From: Vreelandella zhanjiangensis DSM 21076
GTDB lineage: Bacteria > Pseudomonadota > Gammaproteobacteria > Pseudomonadales > Halomonadaceae
NCBI RefSeq assembly: GCF_000377665.1
Contig: NZ_KB898650.1
Span: forward strand, 248,001-312,000
Length of the DNA: 64,000 nt
Direction: 5' to 3'
Positions 1 to 64,000 of the stretch are shown in pieces (the first letter of the stretch is position 1; every line of letters begins with the position of its first letter). The notes under the pieces were generated by a model. It had not been told where the DNA came from, did no database searches, and saw only the letters and a list, made by a program, of their open reading frames with translations. The translations under genes and the position numbers were made by a program.

Positions 1-56
1 GTCAAAGCAAGTGAAGAGGCCGCCACGGCGGTGGCTAGTGCGCGTTTATTGATCAT
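1..56 (-). CDS. Partial 5' end of an exported protein
   Basis: Eighteen codons of a leftward gene are visible before the window edge. It starts at the ATG on 56-54 and reads MINKRALATAVAASSLAL, which has the positive n-region and hydrophobic core of a Sec signal peptide. A GGGAG ribosome-binding site lies about 10 bases upstream. The mature protein is outside the window, so no function can be given. Confidence 0.6.
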   Translation of the reverse strand, partial: MINKRALATAVAASSLAL

Positions 57-176
57 ATTGTTCGTCGCTCCCAGTAAGGTAAACATTTCCGCGCTAAGGC
101 ACGAAAACTTCCCTTAATCTGGAACCACCGCGCAAAAAACACAAGCACCGCTTTCTAACGTTTCTTTGATGCAAGG

Positions 177-1715
177 TTACAGCCAACGCTCCAATCGCAA
201 CGTATGGCTCAGCCAGGCATTGAAATGGCGCCATGTACTGCCGGGCTCTTCGGCAAGCACCTGAGGGTCGCCGCGATGCTCAAGCGCCCAGTTCAGGTTA
301 TTACTTTCATCCAGCACTACTTGATAGCTAATCGCCGGATCACGGCCTACGTCCACCAGCGTATCGAAAGCCGCCATCAAGCTATCGCTGCTCACCAGTA
401 CGCCCACTTCGGTATTCCACAGCACTGACCGGGGGTCGACATTGAAAGAGCCGACAAACAGCTGGTCATCAAAACTGATGGCCTTGATGTGCAGCGCGGA
501 GGCCGAGGCACCGGGAACGCGCATTTCGCTATCATCGGCGGTGTCACTTGCTTCCTGTTCAGGGCGCAATTCATACAGCGTTACGCCATGTTCCAGCAGC
601 GTCTGCCGCCAGGGAGCGTAAGCGCCATGCACAACCGCCGCATCGGTGGATTCCAGCGAATTGGTAATGATCTCTACCTGAACGCCTTGGTCTGCCAGCG
701 CCGTTAATCGCGCAACGCCACGCTCCGTGGGTACAAAATAGGCGGAGATCAGGATTAGCCGTTCTTTAAGCTGGGTGTTAGCCGTTAGATCGCCAAGGAG
801 TGTGTCTTTCCAATCAGGGGCGCCGCTTTGGGTAAGTTTGCCCGGTGCATCCCACAGCGCCAGCCCTTCGCCCCAGTGTAGCTCCTCCCAGGGCGGCGTA
901 TTGTACGACTGCTGGCGCAGCTCAGAGAAGTACGCCGAGTCGGCGTTATCATCCAGCCACGCGTTGAGTTCGGCCTGCAGCGCCTGCCAGGCATTCGCCG
1001 CCACCTGATGATAGCGCTCGACGGGCTGGGCCAATCCATGATTCCAGTAAAGGTCAAAGCTTTGCGATAGCGTCGGTACAACCTCGCCAATCGCCACCAG
1101 ATCAAGGTCGGCGAAATTACGTGAATCGTTGGCGTCAAAATACTCATCGCCCAGATTGCGTCCGCCGACAATCGCCACGCTGTTGTCAGCGATCCAAAGT
1201 TTGTTATGCATGCGCCGGTGCTGCTGCGCCGGGTTGGCCACCGAGGCTAAAACGCGCGTTACCAAGTGCCCCCTACCCACCGACACCGGGTTATAGACTC
1301 GCACATAAATTCCTGGATGACTCGCCAGGGCCGCCAGGCGTTCGCCCTGGCCCACCGCGCCCATATCATCTACCAGCAGCCTGACGCGCACGCCCTCTTC
1401 CGCCGCCGTTAACAGGCGCGAGAAAACCAGGTTGGTGGTCTGTCCTTCGCCCAGCAGGTAGGTTTGAATATCCAGTTCTCGCTGAGCCTGCTTGATCAGC
1501 CCGGCCCGCACTCCAAACGCTTCCTGACCGTTGGCCAGTAATCCAAAGCCATCGGGATCGGTTTGCTCAGCCAGGGCCTGCTGTGCCTGCCCACCGAGCC
1601 AGGTTTGCCGGGCTTCATCCAGCGCCAGCGCGCTATGGTGTTCACGTACCACCGCCTGAGCACAGCCAGCGAGCAGCATGCACAGAACAATCGAGGCCAG
1701 CCATCGTTTACCCAT
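177..1715 (-). CDS. Phospholipase D / cardiolipin synthase-like lipoprotein (ClsC-type)
   Basis: The 512-residue protein has two PLD phosphotransferase motifs: HNKLWIAD at residues 170-177 and a second LHIKAISFDD motif near residue 425, followed by GSFNVDPRS. Two HKD motifs normally form one active site that cleaves or transfers phosphatidyl groups; E. coli ClsC (YmdC) is the closest named family I recognise. The N-terminus MGKRWLASIVLCMLLAGC is a lipoprotein signal with the lipobox cysteine at 18, so the enzyme should be membrane-anchored outside the cytoplasm. I chose the ATG at 1715 because the signal peptide starts there; an in-frame start at 1787 would add 24 residues with no such feature. 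It overlaps the upstream small membrane gene by 8 nt, so the two are probably cotranscribed. The substrate is inferred. Confidence 0.85.
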   Translation of the reverse strand: MGKRWLASIVLCMLLAGCAQAVVREHHSALALDEARQTWLGGQAQQALAEQTDPDGFGLLANGQEAFGVRAGLIKQAQRELDIQTYLLGEGQTTNLVFSRLLTAAEEGVRVRLLVDDMGAVGQGERLAALASHPGIYVRVYNPVSVGRGHLVTRVLASVANPAQQHRRMHNKLWIADNSVAIVGGRNLGDEYFDANDSRNFADLDLVAIGEVVPTLSQSFDLYWNHGLAQPVERYHQVAANAWQALQAELNAWLDDNADSAYFSELRQQSYNTPPWEELHWGEGLALWDAPGKLTQSGAPDWKDTLLGDLTANTQLKERLILISAYFVPTERGVARLTALADQGVQVEIITNSLESTDAAVVHGAYAPWRQTLLEHGVTLYELRPEQEASDTADDSEMRVPGASASALHIKAISFDDQLFVGSFNVDPRSVLWNTEVGVLVSSDSLMAAFDTLVDVGRDPAISYQVVLDESNNLNWALEHRGDPQVLAEEPGSTWRHFNAWLSHTLRLERWL

Positions 1716-1944
1716 GGTCGTTATCGCCCAGCCGCTCTGCGCGCTGTTTGCGCAAACGGTTACGGCGATACACACGCACCAGGGCAATCGCTAAGGCAGT
1801 GGCCAGCATTAAGCCAAGCGTTAGCCCCTGCCATGGGCGCGCTGCGTCACCCAGCAGGGTTTCCAACGTGATAATAGCGATCAGGCCCAACGCCTGAGAA
1901 CCAATAGCCAGCGCGCGCAGCATATCAAAGGCTGGTTGAGGCAT
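1708..1944 (-). CDS. Small two-helix membrane protein
   Basis: This 78-residue protein of unknown function has two predicted transmembrane helices, around residues 8-26 and 37-55, and a basic C-terminal tail rich in Arg (VRVYRRNRLRKQR). The ATG at 1944 has ACGGAG about 8 bases upstream; a longer start at 1971 lacks this. Its stop overlaps the start of the PLD lipoprotein gene by 8 nt, which suggests translational coupling and a shared membrane role. I recognise no family. Confidence 0.65.
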   Translation of the reverse strand: MPQPAFDMLRALAIGSQALGLIAIITLETLLGDAARPWQGLTLGLMLATALAIALVRVYRRNRLRKQRAERLGDNDHG

Positions 1945-2011
1945 AGACAAACTCCGTAATTGAAAGCTCACGTGATATGGTCACGTAGTGTACCTGCTTA
2001 TCGGGAAGACC

Positions 2012-2815
2012 ATGAACGCCATTGCCCTTGGGCCACTATTGATTTCATTACCCAGGCTATACGCCATTGGCTGCGCACTGCTGGTATTGCTGGCCGCGCG
2101 TTACTTACTGCGCTTGCCACCGCCGCTCTTGCAGCGCTGGTTCACCGGGCTGATCTTTGCCTGGTTGATCGGGGCGCGTATCGCGCATATTACGCTTCAC
2201 CTGGAAAGCTACAGCGCCGACCCGCTTGATGCGCTTAAAGTCTGGCAACCGGGGTACCACGGCATTGGCGGGTTATTAGCCGGCCTGCTATGGACGGCCT
2301 GGACGCTCCGTAAGCGGCTATCAGCGCTACTCGGCGGCACCGCCATTCTTCTCGGCGCCTCTGGCCTGTGGCTGATTCTGGTATCCCTATCTCCTTTGGG
2401 TAGCTCATCTGGGGTAAGTCGATTACCCGAGGTCAGCCTGGAAAACGTTGACGGCGAGGACGTTTATCTGCCGTCGCTGGCAGACGGCAGTGACCGCATC
2501 ATCGTTAATTTATGGGCCACCTGGTGCCCGCCTTGCCGACGCGAGATGCCATTACTCGAAGAAGCCGCTCAGCGCGAGGGGGTTAACGTGGCGGTGGTTA
2601 ACCAGGGCGAGGATTTATTGCCCATCGTGCGTTATTTGGACGCACAGTCGCTGAATTTCACCTATGCGTTACGCGACCCCGGCCAAACGCTAATGACCTT
2701 GTTTGAAGCGCCCGGCCTGCCCACTACGGTGCTTTTTGACGGCCAGGGCAATACGCTGGACATCCACGTTGGCGAACTTACTCGTGCCCACCTTGAACGC
2801 TGGCTGGAAGATTGA
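2012..2815 (+). CDS. TlpA-like thioredoxin with an Lgt-like membrane domain
   Basis: This is a 267-residue thiol-disulfide oxidoreductase. The C-terminal half (about 135-267) is a TlpA/ResA-type thioredoxin fold with the active site WCPPC at 171-175 and the cis-proline segment GLPTTVLFD. The N-terminal half has about four membrane helices. Its pattern GARIAHI...ADPLDALKVWQPGYHGIGGLLAG resembles part of prolipoprotein diacylglyceryl transferase (Lgt) without being a whole Lgt. The thioredoxin domain should face the periplasm, and a reducing role in cytochrome c maturation or disulfide repair is the family expectation. I prefer the ATG at 2012; a GTG at 1988 is also possible. It is divergent from the PLD pair. 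Confidence 0.75.
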   Translation: MNAIALGPLLISLPRLYAIGCALLVLLAARYLLRLPPPLLQRWFTGLIFAWLIGARIAHITLHLESYSADPLDALKVWQPGYHGIGGLLAGLLWTAWTLRKRLSALLGGTAILLGASGLWLILVSLSPLGSSSGVSRLPEVSLENVDGEDVYLPSLADGSDRIIVNLWATWCPPCRREMPLLEEAAQREGVNVAVVNQGEDLLPIVRYLDAQSLNFTYALRDPGQTLMTLFEAPGLPTTVLFDGQGNTLDIHVGELTRAHLERWLED

Positions 2816-2930
2816 CGCCAATACACCTTAATCCCCCGGCGCCTTTGCGTTAGAATCCCCCGCCCTACTGCTGTCGATGGCGCGCCCTCGGCAGCGTATG
2901 ACCCGTTTTTGTAGACTTCCCCGAGGCATC

Positions 2931-5876
2931 ATGAGCGATTTTTCTCCCGGCCAGCGCTGGATTAGCGACGGCGAAGCTGAGCTTGGGCTCGGCACCGTGC
3001 TTAACTGCGACGCCCGTAGCGTTACCATTTTGTTCAGTGCCAGCCAGGAAACCCGTACGTATAACACGCGCCAAGCGCCTCTGACCCGCGTGATGTTCGG
3101 CAGCGGCGACCGGGTGCTCTCAGCCGATGGCTGGCAGATGATCGTTGATGACAGTAAAGAGTCCCACGGTCTGATTACCTATATCGGCGAGGATAGTGAA
3201 GGCGCGCTTCGCGAGCTGCCTGAAGCCAAGCTTGCCGACACCATGCAGTTTGATCAGGCCCGCGACCGCCTGCTGACAGGCCAAGTAGACCGCAACGACT
3301 GGTTTGATCTGCGCTTTCGCACACTGCATCACTTTCAGCGCATCGAACAGCATAGCGCGCTGGGATTTGCCGGGCCGCGCATCGATTTGATTCCGCACCA
3401 GCTGTATATCGCTGATGAAGTGGCTAACCGTCACGCGCCTCGGGTTCTGCTTGCCGATGAAGTGGGTCTAGGAAAGACCATTGAAGCCGGGCTGATTCTG
3501 CACCGCCTGCTATTGACGGGCCGTATTGAGCGGGCACTGATTTTGGTGCCTGACAGCCTGACGCACCAGTGGCTGGTGGAACTACTGCGCCGCTTCTCCT
3601 TGAACGTTAGCCTGCTCGATGAGCACCAGAGTCAGGCCCACGGCAGCGCCAATCCGTTTGAGAGCGCCCAGCTGGTGCTGGCAAGCCAGGGCTGGCTGTT
3701 TGCCAATATCCATCGCCAGGATCAGGCGCTGGCCAGCCGGTTTGACCTGCTGGTTGTCGACGAAGCCCACCACCTGGATTGGAGCGCCGAGGGTAGCGGC
3801 CCAGGCTATCAATGCGTAGAACAGCTCGCCGCCGAAATCCCCGGCTTGCTGCTGCTAACCGCCACGCCTGAGCAGATGGGCATTGAAAGTCACTTTGCCC
3901 GCCTGCGCCTGCTGGACGCCGAACGCTACCACGATCTGGAACGCTTCAAAGACGAAGAGCGCCACTACAGCGCTGTCGCCAGCGCCATTGACGCTTTAGA
4001 TGAACTGCCCGCCACGCCGAACGCCCGTGCCCGGGTAGACGCCGTGGCCGACGACCGCGACAGCCAAGCGCTATTGGCAACGCTGTGCAACGCTGAAGCC
4101 AGCACAGAGCAACAGGACGCAGCGCGTCATCAGCTGCGTGACGCCTTGCTTGATCGTCACGGCACGGGGCGGGTGATGTTCCGCAATAGCCGCCGTCACG
4201 TTGGAGGCTTTCCTGAGCGACGCCTGCACCTCTCTTCGCTTGAGCTGCCCTCCGCGTATCGCCGCGTGCTGCGCCGCCTGGAGCGCGATGACGACTACCT
4301 GGACGAGCTGCTGATCGAAACCGGCATGGATCACCCGGATGTATTGATCTACCCGGATGCCATGTACCGGGAACTGCGCAATGATCCGCTCAACGGTGAA
4401 GCCTGGTGGCATATCGACCCACGGGTTAACTGGCTGCTGGATAAACTCAGCGACGATAGCGAATCAGGTTTTGCCAACGATAAAGTGTTGGTCATCGCCC
4501 ACCACCGGGAAACCGCTGAAGGGCTGGCCGAAGGACTGCGCGTATTGGGCGGCTACCAGGCACCGGTCTTCCATGAAGGGCTGTCACTGGTCGAGCGTGA
4601 CCGCGCCGCCGCCGCCTTTGCCGATGAAGAAGAGGGCGTACAGGTACTCGTCTGCTCGGAAATTGGCTCAGAGGGACGCAACTTCCAGTTCTGCCGCCAT
4701 CTGGTGATGTTTGATATGCCCCAGCATCCTGACCAGTTGGAGCAGCGCATTGGACGCCTGGACCGTATCGGCCAGAAACATGCCATCGAGCTACATGTTC
4801 CCAGTTTTATTGGCAGCCCCGGCGAGCGCCTGCTGCGCTGGTACCACGAAGGCATGGACGCGTTCAGCGCGCCCCACGGCATCGGCAGCGACCTATACGA
4901 AGCCTTTGGTGATGCGCTTGCCGATGCGCTTCTCGATGATGAAACGCTGGACGAAATCATCGCTGAAACGCGGGAAATGTTTACCGCCAAGCTTGCTGAA
5001 CGTGATGCGGGCCGCAACCGTCTGCTGGAGCTTAATGCCTGTCGGCCGGCACGTGCCCAAGAGGTCATTGCCGCCGTCCGCGAGCTTGATGAGGATGTGG
5101 CGCTGCCGCGCTACGTTGAGCGCGCGCTGGATGTGTTCGGCGTGGACAGCCAGGAGATCGGTAAGGGCCTACTTCATTTGCAGCCCAGCCAGCATATGCT
5201 GGACGGGCTGCCCGGCCTGGTGAAAGGTGAAGAGGGCTTTACCGCTACGTACAGCCGCGCTCAAGCGCTGGCCAGGGACGACATTCAGCGCCTTTCCTGG
5301 GAGCACCCGCTGCTGCGCGAAATGATGGAGCGTATTTTAGACGGCACCATGGGTAATACCGCCCTGGCCCTACTGCGTCACACGGCCATTCCCAGCGGGC
5401 GCCTCATGGCGGAGCTTATTTTCCGCACCCATTGCCCGGCACCGAAGTCGCTGCACCTTAACCGCTTCCTGCCGCCGACCGCCATACGCGTGTTGCTGGA
5501 TGAATCAGGTGCCAACCTGACCAGCAAAATCTCGTTCACGGGCCTGGGTAAAAACCTGCAAAAGGTCAATAAATCGCTGGCGCGGGATTTAATCAAGAGC
5601 CGCCATGACCAGCTACGCGAACTGCTTACCCAAGGTGAAGGTGAGGCGGAACGCGAGCTGCCCAGCATTGTAGAAGCGGCTGAAACACGCATGCGTGCTC
5701 AGCTGGATGCCGAGCTGGCCCGTCTGACGGCGCTTGCCGAGCATAATCCTTCGGTCCGTGCCGAAGAGCTGGATGCCTTGAAGCAGGAGCGTCAGGCGTT
5801 GAGCGAGGCCATCGAAAATACCCGCCTGCGGCTGGACTCCGTTCGGGTCGTGATTACGGTCGACCCGAACGCTTAA
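2931..5876 (+). CDS. rapA: RNA polymerase-associated ATPase RapA
   Basis: The 981-residue protein aligns along its length with E. coli RapA (HepA), a Swi2/Snf2 ATPase that binds RNA polymerase and recycles it after transcription. Visible landmarks are the N-terminal GQRWISDGEAELGLGTV Tudor-like region, Walker A DEVGLGKT near residue 176, DEAHH near 277, LLLTATPEQ (motif III), and the helicase C-terminal motifs GSEGRNFQF and QRIGRLDRIGQ. The ATG at 2931 follows GAGG and matches the family N-terminus; an upstream in-frame start at 2877 would add 18 unrelated residues. The gene is monocistronic and ends 3 bp before a convergent gene. Confidence 0.97.
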   Translation: MSDFSPGQRWISDGEAELGLGTVLNCDARSVTILFSASQETRTYNTRQAPLTRVMFGSGDRVLSADGWQMIVDDSKESHGLITYIGEDSEGALRELPEAKLADTMQFDQARDRLLTGQVDRNDWFDLRFRTLHHFQRIEQHSALGFAGPRIDLIPHQLYIADEVANRHAPRVLLADEVGLGKTIEAGLILHRLLLTGRIERALILVPDSLTHQWLVELLRRFSLNVSLLDEHQSQAHGSANPFESAQLVLASQGWLFANIHRQDQALASRFDLLVVDEAHHLDWSAEGSGPGYQCVEQLAAEIPGLLLLTATPEQMGIESHFARLRLLDAERYHDLERFKDEERHYSAVASAIDALDELPATPNARARVDAVADDRDSQALLATLCNAEASTEQQDAARHQLRDALLDRHGTGRVMFRNSRRHVGGFPERRLHLSSLELPSAYRRVLRRLERDDDYLDELLIETGMDHPDVLIYPDAMYRELRNDPLNGEAWWHIDPRVNWLLDKLSDDSESGFANDKVLVIAHHRETAEGLAEGLRVLGGYQAPVFHEGLSLVERDRAAAAFADEEEGVQVLVCSEIGSEGRNFQFCRHLVMFDMPQHPDQLEQRIGRLDRIGQKHAIELHVPSFIGSPGERLLRWYHEGMDAFSAPHGIGSDLYEAFGDALADALLDDETLDEIIAETREMFTAKLAERDAGRNRLLELNACRPARAQEVIAAVRELDEDVALPRYVERALDVFGVDSQEIGKGLLHLQPSQHMLDGLPGLVKGEEGFTATYSRAQALARDDIQRLSWEHPLLREMMERILDGTMGNTALALLRHTAIPSGRLMAELIFRTHCPAPKSLHLNRFLPPTAIRVLLDESGANLTSKISFTGLGKNLQKVNKSLARDLIKSRHDQLRELLTQGEGEAERELPSIVEAAETRMRAQLDAELARLTALAEHNPSVRAEELDALKQERQALSEAIENTRLRLDSVRVVITVDPNA

Positions 5877-5879
5877 AGC

Positions 5880-6791
5880 TCAATCTCGCTTTAAAATCTC
5901 TGCAAGCGCCTTATCGAGCGTGGGGTACTGAAACTCAAACCCTGCCTCGGTAAGGCGCGCCGGGCGCATATCCGCCCCGGTGAGCAGCAGTCGTGACATC
6001 TCACCCAAGCCTGCTTTTAACACAAAGGCAGGCACTGGAAATATAGCCGGACGGTTAAGCCGTTTGGCCAGCGTTTTGGAAAACTCGGCATTGGTTGCCG
6101 GGTGCGGCGCACTTCCGTTAAAGGCGCCATTAAGGCCCTCTTTTTCCAGCAGGAACACAATCGCACTGACTAAATCCTCACGATGGATCCAGGGCATATA
6201 CTGCTCACCGCTACCAAAACGCCCGCCTAGGCCCAGCTTGAATGGCGGCAGCATTTTCTGTAGCGCCCCGCCACCCGCGTCCAGCACAAGGCCCGTGCGT
6301 AAAATAGCCAGACGCACGCCCAATGCTTCAACAGGTTTTGTCGCGGCCTCCCATTTAACGCACAGCTGATGGGCAAACTCATCGTGCGGTGGCGTTTCCT
6401 CGGTCACCATTCGGCTTCCCTGATCGCCGTAATAGCCCATCGCTGAGCCGCTGATCATGACCTTGGGTACCGGCTGGCCGTTAGCCTGCAGCTGCTCGCA
6501 CAAGGTAACCAGCTGGTGGGTAGCTTTGATACGCGACTGAACAAGCTTGGCTTTTTGCGCTTCGCTCCAGCGCTTGGCTGCGATTGGCTCACCGGCCAGG
6601 TTGATGATAGCGTCCGGCGGCGTTTCCATAAATCCAAGCGCGCTATCACGAATATCGCATTCATCAGGTAGCTTTCCGCCAGCTTGACGCGGATGCCGGG
6701 ACACCACCTGTACCGCATGCCCGTTTGACAGCAATTTTTCGCAAAGACGCTGGCCGACAAACCCACTGCCTCCGGTCACTAATACACGCAT
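5880..6791 (-). CDS. TIGR01777-type NAD-dependent epimerase/dehydratase (YfcH-like)
   Basis: This 303-residue short-chain dehydrogenase-like protein begins MRVLVTGGSGFVGQRL, an NAD(P)-binding GxxGxxG Rossmann motif. It carries SGSAMGYYGDQG, in which Ser and Tyr sit as in extended SDR enzymes, and ends with the DUF1731-like segment (GADMRPARLTEAGFEFQYPTL). This architecture is typical of E. coli YfcH and relatives, whose substrate is not known. The ATG at 6791 follows AGGAG; a longer frame from 6833 is not needed. It converges on rapA with only 3 bp between the stop codons. Confidence 0.88.
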   Translation of the reverse strand: MRVLVTGGSGFVGQRLCEKLLSNGHAVQVVSRHPRQAGGKLPDECDIRDSALGFMETPPDAIINLAGEPIAAKRWSEAQKAKLVQSRIKATHQLVTLCEQLQANGQPVPKVMISGSAMGYYGDQGSRMVTEETPPHDEFAHQLCVKWEAATKPVEALGVRLAILRTGLVLDAGGGALQKMLPPFKLGLGGRFGSGEQYMPWIHREDLVSAIVFLLEKEGLNGAFNGSAPHPATNAEFSKTLAKRLNRPAIFPVPAFVLKAGLGEMSRLLLTGADMRPARLTEAGFEFQYPTLDKALAEILKRD

Positions 6792-7271
6792 GGTGTCACT
6801 CCTGTTAATCACGCCACGAGAATCTGTCGTCAATTAATGACTAAGCATTAATGCTATGACAGGCAGATGTTGTTAGCGATCTAACCCTCACCGCTGGTTA
6901 CGTTCCCAATAATGTAGTACTGCATGCACTACCTATACACTAATAGCGCATGCGTTTTTCTAAAAATAGCTTTGGTAATGGCTGTGTAGAAGTTGATGAT
7001 TTCATAAACATAGGTTATAGAACCCTAATAGGCCAGCCGGTCTAATAACATCACGTACTTAGCTCAACTTTATATTTCTGTTAACAACCGAATTAAATGC
7101 AAAGGTTGTACCCGATAGCGACAAGTTGTACAAAGAGAGCTACGATAGTGCGCAACACCTACTATTTTCTTTCAAGCGACACTACATGGACTGTGGATCA
7201 TTTTTGCCCCAGCGAATACGAATAGCCGTTTATGTCCTGGAGCTTCAGACAACCAAGAGGCAAAGGCGCCC
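6792..7271. other. Divergent intergenic region between the epimerase and litR-like genes
   Basis: The 480 bp are more AT-rich than the flanking genes and carry no ORF I believe. They must hold the promoters of both divergent genes. Visible elements are a perfect 12-bp palindrome AGCATTAATGCT at 6844-6855, an imperfect palindrome GTAGT-N9-ACTAC around 6914-6932, and a pair of TTGTAC half-sites at 7106-7111 and 7126-7131 described separately. Confidence 0.6.
7106..7134 (+). promoter_or_regulatory. Candidate LitR/CarH-type operator overlapping a promoter
   Basis: Two TTGTAC(A) boxes lie 20 bp apart, centre to centre, at 7106-7111 and 7126-7132. TGTACA-like half-sites are typical of MerR-family LitR/CarH regulators. 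The first box also reads as a -35 element (TTGTAC), with TACAAA at 7129-7134 as a -10 after a 17-bp spacer, so a bound repressor would cover the promoter. It lies about 140 bp upstream of the LitR-like gene, which suggests autoregulation. Assignment is by motif only. Confidence 0.4.
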
Positions 7272-8192
7272 ATGAACACCAAGGCGACCCACCCACCCGA
7301 TACCCCGCTCTATCCGATTCGGGAAGTATCCCGTTTAACGGGTGTGAACTCGGTCACCCTGCGCGCATGGGAGCGTCGCTACGGTTTAATTCGTCCCAAA
7401 CGCACGCCTAAAGGCCACCGCCTTTACGCTCAGGACGATATAGCACGCATTGAACGTATCTTGCAGTGGCTTAACCGTGGCGTCCCCGTAAGCCAAGTAG
7501 TTGATCTGCTTGACCAGCCTGAAACGGTAGAAGCGCCTGCGCCGGATGCTGGTGACTGGATCAGCCAGCGACAGCAGCTGCAGGCAACGATAGAAGCGCT
7601 CGATTTACCCAAACTGGAAACGCTTTATCACCAGAGTCTTGCTCTTTACCCGCTGAGCATTGCGATTAACGAGTTATGGCAACCGGTTATCTTGGCGCTG
7701 GAAGCCAAATGGGCGATTCAACCCGATAATTTGGTACGCCGGACTCTGGAAGCTTTTTTACGCAGCCAGGTAGGTACGCGGCTGCATTACGCTAACCAGT
7801 CAACGCGTGGCCCTTTGATCCTGCTTAACGCGATGCCCGATGACCCTGGCCCACTATGGGTGCTGATGGCAGCGCTTATGGCCAGCGAACAGGGCTACCG
7901 TATCCAGATGCTCGATCATTCGCTGCCTCTGGAAGACCTGCCCCAAGCTGTTGCACGACTGCACTCATCAATGGTGCTGCTGGCAAGCGGCCAGCGCGAA
8001 AGCGACAGCTATATCCATACGGAGCTGCCTAATGCCGCTGAAGGATTGAGCGTACCGCTGGGCGTTTGTGGTGAAGTTGCCCGACTACGCGATAATGAAC
8101 TGCGTAGTGGGCCCGTACACACGCTAGGCAGTGATCTACCCCAAGCGATTGCGAGGCTACGCCCGCTACTGCGCGAGTCGGGTGTGCTGTAG
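7272..8192 (+). CDS. MerR-family regulator, class II LitR-like
   Basis: This 306-residue regulator has an N-terminal MerR winged helix (residues 14-80; YPIREVSRLTGVNSVTLRAW, then RRYGLIRPKRTPKGHRLY) and a C-terminal region shaped like the B12-binding half of CarH/LitR. The cobalamin residues are absent: after Trp147 the usual W-x9-EH has Arg157-Thr158 in place of Glu-His, and the DxHxxG ligand loop reads DDPGPL (190-195) with Pro192 at the histidine position. That fits class II LitR proteins such as Pseudomonas putida PplR, which act without B12. phrB follows 94 bp downstream, and light-responsive regulation of repair is the natural reading. RBS AAAGG precedes the ATG. Confidence 0.85.
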   Translation: MNTKATHPPDTPLYPIREVSRLTGVNSVTLRAWERRYGLIRPKRTPKGHRLYAQDDIARIERILQWLNRGVPVSQVVDLLDQPETVEAPAPDAGDWISQRQQLQATIEALDLPKLETLYHQSLALYPLSIAINELWQPVILALEAKWAIQPDNLVRRTLEAFLRSQVGTRLHYANQSTRGPLILLNAMPDDPGPLWVLMAALMASEQGYRIQMLDHSLPLEDLPQAVARLHSSMVLLASGQRESDSYIHTELPNAAEGLSVPLGVCGEVARLRDNELRSGPVHTLGSDLPQAIARLRPLLRESGVL

Positions 8193-8236
8193 CGTTTTTA
8201 GCTCAAGACCGAGTATTAACACCCCGTTGGGCTAAT

Positions 8237-8259
8237 GGCCGCTATGTAATATGGCGGCC
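8237..8259 (+). repeat. Inverted repeat between litR-like gene and phrB
   Basis: GGCCGC at 8237-8242 pairs with GCGGCC at 8254-8259 across an 11-nt loop, followed by a T-rich stretch (TTAGTTGTTTATT). It could act as a weak terminator after the regulator or as a leader hairpin for phrB. The U-tract is interrupted, so termination is uncertain. Confidence 0.35.
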
Positions 8260-8286
8260 TTAGTTGTTTATTGCGCCGGAGAAAAC

Positions 8287-9699
8287 ATGGACGTTCAGCT
8301 AGTTTGGTTGCGAAATGACCTGCGGATTCACGACAATACCGCGTTGGCCGCTGCAGCGGCGAAGGGGCCGGTGATAGCGGTCTTTCTGCGCACTGTTTCC
8401 CAGTGGCAATCCCACGGTCATGGGGCGAACAAGATCGACTTTTGGGGACGCGGCGTTAAGGCCGTTCAAGAAGCGCTTAATGGGCTTAACATTCCTCTTT
8501 TACACCGCGATATTGAGCATTATAGCGAGGCGCCTAAGGCACTGTTGGCGATTGCCCGCGAGCACTCTGTTCAGCAGCTGCACTTTAATTATCAGTATCC
8601 TCTCAATGAGCAGCGTCGCGATAAAGCTGTCATTCAAGCCTTTAAAGAAGCGGATATTGCCGCTCATGGCTACCACGACGCCGTCGCCTTCGCGCCGGGG
8701 ACGCTCTTGACCGGTAAAGGCGATTACTACGGGGTGTTTACACCGTTTGCCAAAGCCTGGCATAAGCAGGTCAGCGTCGAGCAGCTGGCGCTACGCGATA
8801 CGCCTGAGCCACAAAAGCCGTTATCGATCAAAAGCGATAAGCTACCCAAGCTACCTAAACTCGATAGTCAACCGGTTAGTAGCCGTGAATGGCCTGCCGG
8901 TGAAGAGACGGCGGGCGATCATCTGGCGCGTTTTTTACGTTTTCGAAGCCGCCACTACCACCAGCAGCGCGATATCCCCAGCGTACGCGGCACCAGCGAG
9001 CTTTCACCCTATTTAGCACTGGGCATGATTTCTTACCGTCAGTGCATGCAAGCGGTAATGAGCGAGAACGGCGGTCACTTGGCCGATGGCGATGTAGGGC
9101 TAACCACGTGGGTGAACGAGCTTATCTGGCGCGAATTTTACCAGCACGTCGCGATGGGGTTTCCTGAAGTATGCCGCTACCAGCCGTTTCAGGAGCATAC
9201 CAAGCAGCTTGCCTGGCGGGATGATGACGAAGGCTTTCAGGCATGGTGTGAAGGGCGCACAGGCTATCCGCTGGTGGACGCGGCAATGCGCCAGATGGTG
9301 GCAACGGGGTGGATGCATAACCGGTTACGCATGGTCACTGCGATGTTTTTAAGCAAACATCTGCTGATTGATTGGCGCCGTGGTGAAGAATTCTTTATGC
9401 GCCATCTGGTGGATGGGGAGTTTTGTGCCAACAATGGTGGCTGGCAGTGGGCCGCATCAACAGGCACCGATTCCGCGCCCTATTTTCGCATTTTTAACCC
9501 CACCACCCAATCAAAGCGTTTTGATTCGGATGGCGAATTTATCGCTAGATGGCTACCGGAACTTAGCGAGCTGCCGGCCAAGGCTCGCCATGCCCCGCCG
9601 CAGGATATGCTCACTCAGTTGGATTATCCAACCCCGATCGTTGACCATAAAGCAGCTCGCCTGCGCGCCTTGGAGGCGTTTAAAGCCCTTTCACGTTAA
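8287..9699 (+). CDS. phrB: Deoxyribodipyrimidine photolyase (class I CPD)
   Basis: This is a 470-residue FAD photolyase that repairs cyclobutane pyrimidine dimers with blue/near-UV light. The N-terminal antenna domain opens MDVQLVWLRNDLRIHDNTAL. The C-terminal FAD domain has the hallmark segments LARFLRFRSRHYHQQRD, STSEL-like GTSELSPYLALGMIS, ELIWREFYQHV, GYPLVDAAMRQMVATGWMHN, RMVTAMFLSKHLLIDWR and NNGGWQWAASTGTDSAPYFR. Length is normal. The ATG at 8287 follows GGAG; a longer in-frame start at 8251 has no such support. It is downstream of and codirectional with the LitR-like regulator, the usual partnership for light-induced photolyase. Confidence 0.96.
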   Translation: MDVQLVWLRNDLRIHDNTALAAAAAKGPVIAVFLRTVSQWQSHGHGANKIDFWGRGVKAVQEALNGLNIPLLHRDIEHYSEAPKALLAIAREHSVQQLHFNYQYPLNEQRRDKAVIQAFKEADIAAHGYHDAVAFAPGTLLTGKGDYYGVFTPFAKAWHKQVSVEQLALRDTPEPQKPLSIKSDKLPKLPKLDSQPVSSREWPAGEETAGDHLARFLRFRSRHYHQQRDIPSVRGTSELSPYLALGMISYRQCMQAVMSENGGHLADGDVGLTTWVNELIWREFYQHVAMGFPEVCRYQPFQEHTKQLAWRDDDEGFQAWCEGRTGYPLVDAAMRQMVATGWMHNRLRMVTAMFLSKHLLIDWRRGEEFFMRHLVDGEFCANNGGWQWAASTGTDSAPYFRIFNPTTQSKRFDSDGEFIARWLPELSELPAKARHAPPQDMLTQLDYPTPIVDHKAARLRALEAFKALSR

Positions 9700-9714
9700 C
9701 CGCGTGAGAGCCGT

Positions 9715-11547
9715 TTAAGCTCCCGAAGCGAGGGGCAGCGCCCAGCGCTGCTCCAATTCAGCCGCAGGCAGGGGCCTTGCGAAATAGAAACCCTGCACAA
9801 TGGAGCAGCCTGCATTCACCAGGAACTGGCACTGCTCCTGGGTTTCCACCCCTTCGGCCACCACATCAAGCCCCATTCCTTCAGCCATTTCCAAAACGGC
9901 TTTGACAATCGCGGCGTCTGCCTTGCTACCCGGCAGCTCTTTGATAAAAGCGCGATCCAACTTTATTTTATCGACCGGTAGTCGCTTAAGATAACCAAGC
10001 GATGAATAGCCGGTTCCAAAGTCATCAATGGCAATAGCGTAACCCTGCTCACTGAGAGCTTTTAAGCGAGGCCCCATATCGCCTGCACGCTCATCAATCA
10101 ATACCGACTCCGTCAGCTCCAGGCCAATCTGCGAAGGTTTTAGCTGATAACGTTTTAAACACGTGGCCAACTGAGCTTCCAGGTCGCCCTGAAAAAGCTG
10201 AAGAGCTGAAATATTGACCCAGATGGTCAGCTTAGGCATGCCACTGTTTTGCCAGTGAGCCTGCTGGGCACAGGCCTTTTCAATCACCCAGCTGCCCAGC
10301 TCCGCCATCAGCCCGTGCCGCTCAGCCAGAGGAATAAAATCGCCGGGTGAGATCATTCCATTGTGAGGATGCCGCCAGCGTAAAAGCGCCTCCATGCCCA
10401 ACAAATCGCCGGTGCTGGGGTGATGCTGAGTTTGATAATGTAGCTCCAGCTGGTCGCCGGATATCAGTGCGGCGCGCAGATCACTGACCAGTGCCAGCTG
10501 TGGGTTATCCTGCTTATCCAGGGCCGGGCGAAAACGCAGGCTATGGTTTCGGCCTAATCTTTTGGCGCTATACAGAGCGGATTCCAGGCGCTGAAACAGA
10601 ACGCCCGAATCACGCCCATCTTCGGGCGCGCGGCAGCTGCCAATAGTGAGACCCAGGCGAAGAAGCTGATCACTAATTTCAAAGGGCCGCCCCATATGCT
10701 CACGCAGTGATGCAATCCACGCCTCGTGATCATCAAACGTAGTGGTGCGAATCACCATGAATTCGTCCCCCCCCAAACGCCCGACCACGCTACCCGCGAC
10801 ATAGCCTGCAAGCCGTTGAGCAAAACGTGCTAACAGTCGGTCGCCCTGCTCCACCCCCAGGCTATCGTTAACGAACTTCAAGCCATCAATATCAACCAAG
10901 GCAATGTCCAGGCTTTCTCCTGCACGCAAATGGCGTAAGCGAGATGCCATTAAATCGTGCAAACGGCGACGATTGGGCAAGCCGGTCAGAGGGTCTTCAA
11001 AACCGATACGCCGCAAGTCATGTTCACGCGCTTTTTGCGCCGAAATATCCGTAAATAGACTAATAAAATGTGTGATATTGCCCTGCTTATCGGTAACGGC
11101 ACGCATCTTTAGCCATTCGGGATACTCATCGCCATGCTTGCGCCGATTCCACATTTCACCTTCCCAGCGACCCGTGGCTTTTAACGTGCTCCAAAACGTT
11201 TGGTAAAAGGCCTTATCGTGGCGTGGAGCAGCCAGCGTTTCCAGCTTAAGGCCGATTACTTCATGGCTTTCATAGCCGGTAATTTCTGTGAACGCAGGAT
11301 TCACCGCCATGACCCGGTTTTGAGCATCACTAATCACAATTGCATCGCTTGCCAGGCTAATAGCGCTCTGGGACAAACGATAGCGCAGGCGTTGTTGGCG
11401 TACTTGATGCCAGGCATCCCACAGCCCGCAAATGACGAGGCTAGCGGCCACCAGGCGCAACATGGCATCGGGCAGCCAAACACAGGCAGGTAGTGCCATT
11501 AAAGCTACCCAAACCAGCGGGCGATTAAGAGAAACTGGTAGCCACAT
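9715..11547 (-). CDS. PAS-GGDEF-EAL c-di-GMP turnover protein
   Basis: This 610-residue protein starts with two membrane helices (about 8-45), followed by a PAS domain (about 60-175) ending in a PAC-like segment, GGDEF (about 180-335) and EAL (about 350-600). The GGDEF signature RLGGDEF is intact, so cyclase activity is possible. The EAL domain keeps GMEALLRW, NISALQLFQ, the DDFGTGYSSL loop and VVAEGVET, which are the metal and catalytic residues of active c-di-GMP phosphodiesterases. It may be bifunctional; net activity cannot be read from sequence. The gene converges on phrB with 15 bp between stops. The PAS ligand is unknown. Confidence 0.93.
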   Translation of the reverse strand: MWLPVSLNRPLVWVALMALPACVWLPDAMLRLVAASLVICGLWDAWHQVRQQRLRYRLSQSAISLASDAIVISDAQNRVMAVNPAFTEITGYESHEVIGLKLETLAAPRHDKAFYQTFWSTLKATGRWEGEMWNRRKHGDEYPEWLKMRAVTDKQGNITHFISLFTDISAQKAREHDLRRIGFEDPLTGLPNRRRLHDLMASRLRHLRAGESLDIALVDIDGLKFVNDSLGVEQGDRLLARFAQRLAGYVAGSVVGRLGGDEFMVIRTTTFDDHEAWIASLREHMGRPFEISDQLLRLGLTIGSCRAPEDGRDSGVLFQRLESALYSAKRLGRNHSLRFRPALDKQDNPQLALVSDLRAALISGDQLELHYQTQHHPSTGDLLGMEALLRWRHPHNGMISPGDFIPLAERHGLMAELGSWVIEKACAQQAHWQNSGMPKLTIWVNISALQLFQGDLEAQLATCLKRYQLKPSQIGLELTESVLIDERAGDMGPRLKALSEQGYAIAIDDFGTGYSSLGYLKRLPVDKIKLDRAFIKELPGSKADAAIVKAVLEMAEGMGLDVVAEGVETQEQCQFLVNAGCSIVQGFYFARPLPAAELEQRWALPLASGA

Positions 11548-11916
11548 GGCGATTCGCTACGTCCTATCACTGAAAACTGACATTAAATAAATATAATGCT
11601 AAGCAATATACGTATCATGCTGCCGTACCAAAAGCTTGAATAACCGCATATTACGTTAATAGGCCGTTTAAGTGGATATATTCACTGACGACAAGCGGTA
11701 TAAAAAGCCTGCCTTCAGTCATCACTGATTAATAAAAAACGTTAGTTATAAGCAATCAATAGCGACTTGCGTGCATTCAGCGGTTTCGGGAAGTAGACTA
11801 GGCTAGGCCTCGCGGGCCGTGCCTCGGTGCTAGACGTTACTATTAGCCCCCGGCGCTATGCCTCGGCTGTAGGTGCCGCACGCGGCCAACAACCATTTTG
11901 AACTCGGAACGATTCA
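11548..11916. other. Intergenic region upstream of fabA
   Basis: These 369 bp separate the leftward PAS-GGDEF-EAL gene from rightward fabA. The left part is AT-rich and the last 120 bp are GC-rich, with the octamer TGCCTCGG occurring twice (near 11820 and 11860). I could not identify a convincing promoter, FabR-like site or small ORF. Promoters for both genes must lie here. Confidence 0.5.
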
Positions 11917-12432
11917 GTGACCAAGCAACATTCCTTTGATCGCGAAGAACTGCTGGCCTGCTCCCGCGGCGAGCTATTTGGCCCCGGAAATGCACAGCTT
12001 CCGGCTCCCAATATGCTAATGCTTGATCGTATTGCGCATATTCATGAAGAAGGCGGTGAGCACGGCAAAGGCGAGTTAATCGCTGAGCTGGATATCTCTC
12101 CTGACCTGTGGTTCTTTGATTGCCATTTCCCAGGCGACCCGGTCATGCCCGGATGCCTTGGCCTTGACGCCATGTGGCAGTTGGTGGGCTTCTATCTGGG
12201 CTGGCTAGGCCACCCTGGACGTGGGCGTGCGCTTGGCTGCGGTGAAGTGAAATTCAGCGGCCAGATTATGCCTGACGCGAAAAAAGTAACTTATCGTATT
12301 AATATAAAGCGTATTATTACCCGTCGACTTATTTTGGGTATCGCTGACGGTACCGTATCCGTCGACGGACGTGATATTTATCAGGCTAATGATTTACGCG
12401 TTGGCCTATTTACCTCCACCGCGAATTTCTAA
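11917..12432 (+). CDS. fabA: 3-hydroxydecanoyl-ACP dehydratase/isomerase FabA
   Basis: The 171-residue protein matches E. coli FabA over its whole length. It dehydrates 3-hydroxydecanoyl-ACP and isomerises trans-2- to cis-3-decenoyl-ACP, the branch point of anaerobic unsaturated fatty acid synthesis in the cytoplasm. The active-site segment [19 protein letters not shown] contains the catalytic His and Asp. Translation starts at a GTG (11917) giving [22 protein letters not shown], which matches the family start; the ribosome-binding site is weak. fabB follows after 12 bp in the same operon, so the two unsaturated fatty acid enzymes are coexpressed. Confidence 0.97.
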
Positions 12433-12444
12433 CAGGAGGCTTCC

Positions 12445-13662
12445 ATGCGACGAGTGGTAGTCACCGGCCTTGGCATTGTGTCTTGCCTAGGCAACGACCA
12501 ACAACAAGTCCTTGAAGCGCTCAAAAATGGGCGCAGCGGTATTCGTTTTAAGGAAGAGTACGCTGAACGCGGCTTTCGAAGCCACGTAGCGGGCAGCATC
12601 GATATTGACCTTGATGCCCTTATCGACCGTAAACTACGCCGTTTTATGGGTGATGCGGCAGCCTATGCCTATGTTTCCATGGCGCAAGCCATTGAAGACT
12701 CTGGGCTGTCTGCCGAAGATATTTCCAACGAACGCACCGGGCTCATCGCAGGTTCTGGTGGCGCGTCAAGCGCCAACCAGGTAGAGGCTGCCGACGTCAT
12801 GCGCGAAAAAGGCTTGCGTCGCGTTGGCCCTTACCGCGTGACCCGTACCATGGGCAGCACGGTATCAGCCTGCCTTGCTACCCCCTTCAAGATTAAAGGC
12901 GTGAACTACTCTATTTCGTCTGCCTGTGCGACCTCAGCACACTGTATTGGCAGCGCGATGGAGCAGATTCAGCTGGGTAAGCAGGACGTGGTATTTGCCG
13001 GTGGCGGTGAAGAAGAACACTGGACACTCTCGTGCCTGTTCGACGCCATGGGAGCACTCTCCACACAGTATAACGACGCACCAGAAAAAGCTTCGCGCCC
13101 GTATGATCAGGCACGTGATGGCTTTGTGATTGCTGGCGGCGGCGGCATGCTGGTGCTTGAAGAACTCGAGCACGCCAAAGCGCGCGGCGCCAAGATTTAC
13201 GGCGAGCTAGTCGGCTATGGCGCCACGTCTGACGGTCATGACATGGTGGCACCTTCCGGGGAAGGCGCTGTACGCTGCATGCACCAGGCAATGGCCACCG
13301 TGAATGGCGATATTGATTATATCAATACCCACGGCACCTCAACGCCGGTTGGCGATGTTGCTGAACTAAAGGCAGTACGTGCCGTGTTTGGTAACTCAAC
13401 GCCTGCCATGAGCTCCACGAAGTCCCTCACGGGCCACTCTCTGGGTGCGACCGGCGTTCAGGAAGCCATTTATTCACTGCTGATGATGCAACACAACTTT
13501 GTCGCGGCCTCTGCCAATGTCGAGCATCTCGACGAGCAGGCGGACGGTTTTGATATCGTGACAGAGCGGCGTGACGGCGTAACGCTCGAGCGTGTATTGT
13601 CCAATAGCTTCGGTTTTGGCGGTACTAACGCCTGCTTGGTATTCCAGCGTTTTAACGGCTAA
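12445..13662 (+). CDS. fabB: 3-oxoacyl-ACP synthase I FabB
   Basis: This 405-residue KAS I condensing enzyme elongates cis-3-decenoyl-ACP and saturated acyl-ACPs with malonyl-ACP. The catalytic triad is visible: Cys in SSACATS, His in [11 protein letters not shown], and His in [12 protein letters not shown]. The C-terminal [11 protein letters not shown] glycine loop is present. AGGAGG lies just upstream of the ATG. It sits 12 bp after fabA and ends before a strong terminator, giving a two-gene fabAB operon as in pseudomonads. Confidence 0.97.
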
Positions 13663-13685
13663 GACCTGACGGCAGTCATGTTGTA

Positions 13686-13718
13686 AAAACGGCGCCTTAT
13701 AAATAAGGCGCCGTTTTT
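13686..13718 (+). terminator. Rho-independent terminator of fabAB
   Basis: A near-perfect hairpin, ACGGCGCCTTAT-AA-ATAAGGCGCCGT, is followed by TTTTTGT and preceded by AAAA. The A-run on the other side means it could also stop leftward transcription from the PlsC-like gene. Confidence 0.9.
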
Positions 13719-13763
13719 GTAGCTCAATGTTGTGTAGATCAACCGAGATATCTGTCCAGACCA

Positions 13764-14498
13764 CTAACGCTTAAGCGGGCGTGGCACCTCAGAAATTTCC
13801 TGTAGCTGAGCTTCAATCCAGTCTTCCACCTCGGCAACAACTTCATCAGGCGTACGCCCGTGGGTTTCAATAGGCGCGCCAATCCGCACCCGTAAAACGC
13901 CCGGCTGCTTGACCCAATGGCGGCCCGGCCAACGCTCACCTGCGTTATGGGCAACCGGCAGCACCGGTACACCGGCCCGGCAGGCAACCACGCTGCCGCT
14001 CTTGTTGTAACGTTTGCGCACGCCCGGGTCGACCCGCGTTCCCTCAGGAAAGATCAGCACGGAAAGCCCTGTGCCCAGCCGCGCAACGCCCTGAGTCAGC
14101 ACCTGTTTCAAGGCCCGTGCCGGTTTCGAGCGATCAAGGCTGATAGGACGCAGCAGGCGCAACGCCCAACCAAAAATAGGAATACGCAGCAGCTCTTTTT
14201 TCAGCACGGTGCATACCGGCGGCTTCATTACCTGCAGGAAGACTGTTTCCCATTCGCACTGATGGTTGGCCTGAATAACACAGGGGCCATCCGGAATAAG
14301 ATGACGCCCCTGAATATCGTAACGAACCCCACAGGCCACTCGAAACCAGATCATCAAGAAATGGTTATACAGATTCAGCAGCCGGTAGCGACCTGACAGC
14401 GGTAAAAAAGGAGCAATCGGTAGAAAAAGTACGCCAGAAATCAGCATGGCGAAGAAATACCCGGCATAGAACACCAGGCTACGAACCACATTGATCAA
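13764..14498 (-). CDS. PlsC-family 1-acylglycerol-3-phosphate acyltransferase
   Basis: This 244-residue inner-membrane acyltransferase has an N-terminal hydrophobic segment (about 5-30), the acyltransferase motif NHQCEWE, and the glycerol-phosphate binding motif FPEGTR. Motif I has Glu where many PlsC proteins have Asp (HX4E instead of HX4D). The family makes phosphatidic acid or remodels lysophospholipids. The start codon overlaps the stop of the upstream reductase-like gene by 4 bp (ATGA), indicating coupling. Whether it is the main PlsC or an accessory paralogue cannot be decided here. Confidence 0.85.
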   Translation of the reverse strand: MINVVRSLVFYAGYFFAMLISGVLFLPIAPFLPLSGRYRLLNLYNHFLMIWFRVACGVRYDIQGRHLIPDGPCVIQANHQCEWETVFLQVMKPPVCTVLKKELLRIPIFGWALRLLRPISLDRSKPARALKQVLTQGVARLGTGLSVLIFPEGTRVDPGVRKRYNKSGSVVACRAGVPVLPVAHNAGERWPGRHWVKQPGVLRVRIGAPIETHGRTPDEVVAEVEDWIEAQLQEISEVPRPLKR

Positions 14499-15385
14499 AC
14501 GGACTCTCCTGTACTGGCGTCAGATAGATCATCGCGCGTTAAGCACCATGCATCCAACATGCGCCCCACTTCCAACCGCCATGGCTTTTGATGCACACCA
14601 AAGACATCCAGCACTCGACGGCAATTTAAAACACGCCGTAGCTTGGCATCGTGATGGTGATTCAGCGCGGTGACGTCACCAAGTGCAACCTGCTCGCCAC
14701 GGCCTTCCAAGTGCGTTGCCAATTGGGTACGCACCATGGACGTAAACGTGAAGGCGCTGACGGGCTCTGTACCTGCCAGATGATAGGCGCCCCAGGCATT
14801 AGCGCCGCTTGCCTGCTGTTGGAGCATACCAATCAACGCCATGGCTACCGCGTCCACCGATGTTGGGCAGCACACGACGTCTTCTGCGGCCCGCACGCTC
14901 TGCCCGACCACCAGACTGTCGATAATCTCATTTAGCCAGGCCTGACTGCCTTCAAGCGCAAACAGAGGGCCAAGGCGCACAATCAGATGGCGATGATACT
15001 CCGCGCGGATACGGTCCCCTGTCATGACCAGCCGACGTAAACACTCATCGCGCGGCGTGGGTACCACATGCTCGTCGATAGGCTCATCGAAGCCGTCTTC
15101 ATAGAGCTGGTCAGAGACGCACCACACCAGCGGCACCTCCTGAGCAATACACGCATCCAGGCAGCAGTCGACCGCATCGGCATGTGCGCCGACGGCCGCT
15201 GGCGTCATGCTTAACGGCTGCGCCAGCGGCGGGATAATCACCGCGTCCGGGGCGATCTCCTGCAACTGCGCCGCGGTGATGGCGATGTTCTGCTCAATCA
15301 CCAGCTCCGTATCCGCGCGACGGCTTGCTTCCCGGGCCAATGCCAAGCTTAAGCAGTGCCCTGCATCCAGTATCAGCAGCTTCAA
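14495..15385 (-). CDS. Sugar-nucleotide reductase-like SDR protein (RmlD-like fold)
   Basis: This 296-residue protein opens LKLLILDAGHCLSLALAREA and has the block order of dTDP-4-dehydrorhamnose reductases. The glycine-rich NAD(P) loop is eroded (LDAGHCLS instead of GxxGxxG), and YxxxK is not evident, so catalysis is doubtful. I place the start at a TTG (15385) with GGGAGAAGG upstream, because this is where the Rossmann fold begins; another TTG at 15418 is possible. It is cotranscribed with the downstream acyltransferase (4-bp overlap) and lies 76 bp after ssb. The physiological role is unknown. Confidence 0.65.
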   Translation of the reverse strand: MKLLILDAGHCLSLALAREASRRADTELVIEQNIAITAAQLQEIAPDAVIIPPLAQPLSMTPAAVGAHADAVDCCLDACIAQEVPLVWCVSDQLYEDGFDEPIDEHVVPTPRDECLRRLVMTGDRIRAEYHRHLIVRLGPLFALEGSQAWLNEIIDSLVVGQSVRAAEDVVCCPTSVDAVAMALIGMLQQQASGANAWGAYHLAGTEPVSAFTFTSMVRTQLATHLEGRGEQVALGDVTALNHHHDAKLRRVLNCRRVLDVFGVHQKPWRLEVGRMLDAWCLTRDDLSDASTGESV

Positions 15386-15461
15386 GACAGACCTTCTCCC
15401 ATCAACGAACGTAGCCAACGAACATGCGCAACGAGCTTAACCGTTTATCCAGCAAGGATGA

Positions 15462-16157
15462 TCAGAACGGAATTTCATCGTCGAAATCGTCAAAGCTACC
15501 CGGGTCCGGCGCGCCATAGTTATTGTTCTGCTGGCCCTGTTGCTGCTGGGGCGCAGCATTGCCCTGGCGTGCAGGCTGGCCCTGCTGTGGCGCTGGCTGC
15601 GGACGCTGAGCCGGTTGACCGCCCTGATTCTGACCACTCTGGTTTTGGCCAGCCTGGTTTTGACCACCATAGTTCTGACCACCGTAACTCTGTCCACCAA
15701 AGTTATTGCCTTGTGGCGCACCACCCTGCTGGGGATACCCGCCTTGAGGTGCAGCGTCATTACTCTGATTACTCGGAGCGTAGCTGCCCTGCGGCGCGTT
15801 ACCGCCCTGGAAATCGCCGCTACGGCCATCCAGCATCTGCATATCGTTGGCCACGATCTCGGTGCTGTAGCGGTCTTGACCGTTTTGGTCCTGCCATTTG
15901 CGTGTTTGCAGGCGACCTTCGATATAGACCTTGGAGCCTTTTTTCAGATACTGCTGGGCAATTTCAGCCGTTTTATTAAACAGCACGATCCGGTGCCACT
16001 CAGTGCGCTCCTGGCGCTGGCCGCTTTGACGATCCATCCAGGTGTCAGAGGTAGCTAGATTCAAATTAGCCACTGCCGTTCCGCTGGGCGTAAAGCGTAC
16101 CTCAGGATCCTGCCCGAGATTACCGATCAGAATCACTTTGTTGATACCGCGAGCCAT
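15462..16157 (-). CDS. ssb: Single-stranded DNA-binding protein
   Basis: This is a 231-residue SSB. The OB fold occupies residues 1-110 ([20 protein letters not shown], then [20 protein letters not shown]). A long Gln/Gly/Asn-rich disordered linker follows, with repeated GGQ units, and the protein ends in the acidic tip DDFDDEIPF that recruits repair and replication partners. It is longer than E. coli SSB (178 aa) because of the linker. The ATG at 16157 follows GGAG. uvrA is divergent beyond the neighbouring transporter gene, an arrangement known from Pseudomonas. Confidence 0.96.
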
Positions 16158-16190
16158 AAGGCGCTCCTTCCATTGTGTTGCGTATAGATA

Positions 16191-16225
16191 GATATCGGCA
16201 CGCTCATACATAACTTGCCGATATC
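16191..16225 (-). repeat. Perfect 10-bp inverted repeat upstream of ssb
   Basis: GATATCGGCA (16191-16200) and TGCCGATATC (16216-16225) are perfect inverted copies with a 15-nt spacer. They lie between the stop of the transporter gene and the ssb start, 34 bp from the ssb ATG. No U-run follows on either strand, so it is not an obvious terminator; an operator or mRNA stem-loop is more likely. Confidence 0.6.
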
Positions 16226-16256
16226 ACTGATTATTGCCACGGCTACGGCAGCCGCG

Positions 16257-17633
16257 CTAGGTTTTTGGGGGAATCAGTCTGGCCAGTGCGGCCCTATCAA
16301 GCTGCTGACGATTTACCTTTAAATAGACCAGATGCTCTTCGGGTACCACCATGACGTCTTCGACACCTACAACGTCGGCCAGCCGCTCCATCAATAAATC
16401 CAATGTATCCGGGGGCGTATCATGCAGGGCCACCACTTCGCTGGATAGCGGCGGCGGCGAAGGCATTTTCCACATCGCAAGCCACCATAGCAGAGCCAGT
16501 ACCGCACAGCCGATAAAAACGGCGTCAAGGCCCCACACATTAGCCAACAAGCCTCCCAGCGTGCCACCCAGAAAAGCGCCTAAAAACTGACTTGTAGAGT
16601 ACACGCCCATGGCGGTGCCTTTGGCTCCCGCCGGGGCAAGTTTGCTGAGCATTGAGGGCAGCGTGGCTTCCAGCAGATTAAAACCAGTAAAAAAAACAAA
16701 TAGCCCTACGAACAGCCAATGGCCATGGGAGAGCGATGATCCAAGCCCGCCCAAACTCACCGTAATGGCGCCAATCGCCAACAGGCATACCACTTTGATC
16801 TGCTGTTTTTTTTCAGCCACGATCATGAGCGGCACCATAGCCACAAATGAAAGACCCATAATGCCCAGGTAGGCTAAACCGTGATGCGCCAGCGGTATGC
16901 CGGCTTCCTGCAGCCGAAAAGGCACCGCGACAAAAATAGCCATCAGCACCAGGTGCAGTGTAAAAATCGACAGATCCAGGCGCCACAAATCAGGGCGCGT
17001 AATCACGCTCTTAAACTGCTGGCGATCCAGCCCCACATCACGGTGGTGCAGCCGCCGGGGAGCAGGCGGTACCCAGCGCCACAGAACTACTAGCCCTAAA
17101 AGCGTTAGCAGCGCCGTAAACCAAAACACGCCGGAAAGCCCCGCCCATGAGGCAAGCCAGGGACCCACAACCATGGCAATACCAAACGAAACGCCTATCG
17201 ATAGCCCTATGGTTGCCATCGCCGCTGTCCGCACCTGCTCGCGCGTCTGGTCGGCAAGCAGCGCCATGATAGCCGCCGCCACCGCTCCGCCGCCCTGCAA
17301 CGCTCGCCCAATAATAATTCCGCCGATGGAGTCCGCCAGCGCAGCCACGACGCTTCCCAGGATAAAAATAATCAGCCCAAATGCGATAACCCGTTTGCGT
17401 CCGATACGGTCTGACAGCAGACCAAACGGAATTTGCAGTATGGCCTGGGTAAGCCCGTAAACGCCTAATGCAAAGCCCACCAGCAAAGGGGTCGCCCCTT
17501 CAAGCGCGTCGGCATACAGCGCCAGCACCGGCAGGACCATGAAAAGTCCCAACATCCGGGACGCATAAAGCCCGGCCAGGCCGCTGATTGCACGACGCTC
17601 AGAGGCCATTAGCAGTGCAGAAACCTTGCGCAT
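16257..17633 (-). CDS. YajR-like MFS transporter with C-terminal YAM domain
   Basis: This 458-residue major facilitator has 12 predicted helices, the motif A loop GLLSDRIGRKRVIAFG, and IMALLADQTREQVR. After helix 12 a soluble segment of about 65 residues (about 390-458, DTLDLLMERLADVVGVEDV then YLKVNRQQLDRAALARLI) resembles the ferredoxin-like YAM domain of E. coli YajR. The YajR substrate is not established. The start at 17633 follows AAGGG; the frame extends to 17699 but the extra residues do not fit the family. It is divergent from uvrA and upstream of ssb. Confidence 0.87.
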   Translation of the reverse strand: MRKVSALLMASERRAISGLAGLYASRMLGLFMVLPVLALYADALEGATPLLVGFALGVYGLTQAILQIPFGLLSDRIGRKRVIAFGLIIFILGSVVAALADSIGGIIIGRALQGGGAVAAAIMALLADQTREQVRTAAMATIGLSIGVSFGIAMVVGPWLASWAGLSGVFWFTALLTLLGLVVLWRWVPPAPRRLHHRDVGLDRQQFKSVITRPDLWRLDLSIFTLHLVLMAIFVAVPFRLQEAGIPLAHHGLAYLGIMGLSFVAMVPLMIVAEKKQQIKVVCLLAIGAITVSLGGLGSSLSHGHWLFVGLFVFFTGFNLLEATLPSMLSKLAPAGAKGTAMGVYSTSQFLGAFLGGTLGGLLANVWGLDAVFIGCAVLALLWWLAMWKMPSPPPLSSEVVALHDTPPDTLDLLMERLADVVGVEDVMVVPEEHLVYLKVNRQQLDRAALARLIPPKT

Positions 17634-17802
17634 AATGCCCTTGTATATGGTGTATGAGGCCAAAACCCTCGAATAACCCCCCATTCTAGCGGTTTGCATC
17701 CACGCTGGAAACGCTGTCCTGCGTTAAGCTATAAAAGCGTTTTTGCCGGGAAGGGGATGGCAAACGTATAATTACTCTTTTGCCGCGCGAGTCGAGGTGT
17801 TG

Positions 17803-20646
17803 ATGGACAGCATTCTGGTCAGGGGTGCACGCACCCACAACCTCAAGCAGATCGATGTGGAACTGCCCCGCGACAAGTTAATCGTGATTACCGGCCTGTC
17901 AGGTTCGGGTAAATCGTCGCTGGCATTTGATACGCTCTATGCCGAAGGGCAGCGGCGCTACGTAGAGTCGCTCTCTACCTATGCGCGTCAATTTCTGTCA
18001 ATGATGGAAAAACCCGATGTGGATCACATCGAAGGGTTATCGCCCGCCATTTCCATTGAGCAGAAATCCACCTCCCACAACCCACGCTCAACCGTGGGGA
18101 CCATCACCGAAATTTATGACTACCTGCGCCTGCTGTTTGCACGCGCCGGTACTCCACGCTGCCCCGAACACGGCGAGGAGCTTGAGGCTCAGACCATTTC
18201 GCAGATGGTCGACCAGGTAATGAACCTGGCTGAAGGCACGAAACTGATGTTATTGGCCCCTGTGGTCAAAGGACGCAAGGGGGAGCACTTACAGCTTTTG
18301 GCCGAGCTTCGCGCGCAGGGGTTTGTTCGCGCGTTGATCGATGGCCAAGTGCTGGAGCTTGACGATATTGCGCCGCTCGACAAGCGCAAAAAGCACGACA
18401 TTAGCGTGGTCGTTGACCGTTTCAAGGTGCGCGACGATATTGCCCAGCGGCTTGCCGAATCGTTTGAGACCGCGGTTAATCTCACCGACGGCACCGCCAT
18501 GATCCACTTTATGGATGGCGAGCAGGAAGACCTGGCGTTCTCCTCACGCTTTGCCTGCCCGGTCTGCGGCTATTCACTTGCCGAACTTGAACCGCGCATG
18601 TTCTCGTTTAATAACCCAGCCGGTGCCTGCCCTACCTGCGACGGCCTGGGCATACAGCAGTATTTTGATCCTGAAAAGCTGATTAGCCACCCTGAGCTTT
18701 CATTAGCGGAAGGCGTTATCAAAGGCTGGGATCGCCGCAATATCTATTATTTCACCCAGCTGCAGGCGCTTGCCAAACACTACCAGTTCGAACTGGAAAC
18801 GCCCTGGAAGGATCTCGCCCGTCACGAGCGGGATGTAATTCTTAACGGTAGCGGCGACGAGCAAATCCCCTTTGCCTATGTTGGCGACCGGGGACGCAAG
18901 GTAACGCGCGAGCATGTGTTTGAGGGCGTACTGCCTAACATGCAGCGCCGCTACCGGGAAACCGAGTCCAACATGGTGCGCGATGATCTGGCGAAGTACA
19001 TTGCCATGCAGCCCTGCGCCACCTGCCATGGCACGCGCTTACGCAGAGAGTCGCGCCATGTATATGTCGACGATCGCAACATCGCCGATGTAGTACGCAT
19101 TCCGATCGGTGAAGCGTGGCGCTATTTTGCCGAGTTAAGCCTGCCCGGCCGTAAAGGTGAAATTGCCGACAAAATAGTTAACGAGATCCACGCTCGCCTG
19201 GAGTTTCTGGTTAATGTCGGGCTTGACTATCTGAACCTCGAGCGCAGTGCCGATACACTTTCCGGTGGTGAAGCCCAGCGAATTCGATTGGCAAGCCAGA
19301 TTGGCGCAGGCCTGGTGGGGGTCATGTATATTCTGGACGAGCCTTCGATTGGCCTGCACCAGCGTGACAATGATCGCTTGCTAAAAACCCTTGAGCGGCT
19401 GCGCGACCTGGGCAATACCGTCATCGTGGTCGAGCATGACGAGGACGCCATTCGCGCGGCAGACCATGTGCTGGACATAGGCCCGGGTGCGGGCGTTCAC
19501 GGCGGTGAGATTGTGGCCCAAGGCACGCCGCAGCAGGTGATGGATAATCCCGCCTCGTTAACCGGCCAGTACCTTTCGGGCACACGCGAAATCAGCGTTC
19601 CGCCTTATCGCATCCCCGGTAACCCGGAAAAGCATCTGGTGTTACGCGGCGCAACCGGTAACAACCTGCAGAACGTGACGCTCAGCCTGCCGCTGGGTCT
19701 GTTTATTGCGATTACCGGCGTGTCGGGCTCGGGTAAATCGACACTGATCAACGGCACGCTAATGCCCATCGCGGCCCGGGAGCTTAACCGTGCGACCACG
19801 CTGACGGCCGCGCCCTACGAGAAAATTGAAGGGCTAGATCAGCTCGATAAAGTCATCGATATTGACCAAAGCCCGATTGGCCGTACGCCGCGCTCTAACC
19901 CGGCGACCTATACCGGCATATTTACGCCTATCCGTGAGCTGTTTGCCGGTACCCAGGAGGCGCGCTCGCGCGGCTACAAACCGGGACGCTTCAGCTTTAA
20001 CGTCAAGGGGGGGCGCTGCGAGGCCTGTCAGGGCGAAGGCATGATCAAGGTCGAGATGCACTTCTTGCCGGATATCTATGTGCCGTGTGACGTTTGTAAA
20101 GGCAAACGCTATAACCGCGAAACCCTGGATATCCACTACAAAGGCAAAACCATCCACGAAGTGCTGGAGATGACGGTCGAGGACGCGCTTGAGTTTTTCA
20201 GCCCGGTTCCGGCCATTGCTCGCCGCTTACAGACCTTGCTGGATGTTGGGCTCTCGTATATTCGGCTTGGCCAAAGTGCTACCACCCTCTCTGGGGGCGA
20301 AGCTCAACGCGTTAAACTTGCCCGTGAGCTCGCCAAGCGCGACACCGGCAAGACGCTCTACATTCTGGATGAGCCTACCACCGGGCTTCATTTCGAGGAT
20401 ATTCGCCAGCTGCTAACCGTTTTGCACCGCCTGCGTGACCATGGCAATACCATTGTGGTGATTGAACACAATCTGGATGTGATCAAGACCGCCGACTGGA
20501 TCGTTGACCTAGGCCCTGAAGGCGGCTCGGGGGGTGGCCAGATTATCGCCGAGGGCACCCCTGAGCAGATTGCCAAACAGAGCATTTCGCATACCGGGCG
20601 TTTTTTATCGCCTTTACTTAAGCGCAAAAAACACAAACCTGCATAA
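17803..20646 (+). CDS. uvrA: Excinuclease ABC subunit A (UvrA)
   Basis: This is the 947-residue damage-recognition ATPase of nucleotide excision repair. It has two ABC modules, with Walker [13 protein letters not shown] near residue 32 and [12 protein letters not shown] near 642. The signatures [16 protein letters not shown] and [12 protein letters not shown] are both present. Zinc-finger cysteines are visible in CPVCGY...CPTCDG and in CEACQGEG...CDVCKGKRY. Length is normal. The ATG at 17803 follows GAGG and matches the family start ([20 protein letters not shown]). I found no LexA-box match in the 170 bp upstream, so SOS control cannot be claimed. Confidence 0.98.
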
Positions 20647-20650
20647 CGAT

Positions 20651-20692
20651 TACAACAGGGTGGGTATTTACCTACCCTGTTGTAGATTTTAT
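20651..20692 (+). terminator. Terminator of uvrA
   Basis: TACAACAGGGTGGG (20651-20664) pairs with CCTACCCTGTTGTA (20671-20684) with one G-T wobble and a 6-nt loop, followed by GATTTTAT. It lies directly after the uvrA stop codon. Confidence 0.75.
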
Positions 20693-20814
20693 GTAATAAT
20701 TTAACCGATAATGCCTGTAACAGGGTGGCTAAGCCGCCTAGTATGTAATTGTATTGCTTAGAGTTATTAGACAAATTATTAACATTTGTTAAGCAATGCT
20801 CATGGAGAACCCTT

Positions 20815-21558
20815 GTGAGCCAAGACCAAAGCTGCATCCTCCATCATTTCAGTCATTACTGCTCTCTAAGCAAGGAAGAAAAAGAGCTATTGGTATCATT
20901 GGAAGAAAGTCCTACCGATATCAAAGCAGGCTCACTACTCTGGGAAATGGGCGATCCGGCAAGCGAATTTTGTACATTAAAAAGCGGCTGGGCGTTCTCC
21001 TATCGCCACCTTGAGAACGGCAACCGACAGATTTTAGAGGTTTTTTTACCTGGCGATATTATCGGTTTGCGTGAATTCGCTTTTTCCCAGCGATTAGAAA
21101 ATGTACGCATGATTACCGATGGCGTTGTGTGTCATTTTCCGCATAAGCGTCTTCTCGAAATATTTCGCCAGTCCATATCGCTCACCTCGGTGGTGTTTGC
21201 CATCGCCAGTCGCCATCAGGCGCTGCTCACAGAGCGTTTGGTAAACCTTGCCAGACGAAGTGCACGTCAGAAAACGGCGCATTTTCTTTACGAGATGTAC
21301 CTAAGGCTACGCCAGACCAATAGCCATATTGATGGGCAGTTTCGACTTCCCTTATCTCAAGAGCAGCTTGCCGACATTCTGGGCTTAAGCCCTGTCCACG
21401 TCAGCCGTACCTTTAGCTCGCTGAGTGAGGAGGGCCTTGTTTTTCGTGACCGGCACAACCTGACTATCCCCGACCTGAAAGCACTGGCCGAAGCAGGTGA
21501 GTTTGATGACTGCTATCTTCACGATGACGTTAGACCGCTTTTTGATCTCTCTGCCTAA
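20815..21558 (+). CDS. Crp/Fnr-family transcription regulator
   Basis: This 247-residue regulator has a cyclic-nucleotide-binding-like beta-roll (about 30-145) and a C-terminal winged helix (about 165-235) with recognition helix LSPVHVSRTFSSLSEEGLV. Cysteines occur at 7 and 16 (SCILHHFSHYCSL) and scattered later, but they do not make the FNR Fe-S pattern, so the signal is unknown. The GTG at 20815 follows GGAGA at about 8 bp; a longer frame from 20749 is not supported. The gene stands alone between the uvrA terminator and its own terminator. Confidence 0.85.
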   Translation: MSQDQSCILHHFSHYCSLSKEEKELLVSLEESPTDIKAGSLLWEMGDPASEFCTLKSGWAFSYRHLENGNRQILEVFLPGDIIGLREFAFSQRLENVRMITDGVVCHFPHKRLLEIFRQSISLTSVVFAIASRHQALLTERLVNLARRSARQKTAHFLYEMYLRLRQTNSHIDGQFRLPLSQEQLADILGLSPVHVSRTFSSLSEEGLVFRDRHNLTIPDLKALAEAGEFDDCYLHDDVRPLFDLSA

Positions 21559-21563
21559 TCCTG

Positions 21564-21589
21564 CTGCGTGCCAAGGCACGCAGTTTTTT
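21564..21589 (+). terminator. Terminator of the Crp/Fnr gene
   Basis: A hairpin CTGCGTGC-CAAG-GCACGCAG is followed directly by TTTTTT, eight nucleotides after the stop region of the regulator gene. Confidence 0.92.
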
Positions 21590-21649
21590 ACGCTGGGCTT
21601 AGCTCAACACAGCCTGTAGGCTTTTATTACCTAACGTTGACGACTAACC

Positions 21650-22189
21650 ATGAAACCTTTACCAACTGCCCTGGCCAGCGCCTTACTTTTTAGCGCACCT
21701 ATAGTATCGGCTGCGACGTTTAACATGCAGGATGTGCAAACGCATGGCCATTGGCAGTCAATGGCGCTTACGCTGGGTAATGAGCATCACTTTCGCGCCG
21801 TTGAGACACACAGTTACTCAGACGCCACGCTCAGCCTGAACGCGACACAAAATGTGTGCGATTTACCCTGGCTTGAAATGCGTGTCACGCTGGAGCAACA
21901 GCAAGGTGAGAGTAAAACCGTCAACCTAGTCCCCACGCGGCTACGCATTGATGAACACCCCGTGGTGGATACCATGGCAGAATTTATCACTGAGCGCGGC
22001 GATGACGGTTTTTATGTGCACTTCTACCTTGGCGACATGCAGACATTAATGACTCAGATGCGTCAAGGCGAACAGCTGTTTCTAGGCTTTGATCAAGGCG
22101 AACAAGCACCCTGGTATATGACATTCCAGCTTGAAGGAGCCAACGAGGCTATTGAACGCATGCAGGCCCTTTGCGAGGCGGCGCGCTGA
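21650..22189 (+). CDS. Exported protein of unknown function
   Basis: This 179-residue protein begins MKPLPTALASALLFSAPIVSA, a Sec signal peptide with a probable cleavage site after SAA around residue 22. The mature part has two cysteines (NVCDLPW and the penultimate helix, QALCEAAR) that could form a disulfide, and alternating beta-strand-like segments. I recognise no family. It follows the Crp/Fnr gene but is separated by a strong terminator, so it has its own promoter. It converges on the phytochrome-GGDEF gene. A clear ribosome-binding site is not visible. Confidence 0.65.
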   Translation: MKPLPTALASALLFSAPIVSAATFNMQDVQTHGHWQSMALTLGNEHHFRAVETHSYSDATLSLNATQNVCDLPWLEMRVTLEQQQGESKTVNLVPTRLRIDEHPVVDTMAEFITERGDDGFYVHFYLGDMQTLMTQMRQGEQLFLGFDQGEQAPWYMTFQLEGANEAIERMQALCEAAR

Positions 22190-22223
22190 AGGCTAACAAT
22201 CAAAATAGCGTTTTTTTAGCAGC

Positions 22224-24230
22224 TTAGGCTATCTCACCGCCAGCTATTTCAACGCGGTCTCGCCCGTCGCGTTTGGCGCGGTACATGGCCTGATCGGCGC
22301 GGGCGATTAACGTTTTGCAGCTATCCCCAGGCTGCCAAACCGCAATACCGATACTCACGGTGACCAATTGGTTAAGCCCTGCGACGTGAAGCGTCGTGAG
22401 CAGTGTACGTAAGCGCTCGGCTAAACCTAGCGCGGCCTGCAGATCAGAGTGTGTAGCAAGCACCACAAATTCCTCCCCACCCCAACGACCAAAATAGTCG
22501 CAGCCACGCAGCGAATTTTCCACCAGCCGTGCCAGTGCTACCAAAACGTCGTCGCCCAGGCTATGCCCATGGGTATCATTGATCATTTTAAAATGATCGA
22601 CATCGAAAAGCAGCAGTGCAAAACCTGCTCCATAGCGTTTCGCCGCGACAAGCTCTGTGTCGATCGCCTGTTCAATGCGATAGCGGTTCCATACCTGGGT
22701 CAACGGATCAAAATGGGCAAGCTGTTCAAGGCGTTGATTGGCAGCGGCTAGCGCCTTACGCTCATTCTCCAAGTGCATGTTCAACATGCCGATTTCGTAA
22801 CGTGAAATGGCAAGTGTTAAATCTTCGCCTAACTTTACAGCTGCCAGACGCTCAACACGCTGCCACGCTTCGCTGCTGGCGATAATGTCCTCATACCAGG
22901 CAGCTGGCGGCGAATTGCATACTGACGGCGTGACTTGGCTGGTCGGCTGCATGGACCAGTAAAGCGCTTCCACCTGCTCGGGTCGAAAAAAGCATAGCCA
23001 CGCACGCTGCGCCGGATTCATGGGCAGCGGTACGGCCAGCACACCCGACTGCTCTGGCATGGCAAGCGAGCTGGTCAAGGGCTCTTTGGCTATATGGCGC
23101 GTGCACCATGGGCCGCTATGCGTATGGGCGGTGCCCAAGCGAATCACAAACTGGCTTATCACCTCAGGCGTGGGCGTCTTTCCAACCTGATAGATGCCGC
23201 CTGCAACCCACAGTGCAATACCGTGAGCACGGAACAGCGTCATCCACGTATTGGCATGATTAAACAGCAGTTGTTGCGGGCTTTGAGGTTCTTGATGCGC
23301 ACTGGTGGCAGGCATCAGGCTATCCTGAACACGCTTTAGATAACGTGCCTCCTGACGAGCGCGCAGCAGGGCCAACCGCTCGGTAGCCATTTGTACCAGG
23401 ATATGTACTGCATCCCGAACCGAGGCTGGTACCGGGTGCGGCGTCGCCGAGAAGCACGAAAGCAGCCCCCAAAGGCCAGTGTCACGCTGCATCGCCACGC
23501 ATAGCATGGCGCGCACACCCAGGCGCTGCATATAGCATTGCCGCTCCGGGGCTGGCGCGCGCAGTACGCTCGCGCCTAGATTAACCGGAAAGTCGTTAGG
23601 CATGAGGGGTTCGAATGACGCTTTGGCATCTTCAATAAAGCGTACCGGATGGCGCGCATAGGCACGCCGAAGCGCGAGTGGAGTGTCGCTGGCCGCCATC
23701 CGCTGCCCCACATAAGCGGGCAGCTGGGCATCTTTAGCCTCGGCCACAATGTGGCTATGCCAATCGGGATCAAAATGACAGATGGTCACACGCTCGAAGC
23801 CCGTTAACTGGCGGACCTCGTTGACCAGATAGGTAAGCAGTTCTTCCTGGTTGGCCGCCTCTGTGAGCTTGATCAATTGCTCGTTGATCGCCCCTAATAG
23901 ACGCCGCTGGCCCACAATGACAAGCGGCTCAATCTCCATGATGACGTGCTCACCGCTTCGGTAAGCACGCAGCTGAAGGCGGGCCTGCTTATCTAAGCCA
24001 TGGCTGAATACCAGCGGTGCCGCCAGCCGCTGCTGGCCCTGCAGTTCACGCCGAACACGCTGGGCCATGCGCTTACCCAGCAGCTGATTTAACGTTACCT
24101 TCTGCGCTGGAGAGGCGCTAACACCGACCAGCGCTTCAAGGTTAGTGCTGGTGGCCTGGATATGCCGACTATCGGCATCAAGCACCAGCAAGGCACCAAA
24201 TGACTGCAGTAAAGGGTGATGCTTAGACAC
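22224..24230 (-). CDS. Degenerate phytochrome-like (PAS-GAF-PHY) diguanylate cyclase
   Basis: This 668-residue protein has the photosensory order of a bacteriophytochrome: PAS (1-105, LQSFGALLVLDADSRHIQAT), GAF (about 120-300), PHY (about 310-490), then a GGDEF domain (about 505-668). The chromophore features are lost. There is no N-terminal Cys before the PAS, DIPxxAR reads SDTPLALR (181-188), the SPIHxxY segment reads APERQCY (227-233) without the histidine, and CHH reads CFS (259-261). The tongue PRxSF motif is also missing. The cyclase looks active: GGEEF at 584-588 with an RxxD inhibitory site (575-578). A GTG start is used. It lies 24 bp after motD, so it is probably cotranscribed with the second stator. 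Confidence 0.85.
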   Translation of the reverse strand: MSKHHPLLQSFGALLVLDADSRHIQATSTNLEALVGVSASPAQKVTLNQLLGKRMAQRVRRELQGQQRLAAPLVFSHGLDKQARLQLRAYRSGEHVIMEIEPLVIVGQRRLLGAINEQLIKLTEAANQEELLTYLVNEVRQLTGFERVTICHFDPDWHSHIVAEAKDAQLPAYVGQRMAASDTPLALRRAYARHPVRFIEDAKASFEPLMPNDFPVNLGASVLRAPAPERQCYMQRLGVRAMLCVAMQRDTGLWGLLSCFSATPHPVPASVRDAVHILVQMATERLALLRARQEARYLKRVQDSLMPATSAHQEPQSPQQLLFNHANTWMTLFRAHGIALWVAGGIYQVGKTPTPEVISQFVIRLGTAHTHSGPWCTRHIAKEPLTSSLAMPEQSGVLAVPLPMNPAQRAWLCFFRPEQVEALYWSMQPTSQVTPSVCNSPPAAWYEDIIASSEAWQRVERLAAVKLGEDLTLAISRYEIGMLNMHLENERKALAAANQRLEQLAHFDPLTQVWNRYRIEQAIDTELVAAKRYGAGFALLLFDVDHFKMINDTHGHSLGDDVLVALARLVENSLRGCDYFGRWGGEEFVVLATHSDLQAALGLAERLRTLLTTLHVAGLNQLVTVSIGIAVWQPGDSCKTLIARADQAMYRAKRDGRDRVEIAGGEIA

Positions 24231-24254
24231 AAACCCGGCCTTCAGTAAATTGAT

Positions 24255-24923
24255 TCACCCCTCTGACGGTTGACGCAACAATAGCTCAACGCGCCGGTTA
24301 GCGGCTCGTCCAGCAGGCGTTGCGTTACTCTCCATGGGTTGGGTGTCGGCATAGCCAACGGCCCGCATACGAGAAATAGCCACCCCTTGACGCTCTAGAT
24401 GGCGCATTACAGCAATCGCGCGTCCAGCAGACAGCTCCCAATTGGAGGGGAATCGGGGAGTCGCGATAGGAAGGTTGTCAGTGTGCCCTTCAACTGAAAT
24501 TTGCCCGTCAAAGATTGCCAACGCTTCTATAAGGCTTTCTATCACACCTTGCCCCTGAGCGGTTAGCACTGCCTCACCGCTGGGAAACAAAAGGTTGTCA
24601 TCAATGCGCAGCGTAACGCCCCCCTGGCCTTGCGATACGCTAACACCCGGAATATTCAAGGCTGCCATTTTCGGCTGCAATCCACTGTGCTGCGGGTACA
24701 TTCCGCTAGCAAGTGTGGCGGACGGTAGCGATTCTTCCATGCTGGTGCTCACGCCACCGCCCTCATCCACCTCACTGCCACCTGGAGGCGACAGAGCAAG
24801 CAGCAGTACAAATAGCGTAATCAGCAGGGTGAGTACGTCCAAGTAGCTGGTTAGCCAGCTCTCATCGCTTTCGCTCTGCCCTGCGGGCATTTCCAGCGCA
24901 TGGCGAGTATCACGATCCAGCAT
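24255..24923 (-). CDS. motD: Flagellar stator protein MotD (MotB family)
   Basis: This 222-residue stator B subunit has a short cytoplasmic N-terminus, one membrane helix (about 27-45) with the ion-carrying Asp in SYLDVLTLL (D29), and a C-terminal OmpA-like peptidoglycan-binding domain (VEGHTDNLPI, then GRAANRRVEL). It anchors the torque unit to the cell wall. It is much shorter than the MotB encoded at 44355-45278 and resembles MotD of the Pseudomonas MotCD pair. The ATG at 24923, 4 bp after the motC stop, is preferred over one at 24947 that would overlap motC. H+ versus Na+ use is not decided by the sequence. Confidence 0.85.
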   Translation of the reverse strand: MLDRDTRHALEMPAGQSESDESWLTSYLDVLTLLITLFVLLLALSPPGGSEVDEGGGVSTSMEESLPSATLASGMYPQHSGLQPKMAALNIPGVSVSQGQGGVTLRIDDNLLFPSGEAVLTAQGQGVIESLIEALAIFDGQISVEGHTDNLPIATPRFPSNWELSAGRAIAVMRHLERQGVAISRMRAVGYADTQPMESNATPAGRAANRRVELLLRQPSEG

Positions 24924-24927
24924 CTTG

Positions 24928-25746
24928 TCAGCCTTTTGCCGCCGCACTTGATGGATCAGGTCGCGGTTTTATGCTGGCATCACGAATTTCGTCATTATAA
25001 TTGGCGATAAACGAATTCAGCGTCTCTTCAATAAATGAAGGCAGACGCCGTTTGGTAATCAGGGAAATGCCCTCCAGCACCATATTCATGGTGATAAGGC
25101 GTTCCTCCGTGCGCCGCTCAAGCTTGACGGCAATCGGTTTGAATACCAAGTTGGCCAGCAAAATACCGTAAAACGTCGTCAATAGCGCTACCGCCATGCG
25201 TGGACCGATCACATCCAGGTCGCCTGCATCCATTACTTCAAGCATATTCACCAGCCCGACGAGCATACCGATCATGCCAAACGCTGGCGCATAGGTGGCC
25301 ATGGTGCGAAAAATTTGCGCTTCTGCATGTTCACGGGCTTTTAAACGGGCGATGCGCCAGCGCAGCATATCGAAAATTTCGTCTTCTTTGGTATTGGCGA
25401 TTACCAGCTGAATGCCGGTACGTAAAAACGGGTTACGTGTATGCACGAGCTCTTTTTCCACCGCCCGCACATCGCCTTTAAACCATAGCCGGGACATAGC
25501 AACCAGTTCATTGATATCGTCACGTGCATAGGTGTTTTCACGCCGAAAGACGAGGCCCACCAGACGCACCACACGCAACACTTCCTTTAGCGGGTAGCTG
25601 ATAAACGTGGCTGCCAACGTGCCGGTCACCACGATCGCTAAACCGGGCAGGTTGATAAAGCTTTCCGGAGACTCTGCAGTAAAAAACAGAACGCTCACCA
25701 GCAGTAGCATACTGGCGAATATACCTATCAGCGTAGACGGGTTCAT
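24928..25746 (-). CDS. motC: Flagellar stator protein MotC (MotA/PomA family)
   Basis: This 272-residue stator A subunit has four membrane helices: two near the N-terminus (about 3-23 and 33-52) and two after the cytoplasmic loop (about 150-172, YAPAFGMIGMLVGLVNMLEVM, and 185-205). The proline in YAPAFGMIG corresponds to the conserved channel proline. It is of the MotC/PomA type, unlike the E. coli-type MotA at 45275-46144. The ATG at 25746 follows AAGGAA. It follows fliA by 39 bp and is 4 bp before motD. Confidence 0.88.
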   Translation of the reverse strand: MNPSTLIGIFASMLLLVSVLFFTAESPESFINLPGLAIVVTGTLAATFISYPLKEVLRVVRLVGLVFRRENTYARDDINELVAMSRLWFKGDVRAVEKELVHTRNPFLRTGIQLVIANTKEDEIFDMLRWRIARLKAREHAEAQIFRTMATYAPAFGMIGMLVGLVNMLEVMDAGDLDVIGPRMAVALLTTFYGILLANLVFKPIAVKLERRTEERLITMNMVLEGISLITKRRLPSFIEETLNSFIANYNDEIRDASIKPRPDPSSAAAKG

Positions 25747-25785
25747 CAACGGTTCCTTGCCGGTTATTGTGTAGATAGAAGCGGT

Positions 25786-26487
25786 TCAAGCAGAATCGTG
25801 TAAGCGGGCCCGCAGGCGGCTTATCGCCTGGCTATGCAGCTGCGACACACGTGACTCCGTTACTCCGAGCACAGCTCCCACTTCTTTGAGGTTCAGCTCT
25901 TCCTGGTAATAAAGCGCCATCAGCAGCTTTTCCCGATCGGGCAGCGCCTCAATGGCGGCAATTAACGTTTGCCGCTGCTGCTCATCCAGCAGCTTTTCAA
26001 ACGGTAGATTGCTGACATCAAAGCTTGCTGGCTCGCCGCCATCGGCGACAAGCTCTTCAAACGGCAGTAACTGGCCACTATTGGTGTCGTTAAGCAGCTG
26101 CTGATATTCATCAAGCGGCATATCAAGCTCAAGCGCAATTTCCTTCTCTTCCGGTGGGCGCCCCAGCTGCTGCTCCAACCGGCGAACCGTGTCATCCATG
26201 GCGCGAGCAGCCCGCCGTACGCTGCGTGGCATCCAGTCGCGTGTGCGCAGCTCATCCACCATCGCCCCACGGATACGCTGGCTTGCAAAGGTCGCAAAAC
26301 TAGCCCCTTGAGCGGCGTCAAAACGGCCTAGTGCCTCTAAAAGCCCTACGGTGCCTGCCTGGATAAGATCATCAAGTTCAATGCTTGCCGGTAATCTGAC
26401 CTGCAGCGTTAAGGCGTGACGTCTTACTAGTGGCATGTACTGCGCTAACAGCTCACCTTGTTTGATTCTGCCTTTTGCTGTGTACAT
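25786..26487 (-). CDS. fliA: Flagellar sigma factor FliA (sigma-28)
   Basis: This 233-residue sigma-70 family factor lacks region 1.1. Region 2 includes LPASIELDDLIQAGTVGLLEAL and FATFASQRIRGAMVDELR, and region 4 has LPDREKLLMALYYQEELNLKEVGAVLGVTESRVSQ. It directs RNA polymerase to late flagellar and chemotaxis promoters (TAAA-N15-GCCGATAA). Two such sites occur in this window, before flaG and fliS. The gene sits between flhE (26 bp upstream) and motC, so it is expressed with the flhBA-flhF block. Its anti-sigma factor FlgM is not in the window. Confidence 0.96.
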   Translation of the reverse strand: MYTAKGRIKQGELLAQYMPLVRRHALTLQVRLPASIELDDLIQAGTVGLLEALGRFDAAQGASFATFASQRIRGAMVDELRTRDWMPRSVRRAARAMDDTVRRLEQQLGRPPEEKEIALELDMPLDEYQQLLNDTNSGQLLPFEELVADGGEPASFDVSNLPFEKLLDEQQRQTLIAAIEALPDREKLLMALYYQEELNLKEVGAVLGVTESRVSQLHSQAISRLRARLHDSA

Positions 26488-26513
26488 CTTATTGCCTCGC
26501 GGCTATACAACTT

Positions 26514-26918
26514 TTACTGGTAGTTCACGATTACATTTAGCCCCTGCACGCGTACCGGGCGCTGGCCTGGCCTCAATGCAAAGCGAAACTGCAGTGGCGC
26601 ATCCGCTTGCCTGCCCGCTAGCTGGGTAATGGTACCGCGCCCGCCACTCAGTGCAACGCACTGCTCTGGATGACATAGCCAAGCGTTGATGGCCGCCCCT
26701 GGAGGCGCTTCAAGCCGCCAGTGTATACGGTCAAGCATACCGTCAGGCACCGGTGCGCCATTGGGTGGCGCTATCGGCTGACTGCGACTTTCACGATCAC
26801 TCATTGCCACCATCACGCTGGGTACCGACGCACTCCAGCTACCCGCTGCCTGAGCAGCACCGATAATGCTCAGAAACCCGCCCACAACGCCGACTACCTT
26901 TAACCATCCGCTTAGCAT
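26514..26918 (-). CDS. flhE: Flagellar protein FlhE
   Basis: This 134-residue exported protein has a signal peptide (MLSGWLKVVGVVGGFLSIIGAAQA) and matches enteric FlhE in pattern: a Trp-Arg pair (HWRLEAPPGAAINAWLC), HPEQCVALSGGRGT with the second cysteine, and the C-terminal VIVNYQ (VIVNYR in E. coli). FlhE is a periplasmic protein linked to proper export-gate and rod assembly and to control of proton leak. In enterics it follows flhA; here it follows the FlhG-like gene and precedes fliA. Start 26918 has GGGGAA at 9 bp; an ATG at 26927 is the alternative. Confidence 0.8.
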   Translation of the reverse strand: MLSGWLKVVGVVGGFLSIIGAAQAAGSWSASVPSVMVAMSDRESRSQPIAPPNGAPVPDGMLDRIHWRLEAPPGAAINAWLCHPEQCVALSGGRGTITQLAGRQADAPLQFRFALRPGQRPVRVQGLNVIVNYQ

Positions 26919-26985
26919 ACTTGGCATTTCCCCAACTCAACGGTACTTGGCATAAGCCTTACATAGAAGCGCCTATATGTCGCTT

Positions 26986-27588
26986 TCAGCGCGCCAGTAA
27001 CAACAAATCAGTGGCTAGATAATGCGCAGCGGCTTCACGCAAATTACTCAGCAGTCCTTGGCGCGGCAAATGCGGCTCGTGCAGCGCCAAAAGCTGGCGT
27101 GGCCCGCCGTTTTCACGTGCCTGGCGTAAGACGCGGTACATTTGCGCAAACGCATCAGCCTCGCTGTTAACCCACAGCGCCCAGCGGGTATTTTCAGCGC
27201 TTAGCTGAGACAGTTCAGACGCATCTGCCTTGACCACATGAATAGCCCAATCATCAGGATCACCCGCCCAGTGGCGTCCCAATTCAGCCCACTGCGCCAG
27301 CCGGCGTTTCACCTGATTGATTGACGACACGCCATGGCCAGGTAAACCAACGATAAATAGCGTTTTTTTAGGCCTTATCAGCGGGCGTTCGGGTAACTCG
27401 GGCATGCTGAGCGGGGGTGTGAAGACACTTTGTTCAAGCGCCTCACTGGCCTTTTCAGCTTCAGTTTCCGTTACTTGAGTTTCCGCATCCGCCTCTTCCT
27501 CTAAAGACGCATTAGGAGTAGCTTGCGTCTGTTTCAAGCGTTGGGTATCTGCCCATTGGCGCAGACCCGCCGCCTGATCCTGGCTCAT
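26986..27588 (-). CDS. FlhG-like FlhF partner lacking a canonical P-loop
   Basis: The 200-residue protein starts MSQDQAAGLRQWA, the DQAxGLR helix that FlhG/FleN proteins use to bind and activate FlhF GTPase. An acidic, probably disordered linker follows (about 25-72). The remaining 125 residues begin like a Rossmann strand (TLFIVGLPGHGVSS, 76-89), but the MinD-type GKGGVGKT motif is absent, and the protein is well below the usual FlhG length of 260-300. It overlaps flhF by 4 bp (ATGA). I infer an FlhF activator without ATP-switch behaviour. It is not a frameshifted FlhG, since the frame is open and continuous. Confidence 0.65.
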   Translation of the reverse strand: MSQDQAAGLRQWADTQRLKQTQATPNASLEEEADAETQVTETEAEKASEALEQSVFTPPLSMPELPERPLIRPKKTLFIVGLPGHGVSSINQVKRRLAQWAELGRHWAGDPDDWAIHVVKADASELSQLSAENTRWALWVNSEADAFAQMYRVLRQARENGGPRQLLALHEPHLPRQGLLSNLREAAAHYLATDLLLLAR

Positions 27589-29750
27589 ACATTCACCTCC
27601 TGACTAATACTGCCCAGTTGGCGAATAGCGTCACGTGCCATAAAGGCATACACCAGCGCGTCCAACATGGCCGTATCGCGCCGTTTGCGGCGCGCGCCCA
27701 GCAAGCTCAAAAGGTCAGTGCGCAGGGTCGAGGCCGCGTCATCCTCGGCGCTATCCAGGTGACCAACCACAGCGGCCATGCCGCTGGCCATCAATAAACG
27801 CACTTCGGAGCTCAGGTCTCCGCTATCTGCCTCTTTCAACTGCTGCCAAGCCCGCTTCGTGAGCGCCGCGAGCCCTTCCCCCTGTAGCTGTATCAGTAGC
27901 AGCGATAGGATCTCGCTACCTAAGTGGGCTGGCGTGAGCCAGTAACGCCGGGTAACCACCTTGGCGCTTTCGGGGTCACGAATCTCGCCATACCATGCCA
28001 GCAATGCGTTGCCAGCCTCATCGTTTACTTCAGCATAGGCGGTCCATAGCTGCATGTACTGGCCGCGAAAGCGCACGCCAACATGATGGCTGAGCGTGCT
28101 TTCATTAAACAGTAAGCGCAGCGCATAACGCTCGCCGTGAAAGTATACTCGCTGTGCCGAGGTAACCAGGCTGATCCAGGTCAGTTGCTGCTCATTTAAC
28201 CAGCGCACGGTTTCCGGCACGGGTAAGACGGGCAATACATGCGTACACGTTCCAGCCGTTTCTTTTAGATTTTCCAGACGCGCCTGCCAGCCCGCCGGCT
28301 GGCGATGCTGAAGCCTGGGCAAGGCAAGCCAGGCGTTCTGCTCATTAAAGCCGATATCCGGCATGGCCCAGTCACAGCCACGTTCATTGCGCCGCGCAGC
28401 CCAGACTATCCCTTGAGCAGGTGAAGAATGGGCAAGCTGCCGGTCAAGCTGGGCATCTTGTAACCCGCCCGGTAACGCACCAATATCCCATACGGCTTCA
28501 AGAGCGCTGAAGCCTGCCATGCGTTGACGCAAGCGGGTAAGTAGCGATGACAACCGCCGACCTTGGCCCAGCACATCCCGCGACCAGCGGGGCATGCTGA
28601 CAGGTGCTGGCAGTATGGCGCGCGTATTCATAGCTACCTGCGTTTCCAGCGCCTGATCAATCAGCGACTCAGGCAGTGCCACGCTCATATCCTCAGGCAC
28701 CTGCTGGCCATGCGAGCTGAACAGCACGCGCATTCCATGGCGTATGACGATATCCAATACCGGTGCTAGCCGACCGGCTTCGTCCTGCTTAGTGATAATA
28801 CAGTCATCAAGCTGAGCGCCCGCCGCACGCGCGGCCTGACGATAGCGCAGCACGACTTCCTCAAGGGTTTCTGGCTGGCTGGCCGCGTTCAGCAGAAGCA
28901 CCAGACGAACGGTAGACTGGCCTCCCTGCAGATGCGCAATCTGCTCTATTACCCGCTGATCACGCTGGCTCATGCCGACAGTATCGATCATGACCCACTG
29001 CTTGCCCTGCAGACGCCCCAGCAGATCATCAACCGGCTGCTCAGCGTCTAACGCATACATGGGCGTATCCAACAGGCGAGCGTAGATTCTTAACTGCTCA
29101 TGGGCGCCAATACGAAAGCTATCCGTGGTTACCAAGGCCACGGGGCGCGTGCCATGACGCATCACAAAGCGGGCGGCAAGCTTCGCCGTGGTCGTGGTCT
29201 TGCCCACCCCGGTAGGCCCGACCAGAGCAACAATACCGGTTTGATCGAAAAAGCTGGCTTCTTCGTCCAGCACATTGAGCCTGCTGGCCAGCTGGTGACG
29301 CAGCCAAACTAGCGGCTGATCACTATGTGCATCAAGCGCTTGCAGTGATTCAGGCAACCCCTCAAGCAACTCATCGCTAAGCTCGGCGCTAAACCCCACG
29401 CGGCCCAGCAGCTGATATAGCCGCTCTCGTGTACCCACTGTCTGGGGAGGTTCAATAGGGCGGGACGCCTGTTGGCGGGTAATCAGAGCGCGCATATCCT
29501 GCATTTCGCGCAGCAGCCGTTCACTCATGGTCTGAAGAGGATCCTGCGCCTCGACAGGCGGCGCTAGCGGGCTCGCAACCGGCTCTGGAGCAGCCTCGAC
29601 AGACTCGACGGCATCGTCAGCCATCGCTAGAATTTCAATGCCATCGTCGGTGCGTCGGTTGGCCAGAATAAGGGCATCATCGCCAAGTGTTTCACGTACC
29701 TGGCGCATGACATCACGACTGTTTGCTCCAATAAAACGCCTAACGCTCAT
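27585..29750 (-). CDS. flhF: Flagellar SRP-type GTPase FlhF, long form
   Basis: This 721-residue protein has an N-terminal basic domain (1-95), an N domain (about 100-165) and an SRP-like G domain (about 170-370) with GPTGVGKTTTTAK (178-190), TDSFRIGAHEQL (209-220), DTVGM (256-260) and TKQDEAG (320-326; the usual TKLDE has Leu). FlhF sets the number and position of flagella. Typical FlhF ends near 400-500 residues; here about 345 more residues follow, with no motif I recognise but several conserved-looking Trp and Tyr. Long forms occur in some betaproteobacteria as far as I recall. It is 54 bp after flhA and 4-bp coupled to the FlhG-like gene. Confidence 0.92.
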   Translation of the reverse strand: MSVRRFIGANSRDVMRQVRETLGDDALILANRRTDDGIEILAMADDAVESVEAAPEPVASPLAPPVEAQDPLQTMSERLLREMQDMRALITRQQASRPIEPPQTVGTRERLYQLLGRVGFSAELSDELLEGLPESLQALDAHSDQPLVWLRHQLASRLNVLDEEASFFDQTGIVALVGPTGVGKTTTTAKLAARFVMRHGTRPVALVTTDSFRIGAHEQLRIYARLLDTPMYALDAEQPVDDLLGRLQGKQWVMIDTVGMSQRDQRVIEQIAHLQGGQSTVRLVLLLNAASQPETLEEVVLRYRQAARAAGAQLDDCIITKQDEAGRLAPVLDIVIRHGMRVLFSSHGQQVPEDMSVALPESLIDQALETQVAMNTRAILPAPVSMPRWSRDVLGQGRRLSSLLTRLRQRMAGFSALEAVWDIGALPGGLQDAQLDRQLAHSSPAQGIVWAARRNERGCDWAMPDIGFNEQNAWLALPRLQHRQPAGWQARLENLKETAGTCTHVLPVLPVPETVRWLNEQQLTWISLVTSAQRVYFHGERYALRLLFNESTLSHHVGVRFRGQYMQLWTAYAEVNDEAGNALLAWYGEIRDPESAKVVTRRYWLTPAHLGSEILSLLLIQLQGEGLAALTKRAWQQLKEADSGDLSSEVRLLMASGMAAVVGHLDSAEDDAASTLRTDLLSLLGARRKRRDTAMLDALVYAFMARDAIRQLGSISQEVNV

Positions 29751-29804
29751 GCCTTACCTTATATGTGTACAAGAAACCGATGCGTTGATTGCCGACTACC
29801 ATGC

Positions 29805-31886
29805 TTAGCGGCCACCCACTGTCGTGGTCACGCGCAGCGTGCGGTCATCGGGTATCTCAGCCTGGGACATAACGACAAGGTGACGCAAGCGGCGGCGCAA
29901 GAAACGCGACAGCACGCCGCGCAGCGAATGCTGTACCACCAGCACCGGCGCTTCACCACTGCCCTCATGCTGTTCCAGCGCCTGCTGCGCCTGATTCATC
30001 AGGGTTTCAGCCAGACCCGGCTCCATCGCACCATTGCCGTTCATTGCCTGTATCAGCACCTGCTCAAGCTGGGCATCAAGCCCCATTACATTGAGCATCT
30101 CCTGCCCGGCGAACCATTGCTGGGTGATAGCGCGACCTAACCCAATACGCACCAGCGCGGTAAGCTCAGTAGGATCTTTTTGCTGACCGGCGTACTCCGC
30201 CAGGGTGTCTAAAATAGTGCGCATATCACGAATAGAAACATCCTCTTCCAGCAGGTTTTGCAAAATACGCTGCAGGATAGTGAGTGAAATCGCCTTAGGC
30301 ACGACTTCTTCTACTAGTGATTTCTGATCATCGCCCAGTTTATCGAGCAGTTTCTGAACCTCTTGGCGGCCCAGCATTTCAGGCGAGTGGCGATGCAGAA
30401 GATGGTTCAAATGGGTGGCAATCACGGTGCTTGCATCTACCACGGTGTAACCATAGACCTGAGCGTGCTCACGCTGATTGGTGTCAATCCATACCGCCGG
30501 CAGGCCAAAGGCTGGATCTTGGGTAGCCGTTCCCTGTAGTTCTCCAGACACTTGGCCTGGGTCGATTGCCAGCCATTTACCTGGCTGCGCTTCAGCGCGG
30601 CCAATTTCAGCGCCTTTCATGGAAAGCACGTAGGTATTGGGCGGAAGCTCCAGGTTATCGCGAATATGCACAACCGGGGGCAGGAAGCCGACTTCCTGGG
30701 CAAACTTTTTACGCACGCTTTTAATACGCCCTAACAGCTCGCCTTTCTGGCGGGCATCCACCAGCGGGATCAAGCGGTGCCCTACCTCCAGGCCCAAGGT
30801 ATCGACCAGTTGGACATCTTCCCAGCTGGCTTCCGGTGTTTCCTGCAAGGCGGGCGGCTCCGCGGTAATTTCTTCCTGCACCTGGGCTTTCTGCTTGTTA
30901 CGAATCAAGAACCAGGCTAACCCGCTTAGGAGTGCCGTAAAAATCAAAAAGACCAGATTGGGCATACCCGGCACCAGGCCTAATAACCCCATGACCATCG
31001 CCGCCAGAATCATGACCTGGGGGTTCACAAACAGCTGGCTGATCATCTGCTGACCAACGTCCTGGTCGGTATTAACCCGGGATACCGTCACACCGGCGGC
31101 CGTGGAAATAACCAACGCCGGGATCTGTGCCACAAGGCCATCGCCAATGGTCAACAGCGTGTAAGTGCGTCCGGCGTCTGCAAAGCTCATATCATGCTGC
31201 AGCATGCCGATCAGCAGGCCACCGATAATATTTACCACCATGATCACAAGGCCAGCCATGGCATCGCCGCGCACGAATTTACTGGCGCCGTCCATCGAAC
31301 CATAAAAATCGGCTTCCTGAGCGACTTCGGCACGCCGCTTTTTGGCATCTTCTTCGCCAATCAGCCCTGCATTTAAATCAGCGTCGATGGCCATCTGCTT
31401 ACCGGGCATGGCATCAAGCATGAAACGTGCGCCCACTTCGGCGATCCGCCCGGCGCCCTTGGTGATAACCATGAAGTTGATAATGACCAAGATTAAGAAG
31501 ACCACCAGACCCACGGCAAAATTACCGCCTACCAGGAAGGTACCAAACGCTTCAATAACCTTACCGGCAGACGCACCACCCGCATGGCCTTCCATCAAAA
31601 CGACGCGGGTCGAGGCAACGTTAAGCGATAGACGCAATAGCGTGGTGAACAGCAGAACCGCCGGGAAGGCGGCAAAATCCAGCGGTTTTTCTGCAAACAT
31701 GCTGACCAGCAGCACCATGATGGCCAGGGCAATGTTAAAGGTGAACAGTAGATCCAGCGCAAACGGCGGCAGGGGCAGGATCATCATGCCCAAAATCATT
31801 AGAATCAGCAGCGGCCCGGCGAGCAGCTTCATGCGCACATCGCCCATCCAATCGCGGTGGGTGACCAGCTGGTTCAAACCTTTCAT
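29805..31886 (-). CDS. flhA: Flagellar export gate protein FlhA
   Basis: This 693-residue inner-membrane component of the flagellar type III export gate has about eight N-terminal membrane helices (to about residue 330), with the conserved segment FPAVLLFTTLLRLSLNVASTR and the FHIPEP-family loop MPGKQMAIDADLNAGLI. The large C-terminal cytoplasmic domain docks chaperone-substrate complexes and forms the nonameric ring. Length matches E. coli FlhA (692). Its ATG overlaps the flhB stop (ATGA). Confidence 0.97.
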   Translation of the reverse strand: MKGLNQLVTHRDWMGDVRMKLLAGPLLILMILGMMILPLPPFALDLLFTFNIALAIMVLLVSMFAEKPLDFAAFPAVLLFTTLLRLSLNVASTRVVLMEGHAGGASAGKVIEAFGTFLVGGNFAVGLVVFLILVIINFMVITKGAGRIAEVGARFMLDAMPGKQMAIDADLNAGLIGEEDAKKRRAEVAQEADFYGSMDGASKFVRGDAMAGLVIMVVNIIGGLLIGMLQHDMSFADAGRTYTLLTIGDGLVAQIPALVISTAAGVTVSRVNTDQDVGQQMISQLFVNPQVMILAAMVMGLLGLVPGMPNLVFLIFTALLSGLAWFLIRNKQKAQVQEEITAEPPALQETPEASWEDVQLVDTLGLEVGHRLIPLVDARQKGELLGRIKSVRKKFAQEVGFLPPVVHIRDNLELPPNTYVLSMKGAEIGRAEAQPGKWLAIDPGQVSGELQGTATQDPAFGLPAVWIDTNQREHAQVYGYTVVDASTVIATHLNHLLHRHSPEMLGRQEVQKLLDKLGDDQKSLVEEVVPKAISLTILQRILQNLLEEDVSIRDMRTILDTLAEYAGQQKDPTELTALVRIGLGRAITQQWFAGQEMLNVMGLDAQLEQVLIQAMNGNGAMEPGLAETLMNQAQQALEQHEGSGEAPVLVVQHSLRGVLSRFLRRRLRHLVVMSQAEIPDDRTLRVTTTVGGR

Positions 31887-33049
31887 GACTGCGCCTCATT
31901 GTCACCGGCACGACCACCGGGGGTTTGCATTTCCGGGGGTACCGGCAGGTTATCGGGAGTTGGGGGCACCTCGCCTCCTTGTTGTGCAACATGCTTCAGG
32001 CGGTAAGCCCAGGCCATCACTTCGGCCACTGCGGTATAAAGTTCAGCCGGCACTTCGGCCTCTAAATCCACGTGGTGGTAGAGAGCCCGCGCCAGCGGTG
32101 CGGCCTCAAGGCGAGGAACGCCAGCCTCGGCACCCAACTCACGTATTCTTGCGGCAACAGCATCCGCCCCTTTGGCAACTAGGCGCGGCGCGCCCATGCT
32201 GCCCTCCTGGTAACTCAAGGCGACGGCATAGTGAGTGGGGTTGGTAATAATCACGTCGGCTTCAGGCACCTTGCTCATCATCCGGCCCCGTGCCATTGCC
32301 TGCTGCTGCTGACGAATACGCCCTTTGACAAGAGGATCGCCTTCTGACTCCTTATGCTCGCGCTTCACCTCTTCCTTACTCATACGGAGTTTTTTGGCGT
32401 TGCTCCACAGCTGAAAGGGTACATCCATCAGAATCACCACGATCAGCGAAAACACCATCAGCCCGGCGGCTTGGGCCGCCATGTTAAGCGCGCTGGCCAG
32501 CGCCTGCTGCACAGGCTGGTCCATCAACGCTAAAAACTTGCCGATATTGAAGTATAAAAAAGCCGAAACCACGCTTCCGATCAGTACCGACTTGGCAATG
32601 GCCTTGGCAAGTTCAATAAGCGCTTGTGTAGAAAAGATGCGCTTAACACCGGCAACAGGATTCAGCTTGGAAAGCTTGGGCTGCATGGACTTCGCTGAGA
32701 CAAGCCAGCCGCCAAGCAGCGCAGGCGCAACCAGTGCAATCACGGTAAGCAGTAAAAAAAGCGGTATCATGGCAAACAGCGTCCTCTGCCCCAGATCCAG
32801 CGCATTGACCAGCATCGGCATCTCTTCCATGGCTTGCCTGCGGTCAAAGAGCAGCGCCTGCTCCATGACCATGCCTAATTGGTCATAGAGCATCATCCCC
32901 ATGCTCCATAAGCCAATGACGCCACCCAGCAAAAGTAGAAACGTGGTTAGTTCGCGAGAACGCGGCACCTGCCCTTCTTCGCGCGCCTTCTCCATGCGCC
33001 TGGGCGTGGCCTCTTCGGTCTTTTCCTGATCGCTATCGTTATCTGCCAT
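31883..33049 (-). CDS. flhB: Flagellar export switch protein FlhB
   Basis: This 388-residue protein has four membrane helices, then a cytoplasmic domain with the autocleavage motif NPTH in ADVIITNPTHYAVAL. Cleavage between Asn and Pro allows the change from rod/hook to filament substrates, triggered by FliK. The start MADNDSDQEKTEEATPRRMEKAREEG is typical. The C-terminus is proline-rich (GGEVPPTPDNLPVPPEM). It precedes flhA with a 4-bp overlap, as in the enteric flhBA operon. A second FlhB-like protein is encoded at 47342-47626. Confidence 0.97.
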   Translation of the reverse strand: MADNDSDQEKTEEATPRRMEKAREEGQVPRSRELTTFLLLLGGVIGLWSMGMMLYDQLGMVMEQALLFDRRQAMEEMPMLVNALDLGQRTLFAMIPLFLLLTVIALVAPALLGGWLVSAKSMQPKLSKLNPVAGVKRIFSTQALIELAKAIAKSVLIGSVVSAFLYFNIGKFLALMDQPVQQALASALNMAAQAAGLMVFSLIVVILMDVPFQLWSNAKKLRMSKEEVKREHKESEGDPLVKGRIRQQQQAMARGRMMSKVPEADVIITNPTHYAVALSYQEGSMGAPRLVAKGADAVAARIRELGAEAGVPRLEAAPLARALYHHVDLEAEVPAELYTAVAEVMAWAYRLKHVAQQGGEVPPTPDNLPVPPEMQTPGGRAGDNEAQS

Positions 33050-33086
33050 GCTGCCATCCGGCTCGTCGTGCGCGGCTCACCATAAA

Positions 33087-33112
33087 TTCAGCCGCCCCAG
33101 GGGACGGCTGAA
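33087..33112 (-). terminator. Hairpin between cheZ and flhB
   Basis: TTCAGCCG (33087-33094) and CGGCTGAA (33105-33112) form an 8-bp perfect stem around a C/G-rich loop. It lies about 55 nt beyond the cheZ stop and about 40 nt upstream of flhB. Only a short T-run (TTTA) follows on the minus strand, so it may be an attenuator or a weak terminator separating the che and flhB units. Confidence 0.5.
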
Positions 33113-33166
33113 CAAAACGCCTATTTTGCCAGATGAGGCTTTTTACAATGCCCTAATAACACCGCA

Positions 33167-33862
33167 TTAAAAGCCCAATTCGTCCAATAAATCGTCAACT
33201 TGATCCTGGCCGGTTACGATATCAGGCGCATTTTCCTTTATTTGCGGGCCGTTCAACAGCTCTTCTTTACGCCGTGCAGACTCGCTCTTCCATTGATCTT
33301 CGGCTTTACGCTGCATCGATTCACGGGCCTGCGCGCCGGGAACGTTATCGATCAACACTTGCACCAGCTGATGCTCGATCTCACGGATCACGTCCATCAT
33401 CTTCTTGATCACCTGGCCGGTCAGATCCTGAAAGTCCTGGGCCATCATGATTTCGAGAAGCTCTTTGTTCGTGGCGGCCGTAATCGCCGGCACATCGCTT
33501 AGGTAGGTGCGTGTTTCCTTAACGAGCGTCTTGGCATCCTCTAGCTCTTTGGGTGCCTCAAACCAGTCGGCCCACTGCTTATCAAGCCCTTCAGCTCGTT
33601 CAGCCAGCTCATCCTGAAGCGGCTGCGCACGATCAATGGCGTTTAACGCACGATCAGCGGCCTGCTCGGTCATGGTGGCAACATAGTGCAACCGGTCGCG
33701 TGCATCAGGGATAGCTTCAGCCGCTTTCTCGATCTCTTTATCCAAACCCAGCTCGCGCATATTATCGCGCAACATGCGGGTCAGCTTACCGATGCGATGA
33801 ATTAATTCTTCAGCGCCTTCCTCGGACAGCTGGGCAGAGTCGATCTGCTCATTCTGACTCAT
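33167..33862 (-). CDS. cheZ: CheY-P phosphatase CheZ
   Basis: The 231-residue coiled-coil protein dephosphorylates CheY-P. The central helix segment [17 protein letters not shown] holds the catalytic Asp and Gln, and the C-terminal [11 protein letters not shown] is the CheY-P docking peptide. The ATG at 33862 follows GAGGAG; a frame extension to 33898 is not typical. It is 41 bp downstream of cheY, as in E. coli. Confidence 0.96.
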
Positions 33863-33903
33863 TACATTTCTCCTCGCGAACCAGGCCCTTCGGCCCAATC
33901 GCT

Positions 33904-34293
33904 TTATTTACCCATTTTGTCGAAGATTTTATTCAGCTTTTCTTCGAGGGTAGCGGCGGTAAACGGCTTGACGACATAGCCGTTGGCACCCGCCTGTGCG
34001 GCCGCGATAATGTTTTCTTTCTTGGCTTCTGCCGTCACCATCAACACCGGCAAATGTTTCAAGGCCTCATCCTGACGGATCTCCTTGAGCATTTCCAGGC
34101 CATCCAGGTTAGGCATATTCCAGTCGGAAACGACAAATTCAAAATTGCCTGCACGCAGTTTATTTAGCGCATCCTGGCCATCTTCGGCTTCATCAACGTT
34201 GGTAAAACCCAGCTCTTTAAGCAGGCTACGCACAATCCGACGCATCGTAGGAAAGTCGTCGATAACCAGAAAGCTCATGTTTTTATCGGCCAT
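33904..34293 (-). CDS. cheY: Chemotaxis response regulator CheY
   Basis: This 129-residue single receiver domain has the acidic pair in [11 protein letters not shown], the phospho-acceptor Asp in [12 protein letters not shown], the switch Thr in [12 protein letters not shown], and the conserved Lys in [15 protein letters not shown]. CheA-P donates phosphate, and CheY-P binds FliM to change flagellar rotation. There is no output domain. It sits between chemoreceptor 1 and cheZ. Confidence 0.97.
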
Positions 34294-34346
34294 TGTTCAT
34301 CCTCTTATCAATACACGTCATCTGATGACGGGTTACTTAGTCAGGG

Positions 34347-36044
34347 TTAAAAAGCTTCCCACTCTGCATGATCGCTATGGCTTGGTGCTGGACGTGTCGC
34401 GGGGACAGCCGGTACGACTTTTTTCGCAGGGTGAGAAAGGGTTGAGGTGGCTTGCGCCGGTAACGAAGTACGCTGAGGGGCGTGCGACCCCAATAGCTTG
34501 AAGACGGCAACGGCCTCTTCCAGATGATTGGCCTGTTCTTCAAGCGATGCAGCGGCGGCTGAAGCCTCTTGTACCAGCGCAGCGTTTTGCTGCGTTACCT
34601 GATCCATCTGGCCGACCGCATGGCTTACCTGCTCAATGCCATCGCTTTGTTCCTGCGAGGCAGCCGATATCTCATCCATGATATCGGTAACCCGGCGCAC
34701 GGCCGTCACGACATCGGCCATGGTAGAACCTGCCTGCTCGACTAATGTCGAGCCTTGCTTGATCTGGCTCACCGAGGCGTCAATCAACGTTCTGATTTCC
34801 TTGGCTGCATCAGCACTGCGGCTGGCGAGGTTACGGACCTCACCGGCAACTACCGCAAATCCTCGGCCCTGCTCACCAGCGCGCGCCGCTTCTACCGAGG
34901 CGTTGAGAGCAAGGATGTTGGTTTGAAAAGCAATCGAGTCAATCACGCTGGTAATATCAGCCACTTTTTGCGAGCTGCTCGATATGCCGTGCATCGTTTG
35001 AACCACCTGATTCACCACCTCACCACCGTGTTCAGCCGTTGACGAAGCGTCCGCAGCCAGCGTGCTGGCCTGGCGAGAATTATCCGCGTTTTGCTTCACG
35101 GTGGCGGTCATTTCTTCCATGCTGGCCGCGGTTTCTTCAATGGCGGCCGCTTGCTGTTCAGTGCGCGAGGAAAGGTCCGCGTTGCCGCTGGCGATTTCTC
35201 GCGTGCCGTAGTGAATTTCAGAGCTGCCCTCGCGAACCCGCGTCACGATCGCGGTCAGGTTTTGCTGCATGGTGGCCATGGCGGCAAACAGCCGGCCGAT
35301 CTCATTATTGCCTGCGTCAGGTACCGGCTGGGTCAAATCTGCCTCGGCAATTTTATCCAGGCGTCTGACCGCGTCATTGAGCGGTGCGGTTACCGTTTTT
35401 CGCAGACCGATATAAATCAGTAACGTAATAAACAATGCAATGCCTACCGCAGTGGCGCTGATCAGCGTAAAGAGGCGACCTTGCTCTTGGGCGTTAAGAC
35501 GAATGGTATCGGTGCGCGCAAAGCCATAATCGGTGAACGCGGTGGTGCTTGCCGCCAAGCTCGCGAGAGGATCGACAAGGGCGTCGCGCAAATCGTTATA
35601 GGTATTGATATCCAACTGTTCAAAACTTTCGTGCTGCTGTTTAACCAGCGCTACCACCTCCCGAAAACTGTCAATCAGTTCAGCGCCCAAGACCTCACCT
35701 TGTGATGTACGCGGCGTTGAAACAAATTTTTCAAAACGCACTTCGGCCCGCCCGATTCGATTCTCCGCGATCGCTAGTTGTTCGTTGGCCTGGCGCATTT
35801 GGCCGACCATTATGTAATTCGATGCGACTTCCATGGACAGCATGGCTTGGTTAAGCAGCGAGTCCGCCCGATTAATCTCGTTAAGCTGGTCACCACTAAT
35901 CCGGCTATAGATAGCGAGATTCTCTTGTGCATTGCGATCCGATACAAAGCCGATACCTGCCGTCACTATAATAAGCGTTGCAAAACAGACCAGGGCCGCC
36001 ACAACGGCCATATGGATACTCATATTGCGAAGTAAACGTGTCAT
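34347..36044 (-). CDS. Methyl-accepting chemotaxis protein 1 (Tar-like)
   Basis: This 565-residue receptor has membrane helix 1 (about 10-33), a periplasmic four-helix-bundle-like domain of about 155 residues, membrane helix 2 (about 193-215), HAMP, and the signalling hairpin with tip sequence [32 protein letters not shown]. Methylation helices carry Glu/Gln pairs ([17 protein letters not shown]). The protein ends EWEAF, a CheR/CheB-tethering pentapeptide (xWxxF) on a flexible Pro/Ala-rich tail. The ligand is unknown. It lies between cheB and cheY. Confidence 0.93.
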
Positions 36045-36084
36045 TAGTTCATTCCCTTAAGCCAGCATTGTTATGTAAGAAATT

Positions 36085-37146
36085 TTATACCCGCTGGGCT
36101 CGCCCAGAGGCGGCCACTATCGCCATCAGCCGGGCGGGAATGTCATCGAGTGCAGCAACCTCCACCGCGCCACCTACGGCAATGGCTTCACGCGGCATCC
36201 CAAAAACCACGCAGGTCGCCTCATTTTGCGCAATGGTAGGTGCACCGGCCTGACGCATTTCCAAAAGCCCAGCGGCACCGTCTTTTCCCATCCCCGTTAA
36301 GATCACGCCGATAGCATTACGCCCAGCATGTTCAGCTGCTGAGCGAAACAGTACATCCACCGAAGGGCGGTGACGGTTAACCGGCGGTCCACTATCCAGG
36401 CGGGCAACATAGTTCGCCCCGCTACGCACGAGTTTTAAATGCTGGTCGCCTGGGGCGATATAGGCGTGACCTGGAAGCACACGCTCACCGTCGGTCGCTT
36501 CTTTTACTGTCATTCGGCACAGCCGATCCAAACGTTCAGCAAAAGAACGCGTAAACCCGCCGGGCATATGCTGGGTAATCAGAATGGCTGGCGCATTGGC
36601 CGGTAGAGGCTCTAATACCGCGCGAATGGCTTCCGTACCGCCTGTCGATGCGCCGATAATAATCAGCTTCTCGCTAGACACCAGCGGTGCTTTTAATTGC
36701 GCTGGTGGCGGCGTGTTTTTATGCCGCGCCTGGCGTGGGCGTGAGCGGGCAGCCGCTCTGAGCTTTTCAGCGATTTCGCTTGCGTATTCCATCATCCCAT
36801 GACGAATACCCAAGCTTGGCTTGGCCACAAAATCCAGTGCGCCCAGCTCAAGTGCGCGTAGGGTGATTTCCGAGCCGCTTTGGGTTAGCGATGACACCAT
36901 CAATACAGGCATAGGCCTTAGGCGCATCAATCGCTCAAGAAAATCCAGACCGTCCATGCGCGGCATTTCAACATCGAGGGTTAGCACATCAGGGTTGTGT
37001 TGTTTAATTAAATCCCGGGCAACAATCGGATCGGGTGCCACGGCAACCACTTCCATATCAGGCTGCGAGTTAATAATTTCAGTTAACAAGTCACGAATAA
37101 GCGCCGAGTCATCGACACACAACACTTTTATCTTGGCAGCGCTCAA
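36085..37146 (-). CDS. cheB: Chemoreceptor methylesterase CheB
   Basis: This 353-residue protein has an N-terminal receiver domain (1-125; [22 protein letters not shown]) and a C-terminal methylesterase/glutamine deamidase. The catalytic triad is visible as Ser in GASTGGTEA, His in ITQHMPGGF and Asp in GMGKDGAAG. It removes methyl groups from the receptors encoded beside it and resets adaptation after CheA phosphorylation. cheR lies 95 bp upstream. No cheD gene is present in this cluster. Confidence 0.97.
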
Positions 37147-37241
37147 AGCACGCCTCCTCTTGCTAGTAAAGCCTGATATGAAGCTTCAGCGGCGCGGACT
37201 ACCGCGTATTAAGGGGTATAAAAAGCACGTGAATAGCTGAG

Positions 37242-38120
37242 TTAGGCCAAGTTATATACGGTCTGCCCACGCAGCTTGAAAGCGTCGCTAATATACGAAA
37301 AGTTTTCGGAATGCCCCGCAAATAGCAAACCATCCGGTTTCATCAATGGCGCAAAACGTTTGAGAATTTTAGCCTGCGTCTCTTTATCGAAATAAATCAT
37401 GATATTGCGACAAAAAATCGCATCAAACGGGCCTTTGACAGGCCACTGAGGCGCCAGCAGATTAAGCGGTAAAAACTCAACCAGCTCAGAAACTTCAGGG
37501 CGCACACGGGCAAGCCCTTGGTGCTGCCCGGTGCCTTTCTGAAAAAAACGTTTTACGCGCGCTTCATCTAATTTGCGCACCTGCTCTTGCGGATAAATAC
37601 CAGCCCGCGCGCGGCTAAGTGCGTCTGTATCAATATCGGTGGCAATCACTTTCGCTTGAGCAGCCTTCGGCCCTAATGTTTCTAGCAGCGTCATGGCAAG
37701 TGAGTAAGGCTCCTCGCCCGTTGAGGCGGCCGAGCACCAGATCGTCACGGGCCCTTGCTTCTGGCGAAGGTGCTCCGCCAGCAGCGGGAAATGATGAGCC
37801 TCTCGGAAAAACGCGGTCAGGTTCGTGGTGAGCGCATTGGTAAATGCCTCCCACTCTTTGGCATCCGGCTGACGCTCCAAACGCAGCAGGTAATCCGTAA
37901 AGCGCGTCATGCCGTGATGCCTTAGCCGCTTAGCCAGCCGGCTATAAACCATTTCTCGCTTATGCTCAGCCAGCACAATGCCAGCACGCTGATAAATGAG
38001 CTCTCGAATGCGTGAAAAATCAGCATCAGTGAGTACTAGATCGCGCTCGATCTGATTGCTGGACGCCCATTGGCTGGCATCGACACCGCGTTCACGTGGC
38101 TCGGTCAAAATTCTTCCCAT
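37242..38120 (-). CDS. cheR: Chemoreceptor methyltransferase CheR
   Basis: This 292-residue SAM-dependent methyltransferase has an N-terminal helical domain (about 30-95) and a C-terminal Rossmann domain with [31 protein letters not shown] and [14 protein letters not shown]. It methylates receptor glutamates. The beta-subdomain that binds receptor pentapeptides is present by length, which agrees with the xWxxF tails on all three receptors here. Its start overlaps the 3' end of the Aer-like receptor gene by 16 bp. Confidence 0.96.
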
Positions 38121-40273
38121 TCCTCTACAGGTGTCGCTTGCCGTTTTACAGGAGGCGCGGGCGTTGAGGTGCGCTCTACAGGTTTAGCAAGCATTGGTGC
38201 TTGTTTAGCTGATGGCTCATTCGCCAAGGTCAGGGTTCGCCCAGGGCCTTGTTGATTAAGCCGGAATGCTTCAACCGATAGCGCGAGCAGGCTGGCTTGC
38301 TGCTCTAACGCAACGGCGGCGCGTGCGGTTTCCTGAACACGTACGGCATTTTGTTGCGTTGCCTGATCCATTTCAGCCACCGCCTGATTCACCTCGGCAA
38401 TACCACTGCTTTGTTCTTCAGAGGCTGCCGAAATTTCATACATAATATGCGTCACGCTGCGTGCCGCTTCGGCAACGTCACTGATCGCAGCTTCCGCTTT
38501 TTCAACCAACCCGGCACCGATACTTACCTGTTGATTCGAGCCATCGATCAACCCGCGGATTTCTTGAGCGGCGCCAGCGCTACGCCCGGCTAGTTTGCGA
38601 ACTTCTTCAGCCACCACGGCAAAACCTCGGCCGTGCTCGCCGGCCCGTGCGGCTTCTACCGAGGCATTAAGCGCCAGGATATTGGTTTGAAAGGCAATGG
38701 AGTCGATAACGTTGATGATGTCGGTCATCTTTTGCGAGCTTTGCGTAATGCGCTGCATGTTATCTACCAGTTGCGTCATCAGCTCGCCCGTTTGTGAAAC
38801 CCGCGTAGCATTATTATCGGCCAGGCGGCGTGCTTCTTGAGCGTTCTCACTATTTTGTCTTACTGTCGCGGTCATCTCTTCCATGCTGGACGCCGTTTGC
38901 TGTAGTGAGGCTGCCTGCTGTTCGGTGCGAGAAGAGAGCGCCTCATTACCAGTGGCAATATCCTGAGCAGCCGGCGTCACGATCGTAATACCGCCTTTTA
39001 CGTCGCCAATAATGCTACTCAGGCTTTTGCGCATCGCATTGAGTGAGTCTATTAACTGGCCCACTTCATCGCGCCGCTGCTTGGGTGCGACTGCCGCCAA
39101 GTTGCCTCCGGCAATTTGCAGCGTAAAGCTCGAGGCACTTTTGAGAGGTCGCACAATCGCGCGCAAGGTTAAAAAACCGATCAAGACCAGCAGCACCAGT
39201 CCAATACTCAGCACCACTGCCTGAGCAATAATAATACTGTTTTGGGCCTCTCCCGCTTCGGCCGCCATTACTTCGGCCGCTTGCTGCTTCTGAGCAATCA
39301 ACTGGTTCACGCTTTCCGATAGCGCCTGCCCTTCTTCGGACATAACTTGGATAACAGCGTCCAACCCGGTAAAGGCTTGGTAGGTCTCTTCAGCTTGCAA
39401 AACGCTGGCAGCCTGCCCCATCCCCTCATCGAGGAAGGTTTGTAGCTGCTCGTTAAATTCGCGGGCCAGCGGTGTGTTATTGACGGTGCGTGAGTAATAC
39501 GCCTGCCATACCGTTGCCACGTCTTCCACACGCTGCTCTATCGTTTCACCTATTTCAAAGCGCTCATTGATCAACTGCATACGCTCAGGCTCAATCATCT
39601 CCTGGCGCGTATTGGCGATAGTTTGATCAATCTGCTGCAACCTGATGACATCGCGTAAGCCATCGTTGTTGAGCTGGTCTAAACGCTCGCTGGAGGCATT
39701 TAGCCCGTAAAGGCCCAGACCACCACTTACTAACAGTAAAGCAACCGCGACAAGGATCATGCCCACCAGCTTGGCGCGCACGGTATTGAATTGAATTCTT
39801 TTCAGGCGCTGCCCCAGACCTCGCTGCCGAATGCGTCCCTTATCTAAATAAAGACGCTTATTGCGCCCTTCACGTATTTCAGCGTAAACCTGCTCGGCCT
39901 GTTTAATGGCCTCGCGCGACGCTTGAACGCGCACCGAGGCATAGCCGATAACCTGCTCGTTCTCAACAATGGGAGTAACGCTGGCATCGACCCAATAGTG
40001 ATCACCGTTTTTACAGCGGTTTTTAACCAGACCACGCCAGGTGTCACCAGCCTGCACGGTTTTCCATAAATTCTCGAAGGCGGCGGATGGCATATCTGGG
40101 TGGCGGATTATGTTATGTGGTGCGCCAATCAATTCGTCATGCGTGAAGCCACTCATCTCAATAAAGGCAGGATTCGTGTAGGTAATACGCCCTTTTAAAT
40201 CGGTGCGAGAGACTAGGAAATCGTTTTCCTTCAACTCAACTTCGCGTTGAGAAATGGGCTGATTATTGCGCAT
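38105..40273 (-). CDS. Chemoreceptor 2 with Aer-type PAS plus periplasmic sensor
   Basis: This 722-residue receptor starts with a PAS domain (about 15-125) close to E. coli Aer: [29 protein letters not shown], then [13 protein letters not shown]. Aer uses this fold to bind FAD and sense redox or energy state. Unlike Aer, a membrane helix (about 168-192), a periplasmic domain of about 155 residues and a second helix (about 350-372) follow, then HAMP and the signalling hairpin with [21 protein letters not shown]. It ends EEWEEF, a CheR-tethering pentapeptide absent from Aer. It may therefore read both internal redox and an external cue. The flavin is inferred. Confidence 0.9.
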
Positions 40274-40329
40274 TGATTTGCCTTATTGTTCAGTTCGTAA
40301 GCAGTATGTCGCTCAACAGACATACGCCA

Positions 40330-41625
40330 TTAAAATGCTTCCCAGGCTTGTGACTCTGCTGTTTTCGCGGAGGTAATGGCGGGAGGCCGGGAGGCTAAAG
40401 GGGAGATTAAACTCACGCTGGACGCGATCGAAGGAGCTGCGCTATACGCCACCTGAAAACGCTCGACGGCATTTCTTAACCGGGCGGCTTCGCTCTCAAG
40501 TTCATTAGCGCTATGCGCGGCGTGTTGGACAAGCTGAGCATTTTGTTGAATCACCTGATCCATCTGTGCAATAGCTTGATTGACCTGACCGATACCGTTG
40601 CTCTGCTCTTCCGACGCTGCAGCAATTTCATCCATGATATCGCTTACCCGCTGCACGGCATCGACTAGCGCCTGCATGGTTTTACCGGCCTGATTGACGC
40701 GCTGCGTACCGGCATCTACCGTGCCCAATGACCGATCAATCAGCGTGCGGATCTCTTTTGCAGCGTTGGCGCTCCGGCTTGCCAGACTGCGCACCTCTTG
40801 TGCCACCACGGCAAACCCCTTGCCATGCTCACCGGCACGGGCGGCTTCTACCGAGGCGTTCAGCGCCAGGATATTGGTTTGAAACGCTATATTGTCGATC
40901 ACCGTAATGATATCCGCCACCTGATGGGAGCTGGCGTTGATATCCTGCATCGTGTCTACGATTCCCCCCACCTCTTCACCACTACGCCGGGCGGTTAGGG
41001 TAGCGTTTTGCGCCAGTTGGCTGGCTTGTCGAGCATTATCGGCATTATGTTCAACCGTCGAGGCGAGCTGCTCCATGCTTGATGCGGTTTCTTCAAGCGA
41101 AGAGGCCTGCTGCTCTGTACGCGAGGAGAGGTCATTATTACCATTGGCAATCTGCTGGGAACGTTCATGAATGGACGCACCGCTGCTGCGTACTACGCCG
41201 ACCGTTTCCGATAAGGATGACTGCATATGAGCCATCGCCGCGTATAGGCGTCCAATTTCATTATTGCCTGGCGCAGTAATTTGTTGGCTTAAATCACCCT
41301 GAGCCATTTTTTCAAAGTAACCCACCAAGCGATCCAAAGGGCGCAGAACATTGACGGTCACGCCCCAAATGACCACTACTGCCACGGTTACCGTGATTAG
41401 CACAATAGCGATTAAAAACCACTGAACACGTGCGGCAAAGTCCGTAAACACAGCCTGCTGCGCCAAACCATCGTTGGTGACCTGCATAAGCACCGAACCA
41501 TGATGAAGGGCGTAAAAACCGATGCCACATGCCGCAATAACCAGCAATGAGAAGCAGGCAAGCACCAACCCCCAACTAAGACGCACGGTCATATTGCCCA
41601 TCATCTGCCGCATTAGCTGTGTCAC
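40330..41625 (-). CDS. Chemoreceptor 3 with minimal periplasmic region
   Basis: This 431-residue receptor has membrane helix 1 (about 17-40), only about 28 periplasmic residues, helix 2 (about 70-92), HAMP, and a full methyl-accepting signalling domain ([28 protein letters not shown]). The C-terminal QAWEAF is a CheR-tethering pentapeptide. No ligand-binding domain fits in the periplasmic loop. I place the start at the GTG on 41625, seven bases after GGGAGA; other starts are at 41643 and 41613. It follows cheW by 125 bp. Confidence 0.88.
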   Translation of the reverse strand: MTQLMRQMMGNMTVRLSWGLVLACFSLLVIAACGIGFYALHHGSVLMQVTNDGLAQQAVFTDFAARVQWFLIAIVLITVTVAVVVIWGVTVNVLRPLDRLVGYFEKMAQGDLSQQITAPGNNEIGRLYAAMAHMQSSLSETVGVVRSSGASIHERSQQIANGNNDLSSRTEQQASSLEETASSMEQLASTVEHNADNARQASQLAQNATLTARRSGEEVGGIVDTMQDINASSHQVADIITVIDNIAFQTNILALNASVEAARAGEHGKGFAVVAQEVRSLASRSANAAKEIRTLIDRSLGTVDAGTQRVNQAGKTMQALVDAVQRVSDIMDEIAAASEEQSNGIGQVNQAIAQMDQVIQQNAQLVQHAAHSANELESEAARLRNAVERFQVAYSAAPSIASSVSLISPLASRPPAITSAKTAESQAWEAF

Positions 41626-41750
41626 TATGGTTTCTCCCAACACAACATCACTCGAAGGCGTTTTCCTAACGCACGGCTAGTGTTTTCGTACAGGCAGACA
41701 CGCTCCATGTGCCTTGTAGTCATCAAACATAATCCAGCAGTTGCAAAACA

Positions 41751-42248
41751 TTAGCGGGTGCTGGTGCTATCCACTAATGCCATCTCTTCACTGGTCAAGA
41801 GCTTATCGATATCGACGAGCACCAGCATGCGATCGTCCAAGCTGCCGAGCCCGCTTAGAAAATCTGAAGACAGCGTGACGCCAAATTCAGGGGCAGGCTT
41901 AATTTGCTCGGGCGTGAGCGTCATAACATCAGAAACGCCATCGACCACGATACCTACCACGCGATCAGCAACATTGACCACGATGACAACGGTCTGGCCA
42001 CCGTATTCGACGCTTTCCAGGTGAAACTTAATACGCAGGTCAACAATCGGCACAATCACGCCACGTAGATTGGTAACTCCTTTAATAAAGTCAGGCGCGT
42101 TGGCGATACGCGTCACATTTTCGTACCCGCGGATCTCCTGAACCTTCAAAATATCAATGGCGTACTCTTCTTCGCCCAATGAAAACACCAGAAATTCACG
42201 GCTTTCGGCTTCGGCGGCCATTACCGCCCCATTAGTTACCTGACTCAT
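41751..42248 (-). CDS. cheW: Chemotaxis coupling protein CheW
   Basis: This 165-residue adaptor of the SH3-like CheW fold links CheA to receptors in the signalling array. Recognisable segments are [44 protein letters not shown] and [12 protein letters not shown]. Length and sequence match E. coli CheW. Its start overlaps the cheA stop by 4 bp (ATGA), giving coupled translation. Confidence 0.97.
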
Positions 42249-44311
42249 GACGGCTCAGCCTCCTTGTAAAAAGAGATAGGTTGATTGTTAACTACTTTGC
42301 CCGCTTCTTTCTTGACCCTGCTCAAGCGATGCAGCCCTGTAATATCTAAAATTAACGCCACGCTGCCATCCCCAAGGATGGTTGCCGCCGATATGCCCGG
42401 CACTTTGCGATAATTATCTTCAAGATTTTTAACGACCACTTGCTGTTGACCAATCAGCTCATCGACCAGCATGGCGTAACGCCGCCCTTCTCCCTGCACG
42501 ATGACTGCAATGCTTTGGGTAGGATCGGTAATCGCATTTTCCACATCCAGGACTTCATGGATGGCAATAACGGGGAGGTATTCGTCGCGAACCTTCAAGA
42601 CAACATCATCCCCGGCCATGGCGTACATATCGTTTTTGGTCGGTTGCAGCGATTCAAGCACGGTAGAGAGCGGAAGGATAAAGGTCTCGCCGCCAACCTT
42701 GATCGACATGCCGTCGAGTATCGCAAGCGTCAGCGGAAGCACGATTCGCGTATTGGTGCCTTCGCCTTTTTTGGATTGGATCTCAACACGCCCGCCCATC
42801 CCCTGAATATTACGCTTGACTACATCCATGCCCACGCCTCGCCCGGAGACATCGGTCACGGCCTCGGCAGTCGAAAAGCCTGGCGCAAAAATCAGCTGAT
42901 AGACTTCTTCATCGGTCATGGCGTCAGAGACGTTAAGACCATTTTCCCGAGCTTTGGCTAACAGGCGCTCGCGATCCATACCTGCGCCGTCATCGCGCAC
43001 TTCGATCAAGATATTGCCGCCCTGGTGCCGCGCGGACAGGATGAGCTTGCCGGTTCGCGGCTTGCCTAATGCCTCACGCTTGTCCGGCATTTCTATACCG
43101 TGATCAAGGCTATTACGTACCAGATGGGTTAACGGATCGGTGATGCGCTCAACCAGGCTTTTATCCAGCTCGGTGGACTTGCCTTCGGTCACCAGCTCAA
43201 TCTCTTTACCCAGTTTGCCTGCGGTATCTCGCACAACACGCGGGAACCGGCTAAACACAAATTCCATGGGGATCATGCGGATAGACATGACCGCTTCTTG
43301 CAGATCACGAGCATTTCTCTGTAACAGGCTCATGCCGTTTTGCAGCGAGCTGTTACTCACTGACTGATCGTCCAAGTCGCTGACGGTCTGATCCAGCATT
43401 GACTGGGTAATAATTAACTCACCCACCAGATTGATGATCTGGTCGACCTTATCAACCGACACACGGATGGATGAGGATTCAGCTGCTGCCTTTTTGGGCT
43501 TGGCACTGCTGGCAGCCGCCTGTTTAGCGTCCACAGGCGGATTTTTCACCGGCTCAGGCGCTGAAGGGGTGGGTACAGGAGCATTTTTAGCGCTGTTTTG
43601 CTCAACATCACTGGCAGCGGCCGAATGCCCATCACCCGCAGAGGTAATCTCAATTTGCTCGGGTTCGATGATAAAGCACATGACGGCTTCAATATCATCG
43701 GCACTGACGTCACCGTTGAGTATTACTTCATAACGCTTTTCGTCACCGGATTGCGCTTGAACGTCGCCTAGCTGCTCAAGTTCTTCAACCAGCAACACGC
43801 GATCTTTTTCACTGACGTTAAGTAATGCAACGATCAGTTGGCTATGATCAGCCTCATTGCTGGGTAGTTCTTCAGGCTTGGCAACCGGCTCAGGCGCAGC
43901 GACAGGCGCTTCGAGTGTCTGGCCAATCTCGTCCAGGGCTATCTGCTGTAAGGTGTGGCAGATTCTTTCGTACGCCTCCTGGTCGGGCGCTTCCTCGTTA
44001 CGGTAGGCATCGAGTTGCTCATGCATGATGTCTTTCGCCTCTAAAAAGGTATCAACGAGGTCGGCACGCAACACAAGCTCGCCTTTACGTGCGTGATCTA
44101 GCAGATTTTCGAGGATATGCGTGGTCTTTTGCAGCACGCTAAAACCGAAGGTACCTGCCCCTCCTTTGATTGAGTGTGCCGCGCGGAAAATAGCGTTTAG
44201 CTGCTCGCCGTCTGGATTATCAACATCAAGCTCCAGCAGGTGCTGCTCCATATCCGCAAGCAGCTCTTCCGCCTCTTCAAAAAAGGTGTCAAAAAAATCC
44301 GCTATATCCAT
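42245..44311 (-). CDS. cheA: Chemotaxis histidine kinase CheA
   Basis: This 688-residue kinase has P1 with the phosphorylated His46 in [15 protein letters not shown], a P2 region for CheY/CheB binding (about 160-225), a Pro/Ala-rich linker, the P3 dimerisation domain, and P4 with the N, G1 and G2 boxes ([28 protein letters not shown]). A C-terminal P5 CheW-like domain ends the protein. The ATG at 44311 follows GGAGTGG. It sits between motB (43 bp) and cheW (4-bp overlap), the enteric order. Confidence 0.97.
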
Positions 44312-44354
44312 GCACCACTCCACTCTAACGTCATATTTTTGTCACAAGCCTTGC

Positions 44355-45278
44355 TCATTCTGACGCATCGTCCTGTGATATATCTTGCGGTAAGTCTTCT
44401 AACAGTTCGTTAGCAGAGGTAGGCGTTGTGATATCAGTTCCCATAATTACCGGGTTACGAATCGCCTCTGCGATTTCGGGTAACAAAACGACAAGCTCAA
44501 TGCGGCGGTTAACCGGATCCGTCGGACCGGTATTAGGCAGCAATACGCGATCAGCAAAGCCCGAAACACGCAATAGCTGATCCGGATCAAGCCCACCAGC
44601 AACCAGCTCCCGCCGTGATGCATTGGCTCGATCATTCGAAAGTTCCCAGTTGCTATACCCACGATAACCACCGGCGTAAGGCACGCTGTCGGTATGGCCG
44701 CTAATACTCAGATCATTGGGCAATTCATTGAGTAAGGGGGCAATCGTGCGTAGCAAATTGCGCATATAAGGCGCCACTTGATCACGGCCTAGCGCAAACA
44801 TTGGCCGCTGTTCGGTATCGAGCAGCTGAATGCGCAGCCCTTCACGGGTTAGATCAAAACGCATCTGATTGCGCAGCTGGCGAAGCTCAGGGTCCTGCTC
44901 AATGGCCCGCTCAATACGCTGTTGAAGATCCGTAAAAAAGCGTCGCTCCTGCATACTTGGCCGAGTACGCTGCAGGGTATCAATACGTGCTCGTTCGCCA
45001 TCACTGTGAGTGGGGTCTGGACCACCGCCGGGGATAACGCGGGTGCTACCCGACTGATCGCCTCCGGTAATCGCCGTCACCAGTGGCGTGCTAAAGTATT
45101 CGGCCACGCTGCGACGGGTTTCCTCACTGGAAACACTAAGAATCCACATCACCAGGAAAAGCGCCATTAAGGCGGTCATGAAATCTGCCAGGGCAATTTT
45201 CCAGGCTCCGCCATGGTGCGCATGCACCACTTTTTTACGCCGGATAATGATTGGGCGCTTATCGCTTCCCTTACTCAT
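44355..45278 (-). CDS. motB: Flagellar stator protein MotB
   Basis: This 307-residue stator B subunit is of the E. coli type: basic N-terminus, one membrane helix with the ion-binding Asp32 in ALADFMTALMALFLVMWIL, a plug/linker, and an OmpA-like peptidoglycan-binding domain (ISGHTDSVPYAGG, then NWELSNDRANASRREL, then VNRRIELVVL). Asp32 matches the E. coli position exactly. It overlaps motA by 4 bp. A second stator pair is encoded at 24255-25746. Confidence 0.96.
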   Translation of the reverse strand: MSKGSDKRPIIIRRKKVVHAHHGGAWKIALADFMTALMALFLVMWILSVSSEETRRSVAEYFSTPLVTAITGGDQSGSTRVIPGGGPDPTHSDGERARIDTLQRTRPSMQERRFFTDLQQRIERAIEQDPELRQLRNQMRFDLTREGLRIQLLDTEQRPMFALGRDQVAPYMRNLLRTIAPLLNELPNDLSISGHTDSVPYAGGYRGYSNWELSNDRANASRRELVAGGLDPDQLLRVSGFADRVLLPNTGPTDPVNRRIELVVLLPEIAEAIRNPVIMGTDITTPTSANELLEDLPQDISQDDASE

Positions 45279-46144
45279 GCACTACCGGCCTTTTTGGCAT
45301 CTTTTACATAATCTTCAAGTTCGATAAAGCTTGGACGCTCAGCGGTATATAGCGCTTTACGACCAAACTCAACGGCCAGCTGTGGTGCATAGCCGTGCAG
45401 ACTCGCTAATAATGTTATGCGGATGCATTGCATCATTTTTTCTGCTTCCTGGGCTTGCCGACCAGCAAAGCTGGCAATGGGGCTAATAAAGCCGTAGCCC
45501 AACAAAATACCCAGGAAGGTTCCAACCAGTGCATGAGCAATCATTTCACCCATTTGTTGCGCACTGGCATCCGCATAGGTCAGCGCCTTAATGACCCCCA
45601 TGACAGCCGCCACAATGCCAAAGGCGGGCATGGCGTCGCCTACTTTTGCAATCGCATCGATAGGAATATGTGCTTCTTGCTCGAACACTTCGATTTCATG
45701 CAGCATCAGCTCATCAATTTCCATAGGCTCCATGCCGCCACTCACCATCAAGCGCAGATAGTCCGTCAAGAACGTCATGACATGGGGATCAGCTAATACA
45801 GTAGGATGCTCTTGAAACAGAGGGCTTTCTTGAGGATTATCAATATCTCGTTCTATACCCAGCATTCCTTCACGGCGGATTTTTGACAATAGCTTGTATT
45901 GCATTGCCATCACTTCCATGTAGAACGCTTTGTTATATTTTTTTGCTCCCTTGAGCCTGGGCAACAGTTTGAATGTCGCTTTAATGGCCTTGATGTTGTT
46001 AGCCGCAATAAATGCACCAACCCCTGCCCCGCCAATAATGACTAGTTCAAGTGGTTGATATAAAGGGCCAAGGCTGCCACCTGCCAGCACATAGCCACCA
46101 AATACGCATAACAAAACGACTACATAGCCTAGAAGTATAAGCAC
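45275..46144 (-). CDS. motA: Flagellar stator protein MotA
   Basis: This 289-residue stator A subunit has four membrane helices and a large cytoplasmic loop containing LRLMVSGGMEPMEIDELMLHEIEV, the FliG-interacting region, followed by the channel segment DAMPAFGIVAAVMGVIKAL with the conserved proline. Length matches E. coli MotA (295). I found no sigma-28 promoter match in the 196 bp between flhC and motA, so expression may come from the flhDC side or from a divergent promoter. Confidence 0.96.
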   Translation of the reverse strand: MLILLGYVVVLLCVFGGYVLAGGSLGPLYQPLELVIIGGAGVGAFIAANNIKAIKATFKLLPRLKGAKKYNKAFYMEVMAMQYKLLSKIRREGMLGIERDIDNPQESPLFQEHPTVLADPHVMTFLTDYLRLMVSGGMEPMEIDELMLHEIEVFEQEAHIPIDAIAKVGDAMPAFGIVAAVMGVIKALTYADASAQQMGEMIAHALVGTFLGILLGYGFISPIASFAGRQAQEAEKMMQCIRITLLASLHGYAPQLAVEFGRKALYTAERPSFIELEDYVKDAKKAGSA

Positions 46145-46340
46145 AAGCAGGGTCCTTGCGGTGTGTCAGTATTAAGTAAGGGAACTAAAATTCATCCACC
46201 TGTTCCGATGGTTAGGTATTGTTCCAGCTCAAGCGCAAAATTGGTCTCATCATACTAGGGCTAACGTGCAGTTTAATTAAAAAGTACCGCCGCATTTCAC
46301 CGCTATCTATGCATTAAGGGTCTGCTCGACAAACGCTCTA

Positions 46341-46898
46341 TCAGACATTTGTAGGATTATTCTTTTCCCTCTGAGCAAGCTGCGATTTACGCGTTTTCCC
46401 CGCCCTGGAAGGCGGCTGACAAATACCACAGATATAGTCATGTGCTGGGCTATGAGCATGCGCAACGAAACGACCGCTACACCGCGTACACGTATTTAGC
46501 TGCAGCAAATCACTTTCAAAAAAGCGCACTAACGTCCAGGCACGCGTCAGCCCCAACACAGGCTCGGCCCCTTCCAATATCATTTGTTCATCATAAAGTC
46601 GGTAGGCTTTTACAAATGCGTCGATCCTTTCGCAACTGGTATCCCTAAGCAGGCTTGCGTAGATATTATAAAAAAGCGAAGAATGGACGTTGGGTAACCA
46701 TGTAATAAACCAGTCTGTCGAAAAAGGCAGCATGCCCTTGGGTGGCGACATCCCGCATACTTCTTTATAAAGTTTAATCAAGCGTGTACGGCTTAATTCA
46801 GTTTCCGTTTCCAGCACCTGCAGACGTGCACCCAGTTCAATCAGCTCTATTGCCAGCTGCACTTGGTGCATTTCATCGACCAAGCTCTTCTGACTCAC
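46341..46898 (-). CDS. flhC: Flagellar master regulator subunit FlhC
   Basis: This 185-residue protein is very close to E. coli Flh[31 protein letters not shown], then [22 protein letters not shown], and [11 protein letters not shown]-like [11 protein letters not shown]. The zinc site is formed by CTRC and CGIC near the C-terminus, before [11 protein letters not shown]. FlhC with FlhD makes the heterohexameric activator of class II flagellar operons. It overlaps flhD by 4 bp and lies upstream of motA. Confidence 0.97.
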
Positions 46899-47227
46899 TC
46901 CTCATCTCCTGCTGGCAATGATTCAAACGTATCGCAGGCCAATAGCAGTGACGCATGTAAGCCTGCGAGCCCTTGATCACGCGGATTCTCTGTAACTTGC
47001 CGCAGCCGCTTTGCACTCGTCTGGCTAAACCGACACACCAACTGATTGGTGCGTGCCAATTTTGTTAGTTGGCGCGCGCTTAGTGAAGACAGCAGGTCAG
47101 CAACATCACTATCTATCTTCAAACGAAACAGTGCAGCCTCACGATCTTCACTGATCAAACGCTGCGCGAGAAGCAAATAGGCTAAGTTTATTTCTTGAAT
47201 TTCGTCGAGAAAATTAGTGTGGCTCAT
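46895..47227 (-). CDS. flhD: Flagellar master regulator subunit FlhD
   Basis: This 110-residue protein matches FlhD in its core ([26 protein letters not shown], then [14 protein letters not shown]). It combines with FlhC to activate flagellar transcription. The C-terminal helix is similar in length to that of the enteric protein. The ribosome-binding site is weak (GGA about 6 bp before the ATG), which leaves room for translational control. A TATAAT box lies about 40 bp upstream. Confidence 0.96.
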
Positions 47228-47242
47228 AGTGTTCCATCGAAC

Positions 47243-47280
47243 GGCGCAGGCGCTATCTTGTAACCATTATACGGGCGCCT
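47243..47280 (-). promoter_or_regulatory. Candidate flhDC promoter inside a short inverted repeat
   Basis: On the minus strand a perfect -10 box TATAAT occupies 47271-47266, about 40 bp before the flhD ATG. No good -35 lies 17 bp upstream, so an activator is likely. AGGCGC (47248-47253) and GCGCCT (47275-47280) are inverted 6-bp arms that enclose the -10. The inferred leader would be about 30 nt, much shorter than the roughly 200-nt leader of E. coli flhDC. Confidence 0.45.
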
Positions 47281-47341
47281 TGATGACTTTTTCCTTACTC
47301 AACATCATGGTTGCACACTCTATCTGGATTGGCTACTTGGC

Positions 47342-47626
47342 TTAATCGCGGCGTTTTAAGCTCTCTTCGGATAACTCAAATACCCATACCAGTAGCTCTG
47401 CTACCACCTGGTAAAGCCGAGGTGGTATTTCAGTGTCTAAATCTAGCTGCATCAACAGCGCAACGATTTCAGGCGCATCATGCACGTAAATCCCCTGACG
47501 TTGAGCTTCGGCCATAATACGCTCAGCAAGCTCACCATAGCCTTTTGCCACCACCCGCGGCGCACGCTCATTTTCCTGATAGGCAAGTGCCACGGCTTGA
47601 CGCCGACGCTCATCCGGCACGGTCAT
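47342..47626 (-). CDS. FlhB C-terminal-domain paralogue (FlhX-like)
   Basis: This 94-residue protein matches only the part of FlhB after the cleavage site: AVALAYQENERAPRVVAKGYGELAERIMAEA, then DTEIPPRLYQVVAELLVWVF. The membrane domain and the NPTH motif are missing. Similar stand-alone FlhB-CC proteins (for example Helicobacter FlhX) can replace the cleaved FlhB fragment. The ATG at 47626 follows GGAG. It overlaps the second FliK-like gene by 17 bp and precedes flhD by 114 bp. Confidence 0.85.
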   Translation of the reverse strand: MTVPDERRRQAVALAYQENERAPRVVAKGYGELAERIMAEAQRQGIYVHDAPEIVALLMQLDLDTEIPPRLYQVVAELLVWVFELSEESLKRRD

Positions 47627-48824
47627 GGCTGCTCTCCAGCGGCATGTACCGCGCACGCACTTGAACCTTTTCCAAATCCAAAGCGCCCAAACGCCGCTCT
47701 AAAGCGGGTATATCTTTTTCAAGATGATGGTGGGTGGCTTTATCGGCCGTTGTTAAGTCAATGCTTAGCACCGCCCGATAAAACCACAAAGAGACACTAA
47801 ATGCTCCCACATTAGGCACTTCTAACTGCATTTCGGAACGCCAACCCTCATCAGGATCGCTATTTTCCTGTTGATCTTCCTGCGTTTTATCGTGGGTTGG
47901 CAGATGAATGACCAATGCCATAAAAATACCGGCCCACACGTCACCCTCCCAACGCACCGCAGGCATTACCAACATATCTAACTGCTGGCGCACCAGGCTT
48001 TGTAAACTCTCATGAACAATATCGCGATGCCCGCGATTTTTTATATGTTCTACTTCACGCTCATAAGCGATTATTTCACGAGCCGGACTGTCACTGGTGC
48101 CTGTTGCAGGTAGTAAGCTACTGGGTGTAGCTGTTGCGTTGGGCAACGCCGCACGCTCAACCACAACTTTATCGTTGGGTGCATACACCAAAACACTACC
48201 CGGCGTTATCAGCGCATTGGCACGTGACGCAGAGGATTCAGCGTTGGTCAAAAACGGCACACCAGATAGTAACGATTGAGTGGCCAGCGGCACCATCAAA
48301 GGACGTGGTCCGGGCTGCATCTGCGGCTCACGCATCAACTGCTGTCGGGACATCTCCCCCTGAAACCAGCGTTTTAAATGGGATTCATAAAACAGTCCAC
48401 TATCGCGTACGCTGGCTTCCAGACGGCCTGCCACTACGTCGGCTACCGGCGGGTCTTGTCGTGTTAACAAAGGTACTGGCGGCCGTATAACGGCAGGGGG
48501 TGCCGGAAAACGCAACAACACATCCGCAATGCTTCGGGCGGCCGGACTGAAGTGAGTTTGCGTTGACCCAGGCGCCGTTCCCTGCGGCTCACCCGAGGTA
48601 AATCGATGCTCCCCACCCAAGGAGGCGGGCATTCGTCTTAAATCATTTAACGCCCCCGGTGCAGCACGACCATCCAGACTCGCATCCCGCTGTATAGGGC
48701 GCGGCCCCTCGCCGTGCGAAACAGGTTTCACCTGCTCGCTCAGCGCACGCTGCAGCGACACTTCACCTTGGCGCCCCAAGACCTGATGCATCAGGGTATC
48801 GATCAGCGGCGTAATACCACTCAC
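47610..48824 (-). CDS. Second FliK-like hook-length control protein
   Basis: This 404-residue protein has a low-complexity, Pro/Ala-rich N-terminal two thirds and a C-terminal folded region (about 325-400) resembling the FliK C-terminal (Flg_hook) domain: MQLEVPNVGAFSVSLWFYRAVLSIDL, then LERRLGALDLEKVQVRARY. It is not the canonical fliK, which lies at 58231-59583 in the fliFGHIJK operon. Its 3' end overlaps the FlhB-like paralogue, so the two form a ruler/switch pair in miniature. The role is inferred from this pairing. Confidence 0.65.
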   Translation of the reverse strand: MSGITPLIDTLMHQVLGRQGEVSLQRALSEQVKPVSHGEGPRPIQRDASLDGRAAPGALNDLRRMPASLGGEHRFTSGEPQGTAPGSTQTHFSPAARSIADVLLRFPAPPAVIRPPVPLLTRQDPPVADVVAGRLEASVRDSGLFYESHLKRWFQGEMSRQQLMREPQMQPGPRPLMVPLATQSLLSGVPFLTNAESSASRANALITPGSVLVYAPNDKVVVERAALPNATATPSSLLPATGTSDSPAREIIAYEREVEHIKNRGHRDIVHESLQSLVRQQLDMLVMPAVRWEGDVWAGIFMALVIHLPTHDKTQEDQQENSDPDEGWRSEMQLEVPNVGAFSVSLWFYRAVLSIDLTTADKATHHHLEKDIPALERRLGALDLEKVQVRARYMPLESSHDRAG

Positions 48825-49222
48825 GTGGCTTCCTCTTGATCATCAGAGTGATGTGCTTCAGCAACACCCTGTTGAGGAGCATAGGCACGATGCAAATCAC
48901 GCTGACGCTGGGATACGCCAATGAGTTTGCCTAGCTCATCGCGCCTTGCCACTAGCCTGCGCCGAATTTCCACATCAAATCCCAAAATACGCTCAAGCAG
49001 CTCCGCCTTACGTAGCTTAGCGGGCCCATCTAATATCACTGTGCTGTCGAGCTCACGCAACGTTTCTACTCGCTTGACGTAATATGTGCGCTGCTCAATC
49101 AGCTCTACCCACTGTTCAGCGCTAGCTAGTTCGTGCATTTGAGTAACATGAACTAGTAACCCTTCATACGCCTCTATCAATGTCTGAGGCGTGCTGTTGT
49201 GGGTATTTATGGAAGCTGCCAT
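48821..49222 (-). CDS. fliT: FliT-like flagellar export chaperone
   Basis: This 133-residue, mostly helical protein follows fliS and has the size and pattern of FliT, the chaperone of the filament cap FliD, which in enterics also inhibits FlhDC. Sequence identity is not strong enough to be certain; the assignment rests on helix pattern (IEAYEGLLVHVTQMHELASAEQWVELIEQ) and position. The ATG at 49222 follows GAGG and lies 8 bp after the fliS stop. It overlaps the next gene by 4 bp. Confidence 0.65.
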   Translation of the reverse strand: MAASINTHNSTPQTLIEAYEGLLVHVTQMHELASAEQWVELIEQRTYYVKRVETLRELDSTVILDGPAKLRKAELLERILGFDVEIRRRLVARRDELGKLIGVSQRQRDLHRAYAPQQGVAEAHHSDDQEEAT

Positions 49223-49229
49223 AGAGGCC

Positions 49230-49646
49230 TCATGCGCTTTGCTGTTGACCAATGTCCCGCCATGCGGAGGCGATGTTTTCAAGCAACTGCTCGGCTTGAT
49301 TTAAGCTCTCTTCATCGTTGCGTAGATTAGCGGCAAGCAACAAACGTGCAATGTAGTCGTAAAGAGAGGCCAGCCGCTCAGCGATCTCGCCGCCTTTATC
49401 TTGATCAAGCGCAGCAGCAAGCCCGTTATTAATAATATCTAGCGCTTTGGATATAGATTTACCTTTCTCGCCAATGTTGCCGCTTTGCATATGAATACGC
49501 GCAGCACGAATAGCCGTCTGCGCCCCTTCAAAAAGCAGTACGATAAGCCTATGTGGATCCGCTGACATTACGCCGCTTTCAACTCCTACACGTGCGTAAG
49601 CCTTGGCCCCTCTTCCGTAGGCAGCGCTGCCGCGAGAGTATGTCAT
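49230..49646 (-). CDS. fliS: Flagellin export chaperone FliS
   Basis: This 138-residue four-helix chaperone binds flagellin C-termini before export. Family segments are YARVGVESGVMSADPHRLIVLLFEGAQTAI and GEKGKSISKALDIINNGLAAALD. The ATG at 49646 follows AGGAG. A sigma-28 promoter match lies 105-131 bp upstream. The client flagellin gene is not in the window. Confidence 0.94.
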   Translation of the reverse strand: MTYSRGSAAYGRGAKAYARVGVESGVMSADPHRLIVLLFEGAQTAIRAARIHMQSGNIGEKGKSISKALDIINNGLAAALDQDKGGEIAERLASLYDYIARLLLAANLRNDEESLNQAEQLLENIASAWRDIGQQQSA

Positions 49647-49750
49647 TAGCTGGAACTCCTTATGGGTGGCAGTCAATTGATATAACCGATATAAGACTGC
49701 CACCTGCCTTTCATCATGTGATACGAGCGCGCTATGCTCGGCTATAAATA

Positions 49751-49777
49751 GTATCGGCGCTATCAGGTCATACTTTA
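49751..49777 (-). promoter_or_regulatory. Sigma-28 (FliA) promoter for fliS-fliT
   Basis: On the minus strand TAAA (49777-49774) is followed after exactly 15 nt by GCCGATAC (49758-49751). The FliA consensus is TAAA-N15-GCCGATAA, so ten of twelve positions match or nearly match. It faces fliS. Confidence 0.8.
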
Positions 49778-49831
49778 ATGGTTAAGCATTCTTTTTCGCT
49801 GAATGATGACCAATGTCGGTAGAAAATTCCT

Positions 49832-51520
49832 TTACGTCGAGACCGCTACTTCCTGAGTCGGCTTTCCGAGTCGTTCGCGCACGTCGCCGCGCACCGAACC
49901 ACCTAACGAATCACGCATGGGAGGAACCGCCTGCTGCGTTAACACTACTTCCAACGGCGCCCCTGCCTCATCCAAGCGCAGCACCCACGCTATCTGCTCA
50001 CTGGAAAAACGTACCAGTGTTCCGACCGGTAACGCTTTAAAATGTTCGATGTAGCGTTTTACCCAGTGCAAGTCGAATTGGTGCGGATGGCGTAAAAGGT
50101 GCCGATAAATCTGCTGGGTGGTTTTAGCGGGGCGATCAGCACGGTCTCGGCGCATTGCTTCAATGACATCAACAACCGCGCTGGCCTTTGCAAGCTCATT
50201 AAGATCCTGTCCACTTAGGCCATCGGGATAGCCACTACCATCCAGGCGCTCATTAATTCCGCCAATAACTGCCTGAACGATACTCGCCGATAGCCACTGA
50301 CAATGCTGAAGGCGATCTATCAACAAGGAGACATGCTCGCTCATGGCCTGCCGGTGCGTGGCCTCAAAACTTGGCGCTCTAAACACAACCTGAGGCACCA
50401 ACACTTTGCCCAAATCGTGGATCAAGCCACTGGCGACAATCGCCTTACGTGCTTCGCGAGGCATATTGGCCCCAACCAAGTCGAGCAGATGTACCGCAAC
50501 GGCGATCCCATGGCGCACCAGCAATGGCTCAAGTGACATACAGCGCGAGGCAAACAACAGCGCCTCACGGTCCTCTTCATGAAGCGCCAGCACGCGATCC
50601 GCATTGCGCGATAATCGCTGGCCATCAATCCCACTTCCCTGCTGCAAATGCAAAAGTTGAGCATTAAGATAGGCGGCCACTTTCACTAGGCGACGCGCCA
50701 TCGGCGTTGCATAATGTTTTATATCCCGTCGCCCAACACGCTCACTGTCTATACGCCTATTAGGCTGCTCGAAGAGCGGTGATGGCTGCCGGTCATCCTG
50801 TACTTCTTTTTTATAGCGGGCGGCTTCACGCTCTATTTCGCATACGAAATACCAAATCTGACGCTCTTGCTCGGCAGTAAAGTTCGTAAATTTGAACCCA
50901 ACGCGCAGCAGATGCTTTTCTGAATCGACCTTCTGATGGCGGGCAACGCCATGTCCTTCAAAATAAGTGCCGTCTGGAAAGCTAAGCGCAAGCTTAAGGG
51001 GAGCATCTGCTTCCGCCAATATACCGCTGGCGGTCATCGGCAGCTCCAACTGACAACCTTCCTGAGAAATATCGCGCAGCTCGCCAACCGCCACCTCACT
51101 CAACACACCAAATACGGTAGCGGTTACCGTCATTCCCATGCGCAGCTCGGCCCGAAAGGATTCACGACGCTGTAGAACATCTATAGTCGCTGGGTAGTCG
51201 CTGCAACATAAAAAACGCCCTCCCGAATGGCGCGTTTCCGTCAACGTCAGTAACGGCGTACGAGCCACTTTCCCCTGAGCCTGGCCCTGAAGATAAAATG
51301 CCTCGCCACTTTGCAGCCGCCCAAGCAGGTAATTAACCGAGGACAAATCCATTACAAGCGCTTTATCGACATGCTGCTCCATCAGCACAATAGGCTCAGC
51401 GCGCGCTTCAGGCGACGCCATGCAAAGCGATACACCGCCATTTTCAATCATTGTATTTAGCAGAGATTCAATCACCATTGAGCTGGCAACTGTTTCATAC
51501 TCATCTTGCTGCGCTAGCAT
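49832..51520 (-). CDS. YcgR-N / PilZ receptor fused to an HD-GYP-like domain
   Basis: This 562-residue protein starts with a YcgR-like N-terminal domain (about 15-110), followed by PilZ with the c-di-GMP motifs RRESFR (118-123) and DISQEG (150-155). A C-terminal HD-GYP-like domain (about 330-500) keeps His337, HD at 368-369, His396, and ERLDGSGYPDGL (424-435). The HHE motif reads INE (422-424), so two of the metal-binding histidines are replaced and catalysis is doubtful. YcgR acts as a c-di-GMP brake on the flagellar motor; here the receptor is joined to a phosphodiesterase-like module. The ATG follows GAGG. It is the first gene of the leftward flagellar series. Confidence 0.88.
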   Translation of the reverse strand: MLAQQDEYETVASSMVIESLLNTMIENGGVSLCMASPEARAEPIVLMEQHVDKALVMDLSSVNYLLGRLQSGEAFYLQGQAQGKVARTPLLTLTETRHSGGRFLCCSDYPATIDVLQRRESFRAELRMGMTVTATVFGVLSEVAVGELRDISQEGCQLELPMTASGILAEADAPLKLALSFPDGTYFEGHGVARHQKVDSEKHLLRVGFKFTNFTAEQERQIWYFVCEIEREAARYKKEVQDDRQPSPLFEQPNRRIDSERVGRRDIKHYATPMARRLVKVAAYLNAQLLHLQQGSGIDGQRLSRNADRVLALHEEDREALLFASRCMSLEPLLVRHGIAVAVHLLDLVGANMPREARKAIVASGLIHDLGKVLVPQVVFRAPSFEATHRQAMSEHVSLLIDRLQHCQWLSASIVQAVIGGINERLDGSGYPDGLSGQDLNELAKASAVVDVIEAMRRDRADRPAKTTQQIYRHLLRHPHQFDLHWVKRYIEHFKALPVGTLVRFSSEQIAWVLRLDEAGAPLEVVLTQQAVPPMRDSLGGSVRGDVRERLGKPTQEVAVST

Positions 51521-51669
51521 GTTCGCCTCGTTTTTACGACCGCGTTAATCGAAACTTATTGTTCAAAAGCCTACTGCACCGTGGCGCAGCATAGCAGAAG
51601 CTTTCTATTAAACGCAGACATTGTAACTATGCCGTTACACACCAGCCTCTCAGCATAGTTCGACGTATA

Positions 51670-51696
51670 TAAAGTTTACGGCAAACCGGCCGATGG
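51670..51696 (+). promoter_or_regulatory. Sigma-28 (FliA) promoter for flaG
   Basis: TAAA at 51670-51673 is followed after exactly 15 nt by GCCGATGG (51689-51696), against the consensus TAAA-N15-GCCGATAA. It lies about 105 bp upstream of the flaG ATG and points toward it. Confidence 0.8.
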
Positions 51697-51802
51697 TATT
51701 AATGAAGTCCAATAAAGATGCCGGGCTGACATTACATCAAACGAATAAAACCTACCGGCCGGTAGCTAACAGTAGCGCTTACCTTTATGGGGAATAGCCG
51801 TC

Positions 51803-52168
51803 ATGACACCATCACCAATCGATACGACAGCAACACTATCAATAACACCACATCGTTTAACACCGCAGCAGCGTCTGGACAGTACGCTAAATCAGTTATC
51901 TACGGTGCCCAACTCATCACCTTTAACAGATTTAGAAAATGTGAACGTCAAAACGGGTGAACTGGTTGAGCCAATTCAGCGCATCAACACGGCCATGCGA
52001 GCACATGGATTAGAGTTTGATGTTAGCGAGGAGTCATCACGAGTTATTACCCGCGTGATTGATCGCGAGTCCGGAGAAGTTATTCGTCAGATTCCTGCCG
52101 AGGAAGTATTAGCTATTGCCGAACGCCTGGAAGAAATGCAGGGTCGTCTTATTTCGCTAGAAGTTTAA
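51803..52168 (+). CDS. flaG: FlaG-family flagellar protein
   Basis: This 121-residue protein carries the FlaG C-terminal domain: LEFDVSEESSRVITRVIDRESGEVIRQIP followed by an amphipathic helix (EEVLAIAERLEEMQGRLISLEV). FlaG proteins influence filament length. They usually sit between flagellin and fliD, which are absent here. A sigma-28 promoter upstream supports late-class expression. Confidence 0.85.
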   Translation: MTPSPIDTTATLSITPHRLTPQQRLDSTLNQLSTVPNSSPLTDLENVNVKTGELVEPIQRINTAMRAHGLEFDVSEESSRVITRVIDRESGEVIRQIPAEEVLAIAERLEEMQGRLISLEV

Positions 52169-52193
52169 GAACAAAAAAGCGAGCGTTACATAA

Positions 52194-52221
52194 GCGCCAT
52201 GAGGAGCTTATACAATGGCGC
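52194..52221 (+). terminator. Hairpin between flaG and fliE
   Basis: GCGCCAT (52194-52200) pairs with ATGGCGC (52215-52221) across 14 nt and is followed by CCTGTTTTA. It lies between convergent flaG and fliE. The loop is long and the U-run short, so termination efficiency is uncertain. Confidence 0.4.
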
Positions 52222-52262
52222 CCTGTTTTAAGAGAGCTAAAGGGTTCCAGAGCAACAGGTTG

Positions 52263-52592
52263 TTACACTTGCATATTCATAACATCGCGATAGGCAGTTA
52301 CCAAGCGATTACGCACCTGAAGCCCCATTTGAAAGGCAACGCTCGCTTTTTGCATATCCACCATCACGTCGTTTAACGCAACATTCGGCTCGCCCGCCTG
52401 AAAGGCCATGGCTTTTGCATCTGCAGCTTTTTGAAGACGGTTGATACGCTGAATCGAGGCTTGTAACTCACTGCCAAACCCTCCCTGCCCCACGGCAGTC
52501 GAGACGTGCTCACCCTTCAACGGCTGTGCTGCCGCCTGTGTGGCCAGTCCCTGCATTTGCTGAAGTGCTGCCTGGATAGCAGGTGTACTCAT
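52263..52592 (-). CDS. fliE: Flagellar MS-ring/rod junction protein FliE
   Basis: This 109-residue protein has the FliE pattern: N-terminal helix ([20 protein letters not shown]), a Gly-rich linker, and the conserved C-terminal segment [35 protein letters not shown]. It joins the MS ring to the rod. The ATG at 52592 is about 8 bp after GAGG; an ATG at 52598 is closer. As in E. coli it is divergent from fliF. Confidence 0.93.
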
Positions 52593-52847
52593 TGGCATGC
52601 CTCATCGGCTTCAAATGAAATAATGGGCAAAGCCTACCACTACCGGCCACTCGCTCATACGAACAAATACGCCCTAAAAGCCAAGCTTTTCGTTCATTTA
52701 TGCTCGACACACCTCAGGATAATGGCGCCCATCACAATTCCGCCCCATCTTCTTGGCGGATAACCGCGATTGACGGATATAGCCTATGCCTTCTTTGGTG
52801 ATGCGCCTGGGCCGACACCTGTTTTGCTTACCCCTATGGAGGGATGC

Positions 52848-54608
52848 ATGAGTGAAATTGGTGCAACGGCAGGCCGTCAAAGTAACACGACACAAAGTGC
52901 CTCCCGTAGTAACTCAACAGACAGCGACTCAAAAAGTTCTTCACCGACTGAGCGCTTGCTAAAACAGTTACGCGGTAACCCATTAGTCATTCTACTGATC
53001 GCAGGGGCTGCTTCAATTGCCGTGGTGGCAGCACTGTTCATGTGGGCAAGTAGCCCAGAATACCGCGTTCTCTACAGCAATCTTAATGAAGCCGATGGCG
53101 GACGGATTATTGCCGAACTCGATAGCCGCGCCATACCTTATCAGTTTAGCGCAGGCGGCCAGGCGCTGCTGGTGCCTAGCGATCAGATTCATACACTAAG
53201 ACTACAGCTTGCCGAGCAAGGCTTGCCCCGGGGCGGCAACGTCGGCCTTGAGTTAATGGATACCCAGGCGTTTGGTATTAGCCAGTTTGCCGAGCAGGTA
53301 AATTACCAGCGTGGCCTGGAAGGCGAGCTTGCCCGCTCGATGGAATCGCTCGGCCCTGTCGAGCGCGTTCGCGTGCATCTTTCTTTAGCCAAACCATCGG
53401 TGTTTATTCGTGACCGCGAGCCAGCCAAAGCCTCGGTCATACTCACCTTGCTACCCGGCCGAGTGCTGGGCGAAGGCCAAGTAAGCGCCATTGTTCACAT
53501 GGTTTCCAGCAGCGTGCCTGAACTGGCCGCACAAGACGTCACGATCGTCGATCAAAACGGTCGCTTGCTGTCTGCTGACACCACACGTGGTAGCGACCTT
53601 GATGGGACTCAGCTTGAATATATCGCGGAAGTCGAACGCTCCTATCAGCGACGCATCGAGCATATTCTTACCCCCATTTTAGGCAGTACGAATGTCCGCG
53701 CTCAGGTAGCTGCGCAAATTGATTTTTCACGTCGCGAGCAAACGTCGGAACGCTACGGCCCTAACCAGCCCCCGAATGAAGCTGCCGTACGTAGCCGCCA
53801 GCTTAGCCTCTCTTTCGATGGTGATGATCCCTTAGCGAGTGGAATTCCGGGTGCATTAAGCAACTCTCCGCCTGGCACAGCCCCTTCCCCCATCAATCAA
53901 CCTGATGGTGAAGAAGGCGATGAAGATGTGCCGCCGGAAGCACTGCGCAGTCTGCGCCAGGAAGACGTGGTCAACTATGAGGTTGATCGCAGCGTTGAGC
54001 ATGTGCAGCAACGTCTCGGCCAAATTGAGCGGCTTTCAGCGGCAGTTGTGGTCAATTACCGTGATGTCATCAATGACGAAGGTGAGCTTGAACGCGTTGC
54101 TCTGACTGATGTTGAAGTCGCTCAGATCGAGCGGCTGGTACGCCAGGCCATGGGGTTTTCTCAACTACGTGGCGACCAGATTGAAGTGGTGAACTCACCC
54201 TTCGCCGACACTCGTGAGGAAATGGCTGAATCTGTATGGTGGAAGCAGCCTGAGACACTCGCAATGGCAGGTACGATAGGGCGTTACTTGCTAGTTGCCT
54301 TGGCGGCGCTGTTGATTTACCTGCTTATTCTGCGCCCCTTGATCAAGCGTTACACACAAACACCAGTAACGGCGCCAACAGCCGTACCTGGACGGACGCT
54401 TACCACCAGCGTGGGCGGCGTGGATGATGAGAGCGATGACGAAGCGGAAGGTGAAGGTATTGATGACGATACCTATAGCGACAAGCCCAAGCGTCGCCGT
54501 AAAACATCGCTGTATGAACATAATCTCAATGACCTACGCGAAATGGCTCAGGAAGATCCTCGTATGGTCGCCATGATCATTCGTAGCTGGATGAATAATA
54601 ATGAGTAG
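52848..54608 (+). CDS. fliF: Flagellar MS-ring protein FliF
   Basis: This 586-residue protein has a Ser/Thr-rich N-terminal tail, membrane helix 1 (about 46-67), a large periplasmic region with ring-building motifs ([46 protein letters not shown]), membrane helix 2 near residue 485, and a cytoplasmic C-terminus ending in the FliG-binding segment ([22 protein letters not shown]). The ATG at 52848 follows GGAGGGA; an upstream frame from 52770 is less likely. fliG overlaps by 8 nt. Confidence 0.96.
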
Positions 54609-55608
54609 CGCAACGGCCAACATGACTGGCGCTCGCAAGAGCGCCATCCTTCTCCTAGCTCTGGACGAAGACAGTGCAGCAGAGGTCTTCAAATACCTAA
54701 ATGCTAGCGAAGTACAAGATATCAGTATGGAAATGGCGCGCCTGAATCAAGTATCCCATGAGGATATGAAGGCCGTGCTTGAAGCATTCCACCGGGAAAC
54801 CGAAGAGTTCGTGGCGCTCAACCTTAATTCCAGCGAACACATTCGCTCTGTACTTACCAAGGCACTGGGCAGCGAGCGTGCCTCTAGCCTGATTGAAGAT
54901 ATATTAGAAACCGCGGGCGGCAACTCAGGCATTGATGCGCTCAACCTGATGGAAGCCTCCATGGTGGCTGAGCTTATTCGTGATGAGCATCCCCAGATCA
55001 TTGCCACTATTTTGATCCATTTGGACCGCCATCAAGCAGCCGATATTCTTGAATTCTTTGAAGAGAAGCTGCGTAACGATGTGGTGCTACGTATTGCGAC
55101 GTTTAGCGGTGTTCAGCCGGCAGCCTTGCAGGAGCTAACCGAGGTTCTGACTAGCATGCTGGATGGACAAAACCTTAAACGCAGCAAAATGGGCGGCGTA
55201 AGAACGGCGGCTGAGATTCTCAACCTGATGAACTCGTCTCAAGAAGAGACGGCTATCGAAACCGTTCGTGCCCACAGCGAAGACCTGGCTCAAAAGATTA
55301 TCGACGAAATGTTCCTTTTCGAGAATCTGCTCGACCTGGACAATCGTGCTATTCAGATGGTGCTGCAAGAAGTCGAAACCAACTCTCTGGTGGTGGCACT
55401 CAAAGGCGCTCAGGAAGCCTTGGTCGACAAGTTCCTGCGCAATATGTCACAACGTGCTGCCGACCTGGTTCGCGAAGATATGGAAGCACGCGGCCCGATA
55501 CGCGTATCGCAGGTCGAAACGGAACAAAAAGCCATCTTGCAGGTGGTGCGCCGTTTAGCTGACTCTGGGGAAATTGTCTTAGCGGGAGGAGATGACGAGT
55601 ATGTCTAA
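54601..55608 (+). CDS. fliG: Flagellar rotor switch protein FliG
   Basis: This 335-residue switch protein has N, middle and C domains: [23 protein letters not shown] at the start, [13 protein letters not shown] with the EHPQ motif in the middle domain, and the charged torque helix [29 protein letters not shown] in the C domain that meets MotA. Length is normal. It overlaps fliF by 8 nt and fliH by 8 nt, a repeated coupling pattern. Confidence 0.97.
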
Positions 55609-56353
55609 TTCATCGCCTGAGTTTGACCGCCATAGCAGCTGGCAACGTTGGCAAATGGACGAACTTGCCTCACCAAGCAAAAGCAGCGACCAAGCGGTCA
55701 GCAGCCCTACCGCGCATCAACGCAAAGTGCTGGCCGCTCAAAAGGCGGCTGAACAGGCGCACCAACGCGAACAGCAAGAGCGTCAAGCACTTTATGAGCG
55801 TCTACGCCAAGAGGCTGAAGAAGCGGGCTATCAGGCGGGGTTCCAACAAGGTCTCGAAGAAGGTACAGCAAAAGGCCTGGAAGAGGGCCGGCTTCAGGCT
55901 CGGGATGAATTACAAGAGCAATCACGTTTAGCGATAGCGCCTTTAGACACGCTAGCAAAGCAGTTTTCAGACGCGCTGGAACGCATTGATGAAACCATCG
56001 CCCACGACCTTGTTGAGCTTGCGCTGGCCACAGGTAAACAGCTGGCAGGCGAAGCCTTACAGGAAACACCGGAGCAGATACTCAACATCGTTCGTGAGCT
56101 TTTACACACCGAGCCGCCCCTGGTGGGCCAGCAGCGTTTATGGCTAAACCCTGACGACCATGTCCTGGTAGAAGACCATCTGGGTACAGAGCTCAGCGCG
56201 GCAGGCTGGAAATTACAGCCTGACGATCAGTTAGCTCGGGGTGGCTGCCGAATTACCAGCGCTCAAGGCGAACTGGATGCAACCTTTGAAAGTCGCTGGC
56301 ATGCCATCCAATCGCAAGCCCGCAAGCGCCATTCACCAAGTACTGCGTCTTAA
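55601..56353 (+). CDS. fliH: Flagellar export ATPase regulator FliH
   Basis: This 250-residue protein has a charged coiled-coil middle with a GxxxG-like repeat region ([24 protein letters not shown]), typical of FliH, and a C-terminal domain that binds FliI. It forms the peripheral stalk and keeps FliI inactive until docking. I chose the ATG at 55601, which recreates the 8-nt overlap seen at fliF-fliG; an ATG at 55592 is too close to the ribosome-binding site. Confidence 0.93.
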
Positions 56354-56367
56354 TAGGCGAACGCGTA

Positions 56368-57762
56368 ATGAGTGACTCCACCTGCCCTCACCAGCATCGC
56401 TGGCATAAAGCCATCCGCCGTACCACACAGCGGATAAGCCATTTGCCATGCTATCGCAGCAGCGGCCGCGTAACGCGAGCCACCGGCATGGTCATTGAGG
56501 TAGTCGGGTTACGTGTGGCCGTCGGAAGTGCTTGCCGTATCGAGCTCCCTGGGCCGGACGGGCGCCTGACGGATAGCCATAAACATGCCGAAGCTGAAGT
56601 CGTCGGGTTCGCAGGCGATAAGCTTTTTTTGATGCCACTCGAAGAAATTTCGGGGTTAATGCCCGGTGCCCGCGTCTCTCCGCTGGGTGATGGAAGTGGC
56701 CATAGCGCACGCCGTTTTCCCATTGGCGATGAACTGTTGGGCCGGGTATTAGACGGTAATGGCAACCCGCTGGATGACCGTGAGGGCCTCGAAGACGTGC
56801 CCCATGCCACACTTAGCTCAGCACCGCTTAATCCTCTTTCGCGAGCACCGATTGAGGATCAGATCGATGTGGGCATCCGCGCAATCAATGCGCTTTTAAG
56901 CGTCGGCCGAGGCCAGCGGATGGGGCTATTTGCAGGCTCAGGGGTAGGTAAATCGGTACTGTTAGGCATGATGGCACGGTATACCAAGGCCGATGTGATT
57001 GTTGTCGGACTAATTGGCGAGCGTGGCCGGGAAGTACAGGATTTTATTGACCATATTTTAGGGCCTGAAGGCCGTCGTCGCTCGGTCGTGGTAGCCGCGC
57101 CAGCAGATACCTCGCCGCTTCAACGGCTACAGGGTGCGGCTTATGCAACGCGTCTTGCCGAAGGCTTTCGTGATGCCGGTCGCAATGTGCTGCTAATTAT
57201 GGACTCATTGACACGTTACGCCATGGCCCAGCGCGAAATTGCCCTCGCCATTGGCGAGCCCCCCGCGACAAAGGGCTATCCGCCCTCCGTTTTTGCCAAA
57301 CTGCCAGGCCTTGTTGAACGGGCAGGCAATGCTGAGCGCGGCGGCGGCTCGATTACGGCTTTTTATACCGTTCTTACCGAGGGCGATGACCAGCAGGATC
57401 CGATTGCCGATTCGGCTCGGGCAATTCTGGATGGCCATATTGTGTTATCACGCGGTTTAGCCGAAGCCGGTCATTACCCAGCGATTGATATTGAAGCCTC
57501 GATCAGTCGTGCCATGACGGCGATTACTACGCAAGAGCAACTACAAGAAGCCCGCGTTTTCAAGCAGATGTTTTCCCGCTATCAGCGCAATCGCGACCTG
57601 ATTAGCGTAGGTGCTTATAGCCCAGGACACGATCCAAGGCTTGACGAGGCGGTGAATCTTTTCCCCGCGCTGGAGCGTTTTCTTCAGCAGAACATTAATG
57701 AGTGTGCAACGCTTGAAGACTCACACCAAGCACTGCATGCCGTGGTGGGAGGCCGCACATGA
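56368..57762 (+). CDS. fliI: Flagellar export ATPase FliI
   Basis: This 464-residue F1-beta-like ATPase energises export. It has Walker [16 protein letters not shown], Walker [20 protein letters not shown], and the catalytic-loop segment [15 protein letters not shown]. Length is typical. It is in the fliFGHIJK operon, 14 bp after fliH and overlapping fliJ by 4 bp. Confidence 0.97.
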
Positions 57763-58211
57763 GCCATTCGCAACTCGAGATGTTAACGGGATTAGCCAAA
57801 GATGCCCGCGACCAGGCAGGTAAACTGCTTGCTCATGAACGACAGACTGAGCAGCAGACCGCCGCCCAGCTGCAATCGCTTAGCCAGTATCGCGCCGAAT
57901 ATGCTGAGCGTTTGCAAAAGGCGATGAGCGAAGGTATCGACCCTGCCACCATGTACAATTACCAGCAGTTTTTAGCCTCGCTTGATGCGGCATTAAGCCG
58001 TGCCCGCCAAGCATTAATTGCTCAACAGCAGCGTGTCCAGCAGAGCCAGCAACACTGGCAGCAAGAGCAGCGTAAACTCTCCTCCTACGATACACTGGCG
58101 ACGCGCCGGCTATCAGAAGAGCACCGCCGTCTTGAGCGTCATGAGCAAAAAACTAACGATGATCTGGTGACAGGCCGCTTGGCTCGCCAGCGTAACGAGA
58201 AACCGCATTAG
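57759..58211 (+). CDS. fliJ: Flagellar export chaperone FliJ
   Basis: This 150-residue protein is nearly all antiparallel coiled coil ([31 protein letters not shown]), like FliJ, which resembles ATP-synthase gamma and couples FliI to FlhA. Position directly after fliI with a 4-bp ATGA overlap and size agree with the family. Confidence 0.92.
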
Positions 58212-58230
58212 CGGCACCGAGGGACAGTAT

Positions 58231-59583
58231 ATGAATATACAACTATTGCTTTCGGGGGCTCAAAGCCAAGGCGCTTCCTCGGTCACCAAGCAGACGTTAT
58301 CCAGCACCTTGGAATCGTCACAGGGCGTTTTTCGTCAGGCGCTCTCTCAAGCTGCCAACGCGCCGTCACGCTCGTCTCAAGCGCATTCAACTTCTAGCGA
58401 TTCAGCTGCTGCTATAGCAGCTCAACCGTTACAGGCTCTTGGCTTTGAGCTCAGCGAACAGTCGATTTCCTCACTCTTGTCGGGGGAAAGCTATTCAGTA
58501 GAGGGCCAAGCGTTGACTCCGCTTGATGAAATTGCAGCCCGAATGGACTTGGTTGCCTTGTTCGCTGACGCCCCGGCTGCTGACACACAACTTGAAACCA
58601 TCCCTACGCTGGAAACGCTCATGCAACAGCTCAACATGGGCGAGGATCAAGTCGCAGAGCTTCTTAGTGAACTCGGTATACGTCATCAAGCTGATCAAGC
58701 ATTGGGACTTGCTGAATCACTAATGAGTCTTACCGAAGAGCAAGCTGGTCAACTTATTAGCGCATTAAACGTCTTGCTCGCCTCCCCTCAAAATAGCGGA
58801 GGAGCATTACCGCTTAATGGCGACACCCCTCGCCAAGTGAGTGTATTACCTGTTCAATTGCTTAATGGTCAAGGCGCTCCTAGCCAGGAGTCATCAAACT
58901 CTCTTCATAGATCTCCAGCCGCCTCGATAAGCCAGGTCAATGCTCTTCCTGTAAGCAGTCAAGATTTTCTGGCGCAGCTTGAAACGCTGACGCCCTCAGC
59001 CCAGGCAGATAGTCGAACCATGTTGTCTGCGCTAGATGATGGGGAGCCAGCGTTACGCGCTAGCCAAATAGCTACGGCATTGTCAGGGCATACAGCACTT
59101 GGCAATTCCCCTACAGCAGCACCTGGGACTTCAACGGTAAACGCTTCAATGGGCACGCCTGTTAACAGCCCCGCCTGGCCTGCACAGCTTGGTCAGCAGC
59201 TGGTTCAGTTTGCGCAACGTGGCGGAGAACAACAGGTGAAAATGCAGCTGCATCCGGCGGAGTTTGGTCCTCTTTCAATTACCCTAAAGGTAAGCGAGCA
59301 GGGTACGCAGGCACATTTCTTATCGTCTCATATGCAGGTCCGCCAGGTAATTGAGCAGGCCATACCTCAGCTTCGTGAAGCACTTGCCGAGCAGGGCATT
59401 TCATTAGGGGAAACGTCCGTTGGCGAACAGCATAGCTCCAACGAGCAAGCCTTTGCCCAAAACGGCAGTGCGACAGGATCAAATAGTGGCGATAGCGTTT
59501 CAGGAACCGATAGTGGCGCAGTGACGCCTGCGGTAGAAAATCACTCTGTAACGCTTGATGGCCGAGTTGATCTTTACGCTTAG
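58231..59583 (+). CDS. fliK: Flagellar hook-length control protein FliK
   Basis: This 450-residue ruler has a Ser/Ala/Gln-rich N-terminal region and a conserved C-terminal domain (about 310-400) with WPAQLGQQLVQFAQRGGEQQVKMQL, then HPAEFGPLSITLKV and VRQVIEQAIPQLREALAEQGISLG. It measures the hook and triggers the FlhB switch. It is in the canonical place after fliJ. GAGGGA precedes the ATG. A second FliK-like gene is at 47610-48824. Confidence 0.95.
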   Translation: MNIQLLLSGAQSQGASSVTKQTLSSTLESSQGVFRQALSQAANAPSRSSQAHSTSSDSAAAIAAQPLQALGFELSEQSISSLLSGESYSVEGQALTPLDEIAARMDLVALFADAPAADTQLETIPTLETLMQQLNMGEDQVAELLSELGIRHQADQALGLAESLMSLTEEQAGQLISALNVLLASPQNSGGALPLNGDTPRQVSVLPVQLLNGQGAPSQESSNSLHRSPAASISQVNALPVSSQDFLAQLETLTPSAQADSRTMLSALDDGEPALRASQIATALSGHTALGNSPTAAPGTSTVNASMGTPVNSPAWPAQLGQQLVQFAQRGGEQQVKMQLHPAEFGPLSITLKVSEQGTQAHFLSSHMQVRQVIEQAIPQLREALAEQGISLGETSVGEQHSSNEQAFAQNGSATGSNSGDSVSGTDSGAVTPAVENHSVTLDGRVDLYA

Positions 59584-59645
59584 CATCAACGAAATGGATA
59601 GCGGCGTACGATTTAGATACGTGAAAAACAGCTAAACCAAAAGAT

Positions 59646-59664
59646 AGGCTCGCCAAGCGAGCCT
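59646..59664 (+). terminator. Hairpin between fliK and fliL
   Basis: AGGCTCGC-CAA-GCGAGCCT forms a perfect 8-bp stem in the 162-bp gap between fliK and fliL, followed by a T-rich but interrupted GTTCATTTCATC. It may end the fliFGHIJK transcript, with fliL opening a separate unit. Confidence 0.55.
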
Positions 59665-59745
59665 GTTCATTTCATCACTCACAGCCATATTAGGCATAAT
59701 GCTTAATCAGTGGCATGTGTAGCGATTATGGGAACGGAACGAGAA

Positions 59746-60222
59746 ATGGCTGAAAAAAGCGGTGGCTCCAAAAAACTGCTCTGGATAATGATTATTCTAG
59801 TGCTTCTCTCCTCTGCGGGCGCGGCTGCCGCCATTTATATGGTACTCGACCAGCGAGATGGCCATAGCGCTGGCGAAGGAGTCCAGCCAACAGCAGAGCG
59901 CGAATCACCTGTCTTTACGCGTATTGACCCCTTTACGGTCAATCTTGCCGATGACAGCTATGGTTCTCGCCTCCTATATACGGGCATCACGCTGCGTGTG
60001 GGTAATGATGAGAGCAAAGCGATTATCGAAGAACACATGCCTCAGGTGCGTAGCCGGTTACTGATTTTACTCTCGGGTAAACAGGCAAGCGAACTCACCT
60101 CGGTTGAAGGCAAAGAGCAGCTCGCACAGGCCATTATCAGCCGTCTCGGCGTTCCTTTAACGGAAAACCAGCCGCCGCTTGATTTACGTGAAGTGCTGTT
60201 TACCGAATTTATTGTGCAATAA
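59746..60222 (+). CDS. fliL: Flagellar stator-associated protein FliL
   Basis: This 158-residue protein has a short cytoplasmic N-terminus, one membrane helix (about 10-32, LLWIMIILVLLSSAGAAAAIYMV), and a periplasmic stomatin-like domain (FTRIDPFTVNLAD, then PLDLREVLFTEFIVQ). FliL surrounds stator units and supports torque or swarming. The exact start is uncertain: ATGs at 59746, 59728 and a GTG-type start at 59710 are in frame. It begins the fliLMNOPQR series. Confidence 0.92.
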   Translation: MAEKSGGSKKLLWIMIILVLLSSAGAAAAIYMVLDQRDGHSAGEGVQPTAERESPVFTRIDPFTVNLADDSYGSRLLYTGITLRVGNDESKAIIEEHMPQVRSRLLILLSGKQASELTSVEGKEQLAQAIISRLGVPLTENQPPLDLREVLFTEFIVQ

Positions 60223-60242
60223 GCCGGGAACTGGAGCCGTTC

Positions 60243-61298
60243 ATGTCGCAGGACGATCTACTGTCCCAGGAAGAAATTGATGCCTTATTAAAAGGCGTCA
60301 GTGGTGATGATGAACCATCGCCTTCAGCATCGTCGTCGCAGGATGAGGCGCGCATTCGCCCTTATGATCCCTCAACGCAACATCGGGTCATTCGTGAGCG
60401 GCTGCATGCGCTCGACTTTATCAATGAGCGCTTTGCCCGCTACTTCCGAAACGGTTTATTTAACTTGATTCGGCGCAGCGCCGATATCACGGTTGAATCC
60501 GTTCGCTATCAAAGTTTTAGCGAGTTTTCACGCAATGTTCCGGTGCCGACCAACCTGAACCTTGTGTCAATGAAGCCCTTGCGCGGTTCTGCACTCGTAG
60601 TGTTTCCACCCAATCTTGTCTTTATGGTAGTGGATAACTTATTTGGCGGCGATGGGCGCTTTGTCACCAAGTCAGACGGCCGGGAGTTTACCAATACAGA
60701 GCAGCGTATTATTCACCGCCTACTGAACCTGGCGATTGATGCCTATCAGGAAGCGTGGAAAGTTGTGTACCCGCTTGATGTTAACTTTATGCGCTCCGAG
60801 GTGCAGTCTAAGTTTGCCAACATCACCAATTCGCCAAACGAAATTGTCGTCAATACCAAGTTCAACATTGAGGTTGGCAATCTCTCAAGCAATTTCCAGA
60901 TTTGCATGCCGTACGCCATGATTGAGCCTTTGCGGGATCTTCTGGCCAACCCTATCAATGATAGTAATCACGACCATGACGGCACTTGGTCCCGCCGCAT
61001 GGCCAGCGAATTACGTCAATCCGAAGTAGAGCTTGTAGCGGAGTTTGCCCAAATACCTAGCCGTATTGCGCATGTGATGGGGCTAAAGCAAGGCGATGTA
61101 TTACCGTTGGACATCCCCGATACGATTACCGCCCGTGTTGATGGAGTCCCCGTCATGGAATGCGAGTATGGCAGCCAGCGTCAGCAGCATGCGCTGCGCG
61201 TGCTTCACATGATCGACCATGCCGCTATGAATAACGTATCGTCAAAGGACTTTATTAAAGGTTCGACGCGACAGAAAGCCAAGGAATCCAAAGCATGA
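60243..61298 (+). CDS. fliM: Flagellar switch protein FliM
   Basis: This 351-residue protein begins MSQDDLLSQEEIDALLKGV, the CheY-P binding peptide, followed by the CheC-like middle domain (ERFARYFRNGLFNLIRRSADI) and a C-terminal SpoA/FliN-like domain. It receives CheY-P and sets the direction of rotation. It overlaps fliN by 4 bp. Confidence 0.97.
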   Translation: MSQDDLLSQEEIDALLKGVSGDDEPSPSASSSQDEARIRPYDPSTQHRVIRERLHALDFINERFARYFRNGLFNLIRRSADITVESVRYQSFSEFSRNVPVPTNLNLVSMKPLRGSALVVFPPNLVFMVVDNLFGGDGRFVTKSDGREFTNTEQRIIHRLLNLAIDAYQEAWKVVYPLDVNFMRSEVQSKFANITNSPNEIVVNTKFNIEVGNLSSNFQICMPYAMIEPLRDLLANPINDSNHDHDGTWSRRMASELRQSEVELVAEFAQIPSRIAHVMGLKQGDVLPLDIPDTITARVDGVPVMECEYGSQRQQHALRVLHMIDHAAMNNVSSKDFIKGSTRQKAKESKA

Positions 61299-61810
61299 CT
61301 GATCCCAACAAACCCAATCAAAATGTCTCCGATGACGATTGGGCGGACGCCATGTCTGAACAAGCAGAGAGCCCCGCCACTACCGGTGCGGCCGATGAGG
61401 AAGATCCATGGGCGGCGGCGATGGCTGAACAGGAAGCGGCGGAAGAACAACCCGCACCTAGCAACGCAGCACCTGACACCTCAGCTGCCAAAGCGGCCAG
61501 CGACGATATTTTTCGCCCTCTCAACGCCATAGGCGAAAGCGCGCAGGCGCGTGATCTCGAAATGGTCATGGATATTCCGGTTAAGCTTACCGTAGAGCTT
61601 GGCCGTACAAAATTAACGATCAAGCAGCTACTTGAACTTGCTCAAGGGTCTGTTATCGAGCTTGATGGACTGGCGGGTGAACCCATGGATATTTTGATTA
61701 ACGGCTATTTGATCGCACAGGGTGAAGTCGTCGTTATTGAAGATAAGTACGGTATTCGTATTACGGAAATCATTACCCCTTCCGAGCGCATTCACAAGCT
61801 TAACCGATGA
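61295..61810 (+). CDS. fliN: Flagellar switch protein FliN
   Basis: This 171-residue protein has an acidic, Ala-rich N-terminal extension (about 1-85, with two DPWAAAM/DDWADAM-like repeats) and a C-terminal SpoA domain (LEMVMDIPVKLTVELGRTKLTIKQLL, then ITEIITPSERIHKL). E. coli FliN is about 137 residues, so the extension is longer than usual. FliN completes the C-ring and binds FliH. Confidence 0.96.
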   Translation: MTDPNKPNQNVSDDDWADAMSEQAESPATTGAADEEDPWAAAMAEQEAAEEQPAPSNAAPDTSAAKAASDDIFRPLNAIGESAQARDLEMVMDIPVKLTVELGRTKLTIKQLLELAQGSVIELDGLAGEPMDILINGYLIAQGEVVVIEDKYGIRITEIITPSERIHKLNR

Positions 61811-62247
61811 GTGTTGAAGCAACTTCACTCCAAAACGGCGCGCTAGAGTCGCTTAGCGATAGTGGTGATGCGTTTATCGGTATGGCCATGCTAGGCAAGA
61901 CTGCCGCGGCGCTTGCATTCGTTATTGCCATGATCCTGCTTTGCACAGCGCTTTTGAAACGCTGGCAAAACGTGCGCCCTCAACAGGGCGCCCGGCTACG
62001 CGTCATTACAAGCACACCGGTTGGAAGTCGTGAGCGCGTAGTCGTCGTGGAAATCGAAGATACCTGGCTGGTCCTTGGCGTGAGCGGTGGGCGAATTACC
62101 AAGCTACACGAGCGCCCAGCACCAGAAGAACGCCCAAGCGATGACTCTCCCCGCGATGATGCTCCACGCTTTGCACAACGGCTTTCTCAGGCGCTGGCAA
62201 AAAACCGGCGCAAAAGTGCAGGCGATGATCCACATCAAACACCATGA
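61807..62247 (+). CDS. fliO: Flagellar biosynthesis protein FliO
   Basis: This 146-residue protein has one membrane helix (about 27-55) and a cytoplasmic segment QQGARLRVITSTPVGSRERVVVVEIEDTWLVLGVS typical of FliO, then a charged, disordered tail. FliO helps assemble the FliP ring. It overlaps fliN by 4 bp. Confidence 0.92.
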   Translation: MSVEATSLQNGALESLSDSGDAFIGMAMLGKTAAALAFVIAMILLCTALLKRWQNVRPQQGARLRVITSTPVGSRERVVVVEIEDTWLVLGVSGGRITKLHERPAPEERPSDDSPRDDAPRFAQRLSQALAKNRRKSAGDDPHQTP

Positions 62248-62255
62248 GGCATAGG

Positions 62256-63023
62256 ATGGACTCCTCTCGGCCCTACTGGCAGCCCTGGCTGCTGTTTGGC
62301 ATTGCTATTGCTTTTTGTATGCTGGTTAGTCCCGCACACGCTCAGCAATTGCCAGGCATTATCTCGCAACCGCTTGAGGACGGTGGTCAGCAGTGGTCGC
62401 TATCGCTTCAAACACTGCTGTTTTTAAGCTCGCTGGCCTTCTTGCCAGCGATGTTACTGATGATGACCAGCTTTACCCGGATTATCATTGTCCTTAGCCT
62501 TCTCCGAACAGCGATGGGCACCCAAGCAACGCCGCCTAATCAGGTATTGCTGGGTATCGCGCTGTTTTTGACCTTTTTTATCATGTCACCCGTTCTGGCA
62601 CAGGTGTACGACACGGCCTGGCAGCCTTTATCGAATGAGACTATTAATTTTGAAGAATTTTTATTACGCGCTCAGCTGCCGTTTCGCGAGTTTATGCTTG
62701 CTCAGACGCGAGAACCCGACTTGGCCCTGTTCGTGCGCTTAGCGGATGTAGGCCCTCTGCAAGGCCCTGAAGAGCTCCCCTTCCGTGTCCTTCTGCCGGC
62801 CTTTGTTACCAGCGAGCTTAAAACCGCCTTTCAAATCGGGTTTACGGTTTTTATTCCCTTTTTGATTATCGACCTGGTGGTTGCCAGCACCCTTATGGCG
62901 CTGGGGATGATGATGGTGCCCCCTGTGACGATTTCGTTACCGTTCAAATTGATGCTTTTTATACTGGTTGACGGTTGGCAGTTAATTATTGGCTCACTGG
63001 CCCAAAGTTTTTATGTTACTTAG
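62256..63023 (+). CDS. fliP: Flagellar export gate protein FliP
   Basis: This 255-residue gate subunit has a cleavable N-terminal signal (LLFGIAIAFCMLVSPAHA) and four membrane segments, with the family signatures LLMMTSFTRIIIVLSLLRTAMG and FQIGFTVFIPFLIIDLVVAS. I chose the ATG at 62256, six bases after GAGG; the ATG at 62244 would overlap fliO by 4 bp and is also possible. Confidence 0.96.
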   Translation: MDSSRPYWQPWLLFGIAIAFCMLVSPAHAQQLPGIISQPLEDGGQQWSLSLQTLLFLSSLAFLPAMLLMMTSFTRIIIVLSLLRTAMGTQATPPNQVLLGIALFLTFFIMSPVLAQVYDTAWQPLSNETINFEEFLLRAQLPFREFMLAQTREPDLALFVRLADVGPLQGPEELPFRVLLPAFVTSELKTAFQIGFTVFIPFLIIDLVVASTLMALGMMMVPPVTISLPFKLMLFILVDGWQLIIGSLAQSFYVT

Positions 63024-63053
63024 GTGTCGCATTAAGCGGCAAGGAGCAATTCA

Positions 63054-63323
63054 ATGACGCCTGAGATGGTGATGAGCATGGCTTACCAGGGCATGCGTGT
63101 AACGCTATTTCTTGCGGGCCCCATACTGCTGGCAGCACTCTTTACCGGTTTGATCGTCAGCCTCTTTCAAGCGGCCACGCAAATTAACGAAATGACGCTG
63201 ACATTTATTCCTAAAATTCTGGCGGTGTTTGCTGTCTTGGTACTCGCAGGCCCATGGCTAATTAGTTTGATTACTGATTTTACTACCCGGCTGTTTAGCA
63301 ACATTCCCAACATGGTGATGTAG
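63054..63323 (+). CDS. fliQ: Flagellar export gate protein FliQ
   Basis: This 89-residue protein has two membrane helices and the family pattern MTPEMVMSMAYQGMRVTLFLAGP, then FQAATQINEMTLTFIPKI. Four copies sit outside the FliP5R1 core of the gate. AAGGAG precedes the ATG. Confidence 0.97.
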   Translation: MTPEMVMSMAYQGMRVTLFLAGPILLAALFTGLIVSLFQAATQINEMTLTFIPKILAVFAVLVLAGPWLISLITDFTTRLFSNIPNMVM

Positions 63324-63327
63324 TGCC

Positions 63328-64000
63328 ATGGTGGATATCACCTTTGCTCAGTTGCAGGGCTGGTTAATTGCCTTTATATGGCCCTTTGCGCGCATTACGG
63401 CATTTATGGCCGCTTCTCCGCTTTGGGGGCATTCCAGCATCCCGAACCAGGCAAAAGTTGGACTCGCGGCATTAGTTACCATTGTCATTGCCCCTATTCT
63501 TCCTGCCATGCCGAATGTTGCCATTATGTCGTGGGCAGGGGTAGGTATCATGGTGGAGCAGATGCTTATCGGGCTGGCCATGGGACTGGTAATGCATATT
63601 GTGTTTGCTGTTGTTCAAGCGGCCGGAGAGTACATTGGCTTACAGATGGGTTTAGCGTTTGCGACCTTTTTTGATACCTCAAGCGGCACCAATATCATGG
63701 TTCTTTCGCGTATTTTATATATGATTACGCTGCTGATGTTTTTGGCGTTTAATGGCCATTTAATGGTGCTTGAAACGCTGATCATGAGCTTTGTGACCTT
63801 ACCTATTGGTATCGGAGGCTTAAATCCTGGCGCCTTTGAGCTTCTAGCCCGTTACGCAGGCACTATTTTTGCCTCCGGCATGTTACTGGCACTGCCACTG
63901 GTGGGTGCGCTACTGATTATTAATCTGGCGCTTGGGATTCTTAACCGCTCAGCCCCCCAACTTACGGTTTTCAACATAGGCTTTCCCACCTCATTAACCG
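63328..64000 (+). CDS. fliR: Flagellar export gate protein FliR (3' end outside window)
   Basis: The first 224 codons are present, starting at the ATG on 63328, 4 bp after the fliQ stop. The protein reads MVDITFAQLQGWLIAFIWPF and continues with ARITAFMAASPLWGHSSIPN and FATFFDTSSGTNIMVLSRIL, which are FliR features. Several membrane helices are visible. FliR is the single-copy subunit that closes the FliP ring. The C-terminal part lies beyond the window edge. Confidence 0.95.
   Translation, partial: MVDITFAQLQGWLIAFIWPFARITAFMAASPLWGHSSIPNQAKVGLAALVTIVIAPILPAMPNVAIMSWAGVGIMVEQMLIGLAMGLVMHIVFAVVQAAGEYIGLQMGLAFATFFDTSSGTNIMVLSRILYMITLLMFLAFNGHLMVLETLIMSFVTLPIGIGGLNPGAFELLARYAGTIFASGMLLALPLVGALLIINLALGILNRSAPQLTVFNIGFPTSLT

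Follow-up and report, generated by a model that had tools for sequence, protein, structure and literature searches.

The stretch of DNA analyzed here (the window; 64,000 nucleotides from the salt-loving bacterium Vreelandella zhanjiangensis DSM 21076) contains a co-directional run of flagellar genes on the minus strand, in the order flhB-flhA-flhF-(200-aa ORF)-flhE-fliA-motC-motD-dgc, with short gaps or overlaps between them. The last gene of this run, dgc (22224..24230, minus strand; GTG start), encodes a chromophore-free PadC-like diguanylate cyclase of 668 aa. Upstream on the same strand are flhA (FHIPEP) and an SRP54-GTPase gene that is flhF by position (together 27585..31886), flhE (26514..26927; PF06366), and the gene for the fliA sigma factor (25786..26487; NF005413, 309.8 bits versus a cut-off of 201), which ends 36 nt before motC. 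A 200-aa ORF (26986-27588, minus strand), in the position that fleN occupies in Pseudomonas, separates the flhF-like gene from flhE and has no Pfam match at E 1e-4. The products of motC (24928..25749, minus strand; PF01618, stator models below cut-off) and motD (24255..24947, minus strand; OmpA and MotB_plug domains, best NCBIfam model MotD, below cut-off) are assigned to a second stator because a separate motB and motA pair, the first stator, lies beside flhC (44355..46144, minus strand). The best NCBIfam scores of the window MotC are with the MotP and PomA models, below their cut-offs; MotP and PomA are sodium-type stators, and the coupling ion of the second stator may be Na+. The FlhC-type master regulator (46341-46898) and motAB occur alongside the flhF-fliA-motCD run (25786-31886), so that the flagellar gene order mixes an enteric with a pseudomonad pattern.

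The gap between the motD stop and the dgc start is 24 nt, as originally predicted, and the dgc frame can be extended upstream by eight open codons at most. No sigma-28-like box is present just upstream of dgc or on the minus strand between dgc and fliA, and one minus-strand match of this type resides inside dgc itself. Two sigma-70-like sites were found between 21500 and 26600, both on the plus strand and fewer than the shuffle mean of 3.2; neither scan revealed a promoter-like site ahead of dgc on its own strand. Behind dgc there is no clear terminator hairpin (z +1.1). Over the whole window, 15 sigma-28-like boxes (≤2 mismatches) were counted versus 4.3 expected in shuffles, which fits a flagellar region. 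In P. putida, flhAF-fleN-fliA are described in the accessible text of one study as co-transcribed, with read-on into motCD thought likely by its authors (PMC6424431).

The PAS-GAF-PHY order of a bacteriophytochrome, claimed in the original prediction, is evident both in the Pfam domains and in a structural match along the whole protein. On the minus strand, dgc encodes a PAS_2 domain (aa 7-102, 23925..24212; PF08446, E 2.1e-10), a GAF domain that holds the former bilin pocket (aa 129-284, 23379..23846; PF01590, E 3.1e-8), a PHY domain (aa 300-475, 22806..23333; PF00360, E 4.5e-18) and a GGDEF domain (aa 505-659, 22254..22718; PF00990, E 6.8e-44). The closest solved structure is 5llw, IsPadC, which matches residues 7-660 (E 2.8e-90). 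IsPadC (5llw, 6et7), from Idiomarina, shares with the dgc protein the PAS-GAF-PHY-linker-GGDEF arrangement along its whole length. The AlphaFold2 model has a pLDDT of 86.4, and the protein possesses the phytochrome PAS-GAF fold; its VIA-align list consists of phytochromes, with IsPadC not among the 50 rows listed. Among the 80 of 469 relatives retained in a contig scan, near-full-length matches at at least 40% identity occur in L035-L039 only, and the remainder of these 80 mostly match in the GGDEF part alone.

The output side of the protein is conserved. The GGEEF active-site motif (aa 584-588, 22467..22481) is invariant in all 41 aligned rows, as are R575 and D578 of the RxxD inhibitory site (aa 575-578, 22497..22508), bearing out the statement that GGEEF and I-site are intact. 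Between PHY and GGDEF is a linker of 40 residues (aa 468-507, 22710..22829), a length that it shares with L039, the protein of Marinimicrobium agarilyticum. All 31 chromophore-free proteins in the tree described below have this length, and the pigment-binding type of relative, referred to here as sighted, has 26, 33 or 40 residues. According to the accessible text of PMC9587094, the definition of a PadC includes a biliverdin-binding Cys in the N-terminal segment, a DIP motif, and GGDEF or GGEEF. The linker classes of PadCs differ in length by multiples of seven. The dgc protein possesses GGEEF and, with 40 aa, a linker of a permitted length, and it lacks the N-terminal Cys and an intact DIP. 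It is very probable that dgc encodes an active cyclase that operates free of bilin.

Pocket positions follow an assumed list and are given in DrBphP numbering (Dr), in which the key sites are 176, 207, 260 and 290. Titles of PDB entries name the 207, 260, 263 and 290 sites, and in the M. agarilyticum protein the spacings between the pocket Tyr, the DIP Asp, the pocket His and the second His (31, 53 and 30) match the DrBphP numbers. In 11 sighted rows, the canonical residue is present at each pocket and tongue site compared. The N-terminal biliverdin Cys, found in all 14 sighted family proteins and in L039, is missing from the dgc protein as had been claimed, there being none in the N-terminal segment or among the eight open codons that precede the GTG. 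This Cys is not conserved among the stator-linked rows, the orthologues behind motCD; a Cys codon lies just before the GTG in L123 and L019, and before the predicted start in L179.

Residue alignment places Cys151 (codon 23778..23780) at pocket Tyr176 (Dr), a replacement shared by 23 of 23 stator-linked rows. The reported loss of DIPxxAR is correct with regard to the Ile, but the Asp and Pro are retained (Asp182-Thr183-Pro184, 23679..23687); among the stator-linked rows, Ile208 (Dr) has become Phe in 20 of 23 and Asp207 (Dr) is kept in 21 of 23. The histidine of SPIHxxY is indeed gone, the segment reading APERQCY, with Arg230 (codon 23541..23543) aligned to pocket His260 (Dr) and Tyr233 retained. 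This His is Arg in 22 of the 23 stator-linked rows and Gln in one, and Val256 (Dr) is Pro in all 23. Both CHH histidines had been reported lost. The window protein has CFS, and an alignment of 38 stator-linked orthologues puts Phe260 (codon 23451..23453) at pocket His290 (Dr), so the first His is missing; however, only this first position can be counted, because sighted relatives have CHG, CHA or CHS, and most orthologues keep it (34 of 38, or 20 of 23 in the smaller set). It is lost in four proteins: those of the window, L035 and L036, with Phe, and that of L007, with Tyr. Other residues that line the pocket, namely Arg222, Arg254, Tyr216 and Tyr263 (Dr), are retained in 23 of 23 stator-linked rows.

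The PHY tongue (aa 420-458, 22857..22973) is eroded according to both alignment and model: PRxSF is missing, and aa 422-441 have a model pLDDT below 50. The motif is absent from all 23 stator-linked rows and present in all 11 sighted rows. The alignment of GAF and PHY with phytochromes, proposed as a check of the original prediction, thus records the loss of the Cys, Tyr176, Ile208, His260 and PRxSF, of which the change of Tyr176 (Dr) to Cys151 and the loss of the tongue motif had not been noted before. Blindness was thus acquired stepwise: the Cys, Tyr176, His260 and PRxSF were lost before the stator-linked clade spread, and His290 later, in a few lineages that include that of the window. A second, distant phytochrome-GGDEF lineage (L163 in G213 and L181 in G209; ~30% identity) has a Cys in its N-terminal region and lacks DIP and the pocket His, and is possibly an independent loss.

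Whole genomes were searched for heme oxygenase with PF01126 at E 0.001. The claim that no such gene lies near dgc can be widened to the entire 4.06-Mb genome of the window (completeness 100), in which none was found at this threshold; dgc encodes the one PHY protein found there. In a family sample of 201 genomes, 14 have a sighted PadC, and heme oxygenase is present in 13 of these, within ~3.2 kb of the PadC gene in 11 and elsewhere in G176 and G204; it was not found in G141, a genome that is 88% complete. Beside the stator-linked gene it is found in none of the 31 carriers, 20 of which have none detected genome-wide. The remaining 11 carriers have heme oxygenase elsewhere, adjoining a separate phytochrome gene in nine (G007, G017, G024, G028, G030, G032, G123, G178 and G218). 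The pocket, the attachment site and the tongue motif are lost, and neither the window's genome nor 20 of the 31 carriers yielded a heme oxygenase, so the bilin independence of the sensor is well supported at the level of sequence. In L148 (G094), a blind and a sighted PadC are ~3 kb apart (6105-8087 and 10962-12929), with heme oxygenase adjoining the sighted one, forming a natural pair for comparison.

In the accessible text of PMC9587094, IsPadC binds biliverdin and is activated by light, and MaPadC+14, from M. agarilyticum, the species of L039, is strongly activated by red light. IsPadC has DIP, PRxSF and SPLH, and its linker, of class +7, is one heptad shorter. MaPadC+14 resembles the dgc protein in its 40-residue linker and over its full length (40% identity), whereas it has the Cys, DIP, SPIH, CH and PRxSF. 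A third protein, HmPadC+14 of Halomonas meridiana, was included by Boehm et al. (2022) and, in the text available, was expressed too poorly for purification (PMC9587094). H. meridiana is filed under Vreelandella aquamarina in the NCBI taxonomy, and the V. aquamarina locus L037 contains a stator-linked orthologue with a 40-residue linker and NFS at the DIP site; based on the taxonomy and linker length, HmPadC is very probably the product of this gene. One such blind protein is therefore already in print, apart from its gene context: the main text of PMC9587094 has neither "flagell-" nor "genomic context" and does not discuss gene order. A search mostly of titles found nothing in print on the blind PadCs as a clade, on their gene order and lack of pigment supply, or on the selection acting on them; nor, apart from the HmPadC study, did the titles listed include any paper about a blind bacterial phytochrome cyclase or a cyclase behind motD.

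The main tree comprises 44 proteins aligned over their full length, with 23 of the 38 stator-linked rows used. L163 was omitted for its long branch. Also left out were L151, L153, L157, L159 and L181, which are relatives of rows included, together with L180, L182 and L183, whose sequences are broken or partial. The 23 stator-linked rows form one clade (100/100). It is enclosed by a chromophore-free set of 31 of the 44 rows (100/100), whose further members come from other genera of the same family (L144-L148 and L162) or from a different family (L214/L215); all 13 sighted rows fall outside. An initial tree, which was rooted on L163, likewise united the 23 stator-linked rows with L144-L148 and L162 in one clade (100/99). 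When the GAF and tongue columns are removed, the split of the blind branch has an SH-aLRT of 88, and the linker and GGDEF alone neither recover nor reject it (AU p 0.38). The chromophore-free branch derives from sighted PadCs, and a single loss of pigment is likely, though not certain, because support is full over the whole length and weaker on parts.

Of the 50 genomes listed for the genus of the window, 31 have a dgc orthologue and 46 have motC. In all 31 carriers dgc is ~700 nt behind motC (one, G005, has a broken copy), with the same relative orientation in the loci that were read. The four genomes without motC also have no dgc, and in three of them the FHIPEP gene was not found. The idea that homologues always follow motCD therefore holds for carriers in this genus but not beyond it: in 18 family genomes outside the genus (homologues at E 1e-60 or better), neither motC nor motD was found around any homologue in the stretches fetched (0/18). 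Other genera were sampled through the best 26 of 158 genomes with a motD-like match (L188-L213). Among these 26, no phytochrome sensor is found within 1.5 kb behind motD, and the sole GGDEF gene, in L190, faces motD; nine of the 26 may be other stator pairs because the neighbouring motC-like gene is less than 40% identical.

The gene has been lost repeatedly. Fifteen of the 46 motC-bearing genomes of the genus are without dgc. A motC-motD tree was built from 15 non-carriers and 32 carriers, two of which have broken copies; on it, the presence of dgc requires ten changes, eight of them forced by well-supported branches. Remnants persist in L165, L166 and L167, and broken copies in L183 (G005) and L180 (G016). 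Thus dgc is dispensable and motCD persists without it; about ten losses where motCD stayed speak against a strict tie to the stator of the originally suggested kind, in which the cyclase may feed c-di-GMP to MotCD. In G029 (completeness 99), FHIPEP/flhA was not found, motD is a remnant of 40 residues and motC is reduced to faint scraps, and at the edge of this motCD deletion lies an intact cyclase ORF of 690 codons (L179), which weighs against a strict link with motCD. In L146 and L147, a blind gene resides beside a block that we take to be uvrA-mfs (and, in L146, also ssb) without motCD. The uvrA-mfs block also follows dgc in the window, so the adjacency of dgc and motCD may stem from rearrangement. 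In a different genus, a chromophore-free relative (L145) is flanked by fliD and fliF, as identified with Pfam; this supports a flagellar role, as does the strict gene order within the genus of the window.

Despite these losses, retained copies are under purifying selection. By simple counting, with several pairs near saturation and one L124 codon out of step with the protein, 12 pairs from within the stator-linked clade have a sensor dN/dS of 0.036-0.180; for GGDEF the values are 0.018-0.074 in 11 pairs, one further pair being saturated. Two sighted pairs have sensor values of the same order (0.169 and 0.221), with 10 of the 12 stator-linked pairs below both, and one unlinked blind pair has 0.218. 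L035 and L036 encode proteins with 95 and 93% identity to that of the window, at dS 0.42 and 0.55. On the dN/dS ratios a pseudogene was rejected, and together with the constant 40-residue linker they indicate that coupling to the output has been retained. The 22 pocket positions, compared with the rest of GAF, have an entropy of 0.71 versus 0.96 in the 23 stator-linked rows (P 0.08), 0.41 versus 0.80 without the window's five-member cluster (P 0.012), and 0.27 versus 1.13 in sighted rows (0 of 10,000 draws as low), contrasts that may include an effect of buried residues. The earlier proposal of a ligand other than bilin as the switch is thus supported by sequence as far as bilin independence goes, but the pocket is less conserved than in sighted PadCs; for the lineage of the window, its drift makes a scaffold more likely than a specific new ligand, and for the rest a ligand is possible.

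Taken together, dgc is more than one odd gene and represents a conserved branch of PadC cyclases that is probably independent of bilin and that, in one genus, is encoded behind motCD. The interpretation that we favour, and hold to be reasonably probable, is that it encodes a PadC-type cyclase expressed with motCD, which responds to a signal other than light through a pigment-free scaffold. As the last gene of fliA-motC-motD-dgc, it would be co-produced with the second stator. The protein would be a homodimer in which the coiled coil from PHY to GGDEF shifts register as described for IsPadC, with output limited through binding of the product at RxxD. The pigment-free sensor would serve as a scaffold for docking and signalling, and contact with a protein seems more likely than with a small ligand; the MotCD stator itself may be the partner, or else something different that reports on the state of the flagellum. 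Raised c-di-GMP near the motor would then favour surface life over swimming. Of the parts of this model, a functional tie to the flagellum has about an even chance of being right, and direct contact with MotC or MotD is rather unlikely. In phytochromes, the Asp of DIP is tied to the tongue. Conceivably, Asp182 pairs with the new Arg230, replacing the tie to the lost tongue Arg.

The most serious competing explanation is that dgc encodes an active cyclase, free of bilin, whose product enters the general c-di-GMP pool; the gene would lie behind motCD only because rearrangement brought the flagellar run next to the uvrA block, and would be expressed by flagellar read-through, without a stator-specific role. 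It accommodates the blind genes of L146 and L147, whose neighbouring block also follows dgc in the window, the intact copy in G029, where flhA was not found, the ten presence changes while motCD was retained, and the lack of a phytochrome sensor behind motD in the best 26 loci of other genera. It does not readily explain why all 31 carriers of the genus have the gene directly behind motC, in one orientation where read, why none of the four motC-negative genomes has it, or why L145 provides a second flagellar neighbourhood, and it is therefore considered possible, though on balance doubtful. The same presence changes, remnants and broken copies, and the pocket drift in the window's own cluster, would also be expected of a cyclase without a selected role that is on its way out. 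Such decay is improbable given the low dN/dS of both sensor and GGDEF, the intact GGEEF and RxxD of every one of the 41 aligned rows, and the high identity to L035 and L036 despite considerable dS.

A different history, in which one loss of pigment in the PadC lineage was followed by fixation of a new pocket in the stator-linked branch (Cys at 176, Arg at 260 and Pro at 256, with Arg222 and Arg254 kept) and recruitment into the Halomonas/Vreelandella motCD operon as a sensor of stator state or of a new ligand, would have made a phytochrome into a switch of the flagellar motor that does not depend on light; it is viewed as rather unlikely. The retained arginines and tyrosines of the pocket and the heme oxygenase of 11 of the 31 carriers could also be taken to mean that dgc still encodes a photoreceptor, holding without the Cys a bilin from outside or from another enzyme. 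This was rejected as very improbable on the residues, since the Cys and PRxSF are gone, Tyr176 is Cys and His260 is Arg, and on the absence of a detectable PF01126 heme oxygenase from the window's genome; in nine of those 11 carriers, moreover, the heme oxygenase adjoins a separate phytochrome.

The favoured interpretation, a bilin-independent cyclase expressed with motCD, has a partial parallel. SadC is a membrane cyclase that is not known to be phytochrome-like or to be encoded behind motD. In Pseudomonas aeruginosa, SadC is said, in the accessible text of PMC12288467, to interact with MotC and to be stimulated by it, and so shares with dgc, as read here, a link between a diguanylate cyclase and the second stator. 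Should this link be real for dgc, it would be a counterpart of SadC-MotC encoded with its own stator, in a two-stator bacterium. The PadCs also provide a natural series from sighted to blind in which the output side is retained, and which makes it possible to look for the signal that takes the place of light in a phytochrome and to find out if the pigment-free form can work as a switch by itself.

With respect to c-di-GMP receptors, no YcgR-type PilZN domain was found in the genome, a result that weighs against the favoured interpretation, and two PilZ proteins were found. In the flagellar region of the window, beside flaG, a gene on the minus strand (49832-51520) encodes a 562-aa protein with PilZ (117-224) and HD_5 (352-483) domains, which is possibly a c-di-GMP receptor and phosphodiesterase in one.
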